Source: Desulfovibrio sp.
Lineage (GTDB): Bacteria; Desulfobacterota; Desulfovibrionia; Desulfovibrionales; Desulfovibrionaceae
Assembly: GCA_031270875.1 (NCBI GenBank)
Contig: JAISXC010000133.1
Location: 1-36,986, forward strand
Length of the DNA: 36,986 bases
Direction of reading: 5' to 3'
In this document: piece after piece, positions 1 through 36,986 of the stretch
How the letters are laid out: each line of letters starts with the position of its first letter
Numbering within the stretch: the first letter of the stretch is position 1
Notes under the pieces: generated by a model
Told to the model about the DNA's origin: nothing
Seen by the model: the letters and a program-made list of their open reading frames with translations, nothing else
The model's database searches: none
Translations under genes and position numbers: made by a program

Positions 1-368
1 GCGCCGAAAACAAGGCCGTCCAGCCGCGCGTGAGCAAGGGCCGCCGCGCACATGGGGCAGGGCTCCAGCGTGACGACGAGGACGCAGCCTTTGAGGCGGT
101 AGTCGCCCAATACCCCGCCCGCCGCGCGCAGGGCCAGAATTTCCGCATGGGCCGTGGGATCGCTCAGACCAATCGGCGCGTTGTGGGCCTCGGCGAGGAT
201 GTCTCCCCCCCGCCCTGCCACCAGCGCGCCGATTGGCACCTCCCCGGCCTCCGCGCCCCACCGGGCAAGGATCAGTGCCCTGCCCATCAGCTCCTCCCAG
301 GAGCGGCCGCCCGGCGGGGCCGGCACAGGGCCGGCCGGTGCGAAAACGCGGGGCAGCGGCCTATGCAA
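1..368 (-). CDS. tadA: tRNA-specific adenosine deaminase TadA (partial, 3' end off the window)
   Basis: TadA converts the wobble adenosine of tRNA-Arg(ACG) to inosine. Reading leftwards, the frame contains the zinc deaminase signature: a HAEI motif with the catalytic Glu, then TLEPCPMC with the two zinc-binding cysteines. The C-terminal part lies beyond position 1. The start is uncertain. An ATG at 287 would begin after the conserved first helix (SWEELMGRAL). I prefer TTG at 368, which has GAGG seven bases upstream and overlaps the stop of the preceding gene, implying translational coupling; a GTG at 326 is also possible. Either upstream start gives a proline-rich N-terminus. The gene is last of a minus-strand run after gntR and the LOG-family gene. 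Family call is firm, start is not. Confidence 0.85.
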   Translation of the reverse strand, partial: MHRPLPRVFAPAGPVPAPPGGRSWEELMGRALILARWGAEAGEVPIGALVAGRGGDILAEAHNAPIGLSDPTAHAEILALRAAGGVLGDYRLKGCVLVVTLEPCPMCAAALAHARLDGLVFG

Positions 369-1029
369 CAATAATCCTCGACAGATGGCTGACCACTTCC
401 TCCGGCGTGTCGCAGACGGTAATGAGGCGGTCCATCTCCTCCTCCCGGATAAAGCCCTCCCCGGTCATGGATGTGCGCAGCCATTTCAGCAGCCCGCTCC
501 AGTAGGCGGAATCATAAAGAATTATGGGGAACCGCCGCGTGCGGCCCGTCTGCGCCAGCACAAAGGCATCCGAGAGTTCGTCGACGGTGCCCATTCCGCC
601 GGGCATAACCACATAGGCCAAGGCGTATTTGACGAACATGAGCTTGCGGACGAAAAAATATTTGAAATCGCAACGCGTCGTCACATACTCGTTACAGTCC
701 TGCTCGTGGGGAAGATGGATGTGCAGCCCCACGGACACGCCCCCCGCCTCGCGCGCGCCCTTGTTGGCCGCCTCCATTATGCCCGGTCCGCCGCCGGTGA
801 TGATGCCGAATCCGGCCCGCGCAAGGTCGGCGGCCATTTTTTCCGCGTCCCTGTAGGTCCGGCTGTCAGGCGCGGCGCGGGCCGAGCCGAAAATGGAAAT
901 ACAGTTGACGTCAAGCGTGTTCAACGTGTCAAAGCCCTCCACCATTTCGGCCATAATCCGGAATGTCCTCCAGGACTCCGTGGTCAGCGGCGGGATGTCG
1001 TCAATAATGTTATGCCGAATTTCCGGCAT
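361..1029 (-). CDS. LOG-family nucleoside 5'-monophosphate phosphoribohydrolase (TIGR00730 type)
   Basis: A 222-residue protein of the LOG family, often misannotated as lysine decarboxylase. Members cleave the N-glycosidic bond of (cytokinin-like) nucleoside monophosphates, releasing the free base and ribose 5-phosphate. The signature PGGMGTVDE is present at residues 143-151, with the glycine-rich ITGGGPGIMEAAN segment at about 77-89 and the conserved Arg-Lys pair at 128-129. I chose ATG at 1029 because AGGAGG lies upstream at normal spacing; an in-frame upstream codon at 1071 would overlap gntR. It sits 31 bases after gntR and overlaps tadA, so the three are probably co-transcribed. Its real bacterial substrate is unknown. 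Confidence 0.88.
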   Translation of the reverse strand: MPEIRHNIIDDIPPLTTESWRTFRIMAEMVEGFDTLNTLDVNCISIFGSARAAPDSRTYRDAEKMAADLARAGFGIITGGGPGIMEAANKGAREAGGVSVGLHIHLPHEQDCNEYVTTRCDFKYFFVRKLMFVKYALAYVVMPGGMGTVDELSDAFVLAQTGRTRRFPIILYDSAYWSGLLKWLRTSMTGEGFIREEEMDRLITVCDTPEEVVSHLSRIIVA

Positions 1030-1060
1030 GGGATCCTCCTGGGGCAAAAAAGTCGGGGGC

Positions 1061-1765
1061 CTATTTTTCAAGCAGGTTCAGGCCTTCTTCCACCTCGCGG
1101 ATGTGGTCGTACATCATCCGCGCGGCGGCTTCAGGGTTCCGGCTTTCAATGGCGTCAAGGATTCGCTGATGGGCTTCAATGACCCTGGCGGAAAAATCCT
1201 TTCCGGGCTTGAGCTTGTGTTTGGCGTCGGCCAGCATGTTGTTGACGAAGTCAAGCATGACCCACAAAAACGGATTGGCCGCGTACTTGCCGAGGAGAAC
1301 ATGAAACCGCACTTCGGTTTCGTTGCGGATCACGTTTCCGTTGGAATGAAAGTCCTTGACGCAGGCCTCGTGCGTGGCGCGCAGCTCTTCAAAGTTATCA
1401 CGGGTAATATGTTCGGCCGCCTTGCGGGCGATATACGGCTCCACCAGCTTGCGAACCTCGGAGATATCCGCGAGCGTAAACTTTTGAAAATACAAAAAGC
1501 TGGAAAAATAATCCCTTGCCGTGGCCCAGTCTATTTCGCTGACCACAGGGCCGCCGCCGGCCCCGCGCCTGATCGTGATGAGACCGAGCGTTTCCAGGGA
1601 ACGCAAGGCCTCCCGCAACGTATGTTTGCTGACGCCGAACTGGGCAACCAGTTCCTTTTCCCGCGGCAGGGCCTGGCCTGGCTTGAGTTTGCCCTGCATG
1701 ACGGCATCCTTGATCTGCCGCATGATTTGTGTTGATATTTTGTCCTTGCTGGCAGGCGCGAACAT
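1061..1765 (-). CDS. GntR-family (FadR/FCD subfamily) transcriptional regulator
   Basis: A 234-residue regulator. The N-terminal winged helix-turn-helix runs over about residues 10-75 (LPREKELVAQFGVSKHTLRE, then a wing with GLITIRRGAGGG). An all-helical C-terminal FCD domain follows, containing the Asp/His-type metal and ligand positions usual in regulators of organic-acid catabolism. ATG at 1765 is chosen because GGAGG lies seven bases upstream and the protein then starts just before the HTH; the longer frame to 1837 adds an unconserved tail. It is divergent from the mmsA-tctCBA-GRE operon, so that operon is its most likely target. The ligand is inferred to be the transported acid or sulfonate, not shown by sequence. 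Confidence 0.88.
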   Translation of the reverse strand: MFAPASKDKISTQIMRQIKDAVMQGKLKPGQALPREKELVAQFGVSKHTLREALRSLETLGLITIRRGAGGGPVVSEIDWATARDYFSSFLYFQKFTLADISEVRKLVEPYIARKAAEHITRDNFEELRATHEACVKDFHSNGNVIRNETEVRFHVLLGKYAANPFLWVMLDFVNNMLADAKHKLKPGKDFSARVIEAHQRILDAIESRNPEAAARMMYDHIREVEEGLNLLEK

Positions 1766-1857
1766 TCTGCCTCCGATCGCCGGTTGATGGGTTGGGCCGC
1801 TTCTCGCAAGAGTGACACAATCATCAGGAATGCGCAATCAACTCCTTACGTTGTCAC

Positions 1858-1878
1858 GGTAATTATGCCGGAATTGCC
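1858..1878. promoter_or_regulatory. Imperfect palindrome, candidate GntR operator
   Basis: The arms GGTAATT (1858-1864) and AATTGCC (1872-1878) are complementary at six of seven positions around a seven-base centre. The site covers the -10 element and spacer of the putative gntR promoter. A second inverted pair, GTGACA (1812-1817) and TGTCAC (1852-1857), lies beside it. Binding by the adjacent regulator is inference. Confidence 0.4.
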
Positions 1879-1890
1879 CATCATACACAA
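1862..1890 (-). promoter_or_regulatory. Putative sigma70 promoter of gntR
   Basis: On the minus strand, TTGTGT (1890-1885) and CATAAT (1867-1862) are separated by 17 bases, a good match to the -35/-10 consensus. Transcription would start near 1855, about 90 bases before the gntR ATG. The element overlaps an imperfect palindrome (1858-1878), consistent with autoregulation. Confidence 0.55.
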
Positions 1891-2114
1891 ATGACGGCTG
1901 AATTGAGCAAGCGGCTCCGCGCGTGCGGCATTGCCCTCACGCGCACAATAAAAATAACCAAATATTAGAAAATTTATCTTGATATTTTTTGGGAAAAGGC
2001 ATAGGGCGGGGACATGAGCTGCGGGCATCCTCCAACAGAACCAGACCGTCAGGACAAATCTCGGCCCCCAAGGGCGGAAAAGATATTTTAACCATAATTC
2101 TGAAGGAGATGAAA

Positions 2115-3635
2115 ATGGCTGTCAAACGATTGCAGTACTGCGTGGATAATGTCTGGAAAGATTCCCGCTCCCAAAAGTACACGGCTGTGATGAACCCCAG
2201 CACGGGGGAGCAGATTGCCGAGGCCCCCGTCTGCTCCAGCGAAGAGGTGGAGGCGGCCGTCGCCTCCTGCCTGGCCGCTTTCCCCGGATGGTCTTCAAAA
2301 CCTGTGGCCGTGCGCACCCAGGTCATTTTCAGGTTTCGGGAGCTTGTGAATTCCCATTTCGAGGAACTGTCCGTGTTGCTCGCCACGGAGATGGGCAAGA
2401 ATCTGGAGGAATCACGCGGCGACGTCTTCAAGGTGATCGAAGCCTGCGAGCTTTCCGTGAGCGCCCCTTTGGAATTGCAGGGCTATTCTCTGATGGAGGC
2501 CGCCAGAAGTCACGACATCAGCCTGTACCGGGAACCGGTAGGGGTTTTTCTGGGCATTGCCCCGTATAATTTCCCCGCCATGATTCCCTTCGGCTGGTTT
2601 GTTCCGTCCTGTATCGTGTCCGGAAACTGCATGGTGCTCAAGGCCGCCACCATGGTTCCCCAGACCGGCATGCGACTGCTTGAGCTTCTTGTTGAAGCCG
2701 GTCTGCCCAAGGGAGTGGTCAACCTCGTGACCTGCAGCCGGGAAGAGCTGACAGCCCTGATAGATCACAAGGACATCGACGGCGTCAGCTTTGTAGGGTC
2801 GGAATCCGTCGGCAGGAAAATTTACGCCGCCGCCGCGACTGCCGGAAAACGGGTTCAATGTTTGGTGGAAGCCAAAAATCACGCCCTGATACTGGAGGAC
2901 GCCCCTCTGGAATGGACGGCGCGCCGAGTGGTCAATTCCGCCTTCGGTTGCGCCGGGCAGCGCTGCATGGCCCTTCCGGCGGTGGTTGTTCAGGAGTCGG
3001 TGGCGGACGAATTTGTCCGGATCATGAAAAAACTGGCCCAGGAACTGGTTGTCGGCGCGGCCTACGATCCGGCCACCCAGCTTGGGCCTGTTGTCAGCGC
3101 CGCTCACAAGGCTTTTGTGGAAGAGTGGATAACCAGGGGCGTGGAACAGGGAGCCTCGCTGGTTCTTGACGGACGCGGCTGCCGGCCGGCGGGCTTTGAA
3201 AACGGGTTCTTCGTCGGGGCGACCGTTCTTGACCATGTAAAGCCCGGTATGAGCGTGGGTGATGAGGAGATATTCGGGCCAGTGCTGTGCGTCAAGCGCT
3301 GCAAGGATTTTGAGGAAGGTATTTCCCTGATGAACGCCAACCCCTTCGCCAACGGTTCCTCGGTGTTTACCGCAAGCGGCCATTACGCCCGCGAGTTCGC
3401 CCGCCGGACAGACGGCGGCATGGTGGGCGTCAATGTGGGAATTCCCGTCCCTCTGGGATTCTTCCCTTTTTCCGGGCACAAGCGTTCCTTCTACGGAGAC
3501 CTGCATGTGCTCGGCCGGGACGGAATGCGCTTTTACACCAAGGTCAAGACGGTCACCACAAAGTGGGTTTCGCCCGACGAGTCCGAAAAGGCCAGAGTGG
3601 ATACTTGGGAGGGAACGATCAACCGGCAGTTATAG
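2115..3635 (+). CDS. CoA-acylating aldehyde dehydrogenase, methylmalonate-semialdehyde dehydrogenase (MmsA/IolA) type
   Basis: A 506-residue NAD-dependent aldehyde dehydrogenase of the MMSDH subfamily, which turns (methyl)malonate semialdehyde, and in some members simple aldehydes, into acyl-CoA. Visible features are the substrate/NAD segment IAPYNFPAMIPF (148-159), the catalytic Cys284 in the subfamily motif FGCAGQRCMAL, and the C-terminal block VGVNVGIPVPLGFFPFSGHK. The general-base Glu of hydrolytic ALDHs is replaced (Leu250 in LVEAKNH), as in CoA-acylating members. ATG at 2115 is six bases after AAGGAG; the longer frame to 1989 is unconserved. It is the first gene of the operon with tctCBA and the glycyl radical enzyme. 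Its role may be to convert the aldehyde produced downstream to a CoA thioester; the natural substrate is not fixed by sequence. Confidence 0.88.
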   Translation: MAVKRLQYCVDNVWKDSRSQKYTAVMNPSTGEQIAEAPVCSSEEVEAAVASCLAAFPGWSSKPVAVRTQVIFRFRELVNSHFEELSVLLATEMGKNLEESRGDVFKVIEACELSVSAPLELQGYSLMEAARSHDISLYREPVGVFLGIAPYNFPAMIPFGWFVPSCIVSGNCMVLKAATMVPQTGMRLLELLVEAGLPKGVVNLVTCSREELTALIDHKDIDGVSFVGSESVGRKIYAAAATAGKRVQCLVEAKNHALILEDAPLEWTARRVVNSAFGCAGQRCMALPAVVVQESVADEFVRIMKKLAQELVVGAAYDPATQLGPVVSAAHKAFVEEWITRGVEQGASLVLDGRGCRPAGFENGFFVGATVLDHVKPGMSVGDEEIFGPVLCVKRCKDFEEGISLMNANPFANGSSVFTASGHYAREFARRTDGGMVGVNVGIPVPLGFFPFSGHKRSFYGDLHVLGRDGMRFYTKVKTVTTKWVSPDESEKARVDTWEGTINRQL

Positions 3636-3787
3636 AAAGCGCCAATTGCGGCGCGGGCGGCTTTTCGCAGGCTCCCGGCACCACGGTGCAATAAGCGGGC
3701 TGTAACGGCTAGGCGTTGGGGAAAAACTTCTCTGCCGTGATGCCGCAGAAATTATCGCATGTCCACGACAACAAGGAGAGGATCATC

Positions 3788-4792
3788 ATGAAGACAACAC
3801 CCTTTTTTCAAAAAGTCCCCACACTGGTTCTTGCGGCCTGCATGAGCTTCGTCTTTGCCACGAACGCCGTGGCGGCGGAAAAGCCGGCCAACTATCCGCG
3901 CCGTCCGGTCACGGTGATTGTTCCCTTCGGCGCGGGCGGCGGCGCTGACCAGATGGCCAGGGCATTTCTGCCCAAGGTCAGCGAGTACATCGGTGTGCCC
4001 ATCACCATTGTTAACAAGCCGGGTGGCAACGCCACTGTGGGTTTTGCCCAGTTCTGGAGCGCGCCTGCGGACGGCTACACGCTTCTGCAGTATAACGACG
4101 ACGCCGTGACCCACTACGTCTCCGGCATCCTCAAGCAGGATCCGACAAAGGATTACGTTCCCCTGACGATATCCATGATCGTCTACAGCCAGATTTACAT
4201 CCGGCCCGGAGAAACGCGCTTTACCGACTGGAACAGTTTTGTCAAATACGCCAAGGAGCATCCCGGGGAGGTTACCCTCGGCAACATCGCTCAGCGTGGC
4301 AATCTGGAGGAGATGCAGGCCAGCCAGTTGGAGCAGGCGGCGGGCATCAAACTGCGCCACATCAGCTTTGACCAGCCGGCCGAGCGATACGCCGCTCTTG
4401 TTGGTTCCCATGTGGATGCTCTCCTGGAGCAGCCCGGCGACGTGGCCCCGTACCTTGAGTCAAAAGACATGAAGCCCGTCATCTCCTTTACCGATGTTCG
4501 TCCCGCAGAATTCAAGGATATTCCCTGCATCAAGGAACTTAACCCCAAGATGACCAACCTCTACAAAGTTCGCGGGTTCTACATTCACGGCAACCTGCCG
4601 AAACCCATCGCAGCATACCTGCTTGACGCCTTTGAGGCCGGATTCAAGTCCGAACAGTTTCAGCAATACGTCAAAGTCCGCTATCCCGCCGATACCAAGA
4701 CCCGCAATGCCGAAGAGTGCAAGGAATTCATCAGGGGTATGATGGAAACCTATGCCAGGCTGTATGAAGAAATGGGGTACGCCAAGCGCTGA
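3788..4792 (+). CDS. tctC: Tripartite tricarboxylate transporter, periplasmic binding protein (TctC/Bug family)
   Basis: A 334-residue extracytoplasmic binding receptor. Residues 1 to about 28 form a Sec signal peptide ending at NAVAAE. The mature protein opens with the family hallmark YPRRPVTVIVPFGAGGGADQMAR, followed by NKPGGNATVGF and DGYTLLQYNDD, the loops that hold a carboxylate through two ordered waters in known Bug proteins. ATG at 3788 has AAGGAG nine bases upstream. It lies 152 bases after mmsA and 71 bases before tctB, with a hairpin in the second gap. Known TTT ligands include citrate, other carboxylates and some sulfonates; this ligand is undetermined, but the neighbouring GRE makes a sulfonate a reasonable guess. 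Confidence 0.9.
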   Translation: MKTTPFFQKVPTLVLAACMSFVFATNAVAAEKPANYPRRPVTVIVPFGAGGGADQMARAFLPKVSEYIGVPITIVNKPGGNATVGFAQFWSAPADGYTLLQYNDDAVTHYVSGILKQDPTKDYVPLTISMIVYSQIYIRPGETRFTDWNSFVKYAKEHPGEVTLGNIAQRGNLEEMQASQLEQAAGIKLRHISFDQPAERYAALVGSHVDALLEQPGDVAPYLESKDMKPVISFTDVRPAEFKDIPCIKELNPKMTNLYKVRGFYIHGNLPKPIAAYLLDAFEAGFKSEQFQQYVKVRYPADTKTRNAEECKEFIRGMMETYARLYEEMGYAKR

Positions 4793-4803
4793 CGTTCCCT
4801 TTT

Positions 4804-4838
4804 GCCGGGCCACAGCCTGTCCTGCCGTGTGGTCCGGC
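4804..4838 (+). promoter_or_regulatory. Intercistronic hairpin after tctC
   Basis: GCCGGGCCACA (4804-4814) pairs with TGTGGTCCGGC (4828-4838), an 11-bp stem with one G-U pair and a 13-base loop. There is no following T-run, so it looks like an mRNA-stability or processing element rather than a terminator. It could raise tctC transcript levels relative to tctBA. Confidence 0.55.
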
Positions 4839-4863
4839 GGACTAAACGATGAGGGGTTGCAGC

Positions 4864-5394
4864 ATGTGTGATTGGCGGGTTCAATATTTCATAGAGTTCC
4901 TGGTCGTTGCCGGTTTTTCCCTCTGCGCCTGGCTCGCAGCGGCCGAGTTTTCCGTACCGCTGCCGCTGTACAAGTACGGCGCGGACGGCTGGCCCAAGGC
5001 CGTGGCCCTGTGCATGGCATTTAGCGCGGCCTGTCTCTTCGTCTACAGGCTGGTCCAAGGAGCCCCACCTGATGATCCCGGCATTGAGGCCGAGGTTTCT
5101 AGGCCTCTTTTAGAGGTGAACCTGTTCAGAAATGCGGCCGTCTTTGGCGTTCCGTTGCTGTATGCCCTTCTGCTGCCGCACATTGGCTTTTACATGGCCA
5201 CTATACTATTTTTGCCGCTCTATACTTGGCTGCTGGGAGAAAGAAAATTCCTTAGGCTCGGCGTGGTCACAGGCTGCACGGCGGTGGTCATTATCGTCCT
5301 GTTCAGCAAGTACTTGTACGTCCCGTTTCCGTTGGGAAACTGGGGCGTTTTTTATGACATCAACTCCTTCATCAGCGAGCTGATGTACAGGTAG
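4864..5394 (+). CDS. tctB: Tripartite tricarboxylate transporter small membrane subunit (TctB)
   Basis: A 176-residue membrane protein of the poorly conserved TctB (DUF1468) family, the small integral subunit of a TTT transporter. Four hydrophobic segments are visible at about residues 10-28, 43-62, 89-110 and 124-146, with the typical GADGWPKAV segment after the first. I place the start at ATG 4864 because GAGGGG precedes it by eight bases; ATG 4849 is in frame but has no good ribosome site. It sits between tctC and tctA, the normal gene order. The identification relies on position, size and topology more than on residues. Confidence 0.82.
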   Translation: MCDWRVQYFIEFLVVAGFSLCAWLAAAEFSVPLPLYKYGADGWPKAVALCMAFSAACLFVYRLVQGAPPDDPGIEAEVSRPLLEVNLFRNAAVFGVPLLYALLLPHIGFYMATILFLPLYTWLLGERKFLRLGVVTGCTAVVIIVLFSKYLYVPFPLGNWGVFYDINSFISELMYR

Positions 5395-5456
5395 GAGGTG
5401 TCTCGCGTGGCCTGAACCGGCAAGTCCTCACGATGTTCCCCGCCCCGGTTTGTTTT

Positions 5457-5470
5457 CCCGGGATCCCGGG
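5457..5470 (+). repeat. Perfect 14-bp palindrome before tctA
   Basis: CCCGGGATCCCGGG is self-complementary and can fold into a five-bp stem with a GATC loop, 26 bases before the tctA start codon. With the hairpin after tctC it makes both internal gaps of this transporter operon structured. A regulatory role is only inferred. Confidence 0.35.
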
Positions 5471-5496
5471 TTCGACAGGACGCTTGGAGAAACACC

Positions 5497-6999
5497 ATGA
5501 ATGAAATTCTTATCGGCATACAGTTTCTGTTCTCTGACCCTGTCAACGTGTTCCTGTTTTTTGCCGCGCTGTTTGGTGGCCTGTTCTTTGGTGCGCTGCC
5601 GGGAATAAGCGTGGTGACGCTCGGGGCCATGATCCTGCCCTTCACCATGTATCTCACCGCCACACAGGCCATCATGATTTACGCTGTGATGTATTGTTCA
5701 GGCACATACGGCGGAGCGGTCATGGCTATTCTCTTCAACATACCGGGCGCGGCCGAGAACGCGCCCACGGCCTTTGACGGTTACCCCCTGACAAAACAGG
5801 GCAAGGCCGGCAAGGCCATCGGCGCGGCCGTAGTCTGCTCGGCTCTCGGTGGCATCTTTTCCTGCATTCTCATGATGGCCGGCACCCAGTATATTGCCCG
5901 TTGGGCCATTAGCGCCTTCGGCCCGCCCGAGATGTTCGCGCTCATCTTTTTCGCCGTGGCGGTGTCTTCGACGGTCGGCGCCAAAAGCGCCCTGAAAGGG
6001 TGGATATCGGTCTGCATCGGCCTTGTGTTGGCCACCGTGGGCACCGATCCCGTGGGCGGCACCTACCGTTATACCTTCAACACCATTGAACTTACCGCGG
6101 GTATCCACTATCTGGCACTGATTCTTGGATTTTTTTCCATCTCAGAAGTCTTTGCACAGGCGGGAAAGGCCATTTCCACCAAGCCGGTGCCGCCCAAGAT
6201 CAAGATTGAGTTCCCCGGCATTGAGGAATTCTGGATGCAGCGGGTGAACATTCTGCGTTCATCGCTCATTGGATTTTTCTGCGGCCTTCTGCCCGGCATC
6301 GGTACCACCCTTGCCGCGTTCATGAGCTATAGCGAAGCCAAGCGATGGTCAAAGAACCCGGAGAATTTCGGCAAAGGCGAACTGAGCGGCGTGGTTGCCT
6401 CGGAAACCGGCAACAACGCCGCCACCGGGGGGGCCATGGTGCCCATGCTGGCCTTGGGCCTGCCTGGCGGCGCGGTGACGGCCATGATGATCAGTGTGTT
6501 CATGATCCACGGCTTGGAGCCTGGGCCGCTGATCATGGTGCAGCAGCACGATCTCGTATGGACCGTGTTTATCTGCATGCTGCTCGCGAACCTGTGCATT
6601 CTGTTCCTCGGCTATGTGGAAACAAAAACCATCGTGAATCTGCTCAGGATTCCGACATCCTATCTGACGCCGACCATCTTCATCCTTTCAACCGTTGGGG
6701 CCTATGCCATCCGCAACTCCGTGTTCGACGTGTGGGTGATGTTGATAGCTGGTCTTGTCGGCTTTGTCATGAAGAAGAGGGATTATTCTCCTGCCGGGAT
6801 CATCCTCGGCAGTATTCTCGGCTCTCTCGGCGAGGCGGCTCTGGCCAAGTCCATGCAGATGGGCAACTATAACTGGAACATCTTCTTCACTCGCTCGGCC
6901 AGCTGCGTTTTCATGATACTCGGCATCTGCTCCATCATCTACACGGTCCATCACGCCCGTTGCCGGCTTAAGAGGAACAACGCCAAGGCAGCCCCATAA
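5497..6999 (+). CDS. tctA: Tripartite tricarboxylate transporter large membrane subunit (TctA)
   Basis: A 500-residue, about 12-helix membrane subunit of a TTT secondary transporter, which takes ligand from TctC using an ion gradient. The two duplicated TctA loops are clear: GALPGISVVTLGAMILPFT with YGGAVMAILFNIPGAAENAPTAFDGYPL near the N-terminus, and GLLPGIGTTLAAFMSY with a second glycine- and asparagine-rich block (ETGNNAATGGAMVPMLALGLPGG) in the second half. Length is normal for the family. ATG at 5497 follows GGAGA. The stop is directly followed by an AAGGAG-led stump of a B12-binding gene, showing that the operon once continued into a different gene. Confidence 0.93.
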   Translation: MNEILIGIQFLFSDPVNVFLFFAALFGGLFFGALPGISVVTLGAMILPFTMYLTATQAIMIYAVMYCSGTYGGAVMAILFNIPGAAENAPTAFDGYPLTKQGKAGKAIGAAVVCSALGGIFSCILMMAGTQYIARWAISAFGPPEMFALIFFAVAVSSTVGAKSALKGWISVCIGLVLATVGTDPVGGTYRYTFNTIELTAGIHYLALILGFFSISEVFAQAGKAISTKPVPPKIKIEFPGIEEFWMQRVNILRSSLIGFFCGLLPGIGTTLAAFMSYSEAKRWSKNPENFGKGELSGVVASETGNNAATGGAMVPMLALGLPGGAVTAMMISVFMIHGLEPGPLIMVQQHDLVWTVFICMLLANLCILFLGYVETKTIVNLLRIPTSYLTPTIFILSTVGAYAIRNSVFDVWVMLIAGLVGFVMKKRDYSPAGIILGSILGSLGEAALAKSMQMGNYNWNIFFTRSASCVFMILGICSIIYTVHHARCRLKRNNAKAAP

Positions 7000-7009
7000 G
7001 GAGAAGCTC

Positions 7010-7096
7010 ATGAAAACGGTTGTCACTGGGGTCATCGGTGTAGACGCCCACATCATAAGCAACAGGATCGTGCAAAAGGCGATGGAGGACATATGA
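7010..7096 (+). pseudogene. Truncated N-terminus of a cobalamin-binding mutase small subunit (glutamate/methylaspartate mutase S type)
   Basis: A 28-codon reading frame with its own ribosome site (AAGGAG, eight bases after the tctA stop) begins MKTVVTGVIGVDAHIISNRI. This resembles the first beta-strand and B12-binding loop of the S subunit of methylaspartate mutase, where a DxHxxG motif supplies the histidine that ligates cobalt. Here it reads DAHIIS, with the Gly changed, and a TGA ends the frame after the first helix. The remaining ~100 residues are absent and I find no continuation downstream. I read it as a decayed or truncated gene, displaced when the glycyl radical enzyme gene arrived. 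A leader peptide or chance similarity are the alternatives. Confidence 0.5.
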
Positions 7097-7189
7097 TAGC
7101 TCTGGTCCGAAAAACTACGCACCTTAAGCAATAACTATGCCTGACCTTCTCCAAGCTCGTGCAGAAGGGTGAGCATCAAGGAGACGAAA

Positions 7190-9688
7190 ATGGAAACGAG
7201 TTTTTCTTCGTGTGGGCGAGATATGCTTTCTCCGCATGAATGTGCGGTGCTGGATGCGGAAAACGGAAAAAAATTCGAGCGGAAGCATCCCCGCATTGCG
7301 GCTATCCTGGCGACATTCAGCGATGCCGTTCCCCTGCTGGACAGCCAACGCGCTCTGTATTTTACGCGCTCCATGCAGAGAACCGAAGGACGCCCTCTGG
7401 TATGGCGATGGGCTCAGGCTTTGCTGCACATCGCAGAAAACATCAGCGTACATATTGATCCGCATCAGTTGCTGGCTGGGAGGATAGGCAAGGCCCCGCG
7501 CTACAGCATCATGTACCCTGAGGTGGAGGGAGATTTTTATTCCTCTGTGCTTGTGGAATTGGCAGCGCGCGAAACCTCTCAGGCTGGCATCGGTCTGGAA
7601 GATATTGAGGCGGTGGAGCGAGAAGTGGCCCCTTACTGGACCGGCAGAACCTATCATGAGCAATTCAGCAGGATGCTACCACCAGAAACGAGAAGCATAC
7701 TTTTTGCTGATGCAGAGGCCATTCGACCTCGTTATGTCGTCAATGAATCGTCTTCGTTCCGTTCGTCTCTGCAGTGGGTGCATGATTACGGTCGCGTTAT
7801 CCGACGTGGCTTTATAGATATTCGGGGTGAGGCACTGGAAAAATTGGAAGCTCTGGATCCGGACAATCCACAACAGACCAACGAAGTACGCCCGTTCTAC
7901 GAAGCTATTGTCACTGTCAGCGATGCCATTATGCTTTGGGCGCAACGACATGCCGACTTGGCTGCAAGGATGGAAGAAACGGAAACGGACTCCCAGCGTA
8001 AAGAAGAATTACATGCTCTTGCGGAAATTTGTCGCAGGGTTCCGGCCTACCCCGCGCGTACCCTTCATGAAGCGGTGCAATGCCAGTGGTTCGTGCAACT
8101 CTTTTCGCGTCTGGAGCAGCGCACGGGCACGACTATTTCCAATGGCAGAATGGATCAGTATCTATACCCTCTCTATCTTGAGGATCTGAAGCATGGGCGT
8201 ATTACGCCAGATGGAGCTGAAGAACTGCTGGAGTGCCTTTGGGCCTGCATGGCACAGTTTGTTGAAATGTACATTATGCCACAGGGTAATGCGTTCACAC
8301 AGGGTTACGCACACTGGGAAGCAGTGACAATTGGCGGACAGACGAGCAGCGGCGAAGACGCGACCAACGACCTCAGCCATCTGATTTTAAAATCCAAGAG
8401 GGAATTCCCTCTGCATTATCCAGATTTGGCGGCTCGCCTGCACAGCAGAAGTCCCGAATCATTCTTGTGGGACGTTGCAGAAACGGTAAAATATGGTACG
8501 GGACATCCCAAGCTGCTGAATGATGAGGAAATTGTACCATTATTGGTAGCTAAAGGCGCAAAAATGAGTGAAGCACTGGACTATGCCGCATCAGGCTGCA
8601 CAGAAGTACGCATGCCCAACAGAGACACCCTGACCTCCAGTTGCGCTAGAATCAATCTGCCAGCTGCTCTAGAAATGGTGTTCTACCGTGGGAGGATGCT
8701 CAAATATGAAGATCTGTTGTTGGGCGTCAATACTGGAGATCCGTGCAATATGACTGCGTGGGATGAATTTTTTAAAGCTTTTCTCGTTCAACTGCGGCAC
8801 TGCCTGAGAACGGCCTTTGCTTCCCAGTTTGTCATTAACAAACTGCGTCCACATCATTTTGCTCAACCTATGGGGTCAGCGTTGCATGATCTCTGCATGA
8901 GATACGGCATGGATCTGCATTCAGAACATATTCCGGAAGGACTGGAACTTGGGTTTGTGGATTTTATAGGCTTTGGTACGGTGATTGATGCTCTTTCATC
9001 TGTCAAAAAATTGGTTTATGAGGAAAAAAGCGTGACTATGGAAGAGTTGATGAAAAGCCTCAGAGCCGACTTCAAAGATAACGAACCGTTGCGCGTCATG
9101 CTCCAGAAGGCCCCCCGCTACGGGAATAATGACAGCTATGCTGACTCGTTGGGTAAACGTATAGAACAGGAGATTATAAACTATTGCACACTTCATTCGC
9201 CTAAGCTCGGGATGCCAGTAGATGTTCGATACGTGCCAGTGACAGCCCATGTGCCTTTTGGCCGCGTCGTTTCCGCATCCGCTAATGGTCGCCATGCGTG
9301 GACACCTCTTTCAGATGGAACGTCGCCCTCAGTGGGGGCAGATGTTAACGGCCCGACAAGCGTGCTGTTGTCCAACGCAGCAAGCAAAAATATGGATTGT
9401 ATTCGCCGAGCATCGCGTATGTTGAATCTAAAATTTTCTCCGCAAATTTTAGCTGGCGACGAAGGGACAGAACGTCTGGTGCACCTTTTTCGGTCCTTTG
9501 TCGACCTGAAGTTGTGGCATGTACAATTTAATGTTGTCAACAGAGATACATTGATACAGGCAAAGAAAAATCCAGAGAATTACAAAAATCTTATTGTGCG
9601 TGTTGCCGGATATAGCGCATTTTTTGTCGATCTATCTGGCGATATGCAGGACGATATCATTGCGCGCTCGGAACATGATTCATTCTAA
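7190..9688 (+). CDS. Glycyl radical enzyme, probable organosulfonate C-S lyase (isethionate sulfite-lyase-like)
   Basis: An 832-residue GRE from ATG 7190 (AAGGAG seven bases upstream; a GTG at 7169 is weaker). Catalytic features are Cys470 and Glu472 in SGCTEVRMPN and Gly807 in the C-terminal RVAGYSAFFVDLS loop. From memory, Bilophila isethionate sulfite-lyase IslA uses Cys468, Glu470 and Gly805, with Arg189, Gln193, Trp374 and Arg678 holding the sulfonate. A constant +2 shift puts Arg191, Gln195, Trp376 and Arg680 at the same places here. Such enzymes release sulfite from isethionate (IslA) or DHPS (HpsG) under anoxic conditions. The IslA residue I recall as Phe682 would be Val684, so the substrate may differ. 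No activating radical SAM enzyme is adjacent. GC content (40-50% in hand-counted rows) is well below the neighbours, suggesting horizontal acquisition. Confidence 0.85.
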   Translation: METSFSSCGRDMLSPHECAVLDAENGKKFERKHPRIAAILATFSDAVPLLDSQRALYFTRSMQRTEGRPLVWRWAQALLHIAENISVHIDPHQLLAGRIGKAPRYSIMYPEVEGDFYSSVLVELAARETSQAGIGLEDIEAVEREVAPYWTGRTYHEQFSRMLPPETRSILFADAEAIRPRYVVNESSSFRSSLQWVHDYGRVIRRGFIDIRGEALEKLEALDPDNPQQTNEVRPFYEAIVTVSDAIMLWAQRHADLAARMEETETDSQRKEELHALAEICRRVPAYPARTLHEAVQCQWFVQLFSRLEQRTGTTISNGRMDQYLYPLYLEDLKHGRITPDGAEELLECLWACMAQFVEMYIMPQGNAFTQGYAHWEAVTIGGQTSSGEDATNDLSHLILKSKREFPLHYPDLAARLHSRSPESFLWDVAETVKYGTGHPKLLNDEEIVPLLVAKGAKMSEALDYAASGCTEVRMPNRDTLTSSCARINLPAALEMVFYRGRMLKYEDLLLGVNTGDPCNMTAWDEFFKAFLVQLRHCLRTAFASQFVINKLRPHHFAQPMGSALHDLCMRYGMDLHSEHIPEGLELGFVDFIGFGTVIDALSSVKKLVYEEKSVTMEELMKSLRADFKDNEPLRVMLQKAPRYGNNDSYADSLGKRIEQEIINYCTLHSPKLGMPVDVRYVPVTAHVPFGRVVSASANGRHAWTPLSDGTSPSVGADVNGPTSVLLSNAASKNMDCIRRASRMLNLKFSPQILAGDEGTERLVHLFRSFVDLKLWHVQFNVVNRDTLIQAKKNPENYKNLIVRVAGYSAFFVDLSGDMQDDIIARSEHDSF

Positions 9689-10137
9689 TCTCTTTTTCGA
9701 CCATAATGAGCATTTTGACGAACGCCATTTATTGTTTGAATTTTTTGTCCTCGCATTTTAGCGTTAAATTGAAGACACCTGCTTCAGTAGATAGACAGTA
9801 AGAAACAAGAAGAATTGTCCATGCCGTATACGCAAGCAAGCGGCGTTGTGTTCAATGCGCGTAAACGTTATTGTTTCTTTTCGCTTGACTACGCTTCCCA
9901 CATTACTGCCCGTATATGGCCCTTTCCCGAAAAAGTGCCGGCTATACGACAATGTTTGGAATTCACTCCATAGCGCTTGGAGAGCGGAATCAGGCTTTCT
10001 TGACTATTTTGTGTATCTCTCGACGCACTTCCAGAGTCGTGTGTGCGCGAACGTGAAGTTATGACCAATAATTCCTCCCTCTTGAGTTCGGGATGCCTAC
10101 ACCATTGCTCAGAGGGAAAACAGACTGGAGGGAACCC
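9689..10137. other. Gene-poor, low-GC intergenic region between the GRE and the dehydratase
   Basis: These 449 bases have no convincing intact gene and are AT-richer than the flanks up to about 10050. They include a possible transposase remnant on the minus strand (9892-10030). The only clear signal at the right end is the ribosome site GGAGG at 10127-10131 of the next gene. I see no strong intrinsic terminator after the GRE and no confident promoter. Confidence 0.6.
9892..10030 (-). pseudogene. Possible transposase fragment (IS481/IS3-like helix-turn-helix)
   Basis: One minus-strand frame reads SQESLIPLSKRYGVNSK, which resembles the N-terminal helix-turn-helix of IS481-type transposases (pattern ALAKRYGINPKTV.KW). 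Just upstream, another frame reads VRREI, also typical there, implying a frameshift between them. Similarity fades after YGVNSK. No terminal inverted repeats were found. If real, it is a scar of a mobile element next to the low-GC GRE gene. Chance similarity cannot be excluded. Confidence 0.3.
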
Positions 10138-11841
10138 ATGAGCGAAGGACGTGAATTTTTTCCCGTGTCCAAACCCTGGAGGAGCCGGCATGTTGTTTCC
10201 GGCGTCGGCAAGACGGGCCAGCGGGCCATGTTGCGGGCCATCGGCTTTCTGGACGATGATTTTGCCAAGCCGTTCATCGGCATCGTAAACTCGTTCAACG
10301 AAATGCATCCGGGGCATATGCACCTGCGGGAACTTGCCGTGTTTGTGAAGCAGGGAGTTCACGAGGCGGGAGGATACCCGTTTGAATTCAACACAATTGC
10401 CATTTGCGACTCCATCTGCCAGAACCACGCAGGCATGCACCGCGTCCTGCCCAGCCGTGACTGGATAGCGGATACGATTGAATTGCAGGCCGATGCCCAC
10501 CAGCTTGACGGCCTTGTGTTTATCGGCTCGTGTGACAAGATTGAGCCTGGCATGCTGATGGCTCTCGGCAGAATCAACATTCCTTCGATTTTCCTGTCAG
10601 GGGGGGCCATGCTGCCCGGACGTTTCAGGGGGCAGAGCATTGCCGGGGCTTCCGCCCGCAAGTTTGTCGGGCAATGGCTCAAGGGCGGGTTGACGGATCA
10701 GGAAATGATTGATGTCGAGACATGCGCCTGCCCCGGTCCAGGCTCCTGCGCCATGATGGGTACGGCCAATACCATGGCCTGCGTGGCCGAAGTTCTGGGG
10801 CTTGCCATTCCGGGATGCTCCACCTCTCATGCCGTGGCTTCCAGCAAACGGCGTCTTGCCAGAGCAAGCGGCAGGGAGGTGGTGCGTCTTGTCAGGGAAA
10901 ACGTGACCCCCCGCTCCATAGTGACGATGGAATCCTTTGAAAATGCCCTGCGGGTATGCGCCGCCATTGGAGGTTCCTCCAATATTGCCCTGCACCTGCC
11001 CGCAATCGCATACGAATTCGGACTGAGGCTCACGTTGGCCGACTTTGACAGGTGCAGCAGAACCACTCCCCATCTTGTAAATTTGCTGATGGCCGGAAAA
11101 AGCAGCATGCTGGATTTTGACGAAGCGGGCGGCATTCCGGCTCTCTACGGGGAAATGGGATCGTTGCTTCATCGCGGCGCCGGAACGGTAAGCGGCAAAA
11201 CCATAGGCGAGCTTGCCGACGGCGCTGTCAATCGCGACCGGGAAGTCATCCGTCCTCTTTCAAATCCCCATTCCCGCGAGGGGGCCTATGCGGTGCTCTA
11301 CGGCAGCCTTGCCCCGGATGGCTGCATCATCAAGCAGACCGCCGTGGATGCGGGTATGCGTGTTTTCGAGGGGCCGGCCAGGGTGTACGATGCCGAGGAA
11401 GCGGCCTTGCAGGCTGTATATTCGGGGGAAATCAACGCCGGAGATGTGGTGGTCGTTCGTTACGAAGGGCCCAAGGGCGGCCCCGGCATGAGGGAGATGA
11501 TGTCCACCACCGGGGCGCTGGCGGGCATGGGGCTTGGCTCCTCGGTCGCCATTATTACCGATGGCCGCTATTCAGGCTCCACCACCGGCCTCTCCGTCGG
11601 CCACATCGCGCCCGAGGCCGCGGCGGGAGGCCCTCTTGCCCATGTCGTCAATGGAGACACCGTCCGCATTGATATACCCGAAAGAAGGCTGGACCTGCTG
11701 GTCCTCAGCGATGTCATGGAATTGCGCAGAAAAACGATGCCGGTCCAACGCAAGGAGATTTCCAGCCCCGTTCTGCGCAAGTATGTGCGTCTTGTGGGCA
11801 GCGTTTCCGAAGGAGCAAGAATTGACGATTCGTCGTGTTGA
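10138..11841 (+). CDS. IlvD/Edd-family iron-sulfur dehydratase, substrate unknown
   Basis: A 567-residue member of the dihydroxy-acid / phosphogluconate dehydratase family, which removes water from 2,3-dihydroxy acids or sugar acids. The Fe-S cysteines are in place: [17 protein letters not shown] and [16 protein letters not shown]; so is the C-terminal catalytic serine loop TDGRYSGST followed by [12 protein letters not shown]. The first motif departs from the usual CDGIAMGHEGM: it reads [11 protein letters not shown], changing residues close to the substrate, so branched-chain amino acid synthesis is less likely than another hydroxy acid. ATG 10138 follows GGAGG; the upstream frame to 10093 is unsupported. 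High GC separates it from the GRE. Sulfogluconate dehydratase is in this family, but no sulfo-Entner-Doudoroff partners are present here. Confidence 0.85.
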
Positions 11842-11956
11842 GGGAACGGTAATGCCTTTTTCGTTCTCAACTTGCGTGAAAGCTCACATCCTGAACCTTC
11901 ACAACCCTTACCTTAAAAAAACCGGTACCATATTGGTACAGAAAGGCTTTCAAACG

Positions 11957-11986
11957 AAAAAAGACTTGTGATTGTTTTTACAACTC
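11957..11986 (-). terminator. Putative intrinsic terminator after tRNA-Thr
   Basis: On the minus strand, GAGTTGT (11986-11980) pairs with ACAAGTC (11969-11963) with one mismatch around a ten-base loop, followed by six T residues (11962-11957). It lies 11 bases beyond the tRNA 3' end. Confidence 0.5.
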
Positions 11987-11997
11987 TTTGAATTTTA

Positions 11998-12073
11998 TGG
12001 AGCCTTTGAGCAGGATTGAACTGCTGACCTCATCCTTACCAAGGATGCGCTCTGCCGACTGAGCTACAAAGGC
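11998..12073 (-). tRNA. tRNA-Thr (anticodon GGT)
   Basis: A 76-base cloverleaf on the minus strand. The acceptor stem is GCCTTTG / CAAAGGC, then discriminator T and an encoded CCA (12000-11998). The D-arm begins GCTCAG, the anticodon stem CATCC/GGATG encloses TTGGTAA with anticodon GGT, and the T-loop is TTCAATC. It decodes ACC and ACU. Confidence 0.97.
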
Positions 12074-12101
12074 CATTGGCCGCACCACAATTACATTGGT
12101 G

Positions 12102-12130
12102 TTTCTACATGTTTGGTCTTTTCCCGTCAA
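12102..12130 (-). promoter_or_regulatory. Putative tRNA-Thr promoter
   Basis: On the minus strand, TTGACG (12130-12125) and TAGAAA (12107-12102) are 17 bases apart, placing the start of transcription about 22 bases before the tRNA. The promoter lies almost wholly inside the 3' end of the darP-like gene, so the tRNA can be expressed independently of that operon. Confidence 0.5.
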
Positions 12131-12491
12131 GTGACGCTGCCACTTTTGTTGCGGCAAGCAATTCCCCATGTTCTGAACTTCCCGAACTATCCGATTGCAG
12201 GATCCTCTCCAGGGATGGCGCGTCCAGGTCGCGCATGAGGCGGCCGATATACTGTATCTGCCTGCGTTTGGCCTCATGGCTGCGCATACGGGAGTATTGG
12301 CATACGGCGTTCTGGAGCGCGGGCGGCAGCCCAAGGCCTGACAGGCTTTCCGGGTCAAGGCGGGTCAGTCGTCCGCCCATGCGCTGCAAGGCGAGGCTGC
12401 GGCGTTTTTGGGCGGAACGGCTTGGTCCTGCCGGGGATCCGCCGTTGTCGCCGGAGCCGTTCCGCCGTTGTTGCTGCTTTTTTCGCGGCAT
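12105..12491 (-). CDS. darP: DarP/YjgA-like ribosome-associated protein (DUF615)
   Basis: A 128-residue basic protein resembling DarP (YjgA), which associates with 50S precursors during late ribosome assembly. The N-terminus is Lys/Arg/Gln-rich (MPRKKQQQRR). The recognisable core is LDPESLSGLGLPPALQNAV followed by the helical RSHEAKRRQIQYIGRLMRDLD, matching the family pattern of a basic RRRQLQLIGK helix. It is shorter than E. coli DarP (about 180) and has a Ser-rich tail. It starts six bases after the UbiA gene and is co-transcribed with it and mogA. Confidence 0.75.
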   Translation of the reverse strand: MPRKKQQQRRNGSGDNGGSPAGPSRSAQKRRSLALQRMGGRLTRLDPESLSGLGLPPALQNAVCQYSRMRSHEAKRRQIQYIGRLMRDLDAPSLERILQSDSSGSSEHGELLAATKVAASLDGKRPNM

Positions 12492-12497
12492 TGACGT

Positions 12498-13361
12498 TCA
12501 CACCGCCAGCCCCAGAATCACTCCCGCAAGCACCACAGGGGAGATGATGCCGTTGAGAGTGAAAAAGGCCGTGTTGACATGCCGCAAATTTTTCGTGCGC
12601 ACAAGCCTGTGCTCCATAAAAAGCAACGCCGCCACAGCCGCGCAGACAACGAACCAGGGCCAGGAAAGGCCGGCGGCAAAACCGGCCAACGGCAGGAAAA
12701 CAGCCGTCATGGCGTGGGAGAAGGCGGCAACGACCAGGGCTGTTTCCGCTCCGGCGGCGGAAGGCATGGAATAAAGCCCGTACGCCGAATCAAAATCCAT
12801 GTCCTGAAAGGCGTAATAAATGTCAAAGGCGGCCACCCAGAATGTTACCGCGAAAAAAAGCAGCACAGGAGCCAAGCCGAGGTTTTGCGGCGTTACGCTG
12901 AGCCAGCCCGCGAGGGGGGCCAGACCCAGCGTGGCTCCAAGCCAGAAGTGACACAGAACGGTAAACCTTTTGAGCAGGCTGTAAGCCGCGGCAAAAAGCA
13001 GGGCGGGAACGGAAAGCCACAGACAGATCGTGTTCAGACATGCGCATGCCGCGATAAAAAGAAAAGCCATGACAGCGCAGAAGGCCCGGGTCTGTCTGAG
13101 GCTGATTTTTCCCGTGACAAGCGGACGGTTCCGCGTACGCGGATTGGCGCGGTCAAAATCAAGATCGGCGATGCGGTTGAAAGCCATGGCAAAGGAACGC
13201 GCCGCCACCATGCCCACGGTCAGAAATATCAGGCTTCGCGCCGGGGGCAGGCCGCCGGCCGCCAGGACAGAGCCCGCATAGGCGTAGGGCAGGGCGAAAA
13301 CAGAATGCTCAATTCTGATCATTCTGCAGATGTCGCCAAATTGGCCGAAAAGCAAGGACAT
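12498..13361 (-). CDS. UbiA-family prenyltransferase (menaquinone/ubiquinone-type; MqnP-like)
   Basis: A 287-residue integral membrane prenyltransferase with about eight or nine hydrophobic helices. The two Asp-rich Mg-pyrophosphate motifs are intact: NRIADLDFDRANPRTRNRP and DIYYAFQDMDFD. These enzymes attach a polyprenyl chain to an aromatic acid. In bacteria making menaquinone by the futalosine route, which Desulfovibrio is known to use, a UbiA paralogue called MqnP does this; that assignment is inferred from the presumed taxon. The start at ATG 13361 puts the protein 19 bases after the mogA stop, with only a weak GGGAAA ribosome site; the ORF is open to 13451. Confidence 0.85.
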   Translation of the reverse strand: MSLLFGQFGDICRMIRIEHSVFALPYAYAGSVLAAGGLPPARSLIFLTVGMVAARSFAMAFNRIADLDFDRANPRTRNRPLVTGKISLRQTRAFCAVMAFLFIAACACLNTICLWLSVPALLFAAAYSLLKRFTVLCHFWLGATLGLAPLAGWLSVTPQNLGLAPVLLFFAVTFWVAAFDIYYAFQDMDFDSAYGLYSMPSAAGAETALVVAAFSHAMTAVFLPLAGFAAGLSWPWFVVCAAVAALLFMEHRLVRTKNLRHVNTAFFTLNGIISPVVLAGVILGLAV

Positions 13362-13380
13362 GTATATTTTCCCGGTTTGG

Positions 13381-14172
13381 TTACCCGCCGCAGTCACCGC
13401 CGTCGCCATGCAGTTTCTCAAGGGCGTGGGGCAGGGCATGCACCACGGCATTCAGGTTTTCCTGGACCGCCTTGCGGCTTCCCGGCAGATTGATGATGAC
13501 GCTCTTTCCCAGTATGCCCGCCTCGGCGCGGGAAATCGCCGCGCGGGGAGTCACGGCGAGGCCGCAGGCCAGCATGGCCTGCCGGATGCCGTGCAGGGGC
13601 AGGTCTATTACCCCGGCTGTGGTCTGGGGGGTTATGTCCCGCGGAGAAAGGCCGGTGCCGCCGGTGGTGCAGATGATATCGTAGCCTTCCGTCAAAGCCA
13701 GCTCCGTGAGCAGCGCGCGCAGCATGCCGGCGTCGTCCGGAAGCAGAAACCCCTGGCTATGGCCGATGGGCAGGGTTTTTGAGAGGATATCCGCAATGAG
13801 CGGGCCGCTTGCGTCCTCGCGGTCTCCGCGATAGCCTTTGTCCGAAAGGGTGATCCAGGCGAGGCTCACACCCGGTTTGGATACGGAAAGGCGCAGAGCC
13901 GCCGGGGATTCCGCCGGGATATCCTCAAGGGCCATGAGGAAAGGACAGACAAGAGCATGAGGCTTTGCCGCGGGGCGCACCATTCCCGTAACGGTAAAGA
14001 CGGGTTTGTCGTCCGCGCGCAGCAGTTGCGTGCCGACAGGCAAACGGGGGACGGGGCCCGGAGGATGCAGGAGGCAATGGGCGGGGAATCCCGCCGGACT
14101 GGAATATCCGAAGGGGAGAAGCGGCAGGAAAATGTCCCTGGCGCAGGGGGCCGGGCGAAGCGTGAGTTGCAT
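13381..14172 (-). CDS. MogA/MoaB-type molybdopterin adenylyltransferase with N-terminal extension
   Basis: A 263-residue protein. From about residue 95 it is a MogA/MoaB domain (SLAWITLSDKGYRGDREDASGP, the nucleotide loop TTGGTGLSPRD, then LPGSRKAV), which adenylylates molybdopterin before metal insertion. That fits an anaerobe with Mo/W formate dehydrogenases. The first ~95 residues are an extension not found in E. coli MogA, proline-rich and with no motif I recognise. ATG 14172 follows CGGAG; translation from 14211 would only add residues. It is first in a minus-strand run with the UbiA gene and darP, and has a good promoter upstream. Confidence 0.83.
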   Translation of the reverse strand: MQLTLRPAPCARDIFLPLLPFGYSSPAGFPAHCLLHPPGPVPRLPVGTQLLRADDKPVFTVTGMVRPAAKPHALVCPFLMALEDIPAESPAALRLSVSKPGVSLAWITLSDKGYRGDREDASGPLIADILSKTLPIGHSQGFLLPDDAGMLRALLTELALTEGYDIICTTGGTGLSPRDITPQTTAGVIDLPLHGIRQAMLACGLAVTPRAAISRAEAGILGKSVIINLPGSRKAVQENLNAVVHALPHALEKLHGDGGDCGG

Positions 14173-14215
14173 GGCGGCTCCGTATGCGGTGATATTGCGA
14201 ATTCTGCCCAAAGCT

Positions 14216-14244
14216 ATTGTAGCCGCAAGCGCGATGGGTTACAA
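14216..14244 (-). promoter_or_regulatory. Putative sigma70 promoter of the mogA-ubiA-darP operon
   Basis: On the minus strand, TTGTAA (14244-14239) and TACAAT (14221-14216) are 17 bases apart, close to consensus. The predicted start is near 14209, about 37 bases before the mogA ATG. Confidence 0.55.
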
Positions 14245-14312
14245 GTGTTGCCCGAAGGGGTTGTCTGAGCAGCAAGGCCACTGTCGGGCGCAACCAAAAT
14301 GGAGAGAGGACG

Positions 14313-14813
14313 ATGACCAGCCGCAGTCAGGATGATATCCGCAATTTGCGGATTTTGGGCGCGGGCAGATTGCTCCGTCCGGAAAACGGCCCCGATGCGC
14401 GCCTTCTGGAAGGCTTTCCCAACCGCTATCCGGCGCGGCCCTATGTCATCAGCATTGTTTTTCCCGAATTCACTTCCCTCTGTCCGGTTACCGGGCAGCC
14501 GGACACGGGAACCATCAGCGTGGAGTACATACCGGACGCGCTTTGCGTGGAATCAAAAAGTTTCAAACTTTACATGTTTGCCTTTCGCAACCACCAGTCC
14601 TTTATGGAAACCATCACCAACACGGTGCTGGATGATTTGCGCGCCGCCATCGATCCCTGCTGGTGCCGGGTCAAAGGATTGTTCGCCCCCCGGGGCGGCA
14701 CGCGTATTCACGTTTTTGCCGAGGATTTCAAAAATCCGCCTTCGGAGCGGGAAGCCCCGCTACGCGAGGCCGTACGGGCCTGGAAAGCGGAACCCGATCC
14801 TCATCGGTTCTGA
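14313..14813 (+). CDS. queF: NADPH-dependent 7-cyano-7-deazaguanine reductase QueF
   Basis: A 166-residue type I (unimodular) QueF, which reduces preQ0 to preQ1 in queuosine biosynthesis, a four-electron nitrile-to-amine reduction. The nucleophile Cys57 sits in SLCPVTG, Asp64 follows in QPDTG, the family motif ESKSFKLY is at 80-87, and His94 and Glu99 of FRNHQSFMET complete the substrate pocket. Length is normal. ATG 14313 is preceded by GAGAGGA. It stands alone before ftsY with a 52-base gap; no other queuosine genes are in the window. Confidence 0.95.
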   Translation: MTSRSQDDIRNLRILGAGRLLRPENGPDARLLEGFPNRYPARPYVISIVFPEFTSLCPVTGQPDTGTISVEYIPDALCVESKSFKLYMFAFRNHQSFMETITNTVLDDLRAAIDPCWCRVKGLFAPRGGTRIHVFAEDFKNPPSEREAPLREAVRAWKAEPDPHRF

Positions 14814-14865
14814 CGTCAGGCCCGCGCTGGCGGAGCATCGCGGGATCGAACAGAAAGGAGCTTTC

Positions 14866-16233
14866 ATGGGATTTTTTTCCGCTGTGAAACGCATTTTCGG
14901 CGGGGGGACGTCCGCCGGAGGGGCAGGGCGCGGGCCTGAAGCCCAGCGCGGGGAAATTACGCCGGTTTTGCCCGATGCGGGGGAGGGGAATCCCCCTGAC
15001 GCCGACGCCGCCCTGACCTTGCGCTTGCGGGAGGCTGAACCCCGGCTCTCGGCCTGGCTCGCCGTTATTCTGGAAGGAGTGGACACGGCGGGCGGGCTGC
15101 TCAATGAGCGCCTGCTTTTTCTTTTGCGCGCCCTTGACACACCCGGGGGGGAAGCGCAAGCCTTTGTGCGTGAATTTGACGAATGGCTCAAGCGCATGGA
15201 ATACCGACGGATTGAGGAATTTCACTCCGAATTGCAGTATCGTCTGGCCCTGGCCTTGGATTTGGAAGATGAAGAGGACGAGCGCGGCCGTCTTTTCCTG
15301 AAAATCAGCGAAGGGCTGGCCCGCACACGGGAACACCTGACGCGCCGGCTGGACGCGCTTTTTTCCGGACACGGGGAACTTGATGAAAAATTCTGGGAGA
15401 ATATGGAAGAACTCTTTATCATGGCCGATATGGGTTATGAAACTTCGCTCGCCCTTGTGGAACGTTTGAAAGCCGCGGCCCGGCGTGAAGGCATCAGCCA
15501 GGCCGTTTCCGTCCGCGATGTGCTGCGCCGTGAAGTGGAAGCGATTTTTTCCGTGCCGCGTCGCATCACCGCGGTAAATTCTCCGGAAGTAGTGCTGATG
15601 GTGGGTGTGAACGGAGTGGGCAAAACCACGACCATCGGCAAGCTGGCCCACCGTGCCCGTCTGCGGGGCAAAAAAGTGATGATCGCGGCGGCTGACACTT
15701 TTCGCGCCGCGGCCATTGAACAGTTACAGGTATGGGCGGAGCGCGCCGGCGCGCTTTTCCATGCCGGACCGGCGGGCGCGGAACCGGCGGCCGTCGCGTA
15801 TGAAGCCGTGGAGGCGGCCATAAGGGCCGGAGTGGACGTGCTTTTCGTGGATACGGCAGGGCGCCTGCAGACCAAAACCAATCTGATGGAAGAATTGACC
15901 AAAATTCGTCAGGTGCTCGGCAAAAAGCATCCCGGCGCGCCGCACCGCACCATACTTGTCATTGACGCGACAACGGGGCAGAACGCGCTGTCGCAGACGA
16001 AATTTTTCAAAGCGTTCTCCGGCGTTGACGAGCTCGTTTTGACAAAGCTCGACGGAACAGCCAAGGGAGGCATTGCCATAGCCGTGGCCCTGGAGCATTC
16101 ATTGCCCATCAGCTTCGTGGGGCTTGGCGAAAAGCTTGAGGACTTGCGGCCCTTCAGCGGCGCGGATTACGCCGCCGCCCTGCTTGGGGAAAAACAGGAA
16201 CGGCGTGGGATGAAAACGCCTGAAGGCAGGTAG
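14866..16233 (+). CDS. ftsY: Signal recognition particle receptor FtsY
   Basis: A 455-residue SRP receptor GTPase that docks SRP-ribosome complexes at the inner membrane. An acidic, poorly conserved A domain (about 1-150) precedes the helical N domain (about 155-235) and the G domain. The latter carries GVNGVGKTT (247-255), DTFRAAA (277-283), the DTAGR loop, and TKLDG for guanine recognition. ATG 14866 follows AAAGGAG by six bases. The frame is open upstream through queF to 14332, but that part overlaps a real gene in another frame and is not used. The next gene begins seven bases after its stop. Confidence 0.96.
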
Positions 16234-16240
16234 GGCACAC

Positions 16241-17806
16241 ATGTTTGTCAAGGTGTTGCTGCTCGTCGTGTTTTTTGTCGTCATGACAGGGATCGGATTC
16301 TATTTTCGCAAACGCAATACGGACGTCGACAGTTTTGTGCTGGGCGGCCGCTCCATCGGGCCGTGGCTGACAGCTTTCGCCTACGGAACGTCATATTTTT
16401 CCGCAGTGGTTTTTGTGGGATACGCCGGACAGTTTGGTTGGAAATTCGGCATTTCCGCGGTGTGGATCGGTCTCGGCAACGCCATGATCGGTTCGTTGCT
16501 GGCCTGGGTGGTTCTGGGGCGCCGTACCCGCATCATGACACGGCATCTCGACAGCGCCACCATGCCGGAGTTTTTCGGCGAACGTTTTCGTTCACGCGGC
16601 ATCAAAATCGGCGCTTCGGTCATTACCTTCATTTTTCTGGTTCCCTACACGGCTTCGCTGTATAACGGCCTGTCGCGGCTCTTTTCCATGGCTTTCGGAG
16701 TGGACTTCACCATCTGCATCGCGGCCATGGCGGTGTTGACCGGCGTGTACGTCATTGCCGGGGGGTACGTCGCCACGGCCGTCAACGATTTCATCCAGGG
16801 CATCATCATGCTTGTCGGCATTGTCGCCGTGGTGGCGGCCGTGCTGCAGGCGAACGGCGGTTTCATGAATTCCCTGCATCTGCTCGCGCGGGTGAACGAC
16901 GCCGCCGTGTCCGACATGCCCGGCGTGTTCGCTTCCTTTTTCGGGCCGGATCCCTTGAACCTGCTGGGCGTTGTTCTTCTCACCTCGGTGGGGACCTGGG
17001 GCTTGCCGCAGATGGTGCAGAAATTTTATGCCATCAAGTCGGAAAAAAGCATCAAAAAGGGTACTGTCATCTCCACTGTTTTCGCTGTGGTGGTATCCGG
17101 CGGCTGCTACTTTCTGGGCGGATTCGGGCGCCTGTTTTCCGACAGGGTGAATGTGGCGGCGGAAGGTTTCGATTCCATCATTCCGGCCATGCTCTCGGGC
17201 TTTTCCCCGTTGCTCATCGCCGTCGTGGTGATGCTGGTGCTGTCCGCGTCGATGTCAACGCTTTCGTCGCTGGTGATGACGTCAGCCTCCACATTCACCC
17301 TGGATTTCCTCAGGGGGACTGTGTTCAAAAAAATGGATGATGCGCTGCAACTGCGCGTCATTCGTATACTGATTGCCGTTTTTGTCTTGGTTTCCGCGGT
17401 TATCGCCATTATCCAATACAAAGGCGGCATCTCCTTTATCGCGCAACTCATGGGCATTTCCTGGGGAGCTCTGGCCGGAGCCTTTCTGGCGCCTTTTCTG
17501 TACGGCCTCTACTGGAGGCGCACAACAGGCTCCGCCGTATGGGCATGTTTTCTGTTCAGCACGCTGCTTATGTGTTCCAACATTCTTTTTCGCGCCGGTT
17601 TCCCCCCCTTGCTGCAATCGCCCATCAACGCCGGCGCGTTTGCGATGCTGGCCGGACTTTTCATCGTTCCGCTGGTCAGCCTGTGCACGCGGCCCCCGTT
17701 ACCGCGGCAGGTTGACGCCATGTTTTCCTGCTATGAGCGACCCGTGACGGTGAGAGTTCAGGAATCCCTCGGCGGGCCGCCGGAGGGAAAGGACAAGGCC
17801 GCGTGA
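16241..17806 (+). CDS. Sodium:solute symporter family (SSS) transporter
   Basis: A 521-residue membrane protein with about 13 hydrophobic helices, of the family that couples Na+ influx to uptake of amino acids, sugars or organic acids. Family features are the N-terminal DVDSFVLGGRSIGPWLTAFAYGTSYFSA segment and the VYVIAGGYVATAVNDFIQGIIM block, corresponding to the classical GG.....TD..Q signature (here N for T). The AYGTSYFSA and SASMSTLSSLVMTSAS stretches hold the predicted Na+-site serines. It starts seven bases after ftsY, so it may be expressed with it, though no functional link is apparent. The substrate cannot be told from sequence. Confidence 0.88.
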   Translation: MFVKVLLLVVFFVVMTGIGFYFRKRNTDVDSFVLGGRSIGPWLTAFAYGTSYFSAVVFVGYAGQFGWKFGISAVWIGLGNAMIGSLLAWVVLGRRTRIMTRHLDSATMPEFFGERFRSRGIKIGASVITFIFLVPYTASLYNGLSRLFSMAFGVDFTICIAAMAVLTGVYVIAGGYVATAVNDFIQGIIMLVGIVAVVAAVLQANGGFMNSLHLLARVNDAAVSDMPGVFASFFGPDPLNLLGVVLLTSVGTWGLPQMVQKFYAIKSEKSIKKGTVISTVFAVVVSGGCYFLGGFGRLFSDRVNVAAEGFDSIIPAMLSGFSPLLIAVVVMLVLSASMSTLSSLVMTSASTFTLDFLRGTVFKKMDDALQLRVIRILIAVFVLVSAVIAIIQYKGGISFIAQLMGISWGALAGAFLAPFLYGLYWRRTTGSAVWACFLFSTLLMCSNILFRAGFPPLLQSPINAGAFAMLAGLFIVPLVSLCTRPPLPRQVDAMFSCYERPVTVRVQESLGGPPEGKDKAA

Positions 17807-17863
17807 CCCGAAAAATGTTTCGCGTATCGTGAAGTTGTAACTGGCCGGTTGAAGGGAAAAACA

Positions 17864-18361
17864 GTGAAATGGGTCACTCATCAGGCGGCGGCCGTGACGG
17901 CGGCCCTGGCTCTTGACCTGCCGCCGGCGGGCGTACTGGCCGCCTGGGGCGGGGCCGTGCTGCCGGATGTGCTGGATCAGCGCCTCTCCGGCCTTGTCCT
18001 GACGCCGCGCGGCCGACAGCGGGCCTTCAACCGCATCCATCGCGGCGCAACCCATTGGTTCGGCTGGTGGATCGTCCTGTTCGCTGGGGCTATGGCGGCG
18101 CATATTTCTCCCCCTTTGCAGGTAATGCTGGCAGGGCTGGGTTTCGGCGGTTTGAGCCATGTGTTTCTGGATATGTGCACACCACGGGGCGTGCCCTTGC
18201 GGCCGTTTTCCCGCGCGGGGCGTTTTTCACTCAATCTTTGCTCCACCGGCGGCCTGGGCGAATACTGCTTTCTGGCCTGCGTCGTCGCGGCGGCGTTGTT
18301 TTTTCTGCGGGAGGACGCGCTGTGCATGGCGCTGAGGCTGACGCGATACGGGTTGTTTTGA
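17864..18361 (+). CDS. YdjM-like inner-membrane metal-dependent hydrolase family protein (DUF457)
   Basis: A 165-residue membrane protein of the LexA-regulated YdjM family. The putative metal-binding residues are typical: an early THQ, LPDVLDQ in the second segment, then FNRIHRGATHW and GFGGLSHVFLDMCTPRGVPL, with His and Asp at the membrane face. Four hydrophobic segments are visible. I use GTG 17864, which has AAGGGA at good spacing; a TTG at 17849 is in frame. The enzymatic activity of this family has not been established as far as I know, so hydrolase is only a label. It follows the symporter gene by 57 bases. Confidence 0.78.
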   Translation: MKWVTHQAAAVTAALALDLPPAGVLAAWGGAVLPDVLDQRLSGLVLTPRGRQRAFNRIHRGATHWFGWWIVLFAGAMAAHISPPLQVMLAGLGFGGLSHVFLDMCTPRGVPLRPFSRAGRFSLNLCSTGGLGEYCFLACVVAAALFFLREDALCMALRLTRYGLF

Positions 18362-18436
18362 CTTTTCCGGATCAGGGCATGAAATTGTTTTGCCGACGCC
18401 CCGGCGGCCGCGGGGAACATTTCAGCGAGATCTCTC

Positions 18437-18465
18437 TTGACAGCCCTGCACCGGCAGTATATACA
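18437..18465 (+). promoter_or_regulatory. Strong sigma70 promoter for tRNA-Gly and tRNA-Cys
   Basis: A perfect -35 TTGACA (18437-18442) and TATACA (18460-18465) are separated by 17 bases. Transcription would begin near 18472, a few bases before tRNA-Gly. Confidence 0.75.
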
Positions 18466-18477
18466 GTCAACTCCCAA

Positions 18478-18553
<76 letters not shown>

Positions 18554-18557
18554 TACC

Positions 18558-18631
<74 letters not shown>

Positions 18632-18755
18632 AAAACAAATTCCCGGGCGTTTCCTGAAGTCAGTTTTTCCCGCGACTGTAGGCAAACGTCTTTTTACGTC
18701 TCCCGAAGCAGCATAGCGTGGCCGGCCTCAAATTTTGTTCCCCCCGCAAACCGTT

Positions 18756-19739
18756 TCATCCCGCGCCGGCCATGACGCGATTTCTGCCCGACGCCTTGGC
18801 CCTGTAGAGGTTTTCGTCCGCTTTCTGCAGACAGCGCGCGAGGCAGGCTTCCACATCGCTGTCCGCATTGCAGGCCTCAAACTCCGCCAGACCGAAGCTG
18901 GCCGTAACTTGCAGCTTGTTCTCTTCAAACTCCACGCGCATCGTCTCGACAGCGGCGCGCAGGCGTTCGGTTGCCGAAAGGCCCTGCTTCATGAGGGTAT
19001 TCGGCATCACAAGGACAAATTCTTCCCCCCCGTACCTGAAACAAAAGTCCGTCGGACGCAGCATTGCGGCCAGTCGGCCGGCAAAGGCGCGCAAAACCTC
19101 ATCCCCGCACAAATGCCCGTACGTGTCGTTGAATTTTTTGAAATGGTCAATGTCGCACATGATCAGCACGCCGTTGCCGGACGGGTTGGCCTCGCGCGAG
19201 AACAACTTTTTCGCGAGCTGGGAGAAAGCCTTGCGGTTGTAAATGCCTGTGAGCCCGTCTCTGAGAGACATATCCTTGTATTCTTCCGTCTCATGAACGA
19301 GCGTCGCAATCCTGCCGGCAAGCTGCTCCGCCATCTGGTTGAAGGCGACGGAAAACTCCCCGAGAAAATCGACCCGGTGTTTGTATTCCCCGGCGGCGAT
19401 GCGTTGCGCCTGCCATGTCAAATGTCGCAGATTGGACTGAAAGGCTTTCAACGACCCCATCGTAAATCCGCGTTCGCCGGAGGCGAACTCAAGATCTCCT
19501 CTCGACAGGGACGCCGTCATTTCCCGTATGCCCCAGAGCATATTGTGCATATCCCGCGCGTTCCTGATGCAGGCAAATTCCTCCGGCAGCTCTGTGATTT
19601 TGCAATTCGGCAGACTGACAATCGAATAGAAATGCTTCACCAGGCGCGCAATGTATTCACTGTCGAATACAGAAGGCGCGCCATCCTTTGGAGCAGGCGC
19701 AACTGTTTCGACGACGGAGCGGTTCGTCATCTCTTCCAT
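18756..19739 (-). CDS. Diguanylate cyclase (GGDEF) with HAMP-like linker
   Basis: A 327-residue protein whose C-terminal half (about 165-320) is a complete GGDEF domain that makes cyclic di-GMP. The segments GLTGIYNRKAF, CDIDHFKKFNDTYGHLCGDEVL and the active-site RYGGEEF are intact. An RPTD inhibitory I-site lies exactly five residues before GGEEF, so product feedback is likely. Upstream, AGEYKHRVDFLGEFSVAFNQMAEQL is HAMP-like, but I see no transmembrane helix, so it is probably cytosolic. It starts 11 bases after the V4R gene. The pair probably forms a sensor-output unit. Confidence 0.92.
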   Translation of the reverse strand: MEEMTNRSVVETVAPAPKDGAPSVFDSEYIARLVKHFYSIVSLPNCKITELPEEFACIRNARDMHNMLWGIREMTASLSRGDLEFASGERGFTMGSLKAFQSNLRHLTWQAQRIAAGEYKHRVDFLGEFSVAFNQMAEQLAGRIATLVHETEEYKDMSLRDGLTGIYNRKAFSQLAKKLFSREANPSGNGVLIMCDIDHFKKFNDTYGHLCGDEVLRAFAGRLAAMLRPTDFCFRYGGEEFVLVMPNTLMKQGLSATERLRAAVETMRVEFEENKLQVTASFGLAEFEACNADSDVEACLARCLQKADENLYRAKASGRNRVMAGAG

Positions 19740-19750
19740 ACCGGAAATGC

Positions 19751-20266
19751 TCAGGCGGGTCTTACCTCAAAGCGGCAGGTACGGTCGCCTGTGCACCAGC
19801 AGTCAATCTCCTTGACATCATATTCCTCGCCCGAAAAGGCGTTAAAGACGCCCGCGATAAAGCCTTCATCATAGGTGCAGACGGCATGACCCATGTCGGG
19901 CAGACCGGAGCAGTCCAGATCTTCGGCGACGGTCAAAAGGAAATGCAATTTGTCCGCGTCCGCGCTTTCAACGCGCAGAATGCCGACATTCAGATCCAGC
20001 AGAAGCTGTTTCACTTTTTCCACGTAGTCATAAAGGGATTCCGTCTGGCCGATGAATTTTTCCGACAGAGCTTTGCCTGCCAGATAGCCGGCCCTGTACA
20101 AAAGCCTGTCGGCCTTTTCCGTGCCGAATTCTTCTTCCAGAACGTCTCGCAGCGCGTACTGGAAAAGCCGGTATACTTCCACCCGCGTTGTGTTGCCAAG
20201 ATTGGGCCGCCCTTCTTCAAGATCGCCGATAAAATCCCATGAAAATTTATACATTCTTTCCGGCAT
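19751..20266 (-). CDS. V4R (4-vinyl reductase) domain protein, small-ligand sensor
   Basis: A 171-residue protein carrying a V4R domain over most of its length, ending in the diagnostic CWCTGDRTCRFEV, whose cysteines may bind metal. V4R domains bind small ligands such as phenolics or tetrapyrrole precursors and are found in the sensor regions of XylR/DmpR-type activators and in bacteriochlorophyll synthesis. ATG 20266 has AAGGAGGG seven bases upstream. It overlaps no other domain and is followed immediately by the GGDEF gene, so it probably feeds ligand or metal status into cyclic di-GMP synthesis. The ligand is unknown. Confidence 0.82.
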   Translation of the reverse strand: MPERMYKFSWDFIGDLEEGRPNLGNTTRVEVYRLFQYALRDVLEEEFGTEKADRLLYRAGYLAGKALSEKFIGQTESLYDYVEKVKQLLLDLNVGILRVESADADKLHFLLTVAEDLDCSGLPDMGHAVCTYDEGFIAGVFNAFSGEEYDVKEIDCWCTGDRTCRFEVRPA

Positions 20267-20292
20267 GATAGTACCCTCCTTGCAAAATAATG

Positions 20293-20317
20293 GCACCACG
20301 AAAGCACCACGCACCAC
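20293..20317. repeat. Three copies of GCACCAC upstream of the V4R gene
   Basis: GCACCAC occurs at 20293-20299, 20304-20310 and 20311-20317, 27-51 bases before the V4R start codon. Repeated heptamers in a leader could be protein-binding sites; spacing (11 and 7) is irregular, so chance is possible. Confidence 0.4.
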
Positions 20318-20361
20318 AGCCGTAGTTTCCATGAATATTCCGAGAACATAGTCCTCAACGG

Positions 20362-21375
20362 TCAGAAAGGTAAAGAAGAATTTTTACTCCCGGGCATGAC
20401 ATCGGGCAATTTTTCGACAGCTTTCCGCCCCCGCCAGGGCGGCAGACACGCAAAAACGGTGCCGTCAGGCAAGACCACACGCGCGGCGTGCAGAAACATC
20501 CGCCCCGCGCTGTCCGCCCCGTATTTTGCGTCGCCCAGTACAGGATGCCCCAAGGCGGCCAGTTGCGCCCGAATCTGATGAGTCCGGCCCGTGAGAGTGC
20601 GTATCTGCAACAGGCTCATTTCCGGCCGGATTTTCAGCGCCCGCACAAAACACAAGGCTTCGCGGGAAGAGGCGCGGCCGTCCAGCGGCAATGCGACACG
20701 CACTTTTTCAAATCCCGCCACTTTCTGCTTGCGCAGATCATGACGCAACAGGCGAATGCCTTCAAAGGGCCAGCCGCCGCGCGCCCAGGCCAGATATTCC
20801 TTGAGCATCCGGCGCTCGCGCAACGCGCCGTGAAGCTTTTGCAACGCTCTGTATGAAGCGGCGATCAGCAGCACGCCGGATGTGTCCTTGTCCAGCCTGT
20901 GCGCGGGTACCGGTATAAAGGGCGCGCCGGCATAACGCGCGGCCAGCCGCGCGGCAAGGCTGTCGCTGTGGCCGGTTCCGCCGTGCGTCGGCAGGCCCGG
21001 CGCCTTATACAGAGCCCAGATGTCTCCTTTATGGCCTATGCTTGCCAAAAACGGCGAATTTTCAGGACTATCGGGCAAAACGGCATAATACGGCGGGAGG
21101 ACCGGGCGATCAACGGCAGACGCGGACAGCGTTTTTTTCCCCTCGAACATGTCAAGGGCGAAAGGCGGCAGGCGGACGCCGTCATCCGTTTGCACCCGCG
21201 CAAAATGTTTGACACGTCTGCCGTTAAGACGAATTTGCCCGGTGCGCAGCCAGCGCTGCAGCAAAGCCCGCGGCAGGCATGTGCGGCGTTCCAGAAAGCG
21301 CAAAAGCTTCAGGCCGCTTTCCGTCTCATGCGCAACAAGAATGTTGAATGCGGGAGATTGTCGATCAGCGCTCAT
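20362..21375 (-). CDS. RluA-family 23S rRNA pseudouridine synthase
   Basis: A 337-residue pseudouridine synthase of the RluC/RluD group. An S4 RNA-binding domain (about 20-70) precedes the catalytic domain, where HRLDKDTSG at 159-167 contains the nucleophile Asp162; RTLTGRTHQIRAQLAALGHPVLGDAKYG is the other hallmark. A roughly 20-residue insert between S4 and catalytic domains (SPENSPFLASIGHKG) is unusual. ATG 21375 lies inside the end of hypF (11-base overlap), suggesting coupled translation; the frame further upstream merely runs antisense to nothing useful and is ignored. The target uridine cannot be predicted reliably. Confidence 0.9.
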   Translation of the reverse strand: MSADRQSPAFNILVAHETESGLKLLRFLERRTCLPRALLQRWLRTGQIRLNGRRVKHFARVQTDDGVRLPPFALDMFEGKKTLSASAVDRPVLPPYYAVLPDSPENSPFLASIGHKGDIWALYKAPGLPTHGGTGHSDSLAARLAARYAGAPFIPVPAHRLDKDTSGVLLIAASYRALQKLHGALRERRMLKEYLAWARGGWPFEGIRLLRHDLRKQKVAGFEKVRVALPLDGRASSREALCFVRALKIRPEMSLLQIRTLTGRTHQIRAQLAALGHPVLGDAKYGADSAGRMFLHAARVVLPDGTVFACLPPWRGRKAVEKLPDVMPGSKNSSLPF

Positions 21376-23773
21376 CTTGCAGCATTCTGCGGCCCCATAC
21401 GGCCTGCCCCAGGGAAAGCCCCCCGTCGCCGGGCGGCAGTTCGTGATGCACAAGCGGCTCAAGACCGCGTTGGCGCAGGCAAAGCGGCAGCAGCAGGGCC
21501 ATGATACCGTTCTGCATGACCCCGCCCGACAAACCGACCTTGCCGACCTTCGCGGTTGACGCGGCGCGCGCGGCCATATCCGCCAGTCCCCATGCCAGGG
21601 AGGCATGAAAACGGGCCGCAATGACGCCAACAGACTCTTCTTTCCGTCGGGCTTCCATCACGCAGGCAAAAAGATGCGCACTGTCCAGATTGAGCAGGCC
21701 ATCGCGCTCAATCAGCGGCAAGGCCCAACAAAAGCCACCGCCCGTGCCGCGGGCGGCAAAATCCGCCACCAGTCCGGCATCGGCGGCGGATTCCAGCCGC
21801 ATTGCGGCCTGCCCCTCGTAGCTTGTGACAAGGCAAAGGCCCAATTGCGCGGCCACCGCGTCGAAAAGACGACCGCAGCTTGATGTTTGCGGGCAATTCA
21901 GGCCGCAGGCCAGCATTTCTCGTACGGCGCGGGCGGCATGGGCGTATTTTCCTTCCCAGGGCGCGGCGCTCTCCCGGCTTGAGCCGCACTGTTCCCGCAG
22001 GGCAAGCGCGCAACGCCAGGGTTCGCGTATGACGGCATCCCCGCCGGGCAGGGCAAAAGGGGAAAGACGTCCCACACGCCGCCACCGCGCGCGGGAAATG
22101 TCCATCAGGATTGCCTCCCCCCCCCAGATAGTGCCGTCATCGCCAAGACCGGCGCCGTCCAGGCACAGGGCAAGGGCCGCGTCATAACAGTTGTTTTCCG
22201 CAAGCACCGCGGCGGCATGAGCCGCGTGGTGCTGAAGCCTCCAGAGAGGCAGCCCCTCTTCAGCGGCACGCTGGCAGGCATAACGACTGGCAAGGAAATC
22301 CGGATGCGAATCGCACACAATGGCTTGGGGCCGTATTTCCAGCAGCGCTTCCAGCCGTTCGACGACTTCCTCATAATAATCCATGGTGACGGGATTTTCC
22401 AGATCACCGATGTGCTGTCCCACAAAGGCCTGGTTCACGCGTGTGAGGCAAATGGTACTCTTGAGTTCAGCCCCGGCTCCCAGCACCGCCGGCCCGTCTT
22501 GCGGCAGAAAAACCGGATGCGGCACATAACCGCGCGCGCGGCGGAGGAACAGCGGCCTGAGCGGGATGTCATCGGACGGCGGCGGGAAGCGGGAAGAGCC
22601 CAACGGCGCAGCCGGCGCAAGGGCAATCACGCTGTCATCCACACGCGTGAGAATATCCCTGTCGTGAAGCAGAAAGGCGTCGGCCATGCCGGCAAGGCGC
22701 GACAGGGCTTCACGGTTGCCAAGACAAATAGGCTCTCCGCAGGGGTTGGCCGAAGTCATCACCAGCACCGGCGGTAATGGAGCAAGCCCGGAAAGACAGT
22801 CAAAAAGCGCTGCATGAAGCGGCGTATAGGGCAGCATCAGGCCAAAATTCCTCACATCCGGAGCCACATCCCGGGGGAGGGGGCAAGCCTCGCGGCGGGG
22901 GCAGAGGACCACGGGATTTTCCGGACTTTGCAGCAGCGCTTCATGCTCAGGACTCAGGACGCACAGCGTCCGCGCCGCGGCGAGATCGCCCGTCATCAGT
23001 GCCAGAGGCTTGTGAGGACGCAGTTTGCGCCGCCTGAGCTCGCTCACGCTCACGCCGTCGCGCGCGTCGCAGGCCAGATGAAAACCGCCAAGACCCTTGA
23101 GAGCCAGGATTCCTCCCGAAAGCAGAACCCGGCAGGCCCGGGCAAGGGCGTCGCGCTGGTTTGCCGCCGTGGGAACGCTTTTTGATGCGTTTGCGGGCAC
23201 AAACCACAAATGCGGACCACAGACGGGACAGGCGATGGGCTGCGCGTGAAAACGCCTGTCAGCGGGATTTGTGTATTCCGTGGCGCAGTCGGAACAAAGG
23301 GGAAAACAGTCCATTGTGGTGGTTGCCCTGTCATAAGGGATGGCGCGCGTGATGCTGTAGCGCGGTCCGCAGTTGGTGCAGTTTGTGAAAGGATAGGAGA
23401 AACGGCGGTTGGCCGGATCGCGCATTTCCAGGCGGCAATCCGCGCAAATGCCCATGTCCGGGCTGACCAGCACACTGTGTCCGGCATGACCGGAGCTGCG
23501 GCCTATGACGAAATTCTCTTCCTCCGGCAGAAACGGCATATCTTTCCCGCTCAGAGCCACAATGCGGGCCAGAGGCGGCGCTTCCGCCAGCAGGCGGTGT
23601 TCGAAGCGCGCGACACCCGCGCCGTCGCCCTGCACTTCGATGCGCACGCCCTCGGAAGTGTTGCCCACAAACCCGGTAAGTCTTTCCTCCCGCGCCAGCC
23701 TGAAGACAAAAGGACGCAGACCCACGCCCTGTACCTGACCTGCTGCAATAAGAGAGCGGCGTATGATTTTCAT
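21365..23773 (-). CDS. hypF: NiFe-hydrogenase maturation carbamoyltransferase HypF
   Basis: An 802-residue HypF, which activates carbamoyl phosphate and passes the carbamoyl group to HypE as precursor of the cyanide ligands of NiFe hydrogenases. Domains in order: acylphosphatase (1 to about 90, with GQVQGVGLRP and FVGN); two zinc fingers (Cys110, 113, 132, 135 and Cys160, 163, 182, 185); a YrdC-like adenylation domain; and a Kae1-like carbamoyltransferase domain with LQHHAAHAAAVLAENN and LCLDGAGLGDDG. Start at ATG 23773 has no obvious ribosome site; ATG 23809 is in frame but would add 12 unconserved residues. Other hyp genes are not present. It overlaps the pseudouridine synthase gene. Confidence 0.95.
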   Translation of the reverse strand: MKIIRRSLIAAGQVQGVGLRPFVFRLAREERLTGFVGNTSEGVRIEVQGDGAGVARFEHRLLAEAPPLARIVALSGKDMPFLPEEENFVIGRSSGHAGHSVLVSPDMGICADCRLEMRDPANRRFSYPFTNCTNCGPRYSITRAIPYDRATTTMDCFPLCSDCATEYTNPADRRFHAQPIACPVCGPHLWFVPANASKSVPTAANQRDALARACRVLLSGGILALKGLGGFHLACDARDGVSVSELRRRKLRPHKPLALMTGDLAAARTLCVLSPEHEALLQSPENPVVLCPRREACPLPRDVAPDVRNFGLMLPYTPLHAALFDCLSGLAPLPPVLVMTSANPCGEPICLGNREALSRLAGMADAFLLHDRDILTRVDDSVIALAPAAPLGSSRFPPPSDDIPLRPLFLRRARGYVPHPVFLPQDGPAVLGAGAELKSTICLTRVNQAFVGQHIGDLENPVTMDYYEEVVERLEALLEIRPQAIVCDSHPDFLASRYACQRAAEEGLPLWRLQHHAAHAAAVLAENNCYDAALALCLDGAGLGDDGTIWGGEAILMDISRARWRRVGRLSPFALPGGDAVIREPWRCALALREQCGSSRESAAPWEGKYAHAARAVREMLACGLNCPQTSSCGRLFDAVAAQLGLCLVTSYEGQAAMRLESAADAGLVADFAARGTGGGFCWALPLIERDGLLNLDSAHLFACVMEARRKEESVGVIAARFHASLAWGLADMAARAASTAKVGKVGLSGGVMQNGIMALLLPLCLRQRGLEPLVHHELPPGDGGLSLGQAVWGRRMLQDER

Positions 23774-23848
23774 ATGATTCGGTATGCCACCGGCTCCCTT
23801 ACAGGGCAAGGGATGGATCGAAAATATGCCGGAAATGCCTGGGCAGAC

Positions 23849-25189
23849 TCACCGGCAGCGGTTGCCGGCGAAGAAGAAATCCGAACTCCAACTCAGGGCG
23901 CCCGTCCACGCGGCGGTCAAATCCGCCTCGGTCAGTCCGGAGCTTTCCGCCAGTTCAATTGCCTCATCCCATTCACCGCGCTGATAATACTCCAGCATGT
24001 CAAGCCAGGGGGAATAGGGGCTTTGTTTTCCCAGCAGGGCATCCAGCACGCCGGGATTCAGGGGCACGCCATCCAGCAGGCTTGTCAGTGGTATTTTGAG
24101 AATGCTCTCCAGCAGGGAAAACAATCCCGTCAGGAAAAGTTCCTGCGGCTCTATCCCGGAAGGCAGCCGGGAACGGGCGCGGGCGGTTTCTCCCAGGCTT
24201 TCCAAAAATTTCGCCCGTTGCGAGGCGAGGAAGGAAAGCTCAAACGCGGCGGGCCCGTCGTCCAGAGTGCCGAGCACATTGACGCACAACCACTGCGTGA
24301 AGGTGACATTCCCCATGAGACGCAATGCCGTGAGCACATTTTTGATCTGTTTGGTGAAGGCAAAATGGGTTGAATTGACAAAAGTCAGCAGGCCGGCCGT
24401 GAGCAGCGGCATGTGCAGAATCGCTGCGCTCAATGCCTCCACATTTATCGGTTTCTTGCTGAGCAGGGAAAAAATGTGCATGCGTTCCACCTGGGAACTG
24501 CTGGGGGCCTTGTGGCGCAACACTTCAGGTTTGCTGAAGAAAAATCCCTGAAACAGGGAACAGCCCAGTTTCAGGCATTGTTCCCGCACCCTGAAATCCT
24601 CCACTTTTTCAGCCACCAAAAGGCACCGGCATTCCCGCGCCCTGTCGAAGGCGACCTGAAGCTCTTCCGCGTCACAGCCAAGAACATCAATTTTGACGAT
24701 ATCCGCCAGGGAAAGGAACGGAGCCAGTTCGTCCTGATTCCTGTAGCCTTCCAAGGCGAGTTTGTAGCCCTCGTCCTTGACCGCGCCGAGGGCGTCCATA
24801 ACGCTCGGCGTCGGCAGCACGCCTTTGAGGATCGAAAGTATGCACTGCTCTTTCGGCAGCAGCTTGATGGCCTGCGCTTCAATCATGGACGCGGGGAATT
24901 TTATGCACAGCTTCTGCGAAGGGCGCAGCCCCTGCCGGGCGCTTTTGTATCCGCCGGCGATGATGCGGGCCGTCGCAACGGCGTCGCTTTTGATGTCGGC
25001 GCATTCCGTATTGGAGAGCGTGCGGTAGAGCAAATCATAACCCCAGACTTTCCCCTCGGCGTCAAAAATGGGCTGCCGCGCCATGGCGACATCAGTCACA
25101 GGAGTTTTGTCGCCTGTCTCGGATGTGCCGTCACCAACAAGTGAGCGTTGAATTTCCTGGTAGATAAGTGTTTGTATTTGTTCAATCAT
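23849..25189 (-). CDS. Degenerate EAL-HDOD signalling protein (YuxH type)
   Basis: A 446-residue protein with an N-terminal EAL-like domain (about 35-240) and a C-terminal HDOD domain (about 245-440). In the EAL part, the catalytic EAL motif is replaced by GYDLLYRT, and other residues have drifted, though VKIDVLG and AEKVED remain. It is therefore unlikely to hydrolyse cyclic di-GMP and may bind a ligand or protein partner instead. The HDOD half has the usual LLSKKPINVEALSAAILHMPLL start. ATG 25189 follows a GGGGG-rich site. It lies 122 bases after the sigma54 activator gene and 75 before hypF. Confidence 0.85.
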   Translation of the reverse strand: MIEQIQTLIYQEIQRSLVGDGTSETGDKTPVTDVAMARQPIFDAEGKVWGYDLLYRTLSNTECADIKSDAVATARIIAGGYKSARQGLRPSQKLCIKFPASMIEAQAIKLLPKEQCILSILKGVLPTPSVMDALGAVKDEGYKLALEGYRNQDELAPFLSLADIVKIDVLGCDAEELQVAFDRARECRCLLVAEKVEDFRVREQCLKLGCSLFQGFFFSKPEVLRHKAPSSSQVERMHIFSLLSKKPINVEALSAAILHMPLLTAGLLTFVNSTHFAFTKQIKNVLTALRLMGNVTFTQWLCVNVLGTLDDGPAAFELSFLASQRAKFLESLGETARARSRLPSGIEPQELFLTGLFSLLESILKIPLTSLLDGVPLNPGVLDALLGKQSPYSPWLDMLEYYQRGEWDEAIELAESSGLTEADLTAAWTGALSWSSDFFFAGNRCR

Positions 25190-25311
25190 GACTGCCCCCA
25201 GCCTCAATTTGTGCGCCGGAAGCGACGATGTTTTTGTAAGCGGACCGGGTTTCTCCGGCTGAACCCGGAGCATGGGTGACATTATTTTCAGTATGCCCTG
25301 AAGCCGTGGGA

Positions 25312-26907
25312 TTATGCAATACCCAATTTCTGCATCCGGTGCTGCAGCGTACTGCGGGGCAGGCCCAGGCGCGTGGCCGCGCCTTTTGGCCCGGAAACGA
25401 CGCCGCCCGTGCGGGAAAGGGTTTCAAGAATGTGGCGGCGCTCCGCCTCGGCAAGCGTCCCGTCCCCTTCCGTGAAGACCGTTGCGCGGCGTTTCGACGC
25501 CACAGCGCGCGGCGTCCGCGTTTCTCCCGCGGTCGGCGCGTGGCGGGACATCGCCGCATGCAGGCTGTTTTCCGCCAGCACGGCTTCCACATCGGCAAGG
25601 GTCAGTTTGCCGTAAAGGTTTTGACAGATGGCAAGATGAGTTATGGTATTGCGGAGTTCCCGCACGTTGCCGGGCCAGTCATGGTGCAGCAGCGGACGCA
25701 ACACCGCGGACGGGAAAGCCGTTCGCGGCAAGCCGACATTGCCTGACGCCTGATCGGAAATCAGGGCGATGAGCGGGCCTATGTCCTCCTTGCGTTCCCG
25801 GAGCGGAGGAAGCGTTATGGTGAAAAACGCCAGTCGGAAAAACAGGTCTGAGCGCAGTCTGCCTTCGGCCACGGCTGCGCCGACGTCCACATTTGTGGCG
25901 GCAATGACCCGTGCGTCAGTCCGCAGGGAAACGCTTTCGCCGACACGCTCGAAGCTGCCGTCTTCCAACACCTGAAGCAGCTTGCTTTGCATTCCCGGCG
26001 CGAGTTCGGCAATCTCATCCAAAAACAGACTGCCGCCGTCGGCCAGTTCAAAACGCCCCGCGCGCTTTGCCAGCGCTCCGGTAAAGGCTCCCCGCGCATG
26101 CCCGAAAAGTTCGCTCTCAAAGAGCGTCGGGGGCAGCCCCGGGCAGTTTACCCGCACAAAGGGGCGCTCTCTGCGCGGGCTGCGGCGGTGTATTTCCTGC
26201 GCGAAAAGGCTTTTGCCGGTACCGGTTTCCCCCAGGAGCAAAAGGGGGACGTCGAGGCCGGCCACGGCATCCAGACGCCGCATGACTTTGCGCATAGCCT
26301 TGCTGTAACAGATAATTTTCTCACTCCCAACGGCTTCGGGGCTGAGCCGCGGCTGTATGCGGCTCACCGCAGGGTCGGCCTGCTCAAGCGAAAGCACCGC
26401 GCCGAGGCAAATGGCGACCGTAGGAGCAAGTTCCAGAAAAAATGCCGTTATCTCATAGATATTTTGCGGTTTTTTCGCAAAAGAGCAGTGCAGCGTGGCA
26501 ATAATCTCATTGTCCAGAACCAGAGGAAAAGCCATGGTGACCGTGAGCCCCGCCTCGGCGATGGGATGGACCGAGGACTCCGAAAAATAACGGGCAAAAT
26601 CCGTGATGATGACAGGCTTGCGCGTGGCGATGACATGCCCCGCCACCGTGCCGGACGGGTCTGCCGGCCGCACGGGCGACAGCGTGCTGACCACGGTGCC
26701 TTCCGCCGCCGTAAAATACGTCAGCATTTCGGAATGCTGGTCATAGAGATTGATGCACAGCCTGTCGAAAGTGAAATATTCCTGAATAAGGCCGGAAAGC
26801 GTGGAAAAAAAGGCTTTGCGCCCGGCCCTTGAAACAAGCTTGCGCATCAGCTTTTTGCCGACCTCGTCGGCGCACCGGCCGACTATATCCATCCGCAATG
26901 ACATCAT
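25312..26907 (-). CDS. Sigma54-dependent transcriptional activator (GAF-AAA+-Fis HTH)
   Basis: A 531-residue enhancer-binding protein. An N-terminal GAF-like domain (about 35-165) probably senses a small ligand. The AAA+ domain has Walker A GETGTGKS (226-233), the sigma54-contacting loop GAFTGA (273-278) and Walker B GGSLFLDEI (291-299). The C-terminal Fis-type helix-turn-helix reads AATRLGLPRSTLQHRMQKLG. There is no receiver domain, so it is ligand- rather than kinase-controlled. ATG 26907 (or 26904) follows GGAGG. It is divergent from the DHPS operon; two palindromes and a sigma54 promoter lie between, making it the likely activator, with DHPS, sulfolactate or a related compound as inducer. 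Confidence 0.93.
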   Translation of the reverse strand: MMSLRMDIVGRCADEVGKKLMRKLVSRAGRKAFFSTLSGLIQEYFTFDRLCINLYDQHSEMLTYFTAAEGTVVSTLSPVRPADPSGTVAGHVIATRKPVIITDFARYFSESSVHPIAEAGLTVTMAFPLVLDNEIIATLHCSFAKKPQNIYEITAFFLELAPTVAICLGAVLSLEQADPAVSRIQPRLSPEAVGSEKIICYSKAMRKVMRRLDAVAGLDVPLLLLGETGTGKSLFAQEIHRRSPRRERPFVRVNCPGLPPTLFESELFGHARGAFTGALAKRAGRFELADGGSLFLDEIAELAPGMQSKLLQVLEDGSFERVGESVSLRTDARVIAATNVDVGAAVAEGRLRSDLFFRLAFFTITLPPLRERKEDIGPLIALISDQASGNVGLPRTAFPSAVLRPLLHHDWPGNVRELRNTITHLAICQNLYGKLTLADVEAVLAENSLHAAMSRHAPTAGETRTPRAVASKRRATVFTEGDGTLAEAERRHILETLSRTGGVVSGPKGAATRLGLPRSTLQHRMQKLGIA

Positions 26908-26937
26908 CGTTCCTCCGGGTTCAGCCGGACGGCAATA

Positions 26938-26972
26938 TGCCCTTATTTGGGCAAAATGTCCATATTCGGGCA
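26938..26972. promoter_or_regulatory. Twin palindromes, probable binding sites of the sigma54 activator
   Basis: TGCCCTTATTTGGGCA (26938-26953) is a perfect 5-6-5 inverted repeat. TGTCCATATTCGGGCA (26957-26972) is a second copy with one mismatch. Centres are 19 bases apart, and they lie 75-110 bases upstream of the -24 element, the normal position for an upstream activating sequence. They also abut the activator gene, so autoregulation is plausible. Confidence 0.7.
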
Positions 26973-27009
26973 AGCTGAAAATTTCCGCCTTATAGATTCT
27001 CTGATATCA

Positions 27010-27018
27010 TGGTATAAT
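27010..27018 (+). promoter_or_regulatory. Possible extended -10 sigma70 promoter
   Basis: TGGTATAAT fits an extended -10 element exactly. The -35 region (26990-26995, TTATAG) is poor. It would give basal transcription of the DHPS operon beside the sigma54 promoter. Confidence 0.35.
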
Positions 27019-27046
27019 CGTTTTTTATTTTACATTCCGCCGGATA

Positions 27047-27062
27047 TGGAACAATTTTTGCT
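27047..27062 (+). promoter_or_regulatory. Sigma54 promoter of the DHPS operon
   Basis: TGGAACAATTTTTGCT matches the TGGCACNNNNNTTGCW consensus, with the invariant GG (27048-27049) and GC (27060-27061) ten bases apart. Transcription would start near 27073, about 88 bases before the dehydrogenase gene. Confidence 0.75.
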
Positions 27063-27160
27063 GAATATAAACTCGGTAGTCTCGCCAGCCTGTCCGCGCG
27101 CACTGGAATGGTATCAATACGCTGAAATTGTTATAATTCAAAAACAACTGGAGGCTTTGC

Positions 27161-28021
27161 ATGCAAATCGGATTTATCGGTGTGGGACTCATGGGGGGGC
27201 CACTGGCGCGGAATCTCATCCGCTCCGGCTATTCCGTCCTGATTTTCGATCTGAGCAAAGAGGCCGTGGACAGGACGCTGGCTGCCGGCAATACAGGCAA
27301 AGCGGCCGACCGGATCGGAGATCTGTCCGTCTGTGATGTTGTTTTCACCAGCCTGCCCCTGCCGCAGCACGTCAGTGCCACCATGAGCGGCGCTTCCGGC
27401 CTGTACGGCTTTATGAAAGAAGGCAGCACCCATGTGGAGCTGTCCACCATCGACCCGCAAACAGCGGAAAAACTGGCCGCAGAAGCGGCGGAGAAAAAAA
27501 TCGGCTACATCCAGTGCACACTGGGCAAAACGCCGGCCCATGCGGAAAAGGCTGAAGAACCCATGTTTGTCGGCGGTGACGAGAAGCTGGCGGACGCCCT
27601 CGCCGATATTTTCAAGGTCATCGGCCAACCCCGCCATGTGGGCACTATTGCCGCGTCATGCGCGGTCAAGCTCATTTCCAACATGGTGGGCATGACCAAC
27701 CTCGCCGTGCTGGCCGAGGGCATACGCGCCGGAGAGAAGGCCGGTCTGGATCGCGGACTGTTGCTGGAGTTGCTGGCGGATACCGGAGCCCGGAGTTTCC
27801 AGATGGATGTGCGCGGCCCCTGGATTGCGGCCGATGATTTTAACGCGCGCTTTGGCCTTGATCTCGCCTTGAAGGATGTGCGCCTCGGCTGTGAAATGGC
27901 GAGAGCCTGGAACCTTGACCTGCGCGCGGCGGAAGCGGCTTTTGCATACTATACCGAGGCATCCGCCGCGGGCCACGGCAGGGAAGACTGTAATGCCGTG
28001 TACAAAGTGATAGGCAAGTAG
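27161..28021 (+). CDS. dhpA: Beta-hydroxyacid dehydrogenase family, probable DHPS dehydrogenase / sulfolactaldehyde reductase
   Basis: A 286-residue NAD(P)-dependent dehydrogenase of the 3-hydroxyisobutyrate dehydrogenase family. The Rossmann motif GFIGVGLMGGPLARNL opens the protein and the catalytic Lys170 is in VKLISN. Where most members have SGG, this one has LGKTPAHA (121-128). From memory, E. coli sulfolactaldehyde reductase YihU has VGRTSANA at the same numbers, its Arg123 helping to bind the sulfonate; here Lys123 takes that place. Position at the head of the slaB-suyAB operon suggests it oxidises DHPS to sulfolactaldehyde, as described for the DhpA step in Desulfovibrio sp. DF1. ATG 27161 follows CTGGAGG. 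The symbol is by role, not by alignment. Confidence 0.8.
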   Translation: MQIGFIGVGLMGGPLARNLIRSGYSVLIFDLSKEAVDRTLAAGNTGKAADRIGDLSVCDVVFTSLPLPQHVSATMSGASGLYGFMKEGSTHVELSTIDPQTAEKLAAEAAEKKIGYIQCTLGKTPAHAEKAEEPMFVGGDEKLADALADIFKVIGQPRHVGTIAASCAVKLISNMVGMTNLAVLAEGIRAGEKAGLDRGLLLELLADTGARSFQMDVRGPWIAADDFNARFGLDLALKDVRLGCEMARAWNLDLRAAEAAFAYYTEASAAGHGREDCNAVYKVIGK

Positions 28022-28097
28022 GCGAGACAACGGAGTGCGCCGTAAACGCAGATAACGGGCATCGTCCTGCCTGCCCGACAAAAAAAGGAGAAAACCC

Positions 28098-29099
28098 ATG
28101 CTGAAACATTTTTTTCTCGCGGCCTTGCTGTTGCCGACGCTTATGTTCGCAGGCGCGATCCAGGCAGCCCAGTATCAGAAAATGACTGTCCGCGCGGCCA
28201 CAGCGAATCCGCAGGGCAGCCTGCACGTCACGGCCATTGAAAAATTCAAGGAAATCGTGGAGAAAGATTCCGGCGGAATGATTACCGTCCAGACTTTTTA
28301 CGGCGGCTCCATGGGAGACGAGCAAGCCAACGTCAAACAACTGCGCACCGAAGAACTGCATCTGACGGTGGTGGCCTGCGGCAATCTGACCCCGTTCTCT
28401 CCCCGCGCTTCTCTGTTTATTCTGCCTTACATCTTTCCGTCTCTTCAAGACGCGTACAAGCTTTTCGGCAATCAGGATTTTATGGCAAAGCAGGCCGGCG
28501 TGATCGCCCAGCAAAGCGGAGGTCGCCCTCTGAGCTGGTTGATAGGCGGCTATCGCGTGTTGACCAATTCCAAAAAGCCCATTGCCGTCCTTGCCGATCT
28601 GCAGGGCTTGAAAATTCGTGTTCCGCCTGTGGAAATACAGCTTGACGCCTTTCGCTCCTGGGGCGTGGAGCCGCACCCCCTTGCCTGGACGGAAACCTTC
28701 AACGGATTGCAACAGGGCGTTGTTGACGGTCAGGAAAACCCCCACGGGGTTAACCGCGACCAAAAATTCTGGGAAGTCCAGAAATATATTACCGATTTGC
28801 ACTATATGCTCTGGGTCGGCCCCATGCTCGTGAGCGAAAAATGGTACCGCAAGCTCTCCGCGGACACCAGGGCGCTTGTTGACAGGGCCGCGAAAGAAGC
28901 GGCTCTCTACGAATGGGAATGGGCCAAAAAGGATGTGGAGAAGGCGAAAGACGATTGTCTCTCCCACGGCATGAAGGAAACCGCCCTGAAGGATGAGGGC
29001 CAGTGGATGACCAAAGCGCGCGGCATCTGGCCGAAATTCACGGACAAGCTCGGCGGCAAGGCGGTTGTGGATGAAGCCCTTGCCATTATGGGCAAATAG
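28098..29099 (+). CDS. dctP: TRAP transporter periplasmic binding protein (DctP family)
   Basis: A 333-residue solute receptor of a TRAP transporter. The signal peptide ends near IQAAQ (about residue 24). Family features are GSLHVTAIEKFKEIVEKDSGG, the FYGGSMGDEQANVKQL segment, and GLKIRVPP, whose Arg normally salt-bridges the ligand acid group; LQQGVVDGQENP follows. ATG 28098 has AAAGGAG upstream. It sits between the probable DHPS dehydrogenase and dctQM, so the ligand is probably DHPS or sulfolactate, the anionic sulfonate meeting the binding Arg. A hairpin follows the stop codon. Confidence 0.9.
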   Translation: MLKHFFLAALLLPTLMFAGAIQAAQYQKMTVRAATANPQGSLHVTAIEKFKEIVEKDSGGMITVQTFYGGSMGDEQANVKQLRTEELHLTVVACGNLTPFSPRASLFILPYIFPSLQDAYKLFGNQDFMAKQAGVIAQQSGGRPLSWLIGGYRVLTNSKKPIAVLADLQGLKIRVPPVEIQLDAFRSWGVEPHPLAWTETFNGLQQGVVDGQENPHGVNRDQKFWEVQKYITDLHYMLWVGPMLVSEKWYRKLSADTRALVDRAAKEAALYEWEWAKKDVEKAKDDCLSHGMKETALKDEGQWMTKARGIWPKFTDKLGGKAVVDEALAIMGK

Positions 29100-29113
29100 C
29101 CGCCTTCCGTATC

Positions 29114-29161
29114 GCGCGGCCTGAAAAGGACTGAAGAACGGCCTCCTTGCCCAGGCCGCGC
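29114..29161 (+). promoter_or_regulatory. Intercistronic hairpin after dctP
   Basis: GCGCGGCCTG (29114-29123) pairs perfectly with CAGGCCGCGC (29152-29161). An inner stem, AAGGA (29126-29130) with TCCTT (29144-29148), extends it. No T-run follows. It probably protects or processes the dctP message and lowers readthrough into dctQM. Confidence 0.6.
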
Positions 29162-29236
29162 CGCGGGCGGGCGCCGTGAAGACGTTTGCCGTTTTCAGCA
29201 GGCCGCAAGGTCTGGCTTGGCGTGGAGGGATGCGCT

Positions 29237-29734
29237 GTGCTGAGAAAACTGTACGACAACTTTGAAGAAGCCTTCTGTGTCTTTACCATGGCCGTCATGG
29301 TGGCGTGTCTCACCGTTCAGGTGCTCATCCGGGCGATTGCGGGATCCTCATTGGCCTGGACGGAGGAACTCAGCCGGTACGGCTTTCTCTGGACGGTGTA
29401 CATCGGGGCCGCTCTTGTGGCCAAGCACAACAGTCATGTGCGCATAACAGCCCAGTTTCTGCCCATGCCGGTCAAGGCCCGCCTGGCTTTCCGCCTGCTG
29501 GCGGACGTTATCTGGACGGCCCTCACTTTGTATATCGCCTGGCAAAGCTGGACGGTGATCCACGAAGGCATGGAATTTCCGGAAATTTCGCCGACGCTGC
29601 ACATCGTGAAATCCTATGTGGAGATGGTCATCCCGGCGGGATTCGCGCTCATGGCCTGGCGCATCCTGGAAAACTGGATGGTGCGCTTCAGAAGGGGAAC
29701 TCTGCTTGAACTGCTGCGGGAAGAGGTGGTATGA
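29237..29734 (+). CDS. dctQ: TRAP transporter small membrane subunit (DctQ family)
   Basis: A 165-residue four-helix membrane subunit. The family core WTEELSRYGFLWTVYIGAALVAKHNSHVRI is well preserved, including the Trp-Thr-Glu-Glu that follows helix one. I start at GTG 29237, which has GGAGG eight bases upstream; an in-frame codon at 29186 lacks support. Its stop overlaps the dctM start (ATGA), so the two membrane subunits are translationally coupled. Confidence 0.9.
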   Translation: MLRKLYDNFEEAFCVFTMAVMVACLTVQVLIRAIAGSSLAWTEELSRYGFLWTVYIGAALVAKHNSHVRITAQFLPMPVKARLAFRLLADVIWTALTLYIAWQSWTVIHEGMEFPEISPTLHIVKSYVEMVIPAGFALMAWRILENWMVRFRRGTLLELLREEVV

Positions 29735-31035
29735 TGGAATTGTCCACCCTCTCCGTCATTGTCATCAGCATGTTCGCGCTGTTTTTGCTTGGCCTGCCGA
29801 TCTTCGCGGCCTTGGCCGGCGCCGCGGTTGCCGGGCTTTTTTATGGCGGCAACCTGCCTCTTTCGGTGATTCATAACTCTTTGTTTGAAGGGTTGAATAT
29901 TTTTCCGCTTCTCGCCATACCCTGTTTTGTCATCGCCGGAACTCTGATGGAGCACGGCAACATAACCCAGCAGATTGTGGACGTGGTCAAGCAGTTGGTC
30001 GGCCACACATACGGCGGCCTCGGCATCACCACCATTCTCGCCTGCACCTTTTTCGCCGCGATTTCCGGCTCGGGGCCCGGTACGGTGGCCGCCGTCGGCA
30101 CGCTGCTTATCCCTTCCATGGTGCGCAACGGCTACAGCCAGACCTATGCGGCGGCGGCCGCCTCTTCCGGCGGCACCATCGGCATACTGATTCCCCCCAG
30201 CAATCCCATGATCATCTACGCCATCCTGGGCAATCTTTCCGTGACGGCCATGTTCACCGCCGGTTTCGTGCCCGGATTCACCGTTGCGGCGGCCATGTCG
30301 TTTACAGCCTGGCTCATGGCCAGACGCCAGGGATTCAGAGGGGACGCCGCCGCAACGTTCAACCTGAAGGTTTTTTGCTTCAGCGTTTTCAGAAGCGCGC
30401 CCGCCCTGGCTACGCCCTTCATCATTCTCGGCTCCATTTATTCCGGGATGGCCACGCCGGTGGAGGCGTCGGTCGTGGCCATTCTCTGGTCGCTGCTGGT
30501 GGGCGGCGTCGTGAACCGCGCCCTGCGCCCGATCCATCTGTACAAGGCCCTTCTGGCCGGGGCGAACGTCTGCGGCGCGGTGCTGCTCATCGTGGGGACA
30601 TCCACCCTGTTCGGCAAGCTCCTGACCTTTGAGGAAGCCCCACAGCGATTGACGGAACTGGTGCTTGCCGTTTCCAGCGACCCTACGGTCGTGCTACTTA
30701 TGATCATAGGGGTGTTGATCGTTCTCGGCATGTTCATGGAAACCCTGTCCACCATCATCATCCTTGTTCCCGTGCTCATGCCGGTGCTGAACCAGTTGGG
30801 CATCAATCCCGTCCATTTCGGCATCATCCTTGTGGTGACCAATGAAATGGCCCTGCTCACGCCGCCGCTCGGAGTCAATCTTTTTGTCGCTTCCAGCATT
30901 GCCAACGTATCCATCGAGCGGGTGGCTCTGGGCGTTCTGCCCTACCTGGTGGCCTTGCTGATCTGTATCCTGCTTTTCACACTTGTGCCCGATTATGTGA
31001 TGTGGCTGCCGAGACTGCTGAACATGGCAGGCTAG
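29731..31035 (+). CDS. dctM: TRAP transporter large membrane subunit (DctM family)
   Basis: A 434-residue membrane subunit with about 12 hydrophobic helices that carries the transport path in a Na+-driven elevator cycle. Recognisable blocks are the N-terminal LGLPIFAALAGAAVAGLF, the conserved AISGSGPGTVAAVGTLLIPSM (first half Na+-site region), GILIPPSNPMIIYA, and TPPLGVNLFVASSIA in the second half. It overlaps dctQ by four bases. The next gene, slaB, follows after 40 bases. Confidence 0.94.
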   Translation: MMELSTLSVIVISMFALFLLGLPIFAALAGAAVAGLFYGGNLPLSVIHNSLFEGLNIFPLLAIPCFVIAGTLMEHGNITQQIVDVVKQLVGHTYGGLGITTILACTFFAAISGSGPGTVAAVGTLLIPSMVRNGYSQTYAAAAASSGGTIGILIPPSNPMIIYAILGNLSVTAMFTAGFVPGFTVAAAMSFTAWLMARRQGFRGDAAATFNLKVFCFSVFRSAPALATPFIILGSIYSGMATPVEASVVAILWSLLVGGVVNRALRPIHLYKALLAGANVCGAVLLIVGTSTLFGKLLTFEEAPQRLTELVLAVSSDPTVVLLMIIGVLIVLGMFMETLSTIIILVPVLMPVLNQLGINPVHFGIILVVTNEMALLTPPLGVNLFVASSIANVSIERVALGVLPYLVALLICILLFTLVPDYVMWLPRLLNMAG

Positions 31036-31075
31036 GGCGGTTTTTCTCTATCCACTCACTTTCAAGGAGTTCTCA

Positions 31076-32533
31076 ATGAAACTGAAAGACGGCAACCTTT
31101 TCAAGCAGCAGTGCCTGATCGGCGGGCAATGGGCGTCAGCCGCCGACGGCGCTGTCGTAACCGTGAGCAATCCGGCCGACGGCGCGATCATCGGTACAGT
31201 GCCGAAATTCGGCAAAAAAGAAACCGCCCTGGCCATCGACGCTGCGGAAAAGGCCTGGCCGGCATGGAAAAACCTGCTCCCCCTGCAGCGTTCCGACATA
31301 CTGCGCCGCTGGCATGCGTTGATCGCCGAAAATATTGATGATCTCTCCCTGATCATGACTCTGGAACAAGGTAAACCCCTGGCGGAGGCGAAAGGGGAGA
31401 TATCGCTCGGCATGAGCTACATTACCTGGTACGCAGAAGAAGGGCGCCGTCTTTACGGCGAAACCATCCCTTCTCCCTGGGCCGGCAAGCAGCCCATGAC
31501 AATCCGCCAGCCTGTCGGGGTAACGGCGGCCATCACGCCGTGGAACTTTCCCATGTCCATGATAGCCCGCAAGGCCTCGCCAGCCCTTGCGGCGGGTTGC
31601 CCCATGATTATCAAGCCCGCCGGCAAAACTCCCTTCTCGGCTCTGGCCATGGCTGAACTCGGCCTGCGCGCCGGTCTTCCGGCTGGCATTCTCAGCGTGA
31701 TCACGGGAGATTCAGCGGAAATCGGAGACGAATTGTGCTCCAATCCGAAAGTGCGCAAACTCAGTTTCACCGGTTCCACGGCCGTCGGCAAAAAACTCAT
31801 GGCCGCCTGCGCGGCAACGGTGAAAAAGCTCTCCATGGAACTCGGCGGCAACGCCCCCCTGATTGTCTGCGCCGATGCGGACATCGGGCAGGCGGTCGCC
31901 GGCGCCGCGGGCTGCAAGTTCCGCAATGCGGGGCAAACCTGCATCTGCGTGAACAGACTGATTGTCCATGACAGCGTTCATGACCGCTTTGTGGCAATGC
32001 TGGTGGAAAAGGCCAGAGCGATAGTCACGGGCAACGGTCTTGAGGCCGGCGTAACGCAGGGGCCCATGATTGATTCGTCGGCTTTCGCCGCCATGCAGGC
32101 CTTTGTGGACGACGCCGTCGCCAAGGGTGCCGGGATCGCCCTCGGCGGCAAGCCTGACGCCAGGGGCGGGCTGTTCTATCAGCCCACGGTGCTCACTGAA
32201 GTCACCCCCGAAATGCGCGTGTTCCGGGAGGAAATTTTCGGCCCCATAGCCCCGGTCATGCGTTTCAGAACCGAGGAGGAGGCGCTGGCGCTCGCCAACG
32301 ACACGGAATACGGTCTGGCCTCCTATGTATATACCCGTGACCTGGGATCTTTCTACCGCATTGCCGAATCTCTGGACTACGGCATGGTGGGCGTGAATGA
32401 AGTCGCCCTCGCAAGCGGGGAAGTGCCGTTCGGCGGAATCAAACACAGCGGGCTGGGGCGCGAGGGAGGGCGCCAGGGCATTGAGGATTACCTGGAAACA
32501 AAGTACATTCTGCTTGGCGGCCTGTCGTCCTGA
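31076..32533 (+). CDS. slaB: Succinate-semialdehyde dehydrogenase family, probable sulfolactaldehyde dehydrogenase
   Basis: A 485-residue NAD(P)-dependent aldehyde dehydrogenase of the GabD group. Visible residues are Asn157 in ITPWNFP, Lys180 in MIIKPAGKTP, the general base Glu255 in MELGGNAP and the nucleophile Cys289 in NAGQTCICVNR. Unlike the MmsA-type enzyme at the left of the window it keeps Glu255, so it forms a free acid. Sulfolactaldehyde dehydrogenases of sulfoquinovose and DHPS pathways belong to this group. Between the sulfonate transporter and suyAB it should turn sulfolactaldehyde into sulfolactate. ATG 31076 follows AAGGAG. GabD activity itself cannot be excluded. Confidence 0.85.
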   Translation: MKLKDGNLFKQQCLIGGQWASAADGAVVTVSNPADGAIIGTVPKFGKKETALAIDAAEKAWPAWKNLLPLQRSDILRRWHALIAENIDDLSLIMTLEQGKPLAEAKGEISLGMSYITWYAEEGRRLYGETIPSPWAGKQPMTIRQPVGVTAAITPWNFPMSMIARKASPALAAGCPMIIKPAGKTPFSALAMAELGLRAGLPAGILSVITGDSAEIGDELCSNPKVRKLSFTGSTAVGKKLMAACAATVKKLSMELGGNAPLIVCADADIGQAVAGAAGCKFRNAGQTCICVNRLIVHDSVHDRFVAMLVEKARAIVTGNGLEAGVTQGPMIDSSAFAAMQAFVDDAVAKGAGIALGGKPDARGGLFYQPTVLTEVTPEMRVFREEIFGPIAPVMRFRTEEEALALANDTEYGLASYVYTRDLGSFYRIAESLDYGMVGVNEVALASGEVPFGGIKHSGLGREGGRQGIEDYLETKYILLGGLSS

Positions 32534-32678
32534 AAGCGGACGCGGCACGGGGCTTTGATTCCCTGCCGCCCGGCATTTTGCATGACGTTTGTTGAACATG
32601 CCCTGCAATCGGTAACGCGGGAAAGGTCCGGCGTGTTGCGGGGCGGGAGTTATACCGGAACCTGACGAAGGAGAGGAC

Positions 32679-32963
32679 ATGTCCATTGATTTCGTGGTGC
32701 ACGAGGAAGCCGACGGCGTCGGCGTCGTGGTGGTGGAAGGCATAAAGGCCGGAACGCAATGTACCGGCTGGATCATGCAGGAAGACAAAACCGTTGCCTT
32801 CACGGTTCTTGACGGCATCCCCATCGGCCACAAGGTGGCCCTGAAGGATTTCGCGGTGGGCGACACCGTGATCAAGTACAACACGGATATCGGCAGGGTG
32901 GTGGCCCCGATCAAAAAAGGCGGGCATCTCCATGTGCACAATGTGAAGACCAAGAGGTGGTGA
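32679..32963 (+). CDS. suyA: (2R)-sulfolactate sulfo-lyase small subunit (SuyA; SAF domain)
   Basis: A 94-residue SAF-domain protein, the small subunit of sulfolactate sulfo-lyase, which splits sulfolactate to pyruvate and sulfite. It corresponds to the N-terminal domain of altronate dehydratase (UxaA): GIPIGHKVALKDFAVGDTVIKYN, then IGRVVAPIKKGGHLHVHN at the C-terminus. In UxaA the two parts are fused; separate small and large genes are typical of SuyAB. ATG 32679 is preceded by AAGGAG. Three bases separate its stop from suyB. The 145-base gap before it holds no gene. Confidence 0.9.
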   Translation: MSIDFVVHEEADGVGVVVVEGIKAGTQCTGWIMQEDKTVAFTVLDGIPIGHKVALKDFAVGDTVIKYNTDIGRVVAPIKKGGHLHVHNVKTKRW

Positions 32964-32966
32964 ATC

Positions 32967-34127
32967 ATGCAAAAAACATTTTACGGCTATCGCCGCGACA
33001 ACGGCCGGGTGGGCATCCGCAATCACGTCGTCATTCTGCCTCTTGACGATCTCTCCAACGCGGCCTGCGAGGCTGTGGCCAACAACATCAAGGGCACGCT
33101 GGCCCTGCCGCACGCTTACGGCCGTCTGCAGTTCGGCGAGGATCTGGATCTGCATTTCCGCACGCTCATCGGCATGGGCAGCAACCCCAATGTGGCCGCC
33201 GTGGTGGTCATAGGCATTGAGCCCATATGGACGCAACGCATTGTGGACGGCATAGCGAAAACCGGCAAACCCGTCGCGGGGTTCGGCATTGAACAGCACG
33301 GCGATCTGGAAACCATCATGAGGGCCTCCCGGAAAGCCAAGGAATTCGTGCAGTACGCCACGGAACTGCAGCGCACGGAATGCAGGGTCGACGAACTGTG
33401 GGTTTCGTGCAAGTGCGGCGAATCCGACACCACTTCCGGCCTGGCCTCCAACCCCACGGTGGGCAACGCCTTTGACAAGCTGTGGGAGGCAGGCGCCACC
33501 ACAGTGTTCGGCGAGACGACGGAAATCACGGGCGGCGAGCATCTGGTCATGGCCCGTTGCGTCAATGAAGAGGTGAGCGCCAAATTCAAATTCTTCTTTG
33601 ACCGCTACGCCAAGGTGGTGGACGACCACAAGGTGGACGACCTGTGCGACTCCCAGCCGACCAAGGGCAATATTGAAGGCGGGCTGACGACCATTGAGGA
33701 AAAGGCTCTCGGCAACGTGCAGAAAATCGGCCGCAAGGCCCCGGTCATAGGCTGCCTGGACAAGGCGGAGTCTCCCACGGGCCCGGGCCTCTGGTTTATG
33801 GATTCCTCCTCGGCGGCCGCGGAAATGATCACCCTGGTGGCTGCGGCCGGTTTTGCGGTGCATTTCTTCCCCACCGGGCAGGGCAACATTATCGGCAATC
33901 CCGTTCTTCCGGTCATAAAACTTTCGGCGAACCCGCGCACGGTGCGCACCATGAGCGAGCATATCGACGTGGACGTTTCCGGCATTCTGCGCCGTGAAAT
34001 AAATTTGGATCAGGCTGGAGACAAACTGCTTGACATGATGTTCCGGACGTGCAATGGTCGAAACACGTCGGCCGAAGCGCTCGGACACAGAGAATTCATC
34101 ATGACGAAACTCTATGAAAGCGCATAG
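32967..34127 (+). CDS. suyB: (2R)-sulfolactate sulfo-lyase large subunit (SuyB)
   Basis: A 386-residue catalytic subunit of the UxaA C-terminal (altronate/galactarate dehydratase) family. The start [20 protein letters not shown] is the family signature, and the Cys-rich [19 protein letters not shown] and [12 protein letters not shown] blocks probably hold the iron. Length, separate small subunit and context fit SuyB, known in Paracoccus, Chromohalobacter, Bilophila and Desulfovibrio. The pathway places it after SlaB. Products are pyruvate, feeding central metabolism, and sulfite, the electron acceptor. A hexuronate dehydratase is less likely, as no sugar-acid genes are near. Confidence 0.92.
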
Positions 34128-34254
34128 GCGACGTCCTCAGATCCTCCACACCGCACTGTGCCGCGTGACCAGCAGGTGGTTGCGCGGTGCGGTGCGGGTT
34201 TGTCGTCTCCAGGCCATCCCCCCGCGCGCTTCACCACAAAGAGCGTTCGCCGCC

Positions 34255-34277
34255 GATATGCTGAAACAGCGCATATC
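34255..34277. promoter_or_regulatory. Perfect palindrome upstream of the second tctC
   Basis: GATATGC (34255-34261) and GCATATC (34271-34277) are exact inverted repeats with a nine-base centre, 34 bases before the tctC start. It may be an operator or an RNA hairpin in the leader. The 184-base gap also contains a weaker GC-rich pair, 34150-34156 with 34187-34193. Confidence 0.4.
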
Positions 34278-34311
34278 CGTCTGCCATTTCAAGTCATGTA
34301 AAGGAGGCTTT

Positions 34312-35259
34312 ATGAAACAGCGTTTACTCACAACACTCGCCCTGGCCGCAGTTCTGACGCTGATCGCGGTTATGCCGGCGCAGGCCGTTTACCCCGACAA
34401 ACCCGTCACCATGATCATCGCTTTCACGGCCGGCGGCTCCAGCGACGTGCAGGCCCGCATCATGGAAAAATACTGGAACAAGTACGTGCCCCAGCAGAAA
34501 TGGGTTTTTGTGTACAAGCCGGGGGCCGGCGGCGCCATCGGCTTCGGCGAAATCGCCATGGCCAAGAAGGACGGCTACACCATCGGGGGGATCAACATTC
34601 CTCATCTCGTCATCCAGGCCCTTACCCAGAAAGCCCAGTTCAAGGTGGACGACTTTGACTACATCTGCCAGGTGGTCAACGATCCCCAATGCATCGTGGT
34701 GCGCAAGGACAGCAAAATAAAAAGCGCGAAGGAGCTTTTTGATTATGCCAAAGCCAACCCCGGCAAGCTCAAGGTCGGTCTTGTCGGCCCCAACAGCGGG
34801 CATCATCTGATGTACCTCGACGCCAGGAAAAAACTCGGTTTTCCGGTCACGGAAGTGTTTTACAAGGGCGCCGCCGACCAGAACGCGGCCCTGCTCGGCG
34901 GGGAAATTGACGCCATGTTCGGCAACCTGAACGACGTCATGCGCAGTTTGGAGGAAATGAACGTCCTGGCCCTCGCCGCCGAAAAGCGCAACGATTTTCT
35001 GCCGAAGGTGCCCACTCTGAAAGAGCAGGGTTATAACATTCTTTCCGACATACGCCGCGCCTTTGTGGCCCCCAAGGGGATTCCGCCGGCGGATCTGGCC
35101 TTTCTGCGCTCAACCTTCAAGAAAATCTGCATGGATCCCGATTACCTGAAAGACATGAAGACCGCCGGCCAGCCCGCCGAATATCTGGACGGCGCGGCTC
35201 TGCTCAAGCACATGCAGTCTCTGGAAACAACCGTCAAGGAGGCTTTCGTAAAAAAATAA
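34312..35259 (+). CDS. tctC: Second TTT transporter periplasmic binding protein (TctC/Bug family)
   Basis: A 315-residue binding protein. The signal peptide ends at MPAQAVY (about residue 24). The mature start YPDKPVTMIIAFTAGGSSDVQAR and the KPGAGGAIGF and KKDGYTIGGIN loops are typical Bug features. It is only distantly similar to the tctC at the left of the window (AGGSSDVQAR against GAGGGADQMAR), so the two probably bind different ligands. ATG 34312 follows AAAGGAGG. It lies 184 bases after suyB, so it could be the end of that operon or have its own promoter. A strong hairpin follows. Confidence 0.92.
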   Translation: MKQRLLTTLALAAVLTLIAVMPAQAVYPDKPVTMIIAFTAGGSSDVQARIMEKYWNKYVPQQKWVFVYKPGAGGAIGFGEIAMAKKDGYTIGGINIPHLVIQALTQKAQFKVDDFDYICQVVNDPQCIVVRKDSKIKSAKELFDYAKANPGKLKVGLVGPNSGHHLMYLDARKKLGFPVTEVFYKGAADQNAALLGGEIDAMFGNLNDVMRSLEEMNVLALAAEKRNDFLPKVPTLKEQGYNILSDIRRAFVAPKGIPPADLAFLRSTFKKICMDPDYLKDMKTAGQPAEYLDGAALLKHMQSLETTVKEAFVKK

Positions 35260-35282
35260 ACATCGGCCGGCAGCCCCACGAT

Positions 35283-35325
35283 GGTCCGGTTGTCCGGCGG
35301 GCCGCGCCCGCCGGACAACCGGACC
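35283..35325 (+). promoter_or_regulatory. Very strong hairpin between tctC and tctA
   Basis: A perfect 19-bp inverted repeat: the left arm is at 35283-35301 (GGTCCGGTTGTCCGGCGGG), the right arm at 35307-35325, with a five-base loop CCGCG. It begins 23 bases after the tctC stop and ends 36 bases before the next start. The lack of a T-run argues against simple termination; a barrier that stabilises the tctC mRNA is more likely. Confidence 0.75.
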
Positions 35326-35361
35326 CGCATTGCAATCATCATACGCCTGACGGAAACCGCC

Positions 35362-36986
35362 ATGAACGAATTCATCCTGCCCGCTTTGGCCAACCTCTGC
35401 GATCCGGTCAACATCCTCCTGATGCTCGGCGGACTTGCCGGAGGCATCATTATAGGGGCGCTGCCGGGGCTTACTGCGACCATGGGCGTGGCCCTCATGG
35501 TGCCCGTCACCTTTGCCATGGACGCGACCAGCGGCCTTGTGATGCTGGGGGCCATCTATGTCGGGGCCATTTACGGCGGGTCCAATTCCGCCTGCCTCAT
35601 CTGCACGCCGGGGACGCCTTCCTCCGTCGCCACCACCTTTGACGGCTGGCCCATGTGTCAGGCGGGAAGGGCGGACAAAGCCCTGATGACTTCCCTTCTG
35701 TCCTCATCCTTCGGCGGCATTGTGGGCACCTTGTTCCTGCTTTTTCTCGCGGCGCCCCTGGCGCGCGTGGCGCTCAAATTCGGCGGGCCGGAAAACTTCT
35801 GGCTCTGCCTCTTCGGCCTTTCGACCATTGCGGTCATGTCTTCCGGCAACATGTTCAAGGGCCTTGTTTCCGGCGGACTGGGCATGCTGGTGGCCACCAT
35901 CGGTCTTGACCCGCACATGGCCACGCCGCGCTTCACCTTCGGCTGTTATCCGCTGATACAGGGCGTGGAAGTCATCCCGGCCATGATCGGCCTTTTTTCC
36001 ATTTCCCAGGTTCTCTATCTCATCGGCAGCTACAAGCCCTTCATTGCTCAATACAATCCCACTCCCGGCATTTTCGGCGTTGTGGCGCGCGAGCTGCTGA
36101 CGAAATGCAAGACGGTGTTGCTGCGCTCTTCGATCATCGGCACATTTGTCGGCATGCTGCCCGGCGCCGGCGGAGAAATAGCCTCCATCATCGCCTACAA
36201 CGAGAGCAAACGCTGGGACAAACAGCCGGATCGCTACGGCACGGGCATCACCGAAGGCGTGGCCTCCAGCGAAAGCGCCAACAACGCCGTCATCGGCGGG
36301 GCGCTCATCCCCATGCTCACCTTGGGCATTCCCGGCAGCGCGGTGGCCGCCGTCATTCTCGGTGCCCTGCTGGCCAAAGGCATCCTGCCCGGTTTCAAGG
36401 TGTTCACGGTCACGGGGGATCTGGCCTATACCTTCATTTTGTCGCAGTTCGCCGTGAACCTGCTCATGATTCCCGTGGGCCTGCTTCTCATCAGGCTGCT
36501 GGTCCGCCTGCTCAGCGTGCGTCTCACCTTTGTGGCCATCGGCATTGTGCTGCTTTCGGTCATCGGTTCGTACGCCATCCGCAACAGCATGCTGGATGTC
36601 TGGATTGCCATGCTCTTCGGCATCCTCGGCTACTTCTGCAACAGGGTCAAACTGGATACCGGGGCAATGGCGCTCGGCATCATTCTGGGACCGATGATCG
36701 AGGAAAACTTCGGCAAATGCGTCAGCCTTTCCAAGGTGCCGGGGTCTTCGGTCATGCAGGTTTTTCTGGACAGCCCCATCTCGCTGGTGTTGATTTTACT
36801 GACCCTGCTCTCGCTGTGCACGCCGTTTCTTATGAAGTTGCGCCGCCGCCGCGCCTTGGCGGAAGCCGGCCTGCCCGCGCAGCCCGCTCTCGCCAGCAGA
36901 GCGGACTGGCTGAAGGACGCATTGTCCGGGTTCTTTGTTCTTCTGATTGCCGGGGTGTTTTTTACGCAACTGCATGAACTGGAAGA
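35362..36986 (+). CDS. tctA: Second TTT transporter large membrane subunit (TctA, possibly fused to TctB; partial at right edge)
   Basis: An open frame of 541 codons running off the window, so it has no stop here. It has both duplicated TctA loops: GALPGLTATMGVALMVPVTF with IYGGSNSACLICTPGTPSSV, and GMLPGAGGEIASIIAY with the ESANNAVIGGALIPMLTLGIPG block. TctA proteins usually end near residue 500. Here, after the basic MKLRRRRALAEAG and an Ala-rich linker, a new segment DWLKDALSGFFVLLIAGVFF begins that resembles the first helix of TctB. No separate tctB lies between tctC and this gene, so a TctA-TctB fusion is likely. ATG 35362 has only a weak GGA site. Confidence 0.88.
   Translation, partial: MNEFILPALANLCDPVNILLMLGGLAGGIIIGALPGLTATMGVALMVPVTFAMDATSGLVMLGAIYVGAIYGGSNSACLICTPGTPSSVATTFDGWPMCQAGRADKALMTSLLSSSFGGIVGTLFLLFLAAPLARVALKFGGPENFWLCLFGLSTIAVMSSGNMFKGLVSGGLGMLVATIGLDPHMATPRFTFGCYPLIQGVEVIPAMIGLFSISQVLYLIGSYKPFIAQYNPTPGIFGVVARELLTKCKTVLLRSSIIGTFVGMLPGAGGEIASIIAYNESKRWDKQPDRYGTGITEGVASSESANNAVIGGALIPMLTLGIPGSAVAAVILGALLAKGILPGFKVFTVTGDLAYTFILSQFAVNLLMIPVGLLLIRLLVRLLSVRLTFVAIGIVLLSVIGSYAIRNSMLDVWIAMLFGILGYFCNRVKLDTGAMALGIILGPMIEENFGKCVSLSKVPGSSVMQVFLDSPISLVLILLTLLSLCTPFLMKLRRRRALAEAGLPAQPALASRADWLKDALSGFFVLLIAGVFFTQLHELE

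Follow-up and report, generated by a model that had tools for sequence, protein, structure and literature searches.

The stretch of Desulfovibrio sp. DNA analysed here (36,986 bases, hereafter the window) carries on its forward strand a gene for a sulfonate-lyase-type glycyl radical enzyme (GRE) of 832 aa at 7190..9688. Its reading frame is intact, with no internal stops. Upstream on the same strand are an aldehyde dehydrogenase gene and three genes of a TTT transporter, in the order aldehyde dehydrogenase, tctC, tctB, tctA, GRE. The aldehyde dehydrogenase (2109..3635) was assigned to the CoA-acylating methylmalonate-semialdehyde dehydrogenase (MSDH) family by TIGR01722 (522.7 bits against a cut-off of 448.5) and by an active-site alignment; its open reading frame opens at 1989, and the ATG at 2109 is the likelier start. 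The transporter consists of the periplasmic binding protein TctC (3716..4792; PF03401), the small membrane subunit TctB (4849..5394; PF07331) and the large membrane subunit TctA (5497..6999; PF01970, 449.5 bits). A GntR/FCD-family regulator gene (1061..1837; PF07729, PF00392) lies on the reverse strand, divergent from the aldehyde dehydrogenase gene. Scanning positions 1700-10200 for promoters and terminators returned matches to consensus only. In the gap between tctA and the GRE gene, a 28-codon piece on the forward strand (7010..7096) resembles the N-terminus of the B12-binding methylaspartate mutase S subunit (NF002612, E = 1.7e-6 and 27.6 bits, under the cut-off; PDB 1i9c, E = 0.008). A role for this piece is unlikely; the tctA-GRE spacing in three related loci is too small to hold it.

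These three loci come from D. piger ATCC 29098 (L001), a Desulfovibrionaceae MAG (L002) and a Candidatus Avidesulfovibrio (L003). Before their GRE genes they have matches to TctC (64-67%), TctB (39%) and TctA (66-69%), and the order tctC-tctB-tctA-GRE is thus kept in four of four loci, including the window. Downstream of the GRE they carry a dehydrogenase gene that belongs, like the window copy, to the MSDH family, and then a GntR gene, with an amidohydrolase-family gene directly after the GRE in L002 and L003. TTT transporters named SlcHFG have been linked to sulfolactate uptake in other organisms, according to passages of two papers (PMC5812351, PMC10507020). Amidohydrolase-family genes (PF04909) recur near several types of sulfonate GRE (L090-L097, L103, L105, L106, L002 and L003; the assignment was checked with Pfam in L002, L003 and L096). 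A predicted amidohydrolase function is also mentioned for gene 00649 of the isethionate cluster of B. wadsworthia in a passage of PMC8667426.

The catalytic Cys470, an RVAGY motif containing Gly807, and matches to PF02901 (532 bits) and PF01228 (98.5 bits) place the protein in the GRE superfamily. Its closest solved relatives by sequence were IseG of D. vulgaris (5YMR, 1113 bits), IslA of B. wadsworthia (7KQ3, 1027 bits) and HpsG (6LON, 1001 bits); the next PDB match reached 458 bits. An AlphaFold model had a good overall fold (pTM 0.85), and a Foldseek search with it returned 5YMR, 6LON and 7KQ3 (titled IseG, HPSG and isethionate sulfite-lyase) as the nearest chains. The model had pLDDT values below 50 in the active-site stretches 189-194, 366-375, 471-482 and 683-729. 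The initial annotation named a placement with dehydratase or decarboxylase GREs as an outcome that would speak against a sulfonate lyase. Such a placement was not seen: the protein scored under the curated cut-offs of the models for the DHPS dehydratase HpfG (393 of 1000 bits), CutC (468 of 1050), HypD (485 of 1100), indoleacetate decarboxylase (335 of 1100) and hydroxyphenylacetate decarboxylase (262 of 1150). It did match NCBIfam NF048011, named "(2S)-3-sulfopropanediol dehydratase", with 1280.5 bits against a curated cut-off of 1000. This model accepts IslA-type and HpsG-type GREs as well as those of the clade described below. Because nine of the ten GREs scanned exceeded its cut-off, and D. 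piger's IslA-type GRE with its paired activase reached 1557 bits, the dehydratase name gives no information on the reaction, and annotations derived from it may mislead.

We aligned the protein with 5YMR, 7KQ3, 6LON and 1R8W using MAFFT. The initial annotation had given an offset of exactly two from IslA for seven residues, and the alignment reproduced it exactly: Cys470, Glu472 and Gly807 correspond to C468, E470 and G805, and Arg191, Gln195, Trp376 and Arg680 to R189, Q193, W374 and R678. The sulfonate-binding Arg/Gln/Trp/Arg set therefore coincides with that of IslA, and Val684 aligns on Phe682, as had also been proposed. In IslA, activity was undetectable for R189E, Q193A, R678E, E470Q and C468S, as stated in passages of PMC8473560. 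All these catalytic and sulfonate-binding residues also occur in HpsG, and hence they do not discriminate between IslA and HpsG.

The residues packing against the substrate differ. According to a passage of Xing et al. (PMC6453916), isethionate bound to D. vulgaris IseG makes van der Waals contacts with Phe680, Ile190 and Thr310, and two of these three positions are changed in the window GRE. Besides Val684, they are Leu194 (Ile192 in IslA) and Thr314 (Thr312 in IslA). The triplet Leu/Thr/Val is thus neither the Ile192/Thr312/Phe682 of IslA and IseG nor the Leu/Ala/Ile of HpsG in 6LON, which we infer to be the set that defines HpsG. At the third position, the F682A and F682Y variants of IslA had catalytic efficiencies of 23 and 2.9 per s per M, against 1200 for the unmodified enzyme (passages of PMC8473560). 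The proposal of an isethionate-lyase-like pocket therefore held for the sulfonate anchors but was too narrow in its name. Two of the three packing traits (Leu and a small aliphatic residue) are those of HpsG and one (Thr) is that of IslA, and the protein falls outside the IslA group.

The survey was extended to 195 rows, comprising the query, 119 sequences from the best 120 of 2534 hits, 71 GREs from the loci and four PDB chains. This alignment is centred on the query and includes near-copies (e.g. L005 and P0008), so that its counts are not population frequencies. Arg191, Gln195 and Arg680 were kept in 185 of the 195 rows, and Trp376 in 183 of those 185; the ten rows lacking the three anchors were outgroup or divergent GREs. 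Given this retention and the scores against NF048011, 5YMR and 7KQ3, the resemblance of the window GRE to IslA-type enzymes far exceeds chance. Among the 183 rows the packing sets were Ile-Thr-Phe (141), Leu-Thr-Val (31), Leu-Ala-Ile (3), Leu-Thr-Phe (3), Leu-Ser-Phe (2), and Leu-Cys-Val, Leu-Ala-Val and Leu-Ser-Val (one each). Two further residues, Arg487 and His439, occurred together in 18 of the 195 rows and were exclusive to the subclade of the window. These rows are 17 of the 31 with Leu-Thr-Val plus P0022, a long-branch sequence with Leu-Cys-Val; the other 14 Leu-Thr-Val rows have Tyr, Ser or Met at position 487. Cys470, Glu472 and Gly807 were retained in all 18.

Arg487 lies 17 residues past the catalytic Cys and aligns without gaps onto a Tyr of CutC, which we take to be Tyr506, counting from a CutC catalytic Cys at residue 489. 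Tyr506 of CutC is oriented to the substrate, and the corresponding strand of IslA exits the active site more abruptly, in the description given in a passage of Dawson et al. (PMC8473560). As the active-site loops of the model are of low confidence, the role of Arg487 is one we infer: it could bind a second anionic group of the substrate.

A careful tree of 42 rows recovered the sampled Leu/Thr/Val sequences (20 rows) as one group with support of 100/100, and within it the Arg487 subclade (11 rows), also with 100/100. The position of HpsG was less stable. It joined the Leu/Thr/Val clade in the careful tree (89/92) and fell outside in a quick tree (fork support 83), which left the clade nearer to IslA; an AU test did not reject a placement of the clade next to the IslA group (P = 0.308). 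The window GRE is 58.5% identical to 5YMR, 53.7% to 7KQ3 and 52.7-52.9% to HpsG. Published isethionate clusters were defined with identity thresholds of 60-62%, according to passages of PMC6453916 and PMC6386719, and by pairwise identity alone the window GRE lies below them. The family to which D. piger belongs was surveyed in 288 genomes, with up to three candidates scored per genome, and at least eight of them had matches of 60% identity or more among the matches listed. Within these, the Arg487 form was present in the three relatives (G001-G003) and a sister form in G010, G191, G193, G194 and G195. From these sequence comparisons, the subclade of the window is a real, conserved branch of sulfonate-type GREs, distinct from IslA and HpsG. 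We did not find it described in titles, abstract openings or passages of the literature; the supplements of Xing 2019 and Hanson 2021 may include the D. piger protein.

The window GRE shares with IslA and IseG (7KQ3, 5YMR) the fold, the CxE and glycyl motifs, the Arg/Gln/Arg anchors, Trp376 and Thr314, and differs in Leu194 for Ile, Val684 for Phe, Arg487 for Tyr and His439 for Phe. It also lacks an adjacent activase and is accompanied by a TTT transporter, whereas TRAP or MFS transporters are found there. With HpsG it shares the anchors and the Trp, Leu194 and a small aliphatic residue at 684, but it has Thr314 for Ala, Arg487 for Tyr and His439 for Phe, and no HpsH-type activase is adjacent. 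The nearest group is the sister subclade of L090-L094, which has the same Leu/Thr/Val packing and is its sister in the careful tree; one of its rows, P0019, a near-copy of the L090 GRE, is named Mailhella. Unlike the window, all five sister loci contain TRAP genes, the GRE, an adjacent activase and an amidohydrolase-family gene, and Tyr or Met occupies position 487.

GREs with other pocket sets were found in L098 (182-2572), L099 (7119-9581), L100 (7461-9923) and L109 (1771-4200 and 5278-7659), each with an activase nearby. L099 and L100 have Tyr for Trp376, and the second GRE of L109 has Asn for Gln195. These related GREs are candidates for further specificities. In L107 (1162-3531) and L108 (1792-4161) we observed GRE homologues in which the catalytic Cys is replaced by Ser or Tyr and the equivalent of Arg680 by Phe, and in which the glycyl loops are altered. 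They are located beside activase-like genes, and a further sulfonate-type GRE follows 3.6-4.2 kb downstream. They differ from the Gly-lacking enzymes described in a passage of PMC11528403.

The lack of an adjacent activase, noted in the initial annotation, was borne out. With ten activase sequences from the genomes of relatives as queries, none was found in the window (best E = 0.035), and none lies near the GRE in any of the four loci. The window covers flanks of 7.2 and 27.3 kb, L001 and L002 cover 10 kb, and L003 covers 3.3 and 5.0 kb. The accompanying statement that an activase gene adjoins the GRE gene in characterised relatives was true of most loci. Among 92 placements of GREs of any type in the loci examined (overlapping loci being counted twice), 77 had an activase within 1.5 kb. 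The remaining 15 comprised six placements of the three relatives, four belonging to a pair of IslA-type GREs with an activase some 9 kb away, four truncated at contig ends (L020, L068, L076 and L085) and one orphan, L104. Exceptions to the statement are therefore the two genomes with a distant activase and L104, an IslA-type GRE with no activase found in 18 kb. The L104 gene (locus segment 2462-9852) directly follows ABC transporter genes for two permeases, two ATPases and an NMT1-like binding protein.

In the genomes of the three relatives we also counted the activases of one family, TIGR02494, as matches over its cut-off; as a control, 3 of 14 known genomes were over this cut-off. D. piger (G001) and G003 each had four GREs and three activases, and G002 had six GREs (one apparently split between contigs and one at a contig end) and four activases. 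Every activase counted belongs with another GRE and is adjacent to it, except that in G002 and G003 the activase of the IslA-type GRE is about 9 kb away. An IslA-type GRE is present in each of the three genomes. Since the relatives, a small sample of three, also lack a neighbouring activase but possess other activases, and the sister subclade keeps its own in five of five loci, the simplest reading is that the neighbouring activase was lost and that the GRE is activated in trans. Trans-activation and activase loss, which had been offered as alternatives, would thus go together. TdcE, activated by PflA, is a precedent for activation in trans. The arrangement of L109, in which two GREs flank a single activase, suggests that sharing of an activase can occur among relatives. 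The identity of the glycyl-radical domain to IseG (5YMR) was 62-66% for P0001, L006 and L007 and 74% for L005 in the subclade of the window, compared with 72-79% in four of the five sister rows and 64% in L094. The lower values do not favour recognition by IslB.

The aldehyde dehydrogenase was considered as proof of the product of the GRE, and this use of it was weakened. The protein lacks, at the usual position in the alignment, the Glu that has a hydrolytic role in aldehyde dehydrogenases. In all four loci it has Lys where two solved MSDHs have Arg, and keeps the Arg preceding the catalytic Cys; in MSDHs these Args bind the carboxylate. The window copy is 85-89% identical to copies in G054, G055 and G289 (loci L131, L132 and L134), where no GRE of the window subclade was among the matches listed, and in L131 the copy adjoins a GntR gene 83% identical to that of the window. 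The dehydrogenases of L001-L003 belong to a different branch (53-56% identical to that of the window). Because such close relatives occur where the matches listed contain no subclade GRE, the dehydrogenase is weak evidence, and its link to the GRE in the window may be accidental.

A second sulfonate cluster is present on the forward strand at 27161-36645. It contains genes for a DhpA-like dehydrogenase, a TRAP transporter, a SlaB-like dehydrogenase and SuyA- and SuyB-like subunits, followed by TctC and TctA genes. By homology and gene order, the part at 27161-34127 looks like a route from DHPS through sulfolactate to pyruvate and sulfite. Desulfovibrio sp. DF1 has been shown to degrade DHPS by the DhpA-SlaB-SuyAB route (passages of PMC6278857). 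The SuyB of the window shares 75% identity with the product of a gene from an hps cluster of Cupriavidus pinatubonensis.

Taken together, we think that the window GRE is probably a C-S-cleaving lyase acting on a sulfonate other than isethionate, with its radical installed in trans. The TctCBA transporter would import a small sulfonate. An activase encoded elsewhere, most likely the partner of the IslA-type GRE of the genome, would install the glycyl radical on Gly807, and a thiyl radical would form on Cys470. Glu472 would bind the hydroxyl of the substrate, and Arg191, Gln195 and Arg680 its sulfonate. Hydrogen would then be abstracted from the hydroxyl-bearing carbon, after which the adjacent sulfonate would depart as sulfite and feed dissimilatory sulfite reduction. 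The aldehyde dehydrogenase may convert an aldehyde product to an acyl-CoA. The substrate would be larger or more charged than isethionate, the candidates being DHPS and a C3 sulfonate with more negative charge. In a bolder version, the subclade would form a third class of C-S-cleaving GREs by specificity, in which a dianionic sulfonate (e.g. sulfolactate or 3-hydroxy-2-sulfopropanoate) would be imported by the TTT transporter and gripped by Arg487 and His439, the semialdehyde would be converted to an acyl-CoA, and the activase of another GRE would be used permanently; we regard this as speculative and rather unlikely in its entirety.

A different substrate and family assignment would make the enzyme an HpsG-type DHPS sulfite-lyase, releasing hydroxyacetone and sulfite, in which the pocket changes are cosmetic. 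We hold this to be possible but doubtful. Leu194, the small aliphatic residue at 684 and the join with HpsG in the careful tree agree with it, but the placement with the IslA group survives the AU test, Thr314 replaces the Ala of HpsG, and Arg487 and His439 replace its Tyr and Phe. Hydroxyacetone needs no aldehyde dehydrogenase, and the window already encodes a DhpA-SlaB-SuyAB-like route for DHPS. Evidence from D. piger speaks for DHPS. A 2021 figure legend states that it uses DHPS in few individuals (PMC8397734); section 26 of that paper gives no basis for the statement. The best SuyB match in D. piger, at 34%, is not a close one, and none of its four GREs is of the HpsG type, so that the subclade GRE would be a leading candidate if D. 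piger uses DHPS. In addition, hpsG homologues of Mailhella (HpsGH) are named DHPS lyases in a passage of a 2026 paper (PMC13219744).

It is improbable that the gene encodes a second isethionate sulfite-lyase, whose acetaldehyde would be converted to acetyl-CoA by the neighbouring dehydrogenase. The full catalytic and sulfonate-binding set, the IslA-like Thr314 and the CoA-acylating type of the dehydrogenase would suit such an enzyme. However, at the position of Val684, replacement by Ala or Tyr lowered the efficiency of IslA about 50-fold and 400-fold in the mutants reported in PMC8473560, the identity of 53.7-58.5% is under the published cluster thresholds, and the three relatives already possess an IslA-type GRE. 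The explanation with the lowest probability, which we consider very improbable, is a decaying or silent paralogue that lost its activase and is no longer activated. It would account for the missing activase and for a glycyl domain that has diverged beyond most of the sister subclade. Against it, the frame is intact, Cys470, Glu472 and Gly807 persist throughout the subclade, and the transporter-GRE order is kept in every one of the four loci, although none has an activase beside the GRE.

Some anaerobic bacteria, including species of the gut, use radical enzymes of this kind to release sulfite from small sulfonates, and in the gut the C-S-cleaving GREs thereby supply the formation of hydrogen sulfide. 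The IseG route is the sole sulfonate pathway known in D. piger, according to a passage of one paper. We took the IslA-type GRE that is paired with an activase in D. piger as the published IseG, since the search of this genome found no other GRE of that type besides the subclade GRE. A single activase common to GREs of different substrates would couple two pathways, and a second sulfonate GRE in D. piger could mean an unrecognised source of sulfite.
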